Assembly: GCF_041260155.1 (NCBI RefSeq)
Contig: NC_091930.1
Location: forward strand, 46,424,902-46,488,901
DNA: 64,000 nt
From: Ptychodera flava
Lineage: Eukaryota > Hemichordata > Enteropneusta > Ptychoderidae
Direction of reading: 5' to 3'
The notes beneath the pieces are model-generated. The model was given only the letters and a program-made list of their open reading frames with translations, was not told the origin of the DNA and made no database searches. A program made the position numbers and the translations under genes. How positions within the stretch are numbered: position 1 is the first letter of the stretch; each line of letters opens with the position of its first letter. Positions 1 through 64,000 of this stretch are shown piece after piece.

Positions 1-874
1 CAAAGTAGGGTATATATACATCTGTTAGAAGATTTCCTTTTGTCAACGAAATATACCATAACATACCTCTCGGTTAAGACTTCTAGGGGTAGATCATCTG
101 CAACGGAAGATTGATTCAAGTACTTAGCGGTACACGTAGTGCACTTGCCAACAAAGAGAGAAATATGGCGCCCTCAGTGTTCGCCATCGCTGTTGAGGAA
201 TGTATAAGACGCAATTCATCCAGGTTGTACAATAACAAATAAATACAACACTATGCTCAGTGAGTCTAAAGTGTATATCCAGCCAATAATGCAATCCATG
301 TAGGTAAACGCCTTGCCGGACTGTGACTTCATGGAGGAATTAGGAAGGCGCGTTTCGTTTTGATTTTTGGTGTATTATACACTGCTCTAATTGACAAAAT
401 CATACTTGACTGCCTTACCGATGCCTTATATGATACTTTCAACCATTTCTTTGGACTCAAGGAAACGCCGTACACTTCAACCATTCAAAAATGGCACAAA
501 GATCATAGTTACAAATCAGTTGCCATATTACAAAGATTAACCCGCTACACTTTTTTTTATTCACCGAAGGGGAGTGCGTAATCCACAGACATCGTGAATA
601 TGCATGACTCCAAATCACCGGAGAAAAACTGTAAATGGGCACAATCGTTCAATCTTTGATTGATTGAGCAGTAATTAATTTCTTCAGTCGTTTTGCTTTG
701 TTTTTCAGAGTCCCTGCGCAAGATGCCTGTGGTTCTAGATTTTTCTTTCACTTTGAGTATTGCCATGTGCAAAGATTTTTTTCATTTTACTTCACAAGCC
801 GTTCGCGAGTTTGCATACCTTTCCTGTGTGCACCTCGTCTACTCTGTTTTCATAGTAAATGATGGGGATAGTCG

Positions 875-880
<6 letters not shown>

Positions 881-932
<52 letters not shown>
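881..932. repeat. (GA)n microsatellite
   Basis: A 52-bp uninterrupted GA dinucleotide run, seen directly. Confidence 0.97.
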
Positions 933-935
<3 letters not shown>

Positions 936-3900
936 TTGATGAGTGGAGAAATTGTATTCCTTTTAGTGTTTTAATATTTCAGACACAGTACATCAATCTA
1001 TGGTAGTGGTGACAAAGGTCAACATTGCCACCCGCGAAACGCGCTTCTAGAGAACTGCATGCTTTCATCTCATCGAGTAAGAAAGGGCTGCCCACAGTAC
1101 GATCGGAGACGTCTTCCCGCTTCAGCTGTTCTGAAATGTTTCCTTCAACTATCACAGAGTATCTTCTGAGAGGTACATTTTACGTCAGGATATCAAGAAC
1201 GTCTTCGGAATCATTTGTCAGTATTGACTTACATGGATTCAAGAACCTCGTCAACTGCATAAAGACAAGTTTGCCAATACCATTGCGTGTCTTGCCTTTT
1301 TGTATCTGCCGATATTGCGTATGTCGAGCTCGAGCTCGCTGTTCATGCCTCGTACTGTCGAAACATCAACACTTTCAGTGTTGATGCGATATGGCTTCCA
1401 TGATGCAATTGATTGCATTAAACATATGAAGAATTCACTAAATCATAAGTACCAAAACCAGCCCTGTATTGATCACACAAGCCGGAAACTCAGTAAATTA
1501 TCGATCATATTTGAACCCACAATGTACGGTATCTATTCATCTATCGGAGTCATCACCAGTCAAGACTGCTCGGACAATGTTCCACCTTCCGGTCACGGTG
1601 ACGACACTTTGACAAAATGTGGATTTTAGTGATAGTCTAATGAGAGAATAATGTAAAATAACAATTTTTCATGTGAAATCACTTAAACATCGTGGGTTTT
1701 GCTCGGCTTAAATGTCATAAATACTGTCATTAAATAATGTATTTTGACAATATCTGCTTTTTGGACGAAACTTTACATTTCCAAATAAATTATCAATACA
1801 GGAGAAACGATTTACATGCTTGCAACACACTTTTCGCAGGGGGGGATACCAAACTCAATATGCTGGATTTCACGTTGGCAAAAACATTTTGTATGAGAGG
1901 AAATGCACGCACACAAATAATCGATCAATTTAGCTCTCGAGTCGTTGCCACATATCGACATGCTGAATATCAGAATGAGCAGAAGCTCAACATTTATGTT
2001 ATCGCTTTGTTTGATGTAAGATAAAACGCCGTAAAATATGAAAATTCATTTTGGTGCTCCATATACTGAGAGCGCTGAGCTAATACACAGTGCCTCATAA
2101 ATAAGTATGTTTGCACTTCCCTGTGTTCTATATGTTGAAGCGAACTACTTCGGTGTGAGTTAGCTTGTGTTAACCGATAACATCCCAAGCATTTTAATGC
2201 GAAGTCCGTAGACTTCTTCTCAGCAATTTATTCTAAGCTGATGATAAATCGATGTTTATAGGGAATTAGATGTACACTTAAAGGTCTGTTCGATTTGCAT
2301 CTCTGAGTAGTCAACCGTTACTATCTAACTATGACGTATTGAAATAAGGAGTTTACAAAGTAAGTTATTTATCTTCCTGCAAACGTGCTTCATATACAGC
2401 GCCATCTGTGGTAGAGTTGAAGAGATAATCCCTCAAGGTAATCTTCTTTTGTCCCAGACGATCCTCCAAGCAAGACTGCCATTTCTGCCGCTCTCATCAG
2501 AGCTTTATCAAATAACACTTTACAGAGTTGAAATAATGCTGACATTAATATTCGATTGATCGGTATTTTACATGACCGAACTAAGAAGTGAAGGATATTT
2601 ACAACTGCACTCATCTTGACCTATATGAAGATCTTTGACTAGTATCTTCTAGTAACATCTACCATGAAAATGATATCGATACTTCACTTCCGCATCTTCT
2701 CTATAATCACAACGCGATTGTGTTATAAATTGAGATAACCGAATGTTTAGTGATCACTGGAAGACTATTGTCACGTGAGGTTCAAAGGACTATGATAGTA
2801 GTTAGCAAGTGGCAAACAGATAAAAAGCGCAACTTCATTGTTGTACAGTATACACATACACGTACAGAGATGAAAACTTTTATAATAAATGAAGATACAC
2901 TTGTACTTGTAGTTAACTGGTCGACAAGTAATAGTGTGCCTGACTTTGATTTGGATGTGTGTGAGTCAATAGCCATCTGGTCGTAAAGACATAATTTGCA
3001 CCAAAGACTGGTGATAGTAATCTGTCTCAAGGCTTACATGACAGATATATTTCGGTGTCGGTTTTCTGTTGTTTATCCTGTACAAACAATCCAGTCATTA
3101 AGTTCCTTCCTGTTAATGATGTGAAAACGTTTAGTGTGTTTAAAAAAACATGCATACCAGGCATCGAAGTGGCAAGGCTTGCCTGTAAGCTTGTATATTA
3201 CGGCAAGTACAGTATGCGATGCAGTTCTCATGCTAATTTTAGCTCCTGTTAATTATTGGTCATGTGCACTTTGTACCTGTAATTCACACAATATGACCTT
3301 GCTTTTTACAACGAATCAGTGTAATATACCTTCACCTAGGCCTTCATCCAAATTGAATCAAGAAAACAGTGCAAGCATGTACACAACGATTAACAACGAT
3401 TAAAATTTGTGACAGATATGTACAATCGAAAACATAATCAGTTAACCGTATTGTTATTTCCCTTAATGTTTCATGCACATACACAGGTCTTGATAGCCTC
3501 CAGGTCGAACCTTTTTAAATTGCAACAGGGAGGGAAGAGCGCTCAAATATGAAAAAAATGGCAGCACTATGCAATATCTCACCAGAATTGAAAACATTTA
3601 TTTTTTGATGTGTTGACAAACAGTACACCATATTTTCCAAGAAATCTTTGTTCTGCTCATACTCAAAGATCGTGTAATTCAACATCGTGGTAACTAGCAA
3701 GAACTGTTACAATATGTCTGACAGTATATAGTTATCAGCGCAGTCTTTCGTCACGTAAACGCTGAACTCTCCATGAAAAAATGGAAACGTACATTTCCCC
3801 CCTAATGTTGCTGATATATTAAGAAAATTTTGCATAAATTCTAATCATAAGCTTATGACCTCATGCGTGTTAATTAAATAAAAAAAATGCCAAGGAATGT

Positions 3901-4818
3901 GATGATGGCGTATTATTTCTTTCACGTATGCGAATGAATGTAATTTGTACTACTGATGGCTTGCATTCACTTTTCATGTTCACCATGTTACACATATAAT
4001 TAAACAATAAATGTATTCCATACTGCCCATAATGGACAAAAGGAAACTTTACACGACATAATGTGAGAGGCGATGCCGAGAGTACACAAGGGAGTGCAAA
4101 GTTTACTTGATTTATAGGGGTACAGTTACAATTTTTTATAGTTTTAGGCATATCCTTAAATTTGTAAATGTAGAAAAATATTTCGGGCCACAGAGCTGGA
4201 TAATCGGATACATTATCAGTAATAATCTGAGCGGGGACTTCTCAAATTCCACTAGTAGAGACAAAGCTATAATGTAACATACGATAAAGTCGGAAAAACA
4301 CCAGTGAAAATATATTGCAATAAAGTTAGGTGATTTACACATACTCATTGGAAGTTGACTGGAGTCAACAGGCTAGGCTGAGCTTCTTCAGAAGAGAGCG
4401 AAGAGGATGTCGATGGCCCTACTCAAAGTTAAGAGCACAATTGTCGCGCTCGGTTGTTTTCTCGCCAATATGCTGTATTTGGCCAAAAATACGTTTCAGT
4501 CATGTAGACATGCAATCTCTTCGGCAAGTTACAAATATGTTAACTCTGAAGAGAAACGACAGAAAGCAAAGGTTTCATCTAAATATTTTTTTTGCATTTC
4601 TTTACTCTCCCTTAGTGTCTGCAGTCATAGATTGCGTCTGAGGCCAAAGAAGGACTTTTTAGGCTAAATTACTGTTTGTTTTCTTTTCCTATTTGAAAGA
4701 CACATTCAGCCGAGAGGATTATTTCATGGGAAGCTATTTTTGTCGGCTCTGCCTACATACCTAAATAGTTAACGCTGCCTAGAGTATGTATTGCCTGTTG
4801 GTTCCAGCCAGGCCTCGC

Positions 4819-4847
4819 AACCTGCGATCACTTGCAGATCGCAGGTT
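4819..4847. repeat. Short perfect hairpin
   Basis: AACCTGCGATC and its exact reverse complement GATCGCAGGTT are separated by 7 bases. It is an 11-bp perfect stem with no adjacent gene, and its function is unknown. Confidence 0.7.
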
Positions 4848-6631
4848 CACCGCTCATGGCGCACTTCATGTGCTGTATGCTGCACAAACACTGGTTGTGA
4901 GACGTTACAAGCGAACCTACATGTTGATCTGATGTTAAAATTCTCTCAAGTCAGGAATAATGATAATGTATCTTTGCTATTGTTCAGTATTTCCTGTTAT
5001 GTATATGTAGATCATCTGGTTTCTGTCGATATGGTTGTAGCCAAGTATCACTGATTTTTAGCTTCAGACCAACTCTTGGTAGCCTTTATGCCAGCCCAGC
5101 ACTGAACCAGGCAGCAAATCTCAGTCTGTTCTGAACTTTAAAGTAAACACAGAATTAAATCCCTCGCAACACATAATTCTGTAACGAATTGCATGAAAGT
5201 GAGCTAGCCGTAAGTTTTTACCGGGATATACCAATACAGGACAAGGGAATGTATTTCATTAATTCAAAAAACTCCTTGTTTACCCAGCCTTTTTTTTTCT
5301 CATGATCATGTCATTTGATGAAAAGGTTCAAGTGGATACAAGAACATGTACATGTAAGTAGCTTGGCATTTGGTATGGGTATGGGTTGCACGACGACAGC
5401 TACCATTACTTGGCAAAGAAAAAGGAAAGTATATTTAATCTAGAGGTGGTAGCTTTTCCGATTTTATTTTCATTGCTTTTTTTGTTTGCTTTCTGCCTCA
5501 AAACAAAAGGCAAAAATAATATTTCATATTACAGTGATGATATATGGAGAGTTAATAAGGGTATCAACTCTGGTGTTTTGTAAAAGGAAGGTGCTTTGAT
5601 TTTTAAATCATGCAAGTCAATTAAAAGTGGTAGGCCCATAAAAACCGAGGGACTTTCCGCAAACAAACTTTGTATAGTACTCTTTCACAATCATCAGGGG
5701 TCGCCGTGCAAATTTGACAGGTAGCTAAAGTTCAAACACTTTCCCATTTCATGTACCGGTATTGGAAAGTCAAAAAATATAAACTCAAGTAAAACAACAA
5801 AATAAATATTTTACAATACAGTTTTACCAAAAATTACTGTTTGTACTGAAGCGGCTGGTACAAAATTATATCTATGTGTGTATTAACCTTTGTTTTCATA
5901 TGTCGACCTGTAACTCTTTATCAAGGCTTACTAATTTAATCAAGGGTTGAAGGAAAAATGTAAATAAATCACCACAATTTAAATTTCAATCTGGCATTCC
6001 ACAATTTCAGTTTAATGCCTTACATTATTTAAACAGGTTTTCAGTAAGTCAGAGGTAGCACCATATAGATGTAGGTGTCATACCTGATACATGCGTGAGT
6101 TGCCATCTTAGAATTAGAAAGGTACAAGATATTTGTATTACTAACACTCTACCACCACAAGATATGAACGAACAGATTAAACCATTGATGTGCAAATCAA
6201 ATCTGCCAAGTCTTCAAGTTTGCAATACCCTTTCTGTTCATTTGACCAATCAAATGTAAGAGACAAAGTTAGCCAGTCACTCAACTGCTCTGTAGGAAAG
6301 CCATGGCTATGCATCCTGTACTGTACTTCTGGTCAATTCATCATAAGACTCATCTTCCTTCTGCTGTTAAAATGAATGATTCATATTTCGCCACCTCATT
6401 TGCATATTCAGTAATACTGGCCTAGAGTGAAACGATTGTCTGGTCATTGACATGAGTACAGTACATCCACTGCAGGCGTGACATTTCAATCATAGAGTAA
6501 TTTGAAATATTTTGCCTCACTAGAACAGCCCACCAGACGAGTTGGTTTGTAGTCTGTTATCAGATTTACCTTGTTTCCTGACTCAGTTGTATACATAAAA
6601 ACTCCATATTGCTACACTTTACTCATGAATA

Positions 6632-6637
6632 TTTATT
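6632..6637 (-). terminator. Candidate poly(A) signal for the TRADD-N/NHL gene
   Basis: TTTATT on the plus strand reads AATAAA on the minus strand, about 550 bp past the stop at 7189. It is the nearest canonical hexamer I found downstream of that gene. Transcript ends are needed to confirm it. Confidence 0.3.
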
Positions 6638-7188
6638 ACGTATGAAAAAATTGCTACATATTAATTAATTCACTACAGTAAGGTAATTCAGTGGCTGGAT
6701 AATTGTGTTTCAATTGTAACAAGTGTCACAGAACAGATGTTCAGGTGCCAGTAAGATACCTATTACCTAATACTGAAACAATTCCTTTAGCATTTTCATT
6801 TTCATCATTTATAGCAGCGTTTACACGTTGATATCCTTGGTAAGCCCATATGCGCAATTTTCAATAATTCAAATCGTAAAGGTTACGTACCCACAGTGTG
6901 GAAATCTGCAAATGTTTGTCCCATTCCGAAGGTCAACCCACCACGCATTTTGTCCAAAGATCTACGGTCAAAATTACAAAGGTTTTGTGATCATCAAAAG
7001 AAACGGTCTGTCCAAGATGAAATTGAAATTTTGATCCAAAAATAGCGATCAAATATACAAATTATATTTGAAAAATACACATTTACAGCCTGCCAGTTGC
7101 AGTGAGTTGTGTAAAATTCGTCAGAAAATTTGTAGATTTTCACTACAAATATCCCTGCACAGTTGACATGATGTTGTATCATGTCTGC

Positions 7189-7985
7189 TTATATGTACAG
7201 TAGTTTAATACAGAATCCCTGTGTAACAACTAATCTGTATGGATTATCCTTACACAGTGCAATGTAACGGGGTTTCTCTAACTGACCTTGACCTTTATAG
7301 CTGAGAAATTCACCATCACAACTGAAGTGAACCACTCTATTCCCCCAGTAATCACAAACATATATGCCATCTTGTTGGTGATCAAAACACAAACCCCTAG
7401 CTCCCACTAAGTGTCCCTTGCCAATGTCTCTTACACTTTGCATCTGGTGATTCAAAACATGAACACACATGCTGCCGTTATCTGATACAAAAATCCATTT
7501 CTTATTCACAATCACATCCCTGGGTTTACTGACTTGTCCTTTTTCAGTTCTTGCAATGTGTTCACCAGATTTATTATATTTTCTCACATATCCACTGTAG
7601 TCACCGATGAATATAAAACCATCAGGACTCAAGCACATACCGGTTGGTTGAATTTCTTCTTTGCGTCCAAAACAGTATAAAATCTTGCTTTGTCCAGAAC
7701 TCACCACAACTTGGTTATTATCATAATCACTCATAAAGTATTGGTCATTGTCTTCATCCACTGTGACATTCCATGGATCAAATGGATTTGGGAATGCATG
7801 GAATTTTTGTAAGATGAGATCGCAGCAGAGTTTTATTGGATCAATAACCTGAACTCTATGATTCCCCCAATCACATATAACCCATTGACCGTTGTTCTTG
7901 ATGTATATTCCCTCGGCTGCACTAAATTGTCCCGGCATTGATCCTTTCCCAAACACTTCCAGGACACTTTCCTTGACCAGATAGC
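7189..7985 (-). CDS. Exon 7: six-bladed NHL propeller and stop
   Basis: Acceptor tttgttttcctgctag|GCTAT; phase-1 entry matches exon 6. The exon encodes residues 835-1099 and ends in TAA at 7191-7189. Six blades can be counted, each with a G-rich start and a hydrophobic-Asp turn: [10 protein letters not shown] to [14 protein letters not shown]; then [50 protein letters not shown]; and a last, weaker blade to the C-terminus. Six blades make a full NHL propeller as in TRIM-NHL proteins, but no RING or B-box is present. It could instead be the end of a separate gene; matching phase and strand favour a single gene. Confidence 0.75.
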
Positions 7986-10900
7986 CTAGCAGGAAAACAA
8001 AATCAGAAATAAAGGTCAAAGGTCAATTTGCAAACTACCGGCTCAGTCACAATCAGGGTGCTCTAGAGTGTTTCACTTTTGTAAAAATTTCATCTTGTGG
8101 ACATATCTAAATTTACTAAATTCACAAAGCTTAAGGTTTGGTATATATTTGCTTGAAAAGTTGTGAACCAAACTTTCTCAGTATTTCCATGGCAACCAGT
8201 TCTTTATTGTGTTGACACACCGTCACGGACACTACAAAATATTATGAGTTGATATAGAAATAACATAGTAGACTATACAACATTTGTACAAATATTCATT
8301 TAAAAGTTTAACCAGAAAATATATACATCTGTTGTAGAAAATAAGGTGAATGTATCAGAATTTTACCCAGCTTTGCATGATTTCCTGCAAAATGATTTGT
8401 TACGAAAAAAAAAGAATTTTTTATTTTTTTCTCCCCATGAGCTTATGATTCCTCTAGTTTACAGATTTGCCCTTTAGTACATTAAAATTATTTTGTACTG
8501 CAGTTGTTGAAGTCTTTAGAAACATTAATAGTAATTGCAGAAAAATTTTGCTCATTTTTTGTTAGTTTTCTAGTCATTTTTTGTAGCATGTTAAAAGCGT
8601 CATGGACACTACACATTCAGGAATATGTGTGTGAAACAAACTATTGTTTATTATAACCAGTAAACCTGTAAAAACAGTAAAATTATGACAAGAATTGATT
8701 ACAAACAAATCAAAAACATATTATTAAGGAAGCTTGACATAAAGAATATTTGTAGTACTTTTTTTCAATAACCAGAAAGTTTTATCAGAAATACAACACT
8801 GAATGCAAAAATTCTTGAGATGACTGGTATGTAGACAATGACAACTGGTAGGTAGAAAATGCTATACAATGCAAAACTGTCCTAGTAACACAATAAAGTG
8901 AACAATAAATGATTTACCGAACGTTTGGTTTCGAACATAATATTGTGATCTGTATTTCAGTAGCGTCACGGACACTGCACATTTGAATACTTAAAGGGGC
9001 AACTTCTTTATCAGTTTTAACAGACAATATTAAACACAAATTCTCTATATCAGAAGTCTAATAAAAGTCATGAAGAGTATAATATGGAGTATTTTAAGCA
9101 TTTGGTCAGCATCTATTTTGTATAAGGGGGAAAGAGGTTGCAAATCTGACTATTTATGGTATTTATTTATTTATGGTATTTATTTATTTATTTAGCAGTA
9201 GTGTAGGCTCCATTATGGATCTTTGTCGATAGTGATGTATATAAGGGGAGGATTTATGTCCCGTAATGTTATTTTTCTGTTTTATCCCCTTGTTTGCATT
9301 ATAAGGTTGTATTATTTATGCTTGATAAAGTTTCAGTCGTGTGTTGTTTGTTTATGGAAAGCTATGGCGAGACATACTCGGATCTAGCATGTGGTGTCTT
9401 TTGAATGCTGTGATCCTGCAATCAATGTTTCAAAACCCAAGTGTGTGGTTTCTCCTCAGTCGCAAAGTCCTGTCTTTCCTAAGTTTTTGTGTCAGATGTT
9501 TTGATTTTTAATTTTATATGATTTTTCTTGTCGTCGTTTTCATGTGTTATTGGCTTAAAAAATATAGCCAATATTTCCATATTTTTATCTTGTGTTGAGA
9601 TTTTTTTGTGAATTTTGTTTTCGACAAGTGTGTCTTTTATGTTTTTGCTTCTTGTGTAGGCTGTTGTTGGGGGTTCAGGGAAAAGGGTTTTAATGTTTCG
9701 TCCTTTTCAAGTTCCTCCCAATATTTTGCAAGACTTTCTTTCAAGTCTTTTGTTTTAATGTATGGCCTATATGTTGTTGTGAAGATTAGATTATTTGTTG
9801 TTTCCTTCTTTATTTTTCTTGTATTTTTTGAGTTCAATTCCTGTGTTTGATTTCTGTTGTAAATCTAGTTATTTCTTTTTCCGTGTATTCTATGTTAATT
9901 AATTTGCTTGTAAAGAAATCAACTATCTCCTTGAAATCGTTTGGGTCTTTGGATGTACAGAAGTATCTGAGAATTTCACCTTCAGGTAGTCCTTTAAAAT
10001 TTGATTTGGGTAACATGATTTTCTGTGCAGGTATTGGAATGTTCCAATTAGTTTTCTGTGGGTTTTAATATCCAAAATATTTTCTTGGTTGTGCCTTGGG
10101 CCCTTCAAAATTTTGACGTTGAGAAATGTTATTTTTTCTAGTGATTTCTTAACTGTAAATTTAAATGTTGGGTGCATTTTGTTTATTCTATGGCCGAACT
10201 CTGCCAGTTGGTTTTGTGTTCCAGTAAAAATTATGAAAATGTAATTTCTGAATCTTTTCCAAAAGTCAATCACATTTTGGGTATTCGGAGATGATTTCCA
10301 TTTCCAGTTTATGAAATGCAATCATGGCAATCCCCAGCAATGCATTTCAGCCCATTAAACAGCCACATATTTGGCGGTAGAATTCATTGTTGAATAGCCC
10401 AAAGACTTGAAAGAAAGTCTTGCAAAATACTAGCAGGAACTTGAAAAGGACGAAACATTAAACAAGAATATAAAGACACACTTTTCAAAACAAAGTTCAC
10501 AAAAAGAGACAAAACGTTATCAATAATCTCAACACAAGATAAAAATGTAGAAATAATGATGTTATTTGAAGGCAATAACACATGAAAACATTAACATCAA
10601 CAAGTACAACAAAAACAATTTGGCAAAAATTGCCCCAAAAATACAAAATTATAGATTTCATCAGAAATTCAATATATATTACTTAGTTCATCTATAGAAA
10701 CATGTATGCCAAATTTCAAAACTATCAGACCAGTACTTTTTGAGAAATACATTTTTTGACCAAAAATCTCAAAAATTGCCTTAAAAGTGCAAATTTGCAT
10801 ATTTCTGCACAATTTGAACAAATCTGAAATAGATCATCCCTAGGGACATAGAAATATCAAAGCTATCTAACTGGTAGTTTGAAGAAGATTTTTAAAGATT

Positions 10901-11840
10901 TTTTTACCAAAAAATGACAAAAATTGCCTTAAAAATACAAATATGCAAATTTCACCACAATTTGAACACATCTGTCTGAAGTCACCCTAAGTAAACTGCA
11001 TATCAAATTTCAAAGCAATCAGACAAGCGGTTTCAGAGAAGAAGATTTTTTTACCAAAAACACCAAAAAATGCCCCAAAAATACAAATATGCAAATTTAA
11101 CTACGATTTGACCAAACTTTAGTGAGGTCACCCCAAGTGAGCTGAATAGACAATTTCAAAGCAATTGGACTTGCGGTTTTAGAGGAGAAGGCAATTGTTG
11201 ATGGACGACGACGGACGACAACGACGACGACGGACGACGACGGACGACGACGGAAAATCAACCTATTTGATAAGCTCCGCGTTGCTGACAGCGGAGCTAA
11301 AAACCGTGGAGGAGTAAATATTCTCACTGTTTGTTTGTTTTTTTCTTTCTGAAAACAAAGTTACAACTATGCATTGGATCTAAATTAAGTTGATGCTCTT
11401 GAGCCTTATCAAAGCAGTGATTAACTGCGGCCTTTTAGATCTACATCACTATGTTTTACCTTTATTGACTTTTGGGTACGAGCGTTTCGTCTTTATTCAT
11501 AATTTACATCACATGCACTATCTATGGCCTGAAAATTCGACAGGGGTCGTTGTACCTTAAAATGTCCTTTTGTGAACACTGCATAATTTTCAACAGATTT
11601 ATGGAGCTGATATTAGGTGACCAATATAAATCGGCAATTTTAATGCCGGTCCTCGCAAACCGTTTAAAGGGCCTATGACACTATTTCCAAAGTTGTTATT
11701 TTTTCCCGTCAAAAACCCAGCTGGGGGACCTGTCTATGGATTGCATATTGTGTCAGTTCGGAAAAAATGTGCGCGAATGGCGAAATTTGACTCCTTTTTT
11801 GCTCACGTGTTTACACACGTGAGCATATGTCGTAGCGATC

Positions 11841-11873
<33 letters not shown>

Positions 11874-14800
11874 GTGTCTGTCTGTGTCTGTCTGTCTGTC
11901 TGTCGGTCTGTTGGTCCGATATCTCAAAGACGGCTTATCAGATCAAAATCAAATCTGGTACATAGATTCAGTTAGCAAATGGCAAGAACTGATCAGTTTT
12001 TGGTGGTTCTGGCTTGCATACTTTTTGCTCATTTGCATAATTAATTATTTTAGAAAAAACGGATATTCATTAAAAACGACTACACACAATTTGATGAGAT
12101 TTGCTACAGATGTTGATCACACCAAGATATATCAGTAGTGGGAACCATTACGGGTGACATGAAAGAGCGTTGCTAATTTGCATATTTAATTAACTTTCCT
12201 AATTAGGAATATATGTCTGATTTGACTCGATCAAAATTGACCAAACTTGGTATGTATATTAAAGATACTATGATTTAACATTATTGGAAGTCATTAAGCG
12301 TTTTAACTGCAGCCAATTCCTAATTTACATATTTAATGAACTTTGCTAATTAGAGATATATATTTAAATTGACTTGACCAAAGTTGATGAAACTTGCTAC
12401 ATGTATTGAAGCTTCTATGATATAACAGTTTTGAAAGTCATTAAACATTTTTACTTCAGCCAATTCCCAATTCGCATATTTAATAAACTTTCCAAATTAG
12501 GGATATATATCTGAATTAACTTGATTGTAGTAGTCGAAACTTGCTATATACATCAAATATACTGTGATATAATATTATTGAAAATCAAAAAAACATTTTT
12601 ACTTCAGCCAATTTCTAATTTGCATATTAAATGAATTTTCATAATTAGGGATATTTATCTGAATTGACTTGAACAAAATTGATGAAACTTACTATGTACA
12701 TTAAAGACACTATAATACAATATTATTGAAAGTCATTAAGCATTTTCTCTTCAGCCAATTCCTAATTTGCATATTAAATGAACTTTCCTAATTAGAGATA
12801 TATATCTGAATCAACTTGACCAAAGTTGACAAAACTTGCTACATATATTGCAGATACCATGATACAACATTGTTGAAAATCATTAAGCATTTTTACTTAA
12901 GCCAATTCCTAGTTTACATATTTAATGACCTTTGCTTATTAGGGATATATACTGGATTTACTTGATCAAAGTTTGCAAAACATGCTATGTACATTGATGA
13001 TTATACCAGGTTAAAACAATATCAAAAGTCATTTCACATTTTCATGTCAGCTAATTTATAATTTGCATGTCTAATGAGCTTTCACAGCTCGGCATATATG
13101 GCTTGAAGGACTTGGCCAACGGTAATTACACTTGCTATATAAAGTGGTGATACAATGACAGCAGTAAAAGAACTTTGATATTTTTATTTCAGCTAATTAC
13201 ATATTTGTGTACTTCATGACCTAATCGGCGGTGATTATTGTTCATTACGTTGATCATAATATTTTCAATGAAGTTGCAAACATGTGGTAAAGGTCAAAAT
13301 TTACACATAACTGCAATATATAATGAAACTCGTGAGCATTTTCAGTTCATATCTGGTTCATGCCTGGTGATCAGGGGACCACTTTGCACCCGAGCCAGGC
13401 AGCGGTATTTGCATATTGACCAACAGGTAAAATTGACGTCATTTGTTCCACGCTATTGACATGAAAGAGTACTTAGCGGTCCTTGAATAAATTAGACCAC
13501 AAACAAATGTCAGCTATAACGGTGCTCACAGGTGCCAAGTAAACACTGACAAGGAAGCCACACCAGTCAGTGGTCCAGCTGCAGGGACTTGTCAAGTTGC
13601 TTCCAGCGAGGACAGTGTTGACCAGAATTCAGAAAGCGATTTCGAGGGGAATTGGCTTGAAAGCGCAAAGGCAACCCCTGGCATCGACCTTTGACAGAAC
13701 TATCATGTCCTTGGAGCACGATGGTGCAATCGACCCATCTTCCCGTGCATTTTCAGAGCAAACGAATCCTGCAAAAAGTGGTGTGTTAGGCCTATTTTGT
13801 ACATGTTTTGAATGAAGAAAAACAAAGAAAGCTTGTTGCAGCATTTTCGGTCGCTATTTTGAATCGCCGTCTTCACTATTGTGTAGATACAGGAAGCTTC
13901 CTGCCGCACAAATGTTTCCCCATAAATGAGGATGTGACATCGAGTGTCATCCTTCTTGTAATGTTTAATTTCCACATTTAGCACGAAAGCATAGTATAAC
14001 AATCAGATAGCCTGACAAGTCATTTTTATTTACTCGATCGGCGCGGCGGTCGGCCGTACGCGACATGTGACCATTGGTGATCTCGTGAAAAGACCATGTC
14101 ACTAAAAGCAACTAAAACATTTAGGCACTAAACTTACAATGTTCTCTCTTGCGCTGCGTGCTGAGTGTACGTTCTGAGCAAAGGAAGCCCTTGCCTCACA
14201 CCCTTACGGACATGAGATTTGCGAAGGTGTGAAAGACTGTTTGCCGGTATTAAGATAAGTCGTCGGCTGAACTTCGAAAAGCCGAAAAAAGTGGAACGAG
14301 TTTGGCTAGGGGTACACGCCCACTCGCAACTTTACTTGCCTTTTATCCGGACAAAGGGGGCGATACACAATGCAAGGCAGTGACGTAAGCCAACTTCAAG
14401 ATCCAAAGAGTTATTTTACGTTTAGTTGTATGGGCATGTCATAGGCCCTTTAATTCATCAGAAGTCTGCAGTTTGTTATTGCTTAACCTTTAAAGTCTGA
14501 TACGCGGGCCGAAAGGTGGCCATGACCTTCTGCTAGGTTACATCCTTGTGTATAAATATACGGAAGTGTGTAACGTTTGGTTCACTTGTACCTGTAATCA
14601 ATACCTGTTGGTACTTTATGGAAGCTCTATAATATTGGCAAGTCTGTACATGTATTTGGAGCAAAATCAATATGATTAAAACAATAGAAACAACAAATGT
14701 TCTTCAATTTTATAAGCGAAATATAACAAAACAATATTCGTTGCTTGTGGCTTTTTATGTCATATGGTAGCTAATTAAAACGAATTAAAGGGCCATTATT

Positions 14801-17800
14801 TGTAACTTTTGACCATTTTTACCTCGGAAAAATTCCATGTTGGAGGCTCATATTTGTTGCAAAATGTTGTTTTACAAAGAAACAAACATGATTAGTGATG
14901 TTATAGCCACATAAACTGCTAATTTTTGTTCAAACGTGCTGCCCTACCGAGCTCGTTTGTTGACGTCTGGCATGCTCAGCGTGCTGGGGAGAACGCAGAT
15001 ATGGTGACGCCGCGATCACGCGAGATGTACAATTTCACGTTTATTGCGGGATCAAAACAACATCGCGTCGTGGATTGCCAGACATCTGGCTACGCAACGT
15101 GCTCGGACAATGGACTACGACGTAAGTACCAGGCATAAGTAATGAATATTTATTTTGAAATTGCTGTAAATGGCTCGCGCAGGTGCAGAAGAATGCCTAC
15201 GTTGCAATCCGCGTGTCAACAGAGTTTGTATTTCTGTCCGGACAAGAATTGAAATTTTCGTTGTAAAATCACATGTTATTTAGTTGTAGGGCACGTAATG
15301 TTTCCGAATAATATGCGATTCTCTGTTATTTGACAGCCTATTCAACATGAGCCAGTGATCATTTCAATCAAAACTAACGGAAAAATCGCCAAGAAGATAC
15401 AGCTAATGGAACTTTAAGGTAACAATTACTTGTCTGTATATATGTAGGTAAGATTACAGAAACTACACATGGGATTCCTTTGGACCTTGTCAGGTATGCT
15501 GCCACGGAAGTACCTAGCGGACAATACCATTATTTTTAGGGTGCCTGACGGGTGTGAAGGGCTAAATGTAGCCGATAGCACAGAGTAATATCATAGACAG
15601 AGTGGCAACACTTGCATGCCTTTTGTTCCATGGTCGTCTCTGTAGACTATTGGCTTTTCATATTAAAATGAGCTTAAAAGGTGTTAAACTTTTTGGAGGC
15701 TTGGTTTGTGTTGATAATTACACGAGATTATGCGAAACATACGACGAGATGGCATCGTACTGCCAGTCGCGTAGCAACATAGTTACTTTGTGAGCTCTCA
15801 GGCCAGAAACACTGCCTCACGCCAATCAAAACATAACACGCCAGCAGTTTCATAAACATGTCCTTTCTTGGCGCACGTGTAAAAGACGGTATGACTGACC
15901 GTAAACCATTGAGTAAAACCAGACAGTATCGATAAAAGACTTTCAAATTTTGTTCAAACACACTCATATATATTCATAAAAATATGAGAGGAATTTTTAA
16001 AAACGGTAAAACCCACTTTCCTGAAGCTCAAAACACTCCCCTTTTCGCCAGCACATCATTCCGATCAGCACCACACGACAACAACAACACAAGCTTTGTC
16101 GAACATACTTTCGCTGAACAATTGGTGAAAATCCGAAAATTACCGAAGGGTGCATGGTCGGCACTCTTCGGAAACGAGAGCCAAGAGCTTCGTGAGGCGA
16201 GGCAAACATGGATTGCTTACGTAACCGCTTCACGCCTTAAACAATAGCTGTTGCCACTCTGTCTGATATTACTCTGTGCCGATAGACAGCACGGTTGCCC
16301 AAGTTCAACTATGCACTAGTTCAATATGACTGTGGTTTTACGACTTATCCGGACAAAGTAAAGTCATATATTCTGTCTTCTCAAAGCTATTCACTAAGTT
16401 CTAAAAACATCCGTTTAAATAAATGCGTTGGCCTAAGTTGAACTACTTACTGTGGTGTGGTAAGCTCCATGATTCAACTAAAGGTCAAGTACATTAATAA
16501 GTGCTGCTGTAGAATAGCATTGTGAAGAAAGGTGCCAAAATGTATAGGCAAAAAGGGGTTTTGCTCGACTAAAAAGGTTGTTGTAGAATGTGTGAAGTAG
16601 GATGCCAAATCGCAAACGACATCACAGGACAGTAAAATTTGCATGGAGTGAATATGCTTTTCACATCTTCAGAAATAAATATGACAAATTTTTCATTGGG
16701 TGGTGACTGGTCTCTTGGCCTTCAGCGATAGTGGTATTCTTGCAGTCAATGGAAAGAAAAAAGCTGCCCTATAGAGATATGACTACTGCCGCGAGAAGCA
16801 CGACTACTTATCCCCCCCTTCCATTAGCATGCATATTCAGCCCCTCACAGCTGTCGGCCACCCCCAAAAATAATGGTACTTCTATGGCAGCATACTTGAC
16901 AAGGTCCTTCCTTTTAGCCTGATGCAGAATCGTATAACACTCACCTTTATTAACCCGTTCCATGTCACTCTGCGCCTTATCAAACTCGTCCTTGCTTGCT
17001 TCAAACTTTTCTTTCACAGGTGTAGCCTGCTTTGTGATGTCTTCCCTCTGCATCATTAGTTTTTGACCAGCTTCATGCAGTACTGCTTTGCTTTGGGCAA
17101 AATGTCTACCGGCACAAAGTTTCAGCTGGACGAACTCGGTGACTTTGTCATCATCCTCTTTGTGGAAAGAGCTGGTTTCAGCGTTCAGAGTCATTCTGAG
17201 TTCATCCCGTGTTGTTTGAAACTGCCTGAACTTTGCTCCATTGACGTGGACATCAGCTGTGACCTTCAATTGCTTTGTAACAAACGATGATCTGTGGCCC
17301 TGTAACTCCTCCACACTGAAGTCATCTCTACTAAGTAATTCAGAGATGGTTTGGTTGTCCCGTATCTGCATCTGTGACAGGAGTAGATTTAGACTGTCCA
17401 CTGTATGGTGCCGGGTAATATCCTCACGCGGTGCAGCCTTAGTTCAGTTATTGCAGCAACACTACGTCGACGAGATGGAGTTGGCACTGAACCTGATAAG
17501 ACGAATGCAATCACAGTTTGTGAAATCCTTGACAGTATAATCCAGGCTGCCATTAATATTGTAAAGATATTACCCACCGTTTTATCTTTCAAACTCTTAT
17601 TTCTGATAATTCCCAATGCGGAATACAGGGAGTCTTTACATCAATGATTGGTTTTGTCTTGTGATTTTTCACAGCGGACTTAATTTAGAGAGGTAGCTAT
17701 AGTCATGAGTTTATTCATAATATATTCATCAAGGTAAGAAGAGCACTAGTATGTGATCATTGCAGTTGAACACTTTCTCTCAAGAGACTTTTGTGAACAC

Positions 17801-20800
17801 ATGCCGGGGAATACTTTAACAGAGTTTTCATTTTATAAGCATTCACAAAAAAGGCAGAACGTTTTCATCTGTAAGGCTTACACAAAGTCTTTAGACTTTA
17901 AAATGTGTTTTATTTTTCCCATTTTATGCCGACGAGTTAAATGCTCTCCCGTCGATGTTTTTTGTTTAAAAAATGTCATCTTACACTTGTTACTTGTACC
18001 ACGGCTAGTCAAATTTTTGTGTTGTTGCATGTTTGATAAGTGAAAGCAATCTGCATTTGAATGCAACGGATAATTATAATTGTGTTTCCAAAGAACAACA
18101 AATGTATCTCACCATTTGCCATTTCTATTTACTACCAACTATTGACAATATGGGAATTTAGCCAGACGAAATTCCTGCAAGTGTTATCGTTTACACTAGA
18201 CTGCCTTCATTTGCCTTCATTGTCAATTTAAATAGAGTACTTTATAAGTGTACCATTACCTGTCAAGAGTGGTATTTCCCTCTTACAGAGTAAATACTCC
18301 TGTACTGGAATGTAGATATCAAGGGTTAGGTAGTGAGCTTGAATCTTGCTGAGTAGTGTTGGTGTGATGATTGTAGAATGGATGGTTTTGTCCAGTCGTC
18401 CACTGACATACTCACTCCACAGGGCTTCCAGTGCTTCTAATGATCCGCATTTCATCACATAACGGAGACTCCCCTTGTCAACTTTCGTCACTTCCAAATC
18501 GTCGTGTACATCACTAAGAACTCTGCCCGTCCCCTCGGTTGTCGGTCTATTTCCTTCTCTTTGATAAAATCCATTTTCTACGTTTAACATAGATGCACCA
18601 TTCACTGCATGTCCTTGCGAAGTTCCAACTTGTACTCCAATGGTACCTGAATAAAGAACATACAAGTCAGCATTACTAGGCAATTGTTGAGTTTTAAATC
18701 CTACTGTTGACAATTGATTTTAAGCCCGGACTATAATTTGTTTATTGAAAAATAAATTTGTGTTTTGTATGATATGAATTTTCTTTCCGGGACACACTCT
18801 TTATGTTACAACATATTTTGGGACAGAAGAAGAAAAACGTACTTGTTTCTTTAAAAATTGAAAATATTATTAAAAGTTACAGCCATTGTTAATTTTAACT
18901 ACTGAAGGCCTGGAAATAACTGTTTGATTTATTTTGGCAATCAAAAAGTCTCATTTTTCATGGCTGGAAGGTAGTTGATATAAATAAGTTTTCGGAGGTT
19001 AAAATTAGTGAACAAATGCGATACTTACAAATTTCTCGATCGGAACTTGGTGCAGATTGAGAGATAGAAAGGCTGCCTGCTGAAGTTGATGGTTGACTGT
19101 TGCCATGTTCTGATTCGTTTGATTCTAGGGATGAAAGAAGTCAACGAATCTTTGAGTTTCATACAGAAAACATGACATGTACCGCTACATCCTTCCGTAA
19201 CTACTTTTTCACGTAAAATTACGCGATACACAACATCTTAGTACCATGCAGGACATTTAGCACAAGCCGGTATGATTGTAATTCAGGAGACAAATTACCC
19301 AAATTCAGTGTATATCCGCCAGCAGCGAGTGTTATTGTTACCATATGATATCAACAAAGTGTGTATCTGCGATATTTAAAGGTTTGTTTCACCGTAGAGT
19401 GAGCATCCAAACAGGAAATTCAAAGCGCAATGATGTAAAGCTCGCAAACTCGGTTATGGCATTAGACTCAGAAAAGGATCAGAAGGAAAAAAGTAACTAT
19501 AACGCAGATATGGCGGAGCAAACTTATCTACAAAACAGGTCTATGACCAAATTTTAAAATTTTTTTTTTCTGCTTTTTGTCATCTTCATGTATGTTGAAT
19601 CATTTTGTTTAAGGTAGTTAGCGCCTCGAAATTGAAAGACTTAAACTTTTGCTCAAACTTTCCCCAATGCAAACTTTCAACCATTCTATTTCGGAATCAA
19701 GAATAAGAATCGAGGATTTATTTTTACTAGAAATACAAGTTGCCCTATATTTCACCATATTTGAAATTCACAACGGCCGCCTATGTGTTATCTTTATCGG
19801 GAAATCAAAATTCCTGAATATCACAGAATTAGAGCCGATCCATTTTTATTTACCTCGTAAGCTTCAAAATAAATCCCCACAAGTGGTGGGCCAAAAGAAT
19901 GTTATGGAAGTTTGAGAATCCAACTACCTGTGCCTGAGGCCCGTTCTACCATAAATTTCCTTCGTTTCGGCACGGACCTTCTATGCTTGTTGAGGATGGA
20001 AGTTCATCATCAGTATCTTCCTATTATTATATCATAATAATTAGTACATTAATATTTTACCACAACCTGCGTGCGAAGATATAACAAAGCGTACCTGTAC
20101 TTAGAGGGTTGGGGATGTGCCATTCAGATGTCGCTCGTTGAAGATGTTCATGTATCTCCTTTTCGAAAACAGAGTTTACATCTTTCATTTGTTCAATCAC
20201 TGTCGTCTTCAGCATCTCTCTCATCTTGGATGCTTGATTCAAATACATTGGATAATCTTGAACGATTCGTATCATCTGATCCTTTAGCGCATCCGGACTA
20301 CCCCGCATTTCAACAACCACATGTGGCCGGTAATCAACAAAATATTTACTGATGAAGATGTCTCCTTCAGATGCAGAAGGGACCAACATTGGTTTTCCTA
20401 TGGCTATCATTGTAACGATAAATGTCAGTGAATCGTTCGACCGTGGGGGAACAACAACTAGATGTGAATGACGCACGTCCTTGATGAACGAGTCATTTTG
20501 GAATCCTTTTGGGATTACGGTGAGTTTTGAGTGTGGTTTTAAACGTGCGCCAATTTCTTTGTCGTCATGTTTATTCATACAGATGATTTCCCATTTCGGT
20601 GGGTCACCCAGTTTTTTGAACTGATCATAACTTTCGGCCATAATATTGAAGGCTCTCGGAAGAACAGAAGAATGATTCAACTCTGATACCGCGAAATGTT
20701 CAAAGGGGGTCATAATACGAAAATGGCTACTATCGGGAAGTTTTCTCGGCAATGGGATATCAAAATAACATTCTCCTGGTAGTGGCAAAAGCTGCAGATG

Positions 20801-23475
20801 TTTGACTGGCGGGTCTTCATCATATCTATAATCAAAATGATCGAAGACTTTTGGTCCCAAGGACAGAACAGCAAATGCACGGTAACTTTGTTCATCGAGC
20901 AATTTACATTTATGTTCAAACACTTCTTTGCCATAGGGAAACATCTCATGACATAACTCCTCTGGATTCCATACATTGACATGGATATACTCAGAGTCTG
21001 GAACTACATTGTCTTTAATGTCAAGTGCTACAGCGGAGGATGTTATTCCAAAGCCGAAGACAAACATCAATCCTTTGATTTTCTTTAAGTGAGGAAAGAA
21101 TGTGTCATAAGCCTGTAACCAAATGTAACTAGGTTTTTCCTTTTCAAAGAGAGGTTTCCTTGCAGGTGACACCAAAGTGACTCCTAATCGCTCAGCCTCA
21201 CGCACTGCGTTGGCGTCTTCTTCCAAAATTGTACAGTGAATGTTAAGTCCACAAGATTTCAACTGATCTATTAGTTGGTATAACGATGCTGCAATACCAC
21301 CGTGGATGGATGACCCCCATCTCTCGCACAAAATCAATGCCGCGGGGCAGTTCACACTAACATCCGACCTCTGAAAATGGAAATATATAGTTAAGTCAAA
21401 GAAAGTGTCATGGTCGGCTAATATACGTTCTCTGGCAAATATTCAATTACGCACAAACGTGCACAGAGATATGTAAACAGACTATAAACCATATTGCCGA
21501 AGCTTGATTGCTCGATATGGTCACTTATTAATAAAGATGTTCACGTAATTACCCGCGAACCCCTTTTGACTGTTGTCCAATACTATTTTCCATGAAAGAA
21601 GTTCCCTATTGTATTCAATATCAACTTTGATTACAGAGTTACACATTCCACACACACACACACACACACACACAACACACACATATATATATATATATGT
21701 ATAGTTAATTGCACGAGTAGGTGTGCTGTTACAGTTGTAATCACCACACTTATGGTCAGGAACTTGTAAACATCACGAGGCCGAAGGCCGAGTGATGTTT
21801 ACAAGTTCCTGACCATAAGTGTGGTGATTACAACTGTAACAGCTCACCTACGAGGTGCGATTAACGACTTATACCACGAAAAACAGGCCAATCTTCTCTA
21901 AAATTTGAAAATTACTGTCAATAAATCGTCTACTTTTGATTTGAATACCCACAATGGAATGGAGTGATCCATTGTACGTCGAAAGGTTCACAGAGGTCAT
22001 TATGCACCTGGCATGCGAGTTTTGGAGAATGACCTATCCCAGACAAGTAGGACAAGGGCTCTGGTCAACTGCAAATCTGCATTTGAATAAGGGCTACAGA
22101 GTGGTATAATGCACCTGTGTAGAAGGAAACTATTAGTCTGATTGGTTAAATAAAATGGCTTGCCTTACTCTATCTTGTTGGCTATTGGCTAGTGAGAAGG
22201 AATTCAATCTGTAGATGCATGTGATTGCCTCGTGGATGCATCAGGCTTTGAATACCATTTTCGTGTTTTCGACTGGTCAAGATGGATCTTGACTTGTCTG
22301 ATCTGATGACCCAAGAGACTTCCTAGAGTTCCATGGACGGCCATGTAAAAACAACCAAAGTGGATTTTACACGGGCAAACTGCCCTATTAGAGCAGCCGC
22401 TACTATGGAGCGCATAAAATCCACGATGTGTACTTCAACTTATAAAAAAGTACTTGGCGATGATAACACCGGACGGGATTGTACTATCGATGACCCTTGC
22501 CAAGGGATAATCAAGTTCTCCTGCCAGAAAATATACGTCTTTACACAACGCGAATGTGCAAGATGACTTGGCTAGACTGCCAGCACACTGGATATTCTGG
22601 CAAGGTAATTAATTCTTTTACTAAAATATTTATACACAAAACGAATTCTGTAAAGTTATAAAATTAAATTCATTGACCAAAACAATTTGTTGTGTGTGCG
22701 GCAGTATCACAAAATTTCTTTCGACTATTCCACAAACGTTACAAAAAGGCTGTACTTATTTCCATGCTATTTGTGACATATGTTTTGTGTTTGATAATTG
22801 TAGGTGAATGCGGCAACATCTCTGTACCATCAGGGATTCGATGAGCAGCTTATCAAAGAACAAACAGGTCACAGATCAGATGACGGTTTACGCGCCTCAA
22901 ATGCATGTCTACTGTACAACAAAAGCATGTGTCGAATATATTACTACCACCTCCATCTAGTGTTAAATCAGAGGAATCTGTAAGTAAACCAGTTTCTCAA
23001 GTTACGACAAAACAATGTAACAAAACAGACAAGATTGGTCCAACCCAAGAAGACACCGAATCTAAAGATGGACAGTCTTCATCAACAAATCATGTTGTTT
23101 ACATTGAGCATGGTCCAAAGAAAGTTAAAATTGAATTATAAAATGTGATGCTATAACATATCAGTTGAACAAATTGTCTTCATTTTGTTATTGAATGTGT
23201 GTGAATGCTTTAGACATCTCGGCTTGACCTATTGTTCTCTTGCAAATTAGTAATCAGTCATACTTTTTTTCATATTTAAATAAGTAATCACTACACTTTT
23301 ATTGATATGATAATGATTTTCTTTCATTAAAGTGTGGTGATTACTTATTTACATATGAATAAAAGTATGACTGATTACTTATTTTGCATAAGAACAATAG
23401 GTGTCAGTCGTGTTTTCAGGGATAAATGGATGGCAAGAACAATAGGTCACATGACCTGGAGTGGTATAAATATAT

Positions 23476-23545
<70 letters not shown>

Positions 23546-23623
23546 ATATATTTATATATATATATAAAATATTATATATGTAGATATGAAAATATGGAAC
23601 TTTGTAATTAAAATTAAAACATC

Positions 23624-23665
<42 letters not shown>

Positions 23666-23713
23666 TTACACATATATCAAGTTACACATTCCATATATAT
23701 ATATATATTATCG

Positions 23714-23804
<91 letters not shown>

Positions 23805-24228
23805 ACCAAATCAAATGTTAACATACCGACACAATCGTTAAATGTTTTATGTACCACAAAGAACAAAAATCACAAATGTCAAAGTTTTCTTTTTAATGTA
23901 GTGCTGGATGGTTTTCATGAACTTCTTTGATTGATTACTGAGGACAAAGTCAATTATTTTCTAAGCAAGAAGATACACAAGCTAACTTTATCCTCAGACC
24001 TCCGATCATAATAACTAGACTTCTGATGTACCGTTTTATTCTTTTCTGTTTTACTGCATTAAAATTATCGATATCACGTACCGGAATTTTCTTCTCTTTT
24101 ACTTCAAAGTCCTTATTCTTTTTATCATCATCATCATCGTCGTCATCAGTATCACCATCTCCTTTATCATGTTTTCTCTTCAAACCATCTCTACCTTCTC
24201 TACTTCTACTAGCGACGATTCCTGCCAT
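7189..24228 (-). CDS. GT4-like / TRADD-N / membrane segment / NHL propeller protein (7-exon gene model)
   Basis: Exons 24228-24082, 21370-20095, 19124-19029, 18646-18260, 17633-17493, 17400-16945 and 7985-7189 join in frame with GT-AG introns. They total 3300 nt, that is 1099 residues plus stop. Domains in order are: N-terminal acidic and Lys-rich tail (1-49); GT-B glycosyltransferase-4-like domain (about 50-460); Ser/Gln/Pro linker (475-506); TRADD-N-like adaptor (about 552-631); hydrophobic segment (about 654-682); charged helical region (683-834); six-bladed NHL propeller (835-1099). Known biology: TRADD-N and GT4 domains have been described together in metazoan and bacterial counter-invader and apoptosis systems, and NHL propellers are typical sensor or ligand-binding modules. 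Inference: an intracellular, membrane-linked immune sensor or adaptor. The first intron is phase 0 and the other five are phase 1. Two acceptor/donor sites around exon 5 are weak, and an unseen exon in the 9-kb last intron is possible. Confidence 0.8.
7986..9500. other. Start of 9-kb last intron, no exon seen, thrice-repeated motif
   Basis: AT-rich non-coding DNA. A motif close to GCGTCACGGACACTACACAT occurs near 8221, 8597 and 8965, spaced about 370 bp, with poorly conserved sequence between. A TTTA-rich run lies at about 9150-9195. No open frame with domain similarity was seen on either strand. Confidence 0.5.
9510..10600 (-). mobile_element. Decayed Penelope-like reverse transcriptase fragment with an inverted partial copy
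   Basis: On the minus strand from 10321 to 9637 several overlapping frames read like the end of a Penelope-type reverse transcriptase: [38 protein letters not shown], then a YLHRKS and a [10 protein letters not shown] block. At least one frameshift separates the frames near 10016-9923, so it is not functional. About 10400-10600 on the plus strand repeats, inverted, the sequence of about 9750-9540, for example GACTTGAAAGAAAGTCTTGC on opposite strands. Such inverted partial copies are typical of Penelope insertions. It lies inside an intron of the TRADD-N/NHL gene and is a different family from the copies at 27-32 kb. Confidence 0.6.
10620..11305 (+). mobile_element. Helentron/DINE-like non-autonomous element (tandem AT-rich units, GAC microsatellite, 3' stem-loop)
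   Basis: Four degenerate units share 'caaatttcaaagcaatcagac', 'aaaaattgccccaaaaatac' and 'gcaaatttcaccacaatttg' type blocks. They are followed by a GACGACGG microsatellite (about 11204-11252) and a stem-loop, AGCTCCGC (11273-11280) pairing GCGGAGCT (11291-11298), then CTAAAAAC. The layout matches the structure known for Helentron-associated elements such as Drosophila DINE-1. The 5' limit is approximate. Confidence 0.5.
11664..14453. mobile_element. TTAA-flanked DNA transposon (non-autonomous)
   Basis: AGGGCCTATGACA at 11668-11680 and its exact reverse complement at 14437-14449 form 13-bp terminal inverted repeats. Each is immediately flanked outside by TTAA (11664-11667 and 14450-14453). 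TTAA target duplications are characteristic of piggyBac and Kolobok superfamilies. I see no transposase frame inside. Most of the left half is a second element (11795-13200) nested within it. It lies in the 9-kb intron of the TRADD-N/NHL gene. Confidence 0.65.
11795..13200 (-). mobile_element. Helentron/DINE-like element carrying a 147-bp tandem array
   Basis: Read on the minus strand: about seven tandem units, then GAGATATCGGACC, a (GACA)n microsatellite (plus-strand TCTG run at about 11841-11906), and a perfect stem-loop, GCTCACGTG pairing CACGTGAGC (11801-11824), ending in an A run. The 'catatt' of successive plus-strand units begins at 12181, 12328, 12475, 12623, 12770, 12917 and 13066, giving a period of 147 +/- 2 bp. 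It is nested in the TTAA-flanked element and has no coding capacity. Confidence 0.55.
14454..15571. other. Intronic DNA without recognised gene
   Basis: No exon-like frame or domain was seen. TTAAAGGGCC at about 14788 resembles the left end of the TTAA-flanked element, but I found no matching right end. Confidence 0.4.
15572..16285. mobile_element. 700-bp inverted-repeat DNA element with 7-bp target duplication
   Basis: The element spans 15579-16278. Its left terminus CACAGAGTAATATCA and its right terminus TGATATTACTCTGTG are exact complements. The inverted repeat continues inward for about 30 bp (GACAGAGTGGCAACA) apart from a 2-bp insertion on the left. CCGATAG flanks both sides (15572-15578 and 16279-16285). 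The short interior frames are unrecognised. A 7-bp duplication is uncommon; P- and Dada-type transposases are among those that can leave this length. Confidence 0.7.
16945..17400 (-). CDS. Exon 6: charged alpha-helical region
   Basis: The exon has acceptor caccatacag|TGG and donor AATAAAG|gtgagt, phase 1 on both sides. It encodes residues 683-834, rich in Lys, Glu, Asp and Gln with heptad-like hydrophobics (for example [11 protein letters not shown] and the DITKQ to DMERV stretch near 801-832). That fits a coiled coil or helical stalk between membrane segment and propeller. Intron 5, between exons 5 and 6, is only 92 bp, whereas the next intron is about 9 kb. Confidence 0.72.
17493..17633 (-). 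CDS. Exon 5: hydrophobic membrane-type segment
   Basis: The exon encodes residues 636-682. A Lys-rich stretch (NKSLKDK) is followed by a hydrophobic span, roughly [16 protein letters not shown] then TVIAFVLS, consistent with one kinked or two short membrane helices. TRADD-N proteins in invertebrates often have such a segment next to the adaptor. The acceptor (gatgtaaag|AC) has a poor pyrimidine tract and the donor (TCAG|gttcag) is non-consensus. They were chosen because they keep phase 1 on both sides; the alternative ttatcag acceptor breaks the frame. Confidence 0.6.
18260..18646 (-). CDS. Exon 4: TRADD-N-like adaptor domain
   Basis: Acceptor ttctttattcag|GTACC and donor GACAG|gtaatg are both phase 1; the exon encodes residues 507-635. 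The first 45 residues are a low-complexity linker. The domain follows from about 552: a strand with DKGSLRY, the helix [18 protein letters not shown] (574-591), then TPTLLSKI and a strand ending in a conserved Cys-Lys-Arg-Glu turn. This pattern (strand, EALExLWxxYxSGxL helix, strand, xCKxE) matches metazoan TRADD-N domains, which mediate homotypic contacts linking sensors to effectors. The assignment rests on pattern recognition, not a profile search. Confidence 0.75.
19029..19124 (-). CDS. Exon 3: Ser-rich linker
   Basis: The exon lies between tttcatccctag|AATC and GAAATTT|gtaagt. It is 96 bp and symmetric in phase 1, so it could be skipped without shifting the frame. It encodes residues 475-506, rich in Ser, Gln, Glu and Pro, with no fold expected. 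It connects the glycosyltransferase-like domain to the TRADD-N exon. Confidence 0.75.
20095..21370 (-). CDS. Exon 2: glycosyltransferase-4-like (GT-B) domain
   Basis: The exon has acceptor ccattttcag|AGG and donor ACAG|gtacgc (phase 1), and encodes residues 50-474. The start shows the GT-B first strand and glycine loop ([19 protein letters not shown], about 57-75). The family signature [10 protein letters not shown] lies near 220. The C-terminal Rossmann half carries [11 protein letters not shown] and then [16 protein letters not shown]. In active GT4 enzymes the PxR is followed by E-x7-E. Here both positions are replaced, by Asn361 and Thr369, so catalysis is unlikely although the fold looks complete. 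Relatives in invertebrates are often annotated as inositol-phosphate glycosyltransferase-like. No signal peptide is visible, so the domain is probably cytosolic. Confidence 0.85.
21650..21699. repeat. (CA)n and (TA)n microsatellite
   Basis: A CA run from 21650 followed by a short TA run, just before the hairpin at 21703 in intron 1 of the TRADD-N/NHL gene. Confidence 0.9.
21703..21867. repeat. Near-perfect 165-bp hairpin (foldback MITE)
   Basis: Left and right arms of about 70 bp are reverse complements with very few mismatches. They include GTTACAGTTGTAATCACCAC and CACTTATGGTCAGGAACTTG on the left and their complements on the right. The loop is GAGGCCGAAGGCCGA. The outer ends read GTTAATTGCAC and GTGCGATTAAC. 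It is non-coding and lies in intron 1 of the TRADD-N/NHL gene. The loop core GCCGAAGGC recurs in the palindromes at 32.1 and 35.5 kb. Confidence 0.85.
22551..23141 (+). pseudogene. Crypton-type tyrosine recombinase C-terminus, frameshifted
   Basis: Two plus-strand pieces join in phase 0: 22551-22604 (donor GGCAAG|gtaatt, reading [17 protein letters not shown]) and 22804-23141 (acceptor attgtag|GTG, reading [16 protein letters not shown] then [13 protein letters not shown]). This is the C-terminal catalytic part of the Crypton/DUF3504-type tyrosine recombinases also found in ZMYM and KCTD1 relatives, with the HR box visible. One base is missing at 22897-22898, exactly where the family has the nucleophile Tyr. 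Past it the frame continues with a Ser/Lys-rich tail to a stop at 23141. It sits inside intron 1 of the TRADD-N/NHL gene on the opposite strand. It could be a dead Crypton, a decayed host gene or a sequencing error. Confidence 0.6.
23227..23402. mobile_element. 176-bp inverted-repeat MITE
   Basis: It begins ACCTATTGTTCT and ends AGAACAATAGGT. The inverted arms continue with AGTAATCAGTCATACTTTT and AAGTAATCACTACACTTT, each matched on the other side, around a short AT-rich centre. No coding capacity. Confidence 0.75.
23466..23801. repeat. (AT)n microsatellite cluster
   Basis: Three long AT runs with short interruptions. Apparent Tyr-Ile open frames here are artefacts of the repeat. Confidence 0.95.
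24082..24228 (-). CDS. Exon 1 of the GT4/TRADD-N/NHL gene: start codon and charged N-terminus
   Basis: ATG at 24228-24226 sits in a good context (A at -3, G at +4). The preceding in-frame codons include TAA two codons upstream, so this is the first in-frame start. The exon encodes 49 residues: a Ser/Arg-rich start, a [10 protein letters not shown] segment, a run of eight Asp (28-35), then a Lys/Glu-rich tail. The donor is CCG|GTACGT in phase 0, matching the phase-0 entry of the glycosyltransferase exon at 21370. The basic/acidic composition could act as a localisation signal, but no specific motif is certain. Confidence 0.72.
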
Positions 24229-24512
24229 TGTTTACACTCATATGTTTAGACATTCTGCATGATAAATACGTGTATGTGCCACCTTCTGTAAAGAAATCGT
24301 GTGAGTTAATAGATATGAGGGACGATTTTTGCTAGAGAGACTTTTCAATTAACCCTTGCAGAATAAACACAAAACGGCGATCATTGTACTATGTCGCTTC
24401 TAGCCAACTTGCAAAATTAATGTGACGACCTAAACATAAATATTCTGACAAACGATACAATCATTTGGGGAAGTGAAGTCTTTCGGGGAAAAAGTAATAA
24501 ACACATTTAGCA

Positions 24513-24691
24513 AGATTGGAACTAATTTGGGCTTATTGGATGGTGAAGTAATGTCGATTTAATCTACAAATGTTATCTAATCTGCTTTTCTATTTATATT
24601 ACACACTTGTGTTTATGAGTAATTTGCGATATTGCATTATTCAGCTATATGGCATCTAACACTTGAGAAATTTGCAAATTAGTTCCAATCT
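24513..24691. mobile_element. MITE with GATTGGAACTAATTTG termini, copy 1
   Basis: Terminal inverted repeats AGATTGGAACTAATTTG and CAAATTAGTTCCAATCT enclose 145 bp of AT-rich sequence. A second copy with the same ends and similar interior is at 31849-32051. It lies upstream of the start of the TRADD-N/NHL gene. Confidence 0.75.
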
Positions 24692-25036
24692 CGTTTTTTT
24701 AGCTCATCGACATTGTACACTGGTATAACCTATATCATTGCCTTTTGACGCTTTTTGTTGTGGTGACGATGATGGTGGAAGCGATGAAGATTTGTACGTC
24801 GGTAAAGCTAGGATATTGAAATTATTTTCTAGAGACTTGGAAATCTTTCACAGATCTGACATATAACGCCGTATGATATTATGAAGACTCGTTTTCTGTG
24901 AGAACGACAGTAAAAATATCTTATGTCTCATGATGCTACGAACGGTTAAAATGATAACGACATATTCACACAATACAAATTCTTTGCGACATTAATGGTT
25001 TATATATCTTAGTGACCATCACTTCAGCGAATGGAT

Positions 25037-25292
25037 GGTCCAAATATTCTCTCCTTGATTTAAAAATCACCTGATATGTATTCTCATGACCAAATATTCC
25101 CTCCTTGATTTAAAACTCACCTGATATGTTTTCTCTAACCAAATGTTCCCTCCTTGATTTAAAACTCACCTGATATGTATTCTCTCTCATGACCAAATAT
25201 TCCCTCCTTGATTTAAAACTCACCTGATATGTATTCTCTGACCAAATATTCCCTCTTTGATTTAAAACTCACCTGATATGTATTCTCTGACC
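25037..25292. repeat. Minisatellite, about 50-60 bp unit, five copies
   Basis: The repeated unit contains 'ccaaatattccctcc', 'ttgatttaaaactcacctga' and 'tatgtattctctgac' in order. Five units differ mainly by short indels near the unit boundary. Confidence 0.85.
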
Positions 25293-25789
25293 GCGAAGAT
25301 TACATCTTCAGAATTTCAAGCCTTGTTTCCAACTGCGAAAAGGTGATTAAAGTTTGTATTCCCGCCTCTCTGGGGTTATATCATCCTGTGAAGTAAATTT
25401 GAAATACATTTTTGTACTCTCGAATGTCGTTTAGATGCACAATTCTGTCAAATGTAAATATACGTCATGACTAATTTACTCAGCTCATTTTAACTTTAAC
25501 ATGCTAGTATTACACGGGTAAGTTTCACCAGAGAAAACCAAGAACCTCCTTTAAATTTGGTCACTGGGATTGGTGATGGAACAAATTCATTGCTAATAGT
25601 CAAGCAATGCATTAAGAAAATCGTTTTGCATTTCCGGGGTTTCAATTATTTTGCATGGGATGATATTATATATGTTATAATGTGAAATCATAAGGATAAC
25701 TAATGTTGAATGCAGAGATAATCACAAATGTTACGGATCTAATATTTATATTTCATCTTTATATACTTCATTTTGAAAGAATGACTACC

Positions 25790-26280
25790 CATAGGGAATT
25801 GCACAGAAGTCCCCAGGGGTAGGAGTTTGGGTACGGGTGCCCTGGTCTCAGGACAAGGTTCTTCTTGCTATGGTTTAATTTATTGTAATACGTTTGATTA
25901 TGATATATTGCCAATAAAGTTTTATACCACCAACCTTTCTTTGCAGCTTTGGTGTCTTTGTCCTATGTTAGCACAGGTTTTGTAATGATTTCTTTTTTCA
26001 TATTTGTACTTTGACAATCTTAAGCGAAGATTTGTCACTGTGTTGCGTCTATTATCTGACCAGTTTTATTGCCTAATTCGCCAAGCAAGCAACGTAGTAA
26101 TTTAGTCTATTATCTGAATAGTTTGAGTGCCTAATTCGCTAAAGTAAGCAAGGGTAAATTACTAATCTGTGGACGCTGTCACCAGATTACCACTGGATTA
26201 ACTTTGACAAGTCAACAACGAATGCACCAGCAAGGTTGCTAGTGGCAATCGTGCGCTCGTTGTTGACTCTGTAGCCCATA
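25790..26280. repeat. Dispersed repeat R, copy 1
   Basis: About 480 bp starting near AGGGAATTGCACAGAAGTCC and ending near ACCAGCAAGGTTGC. It is closely similar, in the same orientation, to 41478-41870, with shared blocks such as GGTTCTTCTTGCTATGGTTT and CCAACCTTTCTTTGCAGCTT. No open frame or terminal repeats were found, so its class is unknown. Confidence 0.75.
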
Positions 26281-26767
26281 CCGTTTCCCCATTCAGCATT
26301 TCAAAAAAGGAAAGTCTAAACATGGTGACAGAAAAACAGGCTAAATCGTTCTTATTACATACGTTCTATTTAAAAGACTTGTGTTGACTTCTTGCAAATG
26401 CTTGAACACACTATTGGTGTAAACAAATTATGTAAACATACGTATTGTTTTGTCAGTCCTAGAAAATATCATCTATCTCAGATGTGCTATTATGATCTCC
26501 GTAGAATGGTCTAAACGGGATGAATGTCCAGAATGTTGGCCGGAATCTCCATCAAAATAATGGCAATAAAGCTAGGTAGCCATCCGAAAATGGAAAAAGG
26601 TGAATAGTCGACAAATAGGTATTTTGTTTACCTAGGGGCACTTGTATCTCGAAAGAGACAAAGCAACAAAAGCATATCGTCAGTGTTGTGGTGGTAGCGC
26701 CATGCCATTCATGACTTGCGTTTCCCTTAAATGAACCCCGCAAGCTTTCTTCTTATTAGTGTTTGGT
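26281..26767. other. Non-coding stretch
   Basis: No gene, RNA or element boundary recognised. Confidence 0.4.
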
Positions 26768-26937
<170 letters not shown>

Positions 26938-27042
26938 ATATATGTCATTAGCTGCAGCCACCCATTTGAAGCATTTTCATTGTAACTCTAAGCGCCACTG
27001 AGCATTGTTTAACTTTGGATTTTAGGCGCTATACAAATTTTC

Positions 27043-27065
27043 TAGATAGATAGATAGATAGATAT
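27043..27065. repeat. (GATA)n microsatellite
   Basis: Short run of AGAT units. Confidence 0.9.
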
Positions 27066-27199
27066 ATAGTGTCAATAGGACGTTAGCAGTTGATCCCCAG
27101 TGGAGAGTGGAGTGGAATAATACAGAAAACTTGATTGATACACACTACCACACCCAGTTGTTTGGTCCGAACGTATTTTAATGAACTTGTAACACAACG

Positions 27200-27226
27200 T
27201 TTCGCTCCAGAACTAAACTTCTTCAG
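27200..27226 (-). ncRNA. Hammerhead ribozyme core of Penelope element A (degenerate)
   Basis: On the minus strand, CTGAAGA (fits CUGANGA) is followed by a 16-base stem-loop and GAAA. Stem II here would be GTTT against GAGC, largely wobble pairs, which suggests decay. Hammerhead motifs are established in the terminal repeats of Penelope-like elements. Confidence 0.45.
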
Positions 27227-27476
27227 GTATACTGTATAACGGAAAATACAAAGATCGTGCTTATAAATAAATGCTGTACATTAAACAAACTTTGCTTTAC
27301 AAAACTTTAAACTGTCAGTAGGATTGTTTGACAAAGTCGATCGATTGAAAATGATATGTGATTTTGTGATAAAAGTAGTCACCTTGCAGTCCGATATGCA
27401 TATCCCGAGTTGCGAATATGCAGGTGAATTGCTATTTATACCTCCGGAAAATTGACTGAGAGGGCGCTGTGGGAAC

Positions 27477-28301
27477 TTATGTGAATATCGGGCGGATGTT
27501 TAACCCAACAGGTGAAAGAGTATTGAGTTTCTGGATCCATAGTGATTCGATTTGTTTACGTAGCTTATCATCTGACTGATATATTTGCACTATCGCGAAA
27601 ATTGTAATGTCGTTGATGTCATGCTGATCAGAGTTGAAATGAGTGGCTACAGGGGTGTCTTTATTATGGCGAGTAGTCGAGAGTTGATTGTTGAAACGTA
27701 GTCTTAGTGAAGTCTTAGTTTCACCCACATATTGTTTTGAGCAACGTTTGCACGTGATGAGATAAATAATGTTCTTACTTTGACAGCTCATATTGTTTCT
27801 GATTTCATGGATGGTATTATTGGCGGTGCTAGTGAAGTGGGTGATATTCGATGAAAATTTGCAAACATTGCATGCCCTTTTTGAGCCGCATTTAAAGAAT
27901 CCAGGTTTGTGTGTAATGGACGTACTAATGTCGGAGTGAACCAGAAGATCGCGGAGATTTCTGTTACGACGGTATGATATTATAGGTGTATCTGGTATCG
28001 CTTGTTGGGGTTGTTTATTATGGTATTGCAGTAAGGTTGTTCTGGGAATCGCCTTAGCACGTTGTATTTGGTTTACCACAAGATTTCGTGGGTAGCCTCG
28101 TTCCAAGAGAGAAAATTGTAGTTCAGAAAGGTGTATGTCTCTCCATTGAGTTTCTGAACAAATGCGACAAATTCGAATGGCCAGGCTATATGGTAAACCC
28201 AGTTTAACATGTCTTAGGTGTGAGGAATTAAAATGAAAATACTGATGGGTGTCTGTAGGTTTTTCGTATAAATCGGTCATAATTTTGCCGTGATCATCCA
28301 C
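27477..28301 (-). pseudogene. Penelope-like GIY-YIG endonuclease domain
   Basis: An uninterrupted frame of about 274 codons. It starts with the end of the reverse transcriptase (LYEKPTDTHQYFHF, LPYSLAIRICRIC) and continues through PIISYRRNRNLRDLLV and a Cys-rich linker to the nuclease: NIIYLITCKRCSKQYVGET, then LRLRFNNQ and QIESLWIQKL near the end. This is the order known for Penelope-like elements. The upstream frame breaks mean the whole polyprotein is not encoded. Confidence 0.85.
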
Positions 28302-29980
28302 ATGAACTTTGACATCTAGAAATCATGCTTGTCTTTGATTCCTCCATCATGGTGAATTTGAAAGTGAGATGATATGAATTGATATACTTAAAGAAGGCAG
28401 TAATGGCTTGCGTGCCTGCTACGAAAATACTATAAATGTCATCGATAAATCGATGCCATAGAAGCGGTGTTGAGGGTGCATCCTGTAGAATTTTTTCTTC
28501 CAGATCACCCATATAGATAATTGCATTATCTAGGTGCCATCTTTTGGCCCATGGCTGTGCCGTGAATTTGTAAGAAGTGTTGATTGTTGAAGACAAGGTT
28601 ATTGCTGTATAGGACTAATTTTGAGAAACGTATGGTAGTATTTGTGGGTGGGGTCTTGTCGGATCTGTAATCTAAGGCCTTACGACAGGCTTGTATGCCT
28701 TCCTCTATGGGAATACTTGGTAAAGAGAAACCACGTCAAATGTTATCATGGAGCTTCCTGGAGGAATGTGTTCTAGATTATGGATGATCTGTAAAAAGTG
28801 GGTCGTGTATTTGATATATGATGGCAATTTCGCTGATAGTGGTTGGAGATGATGATCTATGTATTCAGAAATACCTTGCGTTGGATGGTTAATAGTGGAA
28901 ATAATTTGTCTAAATCGGATGCCCTCCTTGTGTATTGTGGGCAACATGTAAAATGTGCCTGGTTTGGGGTCGTTGCAAATGAGATAATCCCGGGTTGACT
29001 TGAAATATTACCCTGTTGGAATTTATCATTTATGGCTGCTTTGATAGAAATATTGCTTTTGTTAGTGGGATCTGATTTGAGTCTTTTATAATGTTTTGTA
29101 TTGTTCAGAATCTTATCAGCGTCTAGGATGTAGTCTGACCTGTTCATTATTACCATAGCTGACCCTTTGTCTGCTGGTTTGAAGATCCAGTCCCTCTTCT
29201 TCCTGAGTGTTTCTAATGCACCTCTCTCTGATTTGGTGAGATCATGGAGGTAGGAAGAGTCCTTCATAGTTCTGAATTTTGAATGATCTTCTGTATCTTC
29301 TTTGGTCAAAGTGATGAATGCCTCTAGAAATGAATCACGGTTCGGAGGTGGTGTGAAGAGATTCTTTTTGCGGAATGGTTCATTGACATATTTTGTCGTG
29401 TCCTCTGTTTCATCGTCGAAGAAATATTCCGCCAAGCGTAGACGACGGTGGAAAGTGTTCATATCGATGGCTAGTTGAACTTTGTTAGCTTTCGTCGGGG
29501 TGGGGCAGAAAGACAAGCCCTTATCCAGGAGGTTTATTTGGTGTTCCGTGAGTTTGATTTGAGTTACATTGATGACCGTAGTTGATTTCTTGTCTGGTGA
29601 GTGGCTTCGCAACTACGATGGTGTCGTAGAAGAGTTCTGCTTGTTCATGTTTGATGGCAGGGTTGTCAGTTTTTGCAGATAGGTGTGCGTATTCTTTTGA
29701 TATCAAACTTGGTTTTGATTCCATCCCTGTGTAACTTTCGTTGTTTTCGAGCATATTCTTTTATGAGAAGATTAAATAATGTTTTTGACGCATTATGTAA
29801 AACCTTGTTCCATTTTTCTGTGAAAGATAATGACTTGCCGACGACATTTGGACTAAGTTTGAGTTTCAATCCCTTGGGAACATTATTGTTGATTTTGTAG
29901 ATTCGAAGGCTGCTTGCATGTATTTGGCAATTTAGTAGTTTCTCACTCGATCTCTTTATATTGTTAACCAGTTTGTACAT
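28294..29980 (-). pseudogene. Penelope-like reverse transcriptase, frame-broken
   Basis: Frames at 29980-29666, 29612-28857, 28947-28705 and 28596-28294 together read as one protein with shifts between them. Visible features are the KPADKGSAMVIMNRSDY block upstream of the fingers, a palm segment ending TFDVVSLYQVFP, and the catalytic motif RFIDDIYSIF with two Asp, followed by HLTFKFTM. These are typical of Penelope-like elements. The frame changes indicate decay. Confidence 0.8.
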
Positions 29981-30262
29981 GGTTACGATACGTCAGGATG
30001 GAAAGATCAAACAGCGGGTTACCACTAGTATCTCCGAAGGATTATTAAGGATCGCCGGGAAAAACAGTATATTCAGAAATACATTGTGTTGGATGGTAAA
30101 TAGTTGAAATAATTGCAAATTGTCATCGGATATCACCCATTTCACTAGCACAGCCTGTTATACCATCCATGAAATCAGAAACAATATGAGTTGTCAAAGT
30201 AAGAACATCATTTATCTCATCACGTGCAAACGTTGCTCAAAACAATATGTGGGTGAAACTAA

Positions 30263-31275
30263 GGGACCGTTCAGTTTTTACGGCGGGGGAGGCGGCAAAA
30301 TCCAGGGGGGGGATCATCGTAATTTTGGAATCCGCAAAGGGGGAGGGTCATCGCTTTTTCACTGGTAGGAAAGGGGGGGTCACCACATTTTCAAAAACAT
30401 AATACCAACAATAAAGTTCACTTTATGCCATGGCCATGATTGACCCTCTTTACTGGCGGGCCGCCTTCGGTGGCCCACTACAATAAATATACATTATTTA
30501 TTACCCATGACCCTCTTAACAGGCAGACGCCTTTGGCGGCCCACTCCAATTAGGTTTAGTTCATGCAATGGCTATGATCCGACCGTCTTTACCGGCGGGC
30601 CGCCTGTGGTGGCCCACTACAATAAATTGACTTTATGTAATACCCCACGGCAATCTACTGTGAAATTCCGGTTGAAGCCGCGGCTTGTATTAGAAACATT
30701 TTTGAGGGACCCCTGGGATCACGCACTGAATAATGGTAATGGCCGCGCGCCTTCAGCGGCCCTGTCCAGTAAAGTCTACTTTATGCAATAGCCATGATCG
30801 ACCCTCTTTACCGGCGTCCACCTTTGGTGGCCCACTAGAATAAAGTTTACTTTACGTAATGGCCCATGACCCTCTTAACCGGAGGGCTGCATTTGGCGAA
30901 CCACTCCAATAGAGTTTACTTTATACATTGTCCATGGACATGAGTTGTCTATGGAAATGAAGTTAAAAAATTGCCTTACAGTCGTCCTTATTAACAGACG
31001 TTTCAATGGATGTGGCTGAGAAGTTTGTGCACTGGCATCTCTGCTACACGAATAAAGTGCGCTGCGTACCGGAGTTCAAATCCAAACCATGCGGGTAAAT
31101 TTGACATATGGGTTTTGGTTATTTTTCAGGGGGGGGGGGTCAATCAATTTTTTCGTCTGACAAAGGGGGGGTCATCTTTTTTTCACAAAAATATGCAGGG
31201 GGGGTCTATGTTTTTTGAACACCGGCGACGAGATTTTGCCGCCCCCCCCCCAGGCCGTAAAAACTGAACGCTCCC
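30263..31275. mobile_element. Harbinger-like MITE, copy 1 (TAA target duplication)
   Basis: Ends are GGGACCGTTCAGTTTTTACG and CGTAAAAACTGAACGCTCCC, one mismatch apart as inverted repeats. TAA is duplicated on both sides (30260-30262 and 31276-31278), and the empty site is visible in Penelope element A. Three-base TWA duplications are characteristic of PIF/Harbinger. Subterminal regions are runs of G or C. The interior contains several diverged 'cttta(c/t)cggcgggccgcc' type repeats. No transposase. Confidence 0.8.
31011..31084 (+). ncRNA. tRNA-like (A-box/B-box) segment inside Harbinger-like MITE
   Basis: TGTGGCTGAGAAG resembles a pol III A box, and GAGTTCAAATCC about 55 bases on resembles a B box. 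The same segment occurs inverted in copy 2 near 36290-36365. Probably a captured tRNA-derived sequence; function unproven. Confidence 0.35.
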
Positions 31276-31766
31276 TAAGACATCACTTAGACTACGTTTC
31301 ATCAATCATCTCTCGACTACTCGCCACAGAAGACACTCCTGTAGCCACTCGTTTCAACTCTGATCAGCATGACATCAACGACATTACAATTTCCGCGACA
31401 GTGCAAATATATTAGTCAGATGATAAGCTACGTAAACAATCGAATCACTATGGATCCAGAAACTCGATACTCTTTCACCTGTTGGCTTACACATGAGCCC
31501 GATATTCACATAAGTTCCCACAGCGCCCTCTCAGTCCATTTCCCGGAGGTATAAATAGCCATTCGTGCACATCAGCACGCCAGATTCCGACCTTGGGCGT
31601 CGGACTGCAAGGTGACTACTTTTTATTACTAAATCAATATCATTTCAATCGATCGACTTTGTAAAACAATTCTACTGACAGTTTAAAGCTTTGTAAAGCA
31701 ATGTTTTCTTCATGTACAGCATTTATTTATAAGCACGATCTTTGTATTTTCCGTTATACAGTGCAC

Positions 31767-31794
31767 CTGAAGAAGCTCTAGTTTTGGAGCGAAA
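31767..31794 (+). ncRNA. Hammerhead ribozyme core of Penelope element B
   Basis: CTGAAGA (31767-31773, fits CUGANGA), stem II GCTC (31775-31778) pairing GAGC (31787-31790), then GAAA (31791-31794). The catalytic core and stem II are clear. I did not resolve stem III and the cleavage site. Confidence 0.55.
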
Positions 31795-31819
31795 CGTTGT
31801 GTTACAAGTTCATCTTTGA

Positions 31820-32198
31820 CGTTTGACGTCAAAATATACGAGTAACACGATTGGAACTAATTTGGGATAATTGGATGGTGAAGTCATGTCGGTTTAATCT
31901 ACAAATATAGGCTCATCCGCTTTTCCTTTTAGGTTATACACTTGTTTTTAGAAGTAATTTGTAATATTGCAACGTTCAGCTATAGGTAGCATAACACTTT
32001 TGTAAAATTTGAAAAATTCGAAGATCCAATTATCCCAAATTAGTTCCAATCGTAGTTGAGTGTTTTTCACGGAGTCGTACAACTTCGAGCCGAAGGCGAG
32101 AAGTTGTGCGGCTCCGCGAAAAACACGAGTATACGATGACGTCAAACAGAGAAAAATACCATGGGATTATATATTTATCACATGAACAGTCTTCTTAT
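31820..32198. repeat. Palindrome P, copy 1 (disrupted by MITE)
   Basis: The right arm (from about 32058) carries GTGTTTTTCACGGAGTCGTA, the loop GAGCCGAAGGCGAG, the complement, then TGACGTCA (32137-32144). Left-arm remnants TTGACGTCAAAATATACGAGT (TGACGTCA at 31824-31831) precede the inserted MITE. It corresponds to the intact palindrome at 35375-35564. Confidence 0.7.
31849..32051. mobile_element. MITE with GATTGGAACTAATTTG termini, copy 2
   Basis: Same ends and interior as 24513-24691. It is inserted in the palindromic end of the repeat unit that begins near 31820. Confidence 0.75.
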
Positions 32199-33197
32199 TT
32201 TTCTTTTGACGTAAATGGATCAAAAATATCGTAACAAATTGCATGAATTTCGTCGCGATTTGTGTTTTACTTACGCGGATTACTTTCATTTAAAAAGTAA
32301 AGCGGCCCGTCACCAAGGAGATACTCTCATTCATAAATCCCATCAAGCCGACATTTGCTACATCAAATGGTATCTCCACCAACCAGACATACGGATTCTG
32401 TCACGTGAGCCTGTCAATCATTGTCTCGCGCTGTACCGATGCCAAGGCAAGTCGACCATGCCATCGGTGGACATAACTTTCATCGTGCTAGTGACGGATA
32501 GCCATAGCATCAAGAGTTATTCAGAATATTTACAAATAGATTTATGAAGTAAATTCAACGACACGGTCGAAACAGTAATTCTCATTCTCAGAGATTCCGT
32601 GGTTTTTCAGAATATCACACAAGTTTACAACCGTGGCGAGCGCGAAAGATTCCGTTCGATGGCTCACAGAGAGTGTACCTCATTGCATGTTTATGCCCAC
32701 AACGCTGCCGTATCTTTTTTTTTCGTCTTAAGGACCTTGATGTTTGCAGTGACATATATCTCACCCGTAGATGCATCCTGATTTTACTTGACGGAAACTC
32801 TGTTTTGAGTGTTGTCTGAGTCAACTTTCGAAGTACATCGGGTTCCACAGCGCTGCAGTGCATATAACGGTACAGCTCAACAGCTGATGTCTTCGATAGC
32901 GCTACAGCCTTACGCCGCGCTACAGGTTTGATTCCGAGCCAAGAATTTACAGAATTTTTTGTATGATGAAGGAAATTTATCGTTGTTTGTCGAATGACTT
33001 TATGCTTGTGCCTGTATGTCGCTTTCCCGAAGATAATATACTGTACTCATTTATTCAGTTGAACTTCCGTTGAGGTGTAGATTTCAGGTTTATCGCCAAC
33101 CGGGATCGCCAGGTACGACGTCCACATTGAGCCTTACGAGGCAACTCGACTGGATCGGCGTATCCCCATTCGATTCTCGGGAACAGCTATAGTTTTA

Positions 33198-35124
33198 GGG
33201 ACTGGACACAAATTACAAGGGGGGTGGGTGGGTCGGTGTTTTTTGGGGGTGGGTCGCCATTTTTCGCGCAAGCATTTTTGAAGGGTCATAAAATTTTGTG
33301 CAAGCCTATGGGGGAGGGTCACCTTTTTGTATGCATCAAAGCTGAAATTGCATGTGCACGTATTAGAGAATATGGAATACTGAAAAAAGAAAACATACCT
33401 CCTGGCACTTTCATTTTCTGTCATTTCCATTTTTGGCGCGCCCTTCGGGCGCAAGTTTAAGGTATAATAAGCAATGTATTGATGATCCAAGCAGCACATT
33501 GATTTAAGTTGTCATGATTTCTACTTATCCAACTCCTCTATTGTACATATAAACTGTCCCCTATAATGATGCTTTCAAAAAACGATTTGGGAGATCACTT
33601 ATTTGATATCATTCTCCCATTGACAATACATTGGGTATAGGTCGGTGTCAAATGTTCATGAAGCTGTATGTACATTTTTCAGTTTTTGAGGACATTGACA
33701 GAATACAAACTATTCAGAATAGTGCAAAATGTCATCAATAACAACTGGAAGCTTCAGGTCTAACAACTTTTGAATAACAATTTAGGATCAGATAACCTAT
33801 GAGTAATTTGTAGTTTCCTCTTAGCCTACTATGTATAGCGAATCAACATTTTGGTGAAATTCAAAAATCAAATTTCTTGCACATCCATGGACTTGAAACC
33901 ACTCTAGTCTAATCATGAGCATTAATACTAATAATTAGGTGTACATAAATGCACAGATTTACTAGTTTTGTATTGAAAAAAAAATATTCATAGTTTCATC
34001 ATAGGTTGCCATGTGTAATGAATGGACATTTCAGTGAAATTCCAAAATCAAATTTCTTGCACAACCATTGACTTGAAACCACTGTAGTCTAGTCATGAAC
34101 ATTAATACTATATAATTAGGTGTACATATATGCACAGATTTACTTAGTTTTGTATTAAAAAAAAATATTCATAGTTTCATCATAGGCTGCAATGCATTAG
34201 TGAATGGACATTTAGTGAAATGCCAAAAACAAATTTCTTGCACAACCATTGACTTGAAACCACTGTAGTCTAGTCATGAACATTAATACTAATAATTAGG
34301 TGTACATAAATGCACAGATTTACTTAGTTTTGTATTGAAAAAAAATATTCATAGTTTCATCATAGGCTGCCATGCATAGTGAATGGACATTTCAGTGAAA
34401 TTCCAAAATCAAATTTCTTGCACAACCATTGACTTGAAACCACTGTAGTCTAGTCATGAACATTAATACTAATAATTAGATGTACATAAATGCACAGATT
34501 TACCTAGTTTTGTATTAAAAAAATATTCATAGTTTCATCATAGGCCTGCCATGCATAGCGAATGAACATTTCAGTGAAATTCCCAAAACAAATTTCTTGC
34601 ACAACATTGACTTGAAACCACTGTAGTCTAGTCATGAACATTAATACTAATAATTAGATGTACATAAATGCACAGATTTACCTAGTTTTGTATTGGAAAA
34701 AAAAATATTCAAAGTTTCGTCATAGGCTGCCGTGCATAGTGAATCGACATTATCGATGAAATCTAAAAATTACATTTTTTGTACATGCATGCACATTTTT
34801 CCTACCACTTCAAGCAAAGTACATTTACATGAATTATTATACACATATGATTTGATACTTTTTGGACAAAGCGTTACATCGGCCGCATTTTGCCTTCCTT
34901 TGGGAGGGGACTTCAAAAGTATAGCAAGTCAGAAGGAGGTCTTGAACGCATTGCGGGTTTGTTGGGGGGTATTGAGTAACAGGGGAGGGTCACTTATTTT
35001 CATGCACGGATAAGGGGGAGGGTCACTAATTTTTGTGCATGAACTTTTGAAGGGTCATTATTTTTGACGCAGCGGCGTTTCGAAAAACACCGGCCCATCC
35101 CCCCTGTAATTTATGTCCAGTCCC
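33198..35124. mobile_element. 1.93-kb DNA element with GGGACTGGACA termini
   Basis: Left end GGGACTGGACACAAATTACA and right end TGTAATTTATGTCCAGTCCC are inverted repeats with one mismatch, next to G-rich subterminal runs. It splits body copy 1; the empty site TTTTTAGCTACTCG is at 37342-37355. Flanks are TTA on the left and TAA on the right, an imperfect TWA duplication compatible with Harbinger. The interior is mostly a 180-bp tandem array. Confidence 0.75.
33839..34760. repeat. Tandem array, 180-bp unit, five copies
   Basis: Units start with GAATSRACATT at about 33839, 34020, 34202, 34380, 34559 and 34740, giving a period of 178-182. They share CAAATTTCTTGCACAACCAT and GTGTACATAAATGCACAGAT. 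The array is contained in the inserted 1.93-kb element. Confidence 0.9.
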
Positions 35125-35374
35125 TAAGCAACTCGAAATTTCTCTGGACAATGCCTTCTATGTTTCCATGTGTGGATTTATCGGATCACCTTTTTTGTAA
35201 AAATATCATGAGAGCACGACATCGATCACGACAAATCGGTCTATGTTCACGTCGCGACCCGCATGTATGAACGGTACCATGCAAGAAAAAAGTTCCGGTT
35301 GATGACGTACAACAGGGGTAATTCGGATTTCTTATCCGTCCTGTTCTACGTCACACAGGTGGGAATTTGGGCCA

Positions 35375-35564
35375 GTTCATGTGATAATTATATATAATCC
35401 CATGGTATTTTTCTCTGTTGACGTCATCATATACGAGTGTTTTTCGCGGAGTCGTACAACTTCGAGCCGAAGGCGAAAAGTTGTGCGGCTCCGCGAAAAA
35501 CACGAGTATACGATGACGTCAAACAGAGAAAAATACCATGGGATTATATATTTATCACATGAAC
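35375..35564. repeat. Palindrome P, intact 190-bp copy
   Basis: Starts GTTCATGTGATA and ends TATCACATGAAC. The arms also contain ATCCCATGGTATTTTTCTCT, TGACGTCA (35419-35426 and 35514-35521) and GTGTTTTTCGCGGAG, all mirrored. The loop centre is GAGCCGAAGGCGAA. It separates two direct 1.24-kb bodies. Confidence 0.88.
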
Positions 35565-37596
35565 AGTCTTCTTATTTTTCTTTTGACGTGAATGGATCAA
35601 AAATATCGTAACAAAATTGCATGAATTTCGTCGCGATTTGTGTTTTACTTAGGCGAATTACTTTCATTTAAAGAGTAAAGCGGCCCGTCACCAAGGAGAT
35701 ACCCTCATTCATAAATCCCATCAAGCCGACATTTGCTGCATCAAATGGTATCTCCACCAACCTGACATACGGATTCTGTCACGTGAACCTGTCAATCATT
35801 GTTTCGTGCTGTACCGATGCCAAGGCAAGTCGGCCATGCCATCTGTACGGTGGACATAACTTTCATCGACAGATAGCCATAGTATCCAGAGTTATTCAGA
35901 ATATTTACAAATAGATTTGTGAAGTAAATGCAACGACACGATCGAAACAGTAATTCTCATTCTCAGAGATTCCGTGGCTTTTCAGAATATCACACAAGTT
36001 GACAACCGTGGCGAGCGCGAAAGATTCCGTTCGATGACTCACAGAGAGTGTACCTCATTGCATGTTTATGCTCACAACGCTGCCATGTCTATTTTTTTCG
36101 TCTTAAGGAGCGTTCAGTTTTTACGGCTGGGGGGGGGGGCGGCAAAATCTTGTCGCCAGTGTTCAAAAAAATATAAACCCCCCCCTGCATTTTGTGAAAA
36201 AAAGATGACCCCCCTTTGTCAGACGAAAAAAATTGATGACCCCCCTGAAAAATAACCAAAACCCATATGTCAAATTTACCCGTATGATTTGGATTTGAAC
36301 TCCGGTACGCAGCGCACTTTATATGTGTAGCAGAGATGCCAGTGCACAAACTTCTCAGCCACATCCATTGAAACGTCTGTTAATTAGGGCGACTGTAAGG
36401 CAATTTTTAACTTCATTTCCATAGACAACTCATGTCCATGGACATTATATAAGTAAACTTTATTGGAGTGGTTCGCCAAAGGCAGCCCTCCGGTTAAGAG
36501 GGTCATGGCCATTACGTAAAGTCAACTTTATTCTAGTGGGCCACCAAAGGTGGCACGCCGGTAAAGAGGGTCAATCATGGCCATTGCATGAAGTAAACCT
36601 AATTGGAGTGGGCCGCCAAAGGCGTCTGCCCGTTAAGAGGGTCATGGGTAATACATAATGTATATTTATTGTAGTGGGCCGCCGGTAAAGACGGTCGATC
36701 ATGGCCATGGCATAAAGTGAACTTTATTGTTGGTATTATGTTTTTGAAAATGTGGTGACCCCCCCCCCCCTTTCCTACCAGTGAAAAAGCAATGACCCCC
36801 CCCCCCCCCGTTGCGGATTCCAAAATTACGATGACCCCCCTGGATTTTGCCGCCCCCCCCCCCCGGCCTTAAAAACTGAACGGTCCCTAAGGACTTTGAT
36901 GTTTGCAGTGACATATATCTCACCCGTAGATACATCCTAATTTTACTTGACGGAAACTCTGTTTTGAGTGTTGTCTGAGTCAACTTTCGAAGTACATCGG
37001 ATTCCACAGCGCTGCAGTGCATATACAGCTCAACAGCTGATGTCTTCGATAGCGCTACAGCCTTACGCCGCGCTACAGGTTTGATTCCGAGCCAAGAATT
37101 TACAGAATTTTTTGTATGATGAAGGAAATTTATCGTTGTTAGTCGAATGACTTTATGCTTGTGCCTGTATGTCGCTTTCCCGAAGATTATACTGTACTCA
37201 TTTATTCAGTTGAACTTCCGTTGAGGTGTAGATTTCAGGTTTATCGCCAACCGGGATCGCCAGGTACGACGTCCACATTGAGCCTTACGAGGCAACTCGA
37301 CTGGATCGGCGGTATCCCCATTCGATTCGGGAACAGCTATATTTTTAGCTACTCGAAATTTCTCTGGACATGCCTTCTATGTTTCCATGTGTGGATTTAT
37401 CGGTTCACCTAATGTCATGAGAGCACGGCATCTATCACGACAAATCTGTCTATGTTCACGTCGCGACCCCGCATGTATGAACGGTACCATGCAAGAAAAA
37501 AGTTCCGGTTGATGACGTACAACAGGGGTAATTCGGATTTCTTATCCGTCCTGTTCTACGTCACACAGGTGGGAATTCGGGCCAGTTCATGTGATA
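35565..37596 (+). repeat. 1.24-kb body unit, copy 2 (split by a Harbinger-like MITE)
   Basis: 35565-36106 and 36888-37590 together match body copy 1. The right palindrome arm begins GTTCATGTGATAAATATATA and then dissolves into the AT microsatellite at 37597. Confidence 0.78.
36107..36887. mobile_element. Harbinger-like MITE, copy 2, inverted (TAA target duplication)
   Basis: Ends GGAGCGTTCAGTTTTTACGG and CTTAAAAACTGAACGGTCCC match copy 1 in the opposite orientation. TAA flanks both sides (36104-36106, 36888-36890). The empty site GTCTTAAGGACC is at 32725-32736 in body copy 1. Confidence 0.82.
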
Positions 37597-37862
<266 letters not shown>

Positions 37863-37869
37863 ACTGTAA

Positions 37870-40070
37870 TAAAATCACCGAGATAATCGAAAGAAACTCT
37901 GTTACGCAGACCAGTTCGATGCAAGGCTTTGGAAATAGACCTTTTCGCGGTTATTTCACGATGCAAAAGAGTATTGTTAATGTGGTGGTGGTTGTGGTGT
38001 TACCTTTCGAGATATATCACTGAAACCTTCAAGCAAAAAAAAACTAAGACATTGATCGAAGAAATTCCTCTTTGATTTGGCGGATTTTAATGAATACTGA
38101 GGTTTAATTTTAAGAGTAATTCCTCAGCAATCGCCATGTTGGATCGTTTAACTCATTTTCACGGAAGCCCTATGCATGAAGCGACCTATTTCCCCTCTTA
38201 TCACTTGATAAACGCCTACGTTCTGGCTTCTTCATAATCGTTAATGTTACCATCACAGAACAAGTTTATAAATAGCAGTAAAATAGATCACAAATGATTG
38301 ACTTACCATTCCAACTATAACAAATCACCGAGAAGGACGAAATAAGCTAATCTGCACAGGAATATGATGCAAGGCTTTGGAAATAGACATTTTCCCGTTT
38401 ATCCCACAATGCATTGCTGTGGCTGCGTCAAATACTGTATCTGTATATACACATCCAAAACAACGAAATATGCTGATTTTGTGTTTTACAATGATTATTC
38501 TATAAAAAATGACAATATGCGATGCCAAAAAATGCCTCGTGTATTTTATATCTCACAGCTGAAAATTTTATGACTAATGTACGCTTCGTATTGTCTGCTT
38601 CTCTGACCCATTTCTACCTCTGGCTGCGCTGCTAACGAACATAGCGACAGGTATGGCCTATTGTAAGCATGGCTATCATTGGTCAATAATACGAATGCAG
38701 TAATTGCGTTGAATTTATTTCCCACTTGGAACTACCTTGGAATTTATATTTCGTATGCCCATAGAATAATTTAACCTCCATAGTTTCCCGAATCAAGCAT
38801 CTTATGCCGACATTGAATGAAAAACGAAGAATCGTTTATTTTTGAGCCATTGCCGTACATGACAAAGGTCACCATGGTCACCAGGTCACGTCTGAGAAAA
38901 AAAATTATAGACGATAATCGTCATGTCACCACTAAATACCCTCATAGACTAATAGTCATGTCACCACTAAATACCCTCATAGACTAATAGTCGGAGACTT
39001 AAAAATGAAGCAATGCAAACATCTACAACGTTCGATGTTTCGTCATCTAATTTCCGAGGTTGCCATGGCACTGTACAGATGTGCTGATCACATGATATTG
39101 TCACGTGACTATACTCATTAATAAGCAGTCAAAATTCTTACTTAATCATCAGCCTATACTTGACCATATTTACGTTAGCAGCGCCAGCTGTATAAATGGG
39201 TCAGGGAAATAGACTATGCTTTGTACATAAGATTTCAAAGGTACAAAAACAAGCACACTTACTGTACAAGATGATTGTGCCTCGTCGAAATATCTGAAAA
39301 AAGGATGCTTTATTAGGTAATTGAGTTCGGTTTCATCACCAGACATTATGCGAGTAGTGTACTTTGCTAACGAAGTGGTGTGATAGTAAACAATGTGAAT
39401 GAAATATGGACATGTTTGTACTTACAGCCATTCAGATAAGTTACTAGAGAAATATTTCTTTAACTTTTCTTTATATATTTATTATACTGACATCAAACAG
39501 ACAAAGCTCAATAACTGAATTCACAGTAAATGTCTCATCTAACAGCTTCTGCGTCATAGTCATCGTCTATGTTTATAGATCTGCTGTAAACAACATCTTA
39601 TCTAAATTGAGATTGTGCGATCTTAGTAAAATCAAAATATTTTATGCCAAAACATGCAATTTTCCACATTCTCCTTTTAAAGCTCTATCAGCTGTATCTT
39701 TTGGCTATTTCTCAGAACTTTTGTATTGTGGATTCCCTACACTTTCTGCATTGAATCCCTAAACTGTAATTTAATGCCAAGTATTTAGCATATCAACACA
39801 ACCTATATGAGTATAATCTCCATTGTTATTGTTGAAAATTGTATTCAAGTCTGGAGTAGAATTAATTTGTAAACAATAAACAATGATCACTAAACACATA
39901 CAAGCTGTGTTGACAAAAAGAATCTTGAAATGTCAGCATGACAAGCGGATTAGGGTCAGACACGGTAGTTGAAGCAGAATACTGAAAAACATGCCACAAG
40001 TTACAGCTTGTGTTCCTTTAACTGCTTTTTAGCAATTAAAATTTGACAAATAGAAATAATCAACAGCATA
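37870..40070. other. Non-coding stretch
   Basis: No convincing exon or element ends. CTTTGGAAATAGAC with similar flanks occurs at about 37926 and 38374, suggesting an old local duplication of about 450 bp. Confidence 0.4.
38920..38989. repeat. 35-bp direct tandem duplication
   Basis: Two exact 35-bp units, each beginning GTCATGTCACCACTAAATAC. Confidence 0.9.
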
Positions 40071-40079
40071 CTTCAAACA

Positions 40080-41176
40080 TAGGGCCAAAGTCCTGAAGCT
40101 ACTATAGACATGGATACAAAATTAAATATTTCCTGACTGTATGAAATTATCTCACTAAGGTCATCCTAGGGACCTGTAAACCAAATATTAAATCTGTCTG
40201 ACCTGCGGTTTTGAAAAAACAAGCAACCCAACAGTCGACAGAGCTCTGCTGTGTTATGTAGAGAGCAACTTTTTGTGACATATGTATTGATGAAGAAGGT
40301 CGAGATCTTTGATAGCTCATTTCAGGATGGCCTGACCAAAAATGGCAAAATTAGCTGCAAAAATACAAAATTGAAGATTTCATCATAATTTCAATACATT
40401 ACATTAAGATAAAGCCTAGGAACATGTATACCAAATATCAAAGCTATCAGATGAGTAACTTTTGAGAAACAAATATTTGGACCAAAAATGGCAAAAAAAT
40501 GACCCAAAAATACAAAAATTGAAGATTTCATCAACTTTCAATATATCACACTAAGACAACCCCTAGGAACCTGTATACCCTATATCAAAGGAATCAGACA
40601 AGTAGTTTTTGAGCAACACATTTTTTGACCAAAAATGGCAAAAATTGCACAAAAAATACAAAATTGCAGATTTCATCATATATTCAATATATCGTATAGA
40701 GTTCATCTGTAGGAACCTGTATACCAAATATCAAAGCTGTCAGACAAGTGGTTTTGATGAAATAAAGTTTTGACCAAAAATGACACAAAAATTCCTTAAA
40801 AATACAGATTTGCATATTTCCTCACAATTTGAACAAATCTAAGTTGGGCTATTAGGGACCTGTATACCAAATAACAAAGCTGTCTGACCAGCGGTTATGA
40901 AGAACATTTTTTTCCAAAAACGCCTTTTTTGATGCTAATTTGCATATTTTCAACAATATAAAAATATTAAAAAAAACAGTTTCTCATTATCATACTTTTC
41001 ATCTACAAGAGAAATATCAAATCAGTAAGTACTGCGGTTCTCAGGATATTTGAGTGGACGGACGCCTCACAAACATACATACATACAAACATACATACAT
41101 ACATACAGACTGACGACGGACACCGGACATATACCCATACCAACAGCTTCTATAGACTATAATCTATAGTACCTAA
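40080..41176 (+). mobile_element. Helentron/DINE-like element, family 2, copy 1
   Basis: It starts ATAGGGCCAAAGTCC with AAGCTACTATAGAC just inside. There are several AT-rich units ('ccaaaaatggcaaaaa', 'cctgtataccaaatatcaaa'), then TTTGAGTGGACGGACGCC, a (CATA)n run, GACTGACGACGGAC, and a terminal stem around CTATAGAC ending CCTAAATA. The 5' AAGCTACTATAGAC is roughly the inverse of the 3' end. A second copy is at 50095-51640. Confidence 0.55.
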
Positions 41177-41429
41177 ATATGTTATTTTTCCTGTTAAAAG
41201 AGCATACTTTTTATTTTATTTTCAAATGACGACTTTGATACAAAAATATTTTAAAATTGCTGTGCCTAAACAAAAATTAAAGAAATGAGACAAACAAATG
41301 CGTTTTCTGGTACAAACACTTTGAAGGACAGGGAGCTGGTCTTTAATAGAGAATGAAAGGGCAAACTTTGTTTGTTATGGCAAAGCTGCAAAATAAAGTT
41401 TGAGATAGTGTGAATCAGCCTGACCCTGC

Positions 41430-41461
41430 TTGAGATGGCGTTCAATTGAACGCCATTTCAA
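41430..41461. repeat. 32-bp palindrome, TTGAGATGGCGTTCAATTGA type
   Basis: A near-perfect palindrome centred on CAATTG. Related palindromes occur at about 42659-42690, 42737-42768 and 42815-42846, with partial ones near 41925 and 42603. Confidence 0.85.
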
Positions 41462-41477
41462 AGCACTGGCAGGCCAT

Positions 41478-41870
41478 GTCATAGGGATTTGCACAAAAGT
41501 CCATCCCCTGGGGTAGGGGTGTCTTGGTATCAGGAAAAGGTTCTTCTTGCTATGGTTTATTTTAATATGTTTGACTATGATATATATTGCCAATAAAGAG
41601 TTATACCACCAACCTTTCTTTGCAGCTTTGGTGTCATTGTCTTATGTTAGCACTGGTTTTGTAATGATTTTTTTTTTCGAATTTGTCCTTTGACAATCTT
41701 AAGCGAAGTTTTGTCACTATTTTGTGTCTATTTTCTTACTAGTTTGATTGCCTAATTCGCCAAAGCAAGCAAGGTTAGTAATTTAGTCTAATATCTGATG
41801 AGTTTGAGTGCACCAGATTACCACTGGATTAACTTTGACAAAGTCAACAATGAAGGTACCAGCAAGGTAT
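41478..41870. repeat. Dispersed repeat R, copy 2
   Basis: Same order of blocks as 25790-26280, with a deletion near the 3' part. It abuts the foldback at 41988. Confidence 0.75.
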
Positions 41871-41987
41871 AACAGAAGGAAGGGGTGAAACTCTCAAAAG
41901 CCGTGTCCAGATGTGGTCCGTAATTGAGCGCCATCTCAAAGCACTGGCAGGCCATATCTGGGTATTTCAGTCTGCCACTGCTTGAGA

Positions 41988-42606
41988 CACAGGCGGCCCA
42001 CACACTACTAATAAGCTTATTATTGAGTTTTTCTCAGTTTTCTCTATCAGTTCCTCGCCTTCTCTTCATGCTCTGACTGATCGTAGTAAATAAAATAAAT
42101 GACTATATAGCCTAACCTCGCCTCTTGACTCTTTATTTTACACCCCATTACAAGGATGTTTATCTCTCATATACACATCTTGTAATTAATTAGTCAACAC
42201 AACTAATTATGCTAATCCGTGGACTTATCAGGGATTTTATGGGTTGGTCAACATCGCGAAAGAGAGGAAAGGTTACTAAACTCCTTTTCATTTACATCAC
42301 TATCTTTCCAATGTTGACCAACCCTTGATAAGTCCGCGGATTAGCATAATTAGTTGTGTTGACTAATTAATTACAAGATGTGTATATCAGAGATAAACGT
42401 CCTTGTACTGGGGTGTAAAATGAATAGAGAGTCAAGAGGCTAGGTTAGGTTATATATAACCATTTATTTTATTTACTCCTATCAGTCAGAGCATGAAGAC
42501 ACAGATAGAGGGACTGTGATGAAGAAAAGGAGAGGAACTGATAGAGAAAACTGTGAGAAAATCTCAATAATAAGCTTATTAATAATGTCTGGGCCGCCTG
42601 TGCTTG
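41988..42606. repeat. Large foldback (270-295 bp arms)
   Basis: The left arm 41988-42254 and right arm 42312-42606 are inverted with a 57-bp centre. Matching blocks include CACAGGCGGCCCA, AATAAGCTTATTA, TCATGCTCTGACTGAT, TAATTAATTAGTCAACACAA and GGTTGGTCAACAT. No open frame. Confidence 0.85.
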
Positions 42607-42656
42607 AGATGGCATTGAGCACCAGCAGGCCATATCTGGGTATTTCAGTCTGCCAC

Positions 42657-42846
42657 TGCTTGAGACGGCGTTCAATTGAACGCCATCTCAAAGCACCGGC
42701 AGGCCATATCTAGGGTATTTCAGTCTGACCCCGTTTGAGATGGCAATCAATTGAACACTGTCTCAAAGCACAGGTAGGCCATGGTATGGGTGAACCAACC
42801 AGACTTGCCTTGAGATGGCGTTCAATTGATTGCCAGCTCAAAGCTC
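42657..42846. repeat. Cluster of three CAATTG-centred palindromes
   Basis: Three diverged versions of the 32-bp palindrome, about 78 bp apart, each followed by 'aggccat' or similar text. Confidence 0.75.
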
Positions 42847-42909
42847 TGATTGGCTAAAATGGAAGAGCATCTCAAAACAGTCAGAGGTCATCTTGGGTTG
42901 TCATCTGTG

Positions 42910-43630
42910 AATAAAACTGAAATGTTTGAGACTGCATCAGTATTGCACTGCCTGAAAGCAAAAAACGTCAATCAGGAACACATAAAATATCAAGCAAATG
43001 CAGTGAAATGTTGTTAATAAAAAACTTTAATGAATATGTGCAACGATTGTTTAGTGTACATTGTTTTGAATTTACACTACAATTATTCCATCTTCCTTCC
43101 ATCATTTTGAAACTTGTTAATTATGATACTTGCATGTTGAATGTTGTCCTTTTCATTACGCGAAAAGAGTAAAACTACAGAAAGTGATTTGTAAAAAGTA
43201 ATTTTTAACAAATCTTATTTGGTGATCTGTACATGCTGTTCAGGCAAGCTCTCATAATTAAAAAAAAAACATGCTTACATTTGGTAAGATGTATTAAGTC
43301 AAAGTGAATGAAATGCAAGCTGCAGTGTTGTGCATTCAAGGTTTCTTAAAACCATAGTTGCTTTAAACCATGATGATCAATGAAGTAATGCTAACAGTGC
43401 TGCCACAGATAAGTGTTTTTTGTTTGCTTGTTTTTGATGAAGCCTCACATACAAACATATGCACACATACATACCTACATACATACATACATACATACAT
43501 ACAAACATATGCACACATACATACCCTCCAACCGACCACATCAGCTGTCTTTGGTATAAATATATACAAAAGCGACCTAGTGGCGAAAAGAGCTCCACTG
43601 CGCTATGTATTGAATAACTATCTGATGAAG
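42910..43630. other. Non-coding stretch with (CATA)n run
   Basis: No exon seen. A CATA microsatellite occupies about 43465-43520. Confidence 0.5.
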
Positions 43631-43639
43631 GACATGGAA

Positions 43640-45110
43640 ATCCTTGATAGCTCATTTTAGGATGGCCTGATTAAGAGTGGCAAAAAATCTGCAAAAATAC
43701 ACAACCAAAGACTTCATCATACAACATAATAAATGAAGATCATCCCTAAGACTCATCTACCAAATGTAAAAGCTATTGTATGAGTCATTTAAAAGCAAAT
43801 TTTATGACCAACAGGGTCCTGAAGGCCTATACAGTTCAGCTATATTATGTACAGAATAACTATTTCTGACACATGTTCGAGAAGAAGGTGGTAAATCTTT
43901 GATAGCTCAGTTTTGGATGGTCTAAAATAGGCAAAAACAGATGCAAAAATACACAGTTGAAGATTTCATTATAATTTAGACATTTCATGTTAAGATCTTC
44001 CTTAAGAGCGTGTCTATCAATTATAACAGCTATCAGATCAGTATTTCTTGGGAAACAAATTTTATGACCAACAAGGGTACTAAAGACTGGTACAGCTCTG
44101 CTTTGTTATGTAGAGAATAACTTGTTGTGACACATGTGTTGATGATCTCCACCTTAAAGGTGGAGATCTTTGGTGGCGCATTTCAGGATGGCCGAACCTA
44201 CAATGGCAAAAATAGCTGCAAACATAGAAAATTGAAAATTTTATAATAATTCTGACATACCACATTATGACCAAACCTAAGAATATGTCTACCTAATATC
44301 AAAGCTATAAATGGTTAGGTATTAAGAAACAACATTTGAACCGAAAATGGCAAATATTGCCCAAATATACAAATTACAGATTTCACCATAACTGAAATAC
44401 ATCACATTTAGTTAATTGGTAGGAAACTGTAAACTACCTTAACCCTTTGAGCGCCAAAGCCTATTTTGTCCCCTACATAAAATAAACCACTGTAAATTAT
44501 TCTCAGATTTTTGCCAAAATTTTGAGAAAAAACTGTGGCAAATGAAATGTGATATCAACTTGGTCCAAAATTTTAAAACAATTACAAAAAAATCATAAAA
44601 ATTGATAAACTTTTGCACTAAAATTTTGGCGGGAGAAAATTACAGCACTCAAAGGGTTAAGTATCAAAGCTCTCAGACAAGTAGATTTTCATGAAAAAAA
44701 TTTTGACCAAAAAATGGCAAAAATTATCAAAGATACAAAACTGTAGATTTCATCATAATTTCAATATGTCACATTTTGGTCATCCCTTTGAATTTCTATA
44801 CCAAATATCAAAGCTATAAGACAAACAGTTTTTATAAAAGAATTTTTTGACCAAAAGAGCAATGAAGAAAATTGCAAAAAAAATACAAATTTGCATATTT
44901 TGTTGCAATTGAAATAGGTCATCCTAAGACCAGCTGTTAAGGAAGAAGATTTTTGCCCAAGAATAGCATATTTAGCCTAAAAAATACAAATTTGCATAAA
45001 TCGCATCAACTGATCTGACGAAGCCCCTGGTGACCTTTACTCCAAGCTTGAAGAACAAGCTTTGATTGTAAACAGTTAGTACGCCAGTCGCTGACAGGGA
45101 AGCTAATAAA
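43640..45110 (+). mobile_element. Decayed Helentron/DINE-like element, family related to 40.1 and 50.1 kb
   Basis: Degenerate repeats of 'ttgatagctcattt-aggatgg', 'aaatggcaaaaa' and 'agatttcatcataatttcaa'. It ends CTGACAGGGAAGCTAATAAA without a clear stem. Boundaries uncertain. Confidence 0.4.
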
Positions 45111-45234
45111 AAGTGTGAGCCACCTTTATCAAACTGGTGACATGCATGGGTGTGAAGCAGGCTGCATTGACATCAGGTCATGGACTGGTTAACCTTAAAA
45201 TATATGCTTGCATGCATAATTAATATAAACATTT

Positions 45235-45615
45235 TTAAAGGTCTGTATTGTTATCATGCTGTAATCTTATAGTATTACATCTTATTCTAAACTCTGCAAC
45301 AGTCACTTTTTTAAGCATATTTCTGGCTGTAAGTGAAAAGTCCCAGAGCAGTGCTGCCTCGTTTGGTTGCCAATCTTCCCAGGGCGTCTTCTTTCTCCCA
45401 ATTCTCTGGTGTGATGGATGCCATGCAGTATTCCACTTTCCTGAATACCAGTGGATTTTGAACTGGCCTTCTTGTAACTCTACAACTCTGCCAATTTATG
45501 GTACTTGTTCATACGTTGGACAAAAGACTGCCACCATCACACCAGGCTTCAGAGAGCTGTAATCATCCATTTGCTGAATGTTTCTCGCCCGTTGTCTTTG
45601 TTTGCCAATAACAAC
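45235..45615 (-). pseudogene. GHTHED gene, terminal exon g with in-frame TAA
   Basis: Acceptor tttatctccag|GTTG, phase-0 entry; the frame runs to TAA at 45237-45235 (127 codons) with one internal TAA at 45498-45496. Before it: VVIGKQRQRARNIQQ and SLKPGVMVAVFCPTYEQVP. After it: IGRVVELQEGQFKIHWYSG, KWNTAWHPSH and a WDFSLTARNMLKK tail. This is a chromo/Tudor-like fold pattern. The stop sits where an aromatic or Lys residue would be expected. Reading clearly continues as the same protein, so the stop is recent, recoded or an error. Confidence 0.6.
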
Positions 45616-45619
45616 CTGG

Positions 45620-46535
45620 AGATAAATATTCATAAATGAGTTCTAGAGGACACCAAAAGGGCCCTGGGAAAAACTTATTTGTAACCTACTTCACAATGCT
45701 GTGGAAAATTCAAATTTAATATGAAACATAAACATCAATAGATCATTCAAATTGGCTTTCGATTAAGCTTGCACAGCAAGTAAATGCAGCACAATTATTT
45801 TGGTAACTGTTGCTGAAATATTACATAGTTACATGTAAGTTGGCTCGAATGAAACCTTCAATTGCAAAACGAGAAATTCAGTGACTGTATCACTTGTCAA
45901 TACACAAGGAAAACAGTATCTGCCAACTTGATTCCTGCAACTAAATGTTAGCAATTACAAACCATAACTTGAATATTTAAACTTAATGATGCACTATTAA
46001 TTTAGCTTTGCCGGGTAGTAAGCAGCATTAGAAGAAAAGACTAAGAGCACATCAAGTTACTATGACATGCTAAAATTAGCATGGAGAGCATCTTTGACAC
46101 TGAGAGAAAGATTGTTTCTTGTATTAACTAAACCTTCTTCAAGCATGTTGATTTGGTTGGAGACAATAAAAATAACACCACCATTTTATTATACTGCTAT
46201 TGGTTCATCTTCAACTTTTTCTAAGCTTTCTATTAAATCATTGTTTCAGGCTACTTTAGACTCATTGCTATCAAATGTGTTTGTTAATGGAATCTGTTTC
46301 AATGAGATACCACTACAAATATTGTACAATACAAGATGTGGCAACATTCAGTCGTGTTTTGTATTGTTGAATGCCATGGCTGACCATGCGCATTGCTATT
46401 CATACAAAACCCCTGTTAAACGTGTACATTACAAAAACTTAGGAGCACTACTTCCTTATCACCGATGCGCAAGCTGCATAAATCCATCCAGCCGTGAAAA
46501 CAACAAAAGCCCTGATTACAATACCATGAAATATA
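45620..46535. other. Intron of GHTHED gene
   Basis: Intron between exons f and g. A 168-codon plus-strand frame here (46067-46573) has no recognisable domain and overlaps exon f antisense; it is not called as a gene. Confidence 0.5.
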
Positions 46536-46541
46536 ACATAC

Positions 46542-46676
46542 CGGAGGACAGGGAACTGTTATTTTCTCTTTGATTGCCATGATGATTCTTGGCACCTCTT
46601 CATCAATTTCATTGCTGGGATGCATAACTGTCTCTGCCAATCTTTGAAGGAGCCAACTTTCATGTCTATCTGGAAC
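46542..46676 (-). CDS. GHTHED gene, exon f
   Basis: Acceptor gctttcctttttag|GTTCC, donor CCTCCG|gtatgt, phase 0 both sides, 45 codons. It reads VPDRHESWLLQRLAETV, then an acidic helix and KEKITVPCPP. Another frame is also open, but only this one joins its neighbours. Confidence 0.6.
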
Positions 46677-46965
46677 CTAAAAAGGAAAGCAAGCACAAAT
46701 TCAATAAACTGCTTGAAGCACACTGCTTTGATGTGAAAAACACATTTTGAGACTTTGTAATACACTTAGAATGTCCTCTTATAAATATTCCCTGCAGACT
46801 CGGTTCAGGTTAGTTGGTCATTATTACATAAAGTATATTAATTTATACAAACTAAAATACATTAAGGTTACTTTTGTTGTTACTTTGTATTTTTTTATTC
46901 ATTTGACATTGGAAATTAGCTGTACTTCAGAGGGAGTTTGGTCTGTATTATTTTAGAGTGAGGAT

Positions 46966-47035
46966 TTGGCAGAGTGATTCTGTCTGTTGCTTCCCCGCTA
47001 GGTGACTTAATGCCATATGTTGTTGGTTCGAACCC
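46966..47035 (+). ncRNA. tRNA-like / SINE head candidate
   Basis: TTGGCAGAGTGATTC (A-box-like, 46966-46980) and GGTTCGAACCC (perfect B box, 47025-47035) are spaced as in a long-variable-arm tRNA. Flanking acceptor-stem pairing is not clear, so a tRNA-derived SINE or pseudogene is more likely than a tRNA. Confidence 0.4.
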
Positions 47036-47798
47036 AGATTGAAGACACCGTATTAGACACTGTGAGCCATTGCCACTGTTATTTGTGTTTATACAGGTTA
47101 ATTTTCAGCTTTTGTCATGCTAGTACAACAAAACCTGTAAACATTATTTTGCAGTTGCGTTTACACAACACAGATCACAATGATTTGTGTTGGGTTAAGC
47201 TGTGAAGTTGTTATTATGAAGATAGCAATATAATGTACTAAAGTCATGTGAATTGTATACATATGATCATGAAGTCACCTGCTATTCATCACAGTCAGTT
47301 AATATGAACGTAAATGTTTCAACATGACCAAGTTTATGAATGTAGGCGTATATCCACCACATTGTAATCAGAGAAAAAGACAATTGCAAAAATTAAATCC
47401 TGCAATATTACCCTTGAAGATAATCTTGCACAAACATTTTTTTAAAAATTTGTAATAATCCACATTGCTTCAGTAAGTAAATTCTGTGTTTTGCATCCAC
47501 ATACGTAGATTACAACACTTTGGTTTAAGTTTGAAAATTGTCTTTACCTGCACAGATTTTGAATTTCACGGCAGAATGTACATAATGGAGATTGAGAGGA
47601 GACATCTGCATTGCTTCTTGAATGAAAATCCATTTTACATTGGAACAATTTAGATTTTTAAATATAAAAATTGCATGTGTTAATTATACATGAATTTTTG
47701 GATTACTTATCGAGTTACTATCAAAATTGTGAGTGGATGTAAAAGCAGAGAATTAAAATGCTTGGCCTAAACTGAAGCTTTCATGTTTTGCCACTCAC

Positions 47799-47966
47799 TT
47801 GCTCGTATTCTCTTATCTTTCTGAAGAATGCCTTCCAATATTCAGATGCACTGTCTGGCAAACGGCTACCATATCCCTCTGGCAAATCTTTGATAAGCTT
47901 GTTCACATCAACTTTCTCGTGGCAGGGTTCAACAAAATCCAGTATGTCATTAACACCAGGCACACT
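47799..47966 (-). CDS. GHTHED gene, exon e
   Basis: Acceptor cattcattatttag|AGTG, donor GAGCAA|gtgagt, phase 0 both sides, 56 codons. It reads SVPGVNDILDFVEPCHEK to EYWKAFFRKIREYEQ. It can join exon f directly in frame. A possible extra exon between them (47631-47571) does not fit the phase. Confidence 0.6.
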
Positions 47967-49313
47967 CTAAATAATGAATGTAATCAATGATCAGTGAATT
48001 AGTAAACAGGAAAAATGACATTACTTGTATTCAACTCATCACTTGTCAAACCCAGGTTCATTTTTTCACACATCTAAAATTTATGTAGCAAACTTGTTAC
48101 ACTCTAGTATGATAAAACTGTTTTCAGTTTTTAACATTATAACTAAGTTTATAGTGACCAAGACAAGACATGCCCTACAGTTTTTGTCTCAACATTCCTT
48201 CAAAATAGCATAGTACCTGACAAATGGTTTCAAGTAAACCTAGAGTTCATTCACTTCAACCAGGCAAACAGTACATGAATATACCCATGTGACCCCTTTG
48301 AAAGCTCCCTTTGAGATAGCTTCTTTGATATCACAGTGTTGCTGTGGCTTATACACTCAGGTCAAGGGTCATCGCCATACAAATGCTGCGTGCCACCCTA
48401 TCGACTTTTTCGGTAGTTCACTGACACATCGCTGATTTCACAAACAAATTTATGGAATAGGTCAATCTTTGGATAAATTCACTGACTATCTACGACTCGC
48501 CTCCTACTTGATACTCCTGCTTACTATTTTGACAGTGATATTTTCAACTGTTTTTCGGTAAGCCGTAGAGAGTTCCTGCTTGAGTTTGGACTTTTGACCT
48601 CCATGTATTCAATATGTTGTACACAAGAGGGAAAAGGTGTGCACAAGTCGTTGACAGCTCAAGGGAAAATGGTTGAAAATACATGTTTTTCTGTCGAGGT
48701 AGCTAGCAGGACTTCGGAATTAGTCGTCTATAGTCAATGATAAAGTGGATACAAGTTGATTTACTCAAAGACAAATATATTTCATTATTTTGCGAGCTAA
48801 ATCAGCCACACCTATCTGTGTTGTAGTAAACTAACAAAAAAGTCTATGGGGTGGCTTGCAGTGGTTCTTTGATGATGTGACCTGAGCATGATCGATAAGT
48901 CACAGCACGGCTGCGATATCACAGCTACCTTTGAGACTATGAAGAAATACTTGCATGCCAGTTCCTAACCTTAGACGGAACATAGTCAAGAATACATACA
49001 TTTAGCACACCAGCTAATTTTCAAAGCATTTTAGGCTAAATTAACATTTTGCTGGGTAAATGATCATCAGACACGACACATTTATTTCAGGCAACAGTGC
49101 AAGAGAGTGGATTACTTACATGTAGTTATAAGCCAGTTTCAAAACAGGCAGACAAATGTCTATGTGACTAGCCTGTTGTTTTTCTAACCTGGCCTTGTGT
49201 TCCTACTTATTAACAAAAAAACCTTTGTTTATGCAATAATCATCAAAGCCAGGATTCTTTACTGTGCCATTATCTTCATTATGTGGTATACTGTTTTGCA
49301 TTATGACACTTAC

Positions 49314-49403
49314 TTGAAGGCATGTTAGTCCATATGAATCTTCATCACCGTCTCTGTATTCTGGCAGCCAGTGATCTGTAGACCACATCTTGTAAATATG
49401 TGC
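49314..49403 (-). CDS. GHTHED gene, exon d
   Basis: Acceptor gacactag|GCAC, donor CTTCAA|gtaagt, phase 0 both sides. It encodes AHIYKMWSTDHWLPEY and an acidic stretch. The phase does not match exon c directly. Confidence 0.55.
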
Positions 49404-49618
49404 CTAGTGTCATACAAAATTGTAAATTACATTTAAATTCCAATAATTCAAAATGTATTCTTATGAGAAATTGTTGCAAATCTCACAATTTGTAAAAATG
49501 AGTAAAGTATGAAATAGATGATGGCAGAATGGACAGTAAATCATGTAGACTAAATATTGTGGTTACTATGATGCTTTCTGTCAATATTTAATGCGATATC
49601 TTTGCTGCATTTGATTTA

Positions 49619-49793
49619 GAGGTTATAAACGGACAGCGACGGTATTTGGTTGGACGAAAATTAGCATATTTGGTAGGAAATAATCACCAAGCTTTACTCG
49701 GTGATTTTTTCCTGCCAAATACCGGTATGCTAATTTTCACACGAGGGGTCTTACACCTGCAACCAAATACCCTCACTTGTCGTTTATAACCTC
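49619..49793. mobile_element. 175-bp inverted-repeat MITE
   Basis: Ends GAGGTTATAAACG and CGTTTATAACCTC. Inner arms GGTATTTGGTTG, AAAATTAGCATA and TAATCACC are mirrored. It lies upstream of exon d of the GHTHED gene. Confidence 0.75.
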
Positions 49794-50094
49794 ATTATAA
49801 TATGCTAAAATTAAATACAAGTGGACAATGTCGTTATTGAGGACTAAAGTTGGAATAAGGGTTCAGGAGCCCAGCCTCACACAAAAGAACGTTTCAGAAC
49901 ACATGCGTGTGCACAGTTGATTCCATACAATTCGGTAACGCAATGCATTGATATTGTGATTACTCATCGAACTTGAAGAATTTTATTTGAACAAATGGTC
50001 AAAAGAACTTTTGAAATGATGTTGTTGTTACATTGCCGTCACTGCTTAATATACAAACTCTTCATTTGTTGGTCCATTGTGCTGCACCAGATAA

Positions 50095-51640
50095 ACATAG
50101 GGCCAAAGTCCCTGAAGCTACTATAGACATGGATAGAAATTAAGATTTCCTGACTGTATGAAATTATCTCACTAAGGTCATCCTAGGGACATGTAAACCA
50201 AATATTAAAGCTGTCTGACCAGCGGTTTTGAAAAAACAAGCGACTCAACAGTTGACAGAGCTCTGCTGTGTTAACCTTTTGTGACACATGTATTGATGAA
50301 GAAGGTGGATATCTTTGATAGCTCATTTCAGGATGGCCCGACCAAAAAGGGAAAAAAATTCCGTAAAAATACAGATTTGCATATTTCATCAGACTATATT
50401 AGTCTATAATAGCAAATAAACCAGAGTTAATTACATTCTAATTAAAGTAAACAAGACTTGCTTAAATCAAGATTAAGTCATAAAAAAACAGCATATCTGT
50501 CAGGTTATAAAGAATCTTGAGCTGGTTATCTTTATCAGTATTTTCATCCTATTAACCAAGCACATTTTAACTTTCAAATTAACATTGTAAGTAAGTTCTG
50601 TTGAATAAGTTGAGACTGTACGTACTCACAGAAAGCACACTGAAGAGACAAATGTTTGAAACTTAAGAAGTTCAAGGTCATCAAAAGCATTATAAGGAAT
50701 CATGTTCCACTTTCATTGCACTGTTTACACAGATTGCATAATTGCTATAAATAGCACATGAGGAATCTTACAGCCAAGCTTTACCATAAAAACCCTATCA
50801 CTTTGACCACTCTTTTAATTGACCACTCTATTTTTTTCCTCAAAAAGTAATCTTATTTTATCCTTACCAAGTCAACCATAAATGGAAATTAGAACTTTCT
50901 CTATCTCTATTTATTTGACCACCCTATCATGACAAACTATTATGAGCAATTTCTTTCAGATAACATAAATGGTGGTTCAGAATATCAAAGTTGGGATTCA
51001 GGAAAGTTGCCTTTACATGTTTTAATCCTTCAAGATGGTAAGCATTTCACTATGAACTGTCAAAAAAAGTTGAACTTTCTGATAATTCCACACTAAAATT
51101 ATTTTGGCTTTGATGATTTCCTAATTAATTCAATTATTTAAAATCTTATTAATTATTTTTTTCTGGGTGAATTGATAGGGTTTTATACAGTACAAGAATT
51201 ATATACAATGTAAGTCAAATTTTGACCAAAAATGACAAAAAATTCCTTAAAAATACACATTTGCATATTTCATCACAATTTGAACAAATCTAAGTTGGGT
51301 TATCCCTAGGGACCTGTATACCAAATAACAAAGCTGTCTGACCAGCGGTTATGAAGAAGAAGATTTTACCAAAAACACCTTTTTTGGCATTAATTTGCCT
51401 ATTTTCAACAATATCAAAAAATTAAAAAAACAGTTTCTCAAAATCATATTTTTCATCTACACAACAATATCAAATCAGTAAGTACTGCGGTTCTCAAGAT
51501 ATTTGAGTGGACGGACGCCTCACAAACGGACATACATACATACATACATACATACATACATACATACATACAGACTGACGACGGACCCGGACGGATACCC
51601 ATCCCAATAGCTTCTATAGACTATGGTCTATAGTAGCTAA
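50095..51640 (+). mobile_element. Helentron/DINE-like element, family 2, copy 2
   Basis: Same start (ATAGGGCCAAAGTCC, AAGCTACTATAGAC) and same end as 40080-41176: GTGGACGGACGCCTCAC, a CATA run (about 51531-51570), GACTGACGACGGAC, stem CTATAGAC (51614-51621) pairing GTCTATAG (51626-51633), then TAGCTAAAAAT. About 50400-51200 differs from copy 1 and may be an insertion or old intron sequence. Confidence 0.55.
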
Positions 51641-52338
51641 AAATATAACAATCAAAATCAATCTCAAGCCGTAGACTTGTTCGACATTATGGCACGTCAA
51701 CCTCCAAAGCTGGAGTTCGAAATTTGTGCGAGCTCAAAAATGTTACACAGCACACAGGTCTTCTTGTTGCGAATATAAACCCTGGCTCAAGTCAATGGAA
51801 TAGCCAGATTTAAGTGAAGCATATTATAATTGATTTTCTCCTTGTGACATTAAAGAAAATTGACTGAGTGACCAATAGAGCTACGCTACAGAAAATAACT
51901 ATTTGTAACTAATTTAAAACGTAATGGTTGATTTCAGAGAAAAACATGTATCATCAATAATGAGAAAAATGCCCCTTGTCAGCGACTTTTACCAACTGGG
52001 CCTTCAAACAAACACATACACATTTGCTAGCAGGATTAGTGACCACAACCGGAGAAATCAGAGAATATGTAGTTTTTTCAGATCACTTTGCAATAGCCAT
52101 TTTTTTTAATGAAATCGTTACCATAGTTGGTAAATTAGCAAATTGACAGACTTATTTACATTCTCTAAATATTGAAGCCAGCTTAGTATATAATAAAGAG
52201 CTGTTTTGCAGAGAGCACTATAATTTCACTCAAAATTTTTTGACTACATGGCTAAGTCGGAGAAGCTGACACTGATCACAATGTACAATATTCATGAATC
52301 TACAAACTGACATCTCACTCTTCAATAGTATTGCATAC

Positions 52339-52405
52339 CTGGTATTATATATGCACAGGTCTTGTACAATGCTGTAGAAACTCTGCTGAACATTTGATCT
52401 ACATC
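52339..52405 (-). CDS. GHTHED gene, exon c
   Basis: Acceptor ctccattattttcag|GATG (phase 0), donor ACCAG|gtatgc (phase 1). It encodes DVDQMFSRVSTALYKTCAYI and IP, completing the GHTHEDxDQxFS motif that spans exons b and c. Confidence 0.7.
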
Positions 52406-52813
52406 CTGAAAATAATGGAGAATAAAAACACATTCTTTATTTGGAACCTTTCATTTCAAAAGCTCTATTTCTATGAAATTTCCTTTTGATATAAGTCCAT
52501 CTGAGATCACCCATGGCTCACGACATTATCCAACCTTTTGCCACAATAACATTGCTTCTCATGCTTGTATGTGTACATTTACTAGGACAGTGTAATGGTA
52601 AACAATGTGTTTAAAAATGTTGGCATCTTTGACCATAAACCTATACCATAAAAGTGTGAGCTTTAGATCATCCCACCTGCATGTATTTTGTCTTCAAATT
52701 GTTACTGGTATAATTATAATGTAATTGCTTGATGGATAAATATAAACACTTTAACTTGGAAACTTTCAAAGAGTCAGCTTGTCAATATAGAAATTTTATG
52801 ATAGAACTATTAC

Positions 52814-52852
52814 CTCATGTGTGTGTCCCACCGGGAGGAAGTGAAACAAAAC
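52814..52852 (-). CDS. GHTHED gene, 39-bp exon b
   Basis: Acceptor tttttttctgttaaag|GTTTT, donor CATGAG|gtaata, phase 0 on both sides. It encodes only VLFHFLPVGHTHE, the start of the family motif. Its tiny size makes it easy to miss in gene prediction. Confidence 0.7.
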
Positions 52853-52859
52853 CTTTAAC

Positions 52860-54440
52860 AGAAAAAAAGGAAAAAAGAACTTTCAGTGCATGAAGGGAAA
52901 GTTAAAACTAAAAATATCAGTTTAACACAACTTCATTGATACTGACTTCTAACAAACCATGGGTTCTCAATTAGTAAGTGATCATGCTAGGCAATGTCAT
53001 CTAGGTCTCATCCTGTAGCAAAATTTTCAAAAGAAACCAACTTGCCTGTAACAGCAGTACTTAATCACAAACATTATCAATACACACCAGGAAACAACTG
53101 TTTATGTTGATGATTGACTAGGTCATTACCTTATATTAACCCTTAATTGACTAACAGGGGTTATAGATTGCCATGGTGATAGCAACATACTGTATGAAAC
53201 AGTGTAACAAAGAGACTTGGTTCAAGTTTTGTGATTTGTGCATTTATGAGTAGGGTGAACACAATGATTTAAGTTCAGTTTTCATGTTGAATGTGTCAGT
53301 TGGGTGATTGCAGTGAGTAGGTAGCATGCTTAGATACAGGGGAGCTTCACCTGTGCTCTGGCAGAAACTATCTCACTACTGCACAGACACAAAGGTAACA
53401 TGTTCGGTCGCTAGGAAAACTTGATCTAGGCTGGCCAATTTCAAATAGGTTTGTACGAAATAGAAAACAGACACAAGAAAGACTGCTGTACATGATTGGA
53501 TTTTTTAACAATTTGCCAACTTGAACCAAATTTATGTAAAATATACTGTTGGTAATAACCTACATGTAACAGTACATATTTTGGGACTGTACTGTGTGGT
53601 CAATTTCTGCTGTCACAGTAACACAGAGTGGTTATTGATATTGTGAGTTTGTTTTGATTCCTTCTTTGAATGCTTTGCATTTGGTTTTATGGGTCTCAGT
53701 ATAACTTATGAAGTTATTAATAGTCGCGCCAGCGGCTTACTGACTACGCATGCGCTTATTCATAATATACTATGCGAGTAACCGGAAGTGTACCCTTCTG
53801 TCTCATGATGGGCGCCGCCATGTTTTTTTTTTGAGTACTCGTAAATAAACAAATACGAAACAAATTACTATGATATAACATGCCTTTTATAAAATATACC
53901 TCTTTTATTAGCCAGTAAATGTTATATTATACACCTTGTCGCTGATACAAAGTATCGTTGATATAGACGGAGAAAACTGTCGTGCATATGAACGGGGGCA
54001 TACGCAAAGAATGCTGGGATTGAATTATAGAAGAGCGCCCCCTGTGTCAATAATTAGATTCAAAAATTGCAAGTTTTTAGACGGAACGCTATAGTTTTCA
54101 GCTTGCAAGTGGAAGGTGGGCAGTGCGGTTACCATTGCAATGATAATTATTGCATAATAAGTCCCTTGTTTAACGCCATAGGCTGTTATCATTGTAAAAA
54201 TTGCCAATTTTTGTCCAAAATTTTTACACGCTACAGAAAATCTATACCTGCCCTGCTGCAGGGTTGACGTCGTGTAAGTACGTGAACTGCTTTCATCAGA
54301 GGGAAACTGGGCATAGTTTTTATATAAATGTTTATGAAGTAACAATTACAGTTTATCATGAATCAATACAAATAACATTGCCAATCTTAACCCCTGGCGC
54401 GACACCAAGGGCTGAGCCCTATATAATATTATATTATTGA
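52860..54440. other. Intron of GHTHED gene
   Basis: No exon recognised. GTCGCGCCAGCGGC at about 53724 and GGCGCGACACC at about 54396 are short inverted matches that may mark an old element; the evidence is weak. Confidence 0.4.
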
Positions 54441-54452
54441 CAGATACCATAC

Positions 54453-54685
54453 CTCTTGAAATACGTTGTATTCAACAAGAACACTGGCTAAGGAGAGCAT
54501 GAAGCGGTTCTTGTTTTTCCCGAAGCAATTGTTGAGTTGGGCATGTAAGTTCCGTCCAAGTTTGTCGATGTTCTCTTCCGGTGTCCACAGAAAGTTGTTC
54601 ATTGTAACGTTATTAACATGTGCCAACTGATTCAAGTCGGACATTTGGAATCTTTTCCTCTGCAACATTTGTGTAGAATATGTTC
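54453..54685 (-). CDS. GHTHED gene, exon a
   Basis: Acceptor cttgtttttatag|GAACA (phase-1 entry), donor CAAGAG|gtatgg (phase 0). It encodes about 77 residues, including MSDLNQLAHVNNVTMNNFLW, an Asn/Lys-rich CFGKNKNRF and a hydrophobic LSLASVLVEYNVFQE that leads into the next exon. No earlier exon was found in the repeats upstream. Confidence 0.6.
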
Positions 54686-54899
54686 CTATAAAAACAAGTC
54701 ATTGACAATGACATAGTCCCCACTTGTAATAGGAGTATTAGTCTTGATGGGGCAGGGAAATGAGGTCATTAAGAAGTATCACTAAAGTGTATATGTTCAG
54801 ATCTATGGACACATAGGTCTATGTCATTGTTCCCAATTTGAAACAAGAGGCATGTCTAAGTTATGGTTCTAAATCGGGAAAAAGATCAAACCTCTAGCT

Positions 54900-56886
54900 G
54901 TATTGGCCAGCCAAGAAATACATATGTGCATAAATGAGTTACAAGATGTGACATCTTAAGGTCTATTATCCTATCAAAATTGAAGCGTAAAGAACTTGTG
55001 ATTACTGAGTTATGCATATATATGCATATTCAAGGTCAAAGGTCATCAAGGTCACGTGACATTTTGAAAAAAAAAAATTGTATTGCTAATTAATCCATAT
55101 ATGCCAAAATTCAGACCTCTAGCTCTATTGGCTTGCCCACAATTATATATGGGCATAATTAACAAGGTAAAGCATGTGTTGTCATAAGGTCTCCCATTCC
55201 TACTAAATATAAAGGACATAGCACTTGTGGTTACTTATTTATTGACATAATCATGTATTTAGGTAAAAGGTTATCGAGGTCACATGACATTTTGTCAAAA
55301 AATTTCTATCCTATAGTCTATCCCTATATACTAAAAATCATACATTTACCTCTATTGGCTTGTTCAAAATTAGATATGCACATAATGAATGAGGTACAAT
55401 ATGTGGCGTCATAAGGTGTCCCATCATACCAAATATGAAGGGTGTAGCACTTGTGGTTCCTGAGTTATGGACAAATGTGTATATTTGGGGTCAAAGGTCA
55501 CCGAGGTCAAGTGACATTTTGTCAAAAAAATTGTATTGCTAAGTTATCCCTACATACCAAAAATCAGACCTCTAGCTCTATTGGCTCGCTGAAAATTAGT
55601 TATGCACATAATTAATGAGGAACAATATGTGGCGTCATAAGGTGTCCCATCATACCATATATGAAGGGCGTAGCACTTGTGGTTACTGAGTTATGGACAA
55701 ATATGTATATTTGAGGTCAAAGGTCACCAAGGTCACGTGACATTTTGTCAAAAAAATTGTATTGCTAAGTTATCCCTATATACCAAAAATCAGACCTCTA
55801 GCTCTATTCGCTCACTCAAAATTAGATATGTGCATAATTAATGAGGTACAATATGTGGCGTCATAAGGTGTCCCATCATACCAAATATGAAGGGTGTAGC
55901 ACTTGTGGTTCCTGAGTTATGGACAAATGTGTATATTTGGGTCAAAGGTCACCGAGGTCACGTGACATTTTGTCAAAAAAATTGTATTGCTAAGTTATCC
56001 CTATATACCAAAAATCAGACCTCTAGCTCTTTTGGCTCGCTCAAAATTACATATGCGCATAATTAATGAGGTACAATATGTGGCGTCATAAGGTGTCCCA
56101 TCATACCAAATATGAAGAGTGTAGCACTTGTGGTTACTGAGTTATGCACAAATATGTATATTTGAGGTCAAAGGTCATTGACATCACTTGACATTTTGTC
56201 AAAAAAATTGTATTGCTAAGTTATCCCTACATACCAAAAATCAGACCTCTGGCTCTATTGGCTCGCTCAAAATTAGATATGCACATAATTAATGAGGTAC
56301 AATATGTGCGTCATAAGGTGTCCCATCATACCAAATATGAAGGGTGTAGCATTAGTGATTACTGAGTTATGGACAAATATGTATATTTGAGGTTAAAGGT
56401 CACCAGGTCACGTGACATTTTGTCAAAAAAATGTATTGCTAAGTTATCCCTATATACCAAAAATCAGACCTCTAGCTCTATTGCGCTCACTCAAAATTAG
56501 ATATGTGCATAATTAATGAGGTACAATATGTGGCGTCATAAGGTGTCCCATCATACCAAATATGAAGGGTGTAGCACTTGTGGTTCTGAGTTATGGACAA
56601 ATGTGTATTTTGGGTCAAAGGTCACCGAGGTCACGTGACATTTTGTCAAAAAAATTGTATTGCTAAGTTATCCCTATATACCAAAAATCAGACCTCTAGC
56701 TCTTTTGGCTCGCTCAAAATTACATATGCGCATAATTAATGAGGTACAATATGTGGCGTCATAAGGTCACCAAGGTCACATGACATTTTGTCAAAGTGTC
56801 TGAGATATCTGCGTGAACGGATGGACTCACGGACTGACATGACCCAATCTATGAGCCCCCTGGACTTTATCTGTGGGGACTAAAAA
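54900..56886 (+). mobile_element. Helentron/DINE-like element with about 222-bp tandem array
   Basis: About eight units contain GTCACGTGACATTTTGTCAA, AATCAGACCTCTAGCTCTAT, GGCGTCATAAGGTGTCCCAT and GGTCAAAGGTCACC, with a period of about 215-230. It ends CTGAGATATCTGCGTGAACG, GACGGAC-like text, an imperfect stem (AGCCCCC against TGGGGAC) and TAAAAAC. No coding capacity. Confidence 0.6.
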
Positions 56887-56945
56887 CTGTGTCACTGCAT
56901 CCTTTTGCAATATGAATACGATGAGAAACTAAATTTTTATTTATC

Positions 56946-57277
56946 TTGGGAGCCTATGTACTGCCTTATACATGGGAGTCTATGGACTGCCTTATACATG
57001 GGAGTCTATGGACTTCCTTATACATGGGAGTCTATGGACTGCCTTTATACATGGGAGTCTATGGACTGCCTTATACATGGGAGTCTATGGTCTGCCTTAT
57101 ACATGGGAGTCTATGGACTGCCTTATACATGGGAGTCTATGGTCTGCCTTATAGATGGGAGTCTATGGTCTGCCTTATACATGGGAGTCTATGGTCTGCC
57201 TTATACATGGGAGTCTATGGTCTGCCTTATACATGGGAGTCTATGGTCTGCCTTACACATGGGAGTCTATGGAGGTG
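56946..57277. repeat. 26-bp minisatellite, about 12-13 copies
   Basis: The unit is ATGGGAGTCTATGGACTGCC plus TTATAC; one unit has an extra T. Since 26 is not a multiple of 3, all three forward frames stay open and each cycles the same peptide, so the apparent open frames are not evidence of a gene. Confidence 0.95.
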
Positions 57278-57289
57278 AAAACTAAAAAG

Positions 57290-57500
57290 TCCTCTACCAC
57301 GGCCAAATTTGATCGCATTGTGAAACAAATCGACGTGCATCTGTATGAGGTATGGTACTATCCTTGTACCAAGTTTGAACGAAATCGCTCCAGGCGTCTC
57401 TGAGATATCTGCGTGAACGGACGGACGCACGGACGGACGGACGCACGGACATGACCAAACCTATAAGTCCCCCCGGACGGTGTCCGTGGGGACTAAAAAC
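57290..57500 (+). mobile_element. Helentron/DINE-like 3' end
   Basis: CTCTGAGATATCTGCGTGAA, a GGACG microsatellite (57417-57450), a strong stem-loop (GTCCCC and GGAC pairing GTCC and GGGGAC, 57467-57493), then TAAAAAC. Same layout as the element ending at 56886. Confidence 0.6.
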
Positions 57501-58030
57501 CAGCCACTTCATATACATTGTCCTTAGACTTCTTTCAAGTCTGCCAGCATATAAATATCAAAACAGAAGAAATTGGAGGAGTGAACTTTAGCAGACTGTT
57601 GCTTTAGTGGTAGGCAGTTTCCCTAGATTGTGTGGTGAACGCACGCACATTGGCCCACAGTAACTGCTGCTGAGAAAAGCCTGTTGACAGGGGTCAGTCT
57701 ACATTGTCTTTGGAAACATTGTCATGTTTTTTTCTCTTTTCATGAAGAGTACTCAATGTCATTACAACATGCTTTATTCTTGCTAAAAGGGTGCCAACTC
57801 CAAGATTATGTCGTGCAACTGTTATACATTTGTAACCTGCATATTCCCTTGTTTCAATGTAACTTTATAACCTTCTATACTTTTTTCCTTTTCTTGAAAC
57901 ACTACTTGTAAACAAAGAATATTTAAGTGAACATTGTAAGGGGCGACGTCAAAAGTTCAATGTAGGATAAAAAACTTAATTCCCTTAGTTTCCCCCCAAA
58001 CCCCCCCACCCCCCTAGAAACTTAATTGAC
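57501..58030. other. Non-coding stretch
   Basis: No exon or element boundary recognised. Confidence 0.4.
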
Positions 58031-58033
58031 TTA

Positions 58034-59676
58034 GGCTGCGTTCACAAATAACGATTAGGGGGGGGCTGGAGGAATTTCGATTGAAATCTTATTTTTTTAA
58101 GATCCCCCCCCTAAGTACCCCAAAAAAATTTCAAATGCCCCCCCTCTATATGGTCAAATTTTTCAAGTCCCCCCCCCCCCCCCAACTATCACAGGCCCGC
58201 ATATTTGTAAAGGATGTGAGCGCAGAAAAAAATAAACATATTGCGCCGTTCCGCTCACAGGTGTTCAACACTACCTGTATTAGCACTTTCTATAGTCATA
58301 TTCTCAAGGCAAGTTCTTTAAATGCATCAGTGATTTTTTTAGATTTATTGGTCTAAAAGCCAATTTGAGTTAATCAAACTCTGGCCAGGTCAATTGCTCC
58401 TGCTGAGGAGCACACAAAATGACAATCATGAGAGAGTAGGCAAATTGTGAATTCTGGCTAATTGCCATATTGCACTGTGACCTACCAAACATTTTCCAAA
58501 ACTACAAGACATCTATGAATTAGATGCTACTCTAAATTGACAATACTGGAAGGTTAAAATGTTCCACCAAATAAATGTTTTAATCTCTGAAATTTTGGGT
58601 GTAATAATTTCAAATTTGGTTAAAAAATAAATAATTCCATTTGGTCAAATATTTTTACTTTTAGTCTTTACTGTTCAAAGTTTTACATCTGTATCATTTT
58701 ATAACAAGAATATGAAAATTTAGAAAACCAAGCATGGTAACCCTATCTTTTTTCTGTAATATTTGATTATTCTTATATGCTAGAATTCAAACATTACTAT
58801 GTGTTCTTGCATGTGTTGCTCTCTGGCCTGATCTTGTGTACAATTATGTTTTCACTGTCATGAGCATCATTTGACCCAAATTCTTCTTCAACTACCATGT
58901 ACATCAGAGTCAGAGCTATCTCTGTCACTGATCAGGTATGCAGTGACAGTGAAACTGCAGGAGCAGAGCTTTAATGATAGTGACACTATCTGTAGGCAGT
59001 AGCTGTATTAACTTTGATAATTTTGGCAATATTTTTGTTCAGTTTTACAAATTTGTTCTAGTTCTACTCCCTACAGCCTGTTGAAATGTCTAGTATTCAG
59101 CTTGCTATCACAGCCTATTTATGTGTACCATGCATTTGTATCACTGACAACTGACTGTCAGTCTGGACTCCAATTAAATTATCACTAAATACATATTTAT
59201 ATTTATATATACAGGCTTTGTCGACAAACTAAATATTGTATGTTTGAGCATGCTGTAGGGAGATAGCAAGAAACTGTAGTTGTTATATTGCATAGAAATA
59301 TTGCAGAAATCATTAACAGTTGCAGCTTCTGCCCTGTTATGAGGCTCAAGTTCGCTTTTTGTACGACAGATCATACATTTAGATTTTTTCGAGATAAAAG
59401 TCAAGAAATGTGACAAATTGGTTCTAAATTTTGTTAAATTATTACTAACATTAAAACATTTTGATGACATTAAAAATGTTATTCATTTTTCATTGAATTA
59501 TCTACAAAAGCTTGGAATTGGCAAATGTAAAACACAAAAGGGAACAAAAATTTTCAAGTCCCCCCCCTATAGGTAGAGCAAAATTTTCAAGTCCCCCCCC
59601 TTTACTACCCCAAAAATTTTCGAATCCCCCCCCTGAATTCCTCCAGCCCCCCCAACCGTTTTTTGTGAACGCAGCC
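58034..59676. mobile_element. Harbinger-like MITE, 1.64 kb, TTA target duplication
   Basis: Ends GGCTGCGTTCACAAATAACG and CGTTTTTTGTGAACGCAGCC are inverted repeats. TTA flanks both sides (58031-58033, 59677-59679). Both subterminal regions have several runs of 7-15 C on the plus strand with 'caagtcccc' spacers. No transposase. It lies between the GHTHED gene and the gene at 60.3 kb. Confidence 0.8.
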
Positions 59677-59833
59677 TTATATTGAAACTATTGCAGGCTC
59701 TTTCTATGTAAAGCGAAGCAAAGGACCAGTCAATTATGGGGTGAAATAAAAAACAACTAAAACAATACTTCATTAACACTGAGAACACATTTTAATTTTG
59801 TGTTTTATCCAATGAAAATACAAAAACTTGAAG

Positions 59834-59839
59834 TTTATT
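59834..59839 (-). terminator. Candidate poly(A) signal
   Basis: AATAAA on the minus strand, about 420 bp past the stop at 60255. Confidence 0.35.
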
Positions 59840-60254
59840 GATGAGTGAACAAGAACAATACAAATAAAGTCCAGGTTTCTCCTTTCAGAGGTAAGACAAG
59901 AACCATCTCATTTATGGTTGTAACAGCTGCACACTGCGCATCCAGGAGGACTACCGTCCAGAAAGACGACCACTTCTTTGTTTGCTCGGTCAAAGTACGT
60001 AGAAGTAGGCCTACTTCATTTTCAGGAAATTCTAACTCTCTTCTTCCTGACGAAGTGTTGGGACTGATGCTTGTGTTTTCTCAACTTATAGTAGGTTTCA
60101 CCCCTGTGTAGAAAAAATTATACATGGTTAGAAAATTCGGAAAATGAATAAATTATTATCCAATATGTCCAATGGAATTTTGGTGAAAATAAGTGTGAAC
60201 TGTAGCTTACATGAATCTACATTCTGTGCCATCAGGCAACTTGTACGTGCAAAG

Positions 60255-60490
60255 TCAAGACTGAGGTTCAGCTGCTGTGGTACAGCTATCTCCTTCAGTC
60301 AAATCCACAGTAGTAGGGGAATTCGCTGCCCTCTTCTGAGCTCGCCTCTTCTTCTGCATATCAGACTGCCTTTCAGTGTAATGTACCAGGAAGTCATGTT
60401 TCTCGCCATCACTAACAGAAGAGATAACATACTGGCAGCCTCGTGGACACACCTTGACATCAGCTATAGATGGGCACCCTTTGTCGATAC
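60255..60490 (-). CDS. Terminal exon of an unrecognised gene
   Basis: Acceptor cattttaatcttgtcag|GTATC, phase-1 entry, 78 codons to TGA at 60257-60255. It reads IDKGCPSIADVKVCPRGCQY, a mid-part with HDFLVHYTERQ, a basic KKRRAQKRA stretch that could be a nuclear localisation signal, and a Thr/Glu-rich tail. I do not recognise the family. It joins the partial exon at 63925 in phase. Confidence 0.55.
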
Positions 60491-61535
60491 CTGACAAGAT
60501 TAAAATGTGCGAAAACATCTGGTATTTCATCAAATTAATGCAATATTTGTTGGAGTTACCCTTCACGCAAAATATGTGCCAATGCTCTCGGTAAAGATTT
60601 ATGAAAATGCTTCAATTTTCAGAGAAAGGACGCTATATATAATATTGATGGCATTGTGTCATTGTTTGTGAATGCAATCTTAAAATACTATATTACTTTT
60701 TCAGTATGGTTAAAGCGCAGTGGTCGTCGCGCTGCGCGTGCGTGATTTTTTTGTTGATAAACATAAATTTTGTAAACATAAGTCTTCTCAACTTCAATAG
60801 GAGTGAGATGGGAGCAGTCCCCCACTTTGTTAAGGCCTTTGTAAGACTCAACATCATGCAATAGTAAAATATTAAGATCGGAAACGAACTTCAGTGGTGT
60901 ATTTCTATCTATAAACTCGTGTAGAGCTACGAACATTGGGACACTACACTCAGCACATTATGTCGCTGAGTTTACTACACGCAGACACAGTGAACAAAAA
61001 GGTTTGATCGCGCGCGTTCACGCTGGTTGTACACAATGCTATGTACAGTACAGTGAAAATACATAACTAAAATGATCAACAGTGCCTATATATGTAGACC
61101 AGCAACAAGCACAATGCCTAACACAAAAGTTACACTCAAGACCATGATCGGCAAGCCAGAGCAGGACACGGGAGATGTTGTTGGGAGACGGTCACCGCGT
61201 TGACGTACACGGATATAGAGAATCCGGTCCCACAACGTACCGGCCTGCGACGACTTGGCCCACAACCAACTGTTGATCACCATGTCTTCTCCTAGTATTA
61301 CATGGTAAGAAATAGTAAAATGATAGGAAAAAATAGACAAAACGAGTGGGTTTTCGCGGCATTTGGCAGGAAAATTGCACGGCTACACTCTGCATAGACG
61401 TATCGAGAGATCCTGTGCCCCGGTCCTGTGCACGGTCATGGCAGTGATCCAACCGCTAGCTGGTGTAGGCCTACCGGTGCTGGGCAAACTTCGTTGTTGT
61501 ACCTCCTGATTGCCGGATGCGCTATTTTGCTGGTT

Positions 61536-61566
61536 GCGGGCTGCGGGCTGCGGGTTGCGGGCATAA
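61536..61566. repeat. GCGGGCT/GCGGGTT heptamer repeat
   Basis: About four 7-bp units inside the TTAA-flanked element. Confidence 0.85.
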
Positions 61567-63096
61567 AAATATGCGTGATTTTCGGTATCATTTTCGCTAG
61601 TAGTTAGAATAAATGCAAAAATAGTATCTATATGTATTTGTTTATGGAATAAAAGCCGTGAACTTGTTGAATAATGCCGTTATTTCAGCTTACATCTGGT
61701 AAAGCGCCATCAACGTCAGAACAGTCCATTTCCCATCCAACATTCGCCGTTGCACAGCGCACTGCCAATCGAAGCTTTCGAAATGATATGACTGAACACG
61801 GATGAGTAATAATATGAACACAAGACAGATTTAACAACAACTCGCTATATTAACTTTTTATGTCATGATTTATAGGATGGATAATTTAAAAGTAAGTTTC
61901 GGATCGTTGACAGCACAGATGAACTGGGAGATGAACTTCAGTTGGTTGAAACTCGACACGCCTAATAATTTGTTACTTTTTCATAGAATGCCATGCCCTT
62001 CTCACACTTCAGATTAGTTCAACCGCCGATAAACGCACAATTTTCAGAATCATTTTCTATGCCGTTTAAAATTATTTTATTGTGGTGAACACGATAATAG
62101 TCCTAGGAAACTTTTCATAGTCACGCTGGATCAAATGCATATGGAGCAACTATCATACTGCAGGTGCAAGTCATAGAATACGTTCATGATATTAGGAGAT
62201 ACACAATTATTGAGAGCTGCAGAACACAAACTCATCCAATTCCTATTAGATCGATTCCTGAAAATAAGTCAACGCACCGGCGTGTTTTTCCCGCTGAAAT
62301 TCTCGCCTAAAATGTTAGCGGAATGTCGTTCTCTGCGGTCGCGACCTCGCTTGAACCAAAACGGCCAAGTAAGCTAAGTCCATTGTCGTACGTCTTTTTC
62401 TTTTTAAAGATTTCATGAAAAATACACGGCATTTAAATACACATCACTTCTACGCTTTTTGAAGTCAAATCTTTCCTTACACATTGCATTTAAGTAGGCA
62501 TTGTTTAATTTTCTGTATGGCACTGTTGCCCTAGAACCGAATTGTTAATAGATGCATTACAAAGAATTTACTTCCTATGGCCTGATACTAGAAATGTAAC
62601 AATTTTCATTCTGCGATAAGTGACGACATTTCTGAGGCGTGAATTTTTTCTGTCAGTCTGGTATTATTTCTCACTCACATCCATGGCAAGAAAGAAACGT
62701 GATTTCAGATCCCAAATTATTTGTAATGGCCAGGCAGCTCGGAATAAATAAATTGGTCCTCGGAATCGCCGCTTTTAATTTAGCAAATTTTGATTTTTTT
62801 CAGAAACATGACGTATTTTCACCCACTTGGTTTGGTCTGTTATAGCATCTTTAGTCCAAAAAATCAAGTTTACAGTATATATGTTTTCAACAGCCTTTAA
62901 ATGTACAGTATTATGTTAAAATACACCATTTTAACCATCTTGACCTGATGTTGAAATGTGGACTTGGCAGGAAAAGGGATACTGTACGATAGACCTGATC
63001 ATGATTATTGATAATAGACACCTCCTAAAGGTTTTATTTCTTATATACTAAATGCCATATTACATATATTAGAAATCTAGCCATAATTCTAAAAAC

Positions 63097-63151
63097 CCGC
63101 AGCCCGCAGCCCGCAACCCGCAACCCGCAGCCCGCAACCCGCAGCCCGCAC
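63097..63151. repeat. CCCGCAR heptamer repeat (complement of 61536-61566)
   Basis: About eight 7-bp units, the reverse complement of the run at 61.5 kb, suggesting an inner inverted-repeat element of about 1.6 kb within the TTAA-flanked transposon. Confidence 0.85.
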
Positions 63152-63924
63152 TTTAGCAGATACCCTGATTGCCGGGTAGGTCTGAATCCTCTCTCAAGTG
63201 AGATAACCCCCACATAACAAGAAGACCTATGAAAGGTCCTTCGCTTGACTTGATACCTGTACTCGGAATTCTCGTTTGCACCCCCAAACGGGTAAACTTT
63301 GTAGTTGAGTTGGATTCTCCACAGCCGAGTGTAGCGCGCCATATACCCGGTTTGACACGGACGTTCATACAGACCACGGAACGGAACAGAGCAGAGATGC
63401 TTCTTGCTGCAGCGGGCATTGCTCTGCGAGCTGTAGATTTCTGTAGTTTGGGTTGTTGTCTTTGTACTCCTGTCGGGCCTCTTGAAATGAAAGCTCTCGT
63501 CCTTGCTAGCGATGTCGAAAACTAGAGCCCGGTTGTTGATAGTCTGTTGGCGTATACATGCGTACACATGTGTACGTCTAGCTCTATGGCTCGAGCGATA
63601 ACAGTAGCCGAGCCCCATTCAACTGATTCAAGAAAACCATGAGCAAATGTGATCTCAATCCAACGTGCAATTATTGTTCAATATTCAGCAGATGTTTAAC
63701 TTAGATTAATTGACCTTTTATTGCGTGTTACATTTGGTTAGTTGGTATGCTTGTGACAGATCAGCCGCCATTTTAACAAGCGGCAATATCGCGCGCAAAC
63801 ATTACAATCAACCCGTTACATGTGCAGCGTTCTTGGATTTGTTTACAACAGAGGGGGACCCCCTCAGGAGGATGCGCAGCGCGACGACCACTGCGCTTTA
63901 ACAATAATACAAATAAATACTCAC

Positions 63925-64000
63925 CAGCTACTGGCTGCTGCAAATGATGTATGTCATTGTTCATTTCCAACCATGTCATATAGTGTCCTGCATGGATATG
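63925..64000 (-). CDS. Penultimate exon of the unrecognised gene, cut by the window edge
   Basis: Frame HAGHYMTWLEMNNDIHH to PVA with donor GTAGCTG|gtgagt (phase 1), which fits the phase-1 entry at 60490. The upstream boundary is outside the window or at an internal AG near 63991. The intron between the two exons carries the TTAA-flanked transposon. Confidence 0.5.

Follow-up and report, generated by a model that had tools for sequence, protein, structure and literature searches.

A candidate GT4-conflict/TRADD-N-like/NHL immune-sensor gene of the acorn worm Ptychodera flava, disrupted in the present assembly, and the putatively exchangeable, rim-variable propeller of its family

The 64,000-nucleotide stretch of Ptychodera flava (acorn worm) DNA analysed here, referred to as the window, carries on its minus strand a member, disrupted in the present assembly, of a family that comprises at least 24 annotated P. 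flava proteins. The order of GT4 domain, TRADD-N-like domain, helical stalk and NHL propeller in one chain, proposed for this locus by a first-pass annotation, is seen in paralogues such as P0001 (1087 aa) and P0003 (1089 aa). Judging from sequence comparison, it is reasonably probable that the window gene is a disrupted copy in a family of immune sensors whose recognition propeller has been copied between genes and diversified at its rim. The family membership, the apparent exchange of the NHL exon and the near-complete confinement of its variation to the rim are absent from the first-pass annotation.

The chain is complete from GT4 through the last blade in 5 of the 24 models, and precomputed annotation places PF20706 and PF01436 together in 10 of the 24. 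The propeller is partly or wholly missing from 14 gene models and the start of GT4 from 11; the family may therefore be in decay or poorly annotated. Two distant NHL proteins (P0025 and P0026) are excluded from every family count. The first protein search, which the acidic N-terminus probably crowded, scored a capped set of 7,984 candidates; later searches were made by region, one of them with its candidates cut to 7,998, so that family members outside P. flava could have escaped notice. A region search with all 224 candidates scored gave 21 matches, 19 of them close (76–100% identity over at least 34% of the query). These 19 close matches are all from P. flava.

Table 1. Exons and related features of the window gene (positions within the window).
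Feature	Positions	Strand	Description
Exon 1	24228-24082	-	Start codon, low-complexity acidic/basic N-terminus; identical to P0002
Exon 2	21370-20095	-	GT4-conflict domain; Pfam match about 20204-21337
Exon 3	19124-19029	-	Ser-rich linker; in P0002, a similar one in P0004
Exon 4	18646-18260	-	TRADD-N-like domain, Pfam match about 18384-18491; uS motif Gly-Ser
First-pass "exon 5" (hydrophobic segment)	17633-17493	-	Intron sequence, no exon
True exon 5	17492-16945	-	Stalk; single exon in paralogues, here split by a frameshift near 17440
Intron, stalk exon to NHL exon	16944-7986	-	8,959 bases
Last exon (exon 7)	7985-7189	-	Six-bladed NHL propeller, single phase-1 exon, five rim positions per blade; PF01436 match

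The exons of the window agree letter for letter with the NCBI protein P0002 (669 aa). The first-pass coordinates of exons 1 to 4 are borne out, as are those of exon 7. The remaining seven proteins found by the first search (P0001 and P0003–P0008) have an uninterrupted stalk exon. When paralogue proteins are compared with the window by tblastn, the reading frame switches at the frameshift; six of the seven paralogues match both frames, one on either side, and P0005 matches only the second. The former exon 6 (17400-16945) is real, but it covers most, not all, of a longer exon. The NCBI model enters the shifted frame and ends at residue 669, so that the gene as assembled stops soon after TRADD-N and does not encode the complete protein that had been proposed.

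It is possible, though we think it unlikely, that an assembly error accounts for the frameshift and that the gene encodes the whole GT4-TRADD-N-stalk-NHL chain, with no hydrophobic segment in it. Exon 7 is open as far as its stop and the other exons of the window are open too, as this would lead one to expect, whereas the public gene model ends at the frameshift. Across 233 scaffold columns of the propeller, 8 changes are private to the window copy; 14 of the 19 other copies have 0 to 1, which speaks against an intact gene, but P0019 (8) equals this count and P0005 (13) exceeds it, and the propellers of both look intact. Less likely still, the gene works in a short form, as a GT4-TRADD-N protein that lacks the propeller and serves as a regulator or decoy. 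This is exactly the product annotated as P0002, and P0004 likewise terminates within the stalk; on the other hand, the tail of P0002 is the conserved exon read in a shifted frame and no new exon (tblastn), and an open NHL exon, whose phase fits the stalk exon, still follows further downstream. A disrupted family member is the reading we prefer.

The first-pass annotation had described a membrane-anchored sensor of 1099 residues made from seven exons, a model that is hardly tenable. Its phases fit, and the join does amount to 3300 nt, or 1100 codons including the stop; consistent phases, however, do not prove exons. Between exon 4 and exon 6, 32 frame-keeping fillers are listed, the supposed exon 5 among them, and a join without it also stays in frame; hence the phase consistency is no evidence for this exon. 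The AG|GT at 17493|17492, which had been taken as its donor, is the acceptor of the true stalk exon, and a pyrimidine tract is missing at the upstream splice site of the supposed exon. Of its 42 five-residue words, not one is found in the 26 proteins compared. Its hydropathy, with a maximum of 1.75 over 19 residues, may seem to favour a membrane segment, but it is not distinctive, because in 20 of the 24 members of the family it is the GT4 domain that holds the most hydrophobic stretch, where values reach 2.03. The membrane segment is thus rejected as an artefact: a piece of intron was used to get across a frameshift that the paralogues lack. It has no counterpart in the paralogues, and judged by hydropathy the family has no conserved transmembrane segment. 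The case is a warning that phase-consistent exons picked by eye can span a frameshift and yield a false membrane segment.

In a profile search, exon 2 matches the Pfam GT4-conflict family (PF20706) with 61.5 bits (cut-off 26), and the GT4-like assignment holds; the match is found in eight of nine family members scanned (E up to 1). The domain has the GT-B fold with two Rossmann subdomains. Catalytically active retaining GT4 enzymes are characterised by an E-x7-E motif. The glutamates of this motif are absent from all 20 proteins (of 24) that cover the segment, the position of which was taken from a weak match to 9v0l in HMMER (E 2). Since they are missing despite the GT-B fold, the domain is more likely to be a ligand binder or regulator than a sugar transferase, that is, more likely inactive as a glycosyltransferase. 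Searched against PDB sequences, the 7-row GT4 alignment gave two weak matches, and among 64 pattern matches to bacterial GT4 relatives in genome contigs none was confirmed.

The TRADD-N adaptor proposed for exon 4 stands in part. Its match to Pfam TRADD-like_N (PF20694) reaches 19.0 bits, below the cut-off of 23.7, but the uS motif is present. In the TRADD-N superfamily this motif is a tiny residue followed by Ser or Cys in the b2-b3 turn, as described in a part of PMC8195603; here, S or C is found in all 24 proteins, preceded by Gly in 20, and the window copy has G-S. Seven of nine segments match the profile at E up to 1 (best 0.00037), all scores shown being below 23.7; at E up to 0.1 a match is seen in three of eight proteins and in none of the other five, the scores shown again being below the cut-off. 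In a whole-chain model, the strands and helices of this region follow the order of the RRM-like b-a-b-b-a-b fold, whereas exon 4 folded alone gives a poor model (pLDDT 60.5). The 9-row TRADD-N alignment had no match among PDB sequences up to E 10. Two further searches, with 50 matches listed each, contain glycosyltransferases and propellers only and no TRADD structures, and are uninformative on TRADD-N.

The six-bladed NHL propeller is confirmed by a profile search of exon 7 (PF01436, 57.6 bits, cut-off 20), although the first part of the propeller is of low confidence in the structure model. The NHL alignment consists of 20 rows including the window exon; P0002, P0004, P0009, P0012 and P0013 give no row, altered tails were cut from P0006, P0008, P0016 and P0020, and the odd last residues of P0001 were retained. 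Variation is strongly confined. Mean pairwise identity is 91.8% in the scaffold versus 36.2% at the rim (17 longest of the 20 aligned domains, 136 pairs, compared as proteins), the rim being 30 positions, five per blade. Of the columns with at least five residue kinds, 20 of 22 lie at the rim (p 1.3e-20; rim classes were defined after inspection of the alignment, and the LIN41 contact list is the only independent set). Without the window copy, P0005 and P0007, the count is 17 of 18. Columns 13 and 175 are the two variable ones outside the rim classes, and four of the six P-2 rim positions hardly vary. The mean entropy is 1.88 at the rim and 0.21 in the 233 non-rim columns. Polar scaffold columns (0.26) are about as quiet as apolar ones (0.16); therefore, surface exposure alone is insufficient to explain the rim variation.

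An excerpt of PMC5908797 names 14 residues of zebrafish LIN41 that contact RNA. Checked letter by letter on the TRIM71 chain, all 14 fall within the rim classes, and the equivalent columns have entropies from 1.16 to 3.22; in LIN41 itself, according to the same excerpt, most of these contacts are made by the same residues across species. These observations bear on the proposal that the rim drifts unconstrained while purifying selection and gene conversion keep the scaffold, with no selected ligand diversity. A comparison of proteins is compatible with such drift, many copies look broken at the propeller, and the private scaffold changes of the window copy point the same way. It is nevertheless improbable: polar scaffold residues are nearly fixed, and the classes that vary are those with which LIN41 contacts RNA, where conservation between species is the rule. 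A diversified rim remains our preferred reading.

The propeller also seems to have a history different from that of the rest of the gene. Clade B has 100/100 support in the TRADD-N tree (24 rows) and is scattered in the NHL tree (18 rows), which rejects it only marginally (AU p 0.048). Across 133 pairs, TRADD-N identity is 72.3% within groups versus 31.3% between them, NHL identity is 84.4% versus 84.6%, and the two identities are unrelated. In an ungapped profile of 77 A-B pairs, with the window copy left out, identity is 5–7% at residues -60 to -10 and then 72–100% in the ten residues past the NHL exon junction; gapped A-B stalk identity relative to P0001 is 16–20%. Such exon-limited similarity would be explained by copying of the phase-1 propeller exon between otherwise very divergent genes.

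From the gene structure, the frameshift relative to paralogues, the domain order, the rim hypervariability and the exon-limited similarity observed here, we infer the immune role, ligand, signalling and cell location of intact members. They would most likely act as soluble immune sensors, probably in the cytosol; the earlier suggestion of an immune role thus keeps its support as an inference, without membrane anchoring. The propeller would form the recognition end, its fixed scaffold displaying up to five rim residues per blade, diversified between copies, at the positions where LIN41 holds RNA, and it would move as one exon among genes whose remaining exons are very divergent. The helical stalk may relay ligand binding to the TRADD-N-like domain, and this adaptor would then recruit a partner; the GT4 domain, keeping its fold, would more likely bind ligand or regulate. 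In our reading, the propeller is a recognition cassette of a soluble sensor, diversified in the germline and open to exchange, similar to the propellers of HET-D/HET-E.

GT4-TRADD-N proteins of hemichordates followed by LRRs have already been reported (Kaur et al. 2021, PMC8195603). As the sections on these proteins describe, they occur in cephalochordates, hemichordates and cnidarians and resemble the P. flava family in having GT4 followed by TRADD-N and then a repeat domain, and in their lineage-specific expansion in marine invertebrates. They end in LRRs, whereas the P. flava family ends in an NHL propeller and lacks the E-x7-E glutamates; rim hypervariability and exon exchange are absent from those sections, and the word NHL does not occur in the text of the paper. 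The Branchiostoma DED-TRADD-N-WD40 proteins, for which a part of the same paper proposes diversification by recombination, share TRADD-N and a variable C-terminal propeller, but carry WD40 and an N-terminal DED in place of NHL and GT4, and their WD40 repeat number varies while complete P. flava copies keep six blades.

In fungal HET-D/HET-E (HNWD), as excerpted from PMC1805685, two pairs of diversified positions per blade lie on the top face (d-a loop, b-c turn) and exchange occurs among family members, both as in P. flava. In contrast, HNWD/NLR proteins have a NACHT NTPase, of which Pfam scans of 9 + 8 proteins found no match; WD repeats are exchanged as repeat units, whereas the P. flava similarity covers the whole propeller exon; and positive selection was tested in HNWD, while the P. 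flava rim variation is known from protein comparison. TRIM-NHL proteins (LIN41/TRIM71, Brat, TRIM2, TRIM3) differ by their RING/B-box, absent from the 14 Pfam families matched by nine P. flava members. The titles and abstract openings listed in searches of the open-access PMC literature name neither a GT4-TRADD-N-NHL protein nor a hypervariable NHL face. The rim/scaffold contrast of the NHL propeller, its coincidence with LIN41 contacts and the jump in similarity at the NHL exon border are new here.

How animals without antibodies make many recognition specificities is a long-standing question. With the balance even, the family may be a hemichordate germline receptor repertoire that moves a single exon, encoding an entire NHL propeller fixed in its scaffold and hypervariable at its rim, among different GT4-TRADD-N fronts, an independently reached animal counterpart of fungal WD-propeller non-self recognition that varies at the same two places per blade. 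If the rim is under diversifying selection, the family would offer a compact system of one scaffold, many natural variants and a defined adaptor, with about 20 strongly variable residues at contact positions of the LIN41-RNA structure. If true, the same use of a propeller would have been reached in two kingdoms.

The window gene is probably a disrupted member of a family whose intact members, judged from their sequences, would be soluble putative immune sensors with a diversified and copied NHL cassette. The public gene model of the locus is P0002, an NCBI protein of 669 aa that is an exact letter match to the joined window exons 24228-24082, 21370-20095, 19124-19029, 18646-18260, and 17492-17389. 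This match settles the source of the window as animal DNA from Ptychodera flava. The first-pass annotation had proposed seven exons of 1100 codons in total, which joining bears out, and a protein search with that model returned at least eight Ptychodera flava proteins among the matches listed. Its hydrophobic exon 5 (17633-17493), read as a membrane segment, is an artefact found in none of the fetched paralogues in an alignment of eight proteins. It was rejected as an exon because it has no paralogue counterpart and 0 of its 42 five-residue words are present in the 26 fetched proteins. In all seven other aligned proteins, TRADD-N leads without interruption into the stalk via a block with SVAAITEL, or a variant of it, at its end.

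In the window, the stalk exon starts at 17492, a site previously taken for a donor, and tblastn places a frame change within this exon near 17440, one frame running down to ~17437 and the other from ~17440 or slightly later. As a result, the annotated product P0002 has a shifted tail at its end. The seven-exon model bridged the break by exon 5 plus a 92-base intron behind it. The consistent phases offered in favor of exon 5 carry no weight, since 32 frame-keeping fillers are possible, exon 5 included, and the frame is also kept without it. The frameshift could be an assembly error or real decay. Over 233 scaffold columns of NHL, the window copy carries 8 private changes, against 0 to 1 in 14 of the 19 other copies, which leans towards decay; however, this number is equaled by P0019 (8) and exceeded by P0005 (13), both with intact-looking propellers. 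No second family copy was found in the 64-kb window by tblastn with family proteins P0001-P0008 as queries.

Other elements of the window are tabulated below. The overlapping frames lie upstream of the window gene and resemble a decayed retroelement, which we take to be of Penelope type. The intronic frame had no Pfam match above a cut-off. Both near-identical pairs point to a dispersed repeat.

Repeats and element-like frames in the window
Feature	Position	Strand	Remark
Overlapping open frames, one with GIY-YIG domain	27477-29612	-	32.4 bits, cut-off 22.6
Frame within 9-kb intron	9923-10321	-	Reverse-transcriptase-like fragment by eye
Near-identical translated pair	30995-31267 and 36089-36379	+ and -	
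Near-identical translated pair	32615-33046 and 36699-37205	- and -	
Long tandem array, 226-base unit	54881-56767		
Long tandem array, 180-base unit	33811-34751		
26-base array	56947-57273		Repetitive peptide in open frame 56884-57285

After two region searches, based on shared five-residue words, the family comprises at least 24 P. flava proteins (P0001-P0024) among the matches listed. The listed contig is of 50.6 Mb for 23 of them and another, of 3.1 Mb, for P0017. PF20706 and PF01436 are both present in 10/24 by precomputed annotation. The propeller runs from its start through the last blade in 10/24 models (the final residues of P0001 are odd). Five of the ten (P0001, P0003, P0010, P0011, P0019) also have the GT4 start, which is missing in 11/24. 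The propeller is partly or wholly missing in 14/24 (P0002, P0004, P0006, P0008, P0009, P0012, P0013, P0015, P0016, P0020-P0024), which slightly lowers our confidence in the main explanation. By eye, the ends of P0004, P0008, P0009, P0016, and P0020 resemble frame-shifted NHL or stalk sequence. The incomplete models are either pseudogenes or reflect annotation or assembly trouble in a repetitive family.

The TRADD-N tree splits clade B (P0017-P0024) from the rest with full support (100/100). Compared with P0001, clade B is 23-29% identical in GT4 (for the seven proteins that overlap sufficiently, some of them incomplete), 28-33% in TRADD-N, 16-20% in the gapped stalk, and 82-91% in NHL. Across 133 pairs, TRADD-N identity shows no correlation with NHL identity (Spearman -0.007), and NHL domains are as similar between the two groups (84.6%) as within them (84.4%). 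On the NHL tree, clade B requires 5 changes vs a mean of 5.7 for shuffled labels, and its rejection is marginal (AU p 0.048). In 77 pairs between the groups, ungapped identity is 5-7% at residues -60 to -10 before the NHL junction, climbs to 20% and then 35% just before it, and reaches 72-100% in the first ten residues past it. In the window, the junction coincides with the border of exon 7, the propeller exon. We infer that the NHL propeller is a movable exon. P0006 and P0007 are 98% identical in NHL and 48% in GT4; they are labeled isoforms X2 and X3, so that for this pair two fronts spliced to one NHL exon are an alternative to recent exon copying.

In an alignment of 20 NHL domains, some partial, variable residues stand in register across six blades on a nearly fixed scaffold. 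The rim classes, picked after the pattern was visible, comprise P-2, P-1, and P+1 (flanking a proline position) and D+1 and D+2 (behind an aspartate position), and with this post hoc choice 20 of the 22 columns with at least five residue kinds fall in them (p 1.3e-20), or 17/18 once the window copy, P0005, and P0007 are removed. Mean entropy is 1.88 in the 30 rim columns vs 0.21 in the other 233, and mean pairwise identity 36.2% vs 91.8% (136 pairs from the 17 longest rows). All blades vary at P-1 and D+1; at P-2, strong variation is confined to blade 1. The available text on the LIN41-RNA complex names 14 RNA-contact residues (Kumari et al. 2018, PMC5908797); all 14 letters agree on the TRIM71 chain, where each lies in one of blades 1 to 5 at P-2, P-1, P+1, D+1, or D+2. 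The equivalent family columns, blades taken in order, have entropies of 1.16 to 3.22. At the level of sequence, this contact list, as far as that text gives it, is an independent check on the rim classes. Within the scaffold, polar columns vary hardly more than apolar ones (mean entropy 0.26 and 0.16); therefore, exposure alone is not the cause of rim variation. At twelve central rim columns, R, D, W, Y, G, and N are the most frequent residues; such a mixture could suit either a protein or an RNA ligand.

According to the available text of Kaur et al. 2021 (PMC8195603), hemichordates, cephalochordates, and cnidarians have LRRs after GT4-TRADD-N, and Branchiostoma has variable WD40 propellers behind TRADD-N; the word NHL has 0 occurrences in that text, figures and source data aside. 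By analogy, fungal HET-D/HET-E come closest in logic: the accessible text reports that their family members evolve in concert and that each repeat has four diversified positions at the propeller top, one pair in the d-a loop and one in the b-c turn (PMC1805685). Similarly, each P. flava blade has two variable places, and judged by their spacing these are presumably the same two. Unlike HET-D/HET-E, the P. flava family showed no NACHT match in Pfam scans of 9 and 8 proteins and carries NHL instead of WD40, and it is thus not a member of that family.

A model for recruitment through the TRADD-N uS face is the contact of TRADD Ser67 with the TRAF2 MATH domain in 1F3V, as the available text describes it (PMC8195603). 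From the anatomy of the family we infer a most likely working mode in which an intact protein would be a soluble sensor with a putative immune role: the NHL rim would bind a ligand differing between copies, the stalk would relay that binding, TRADD-N would recruit a partner through its uS face, and GT4 may serve in ligand binding or regulation.
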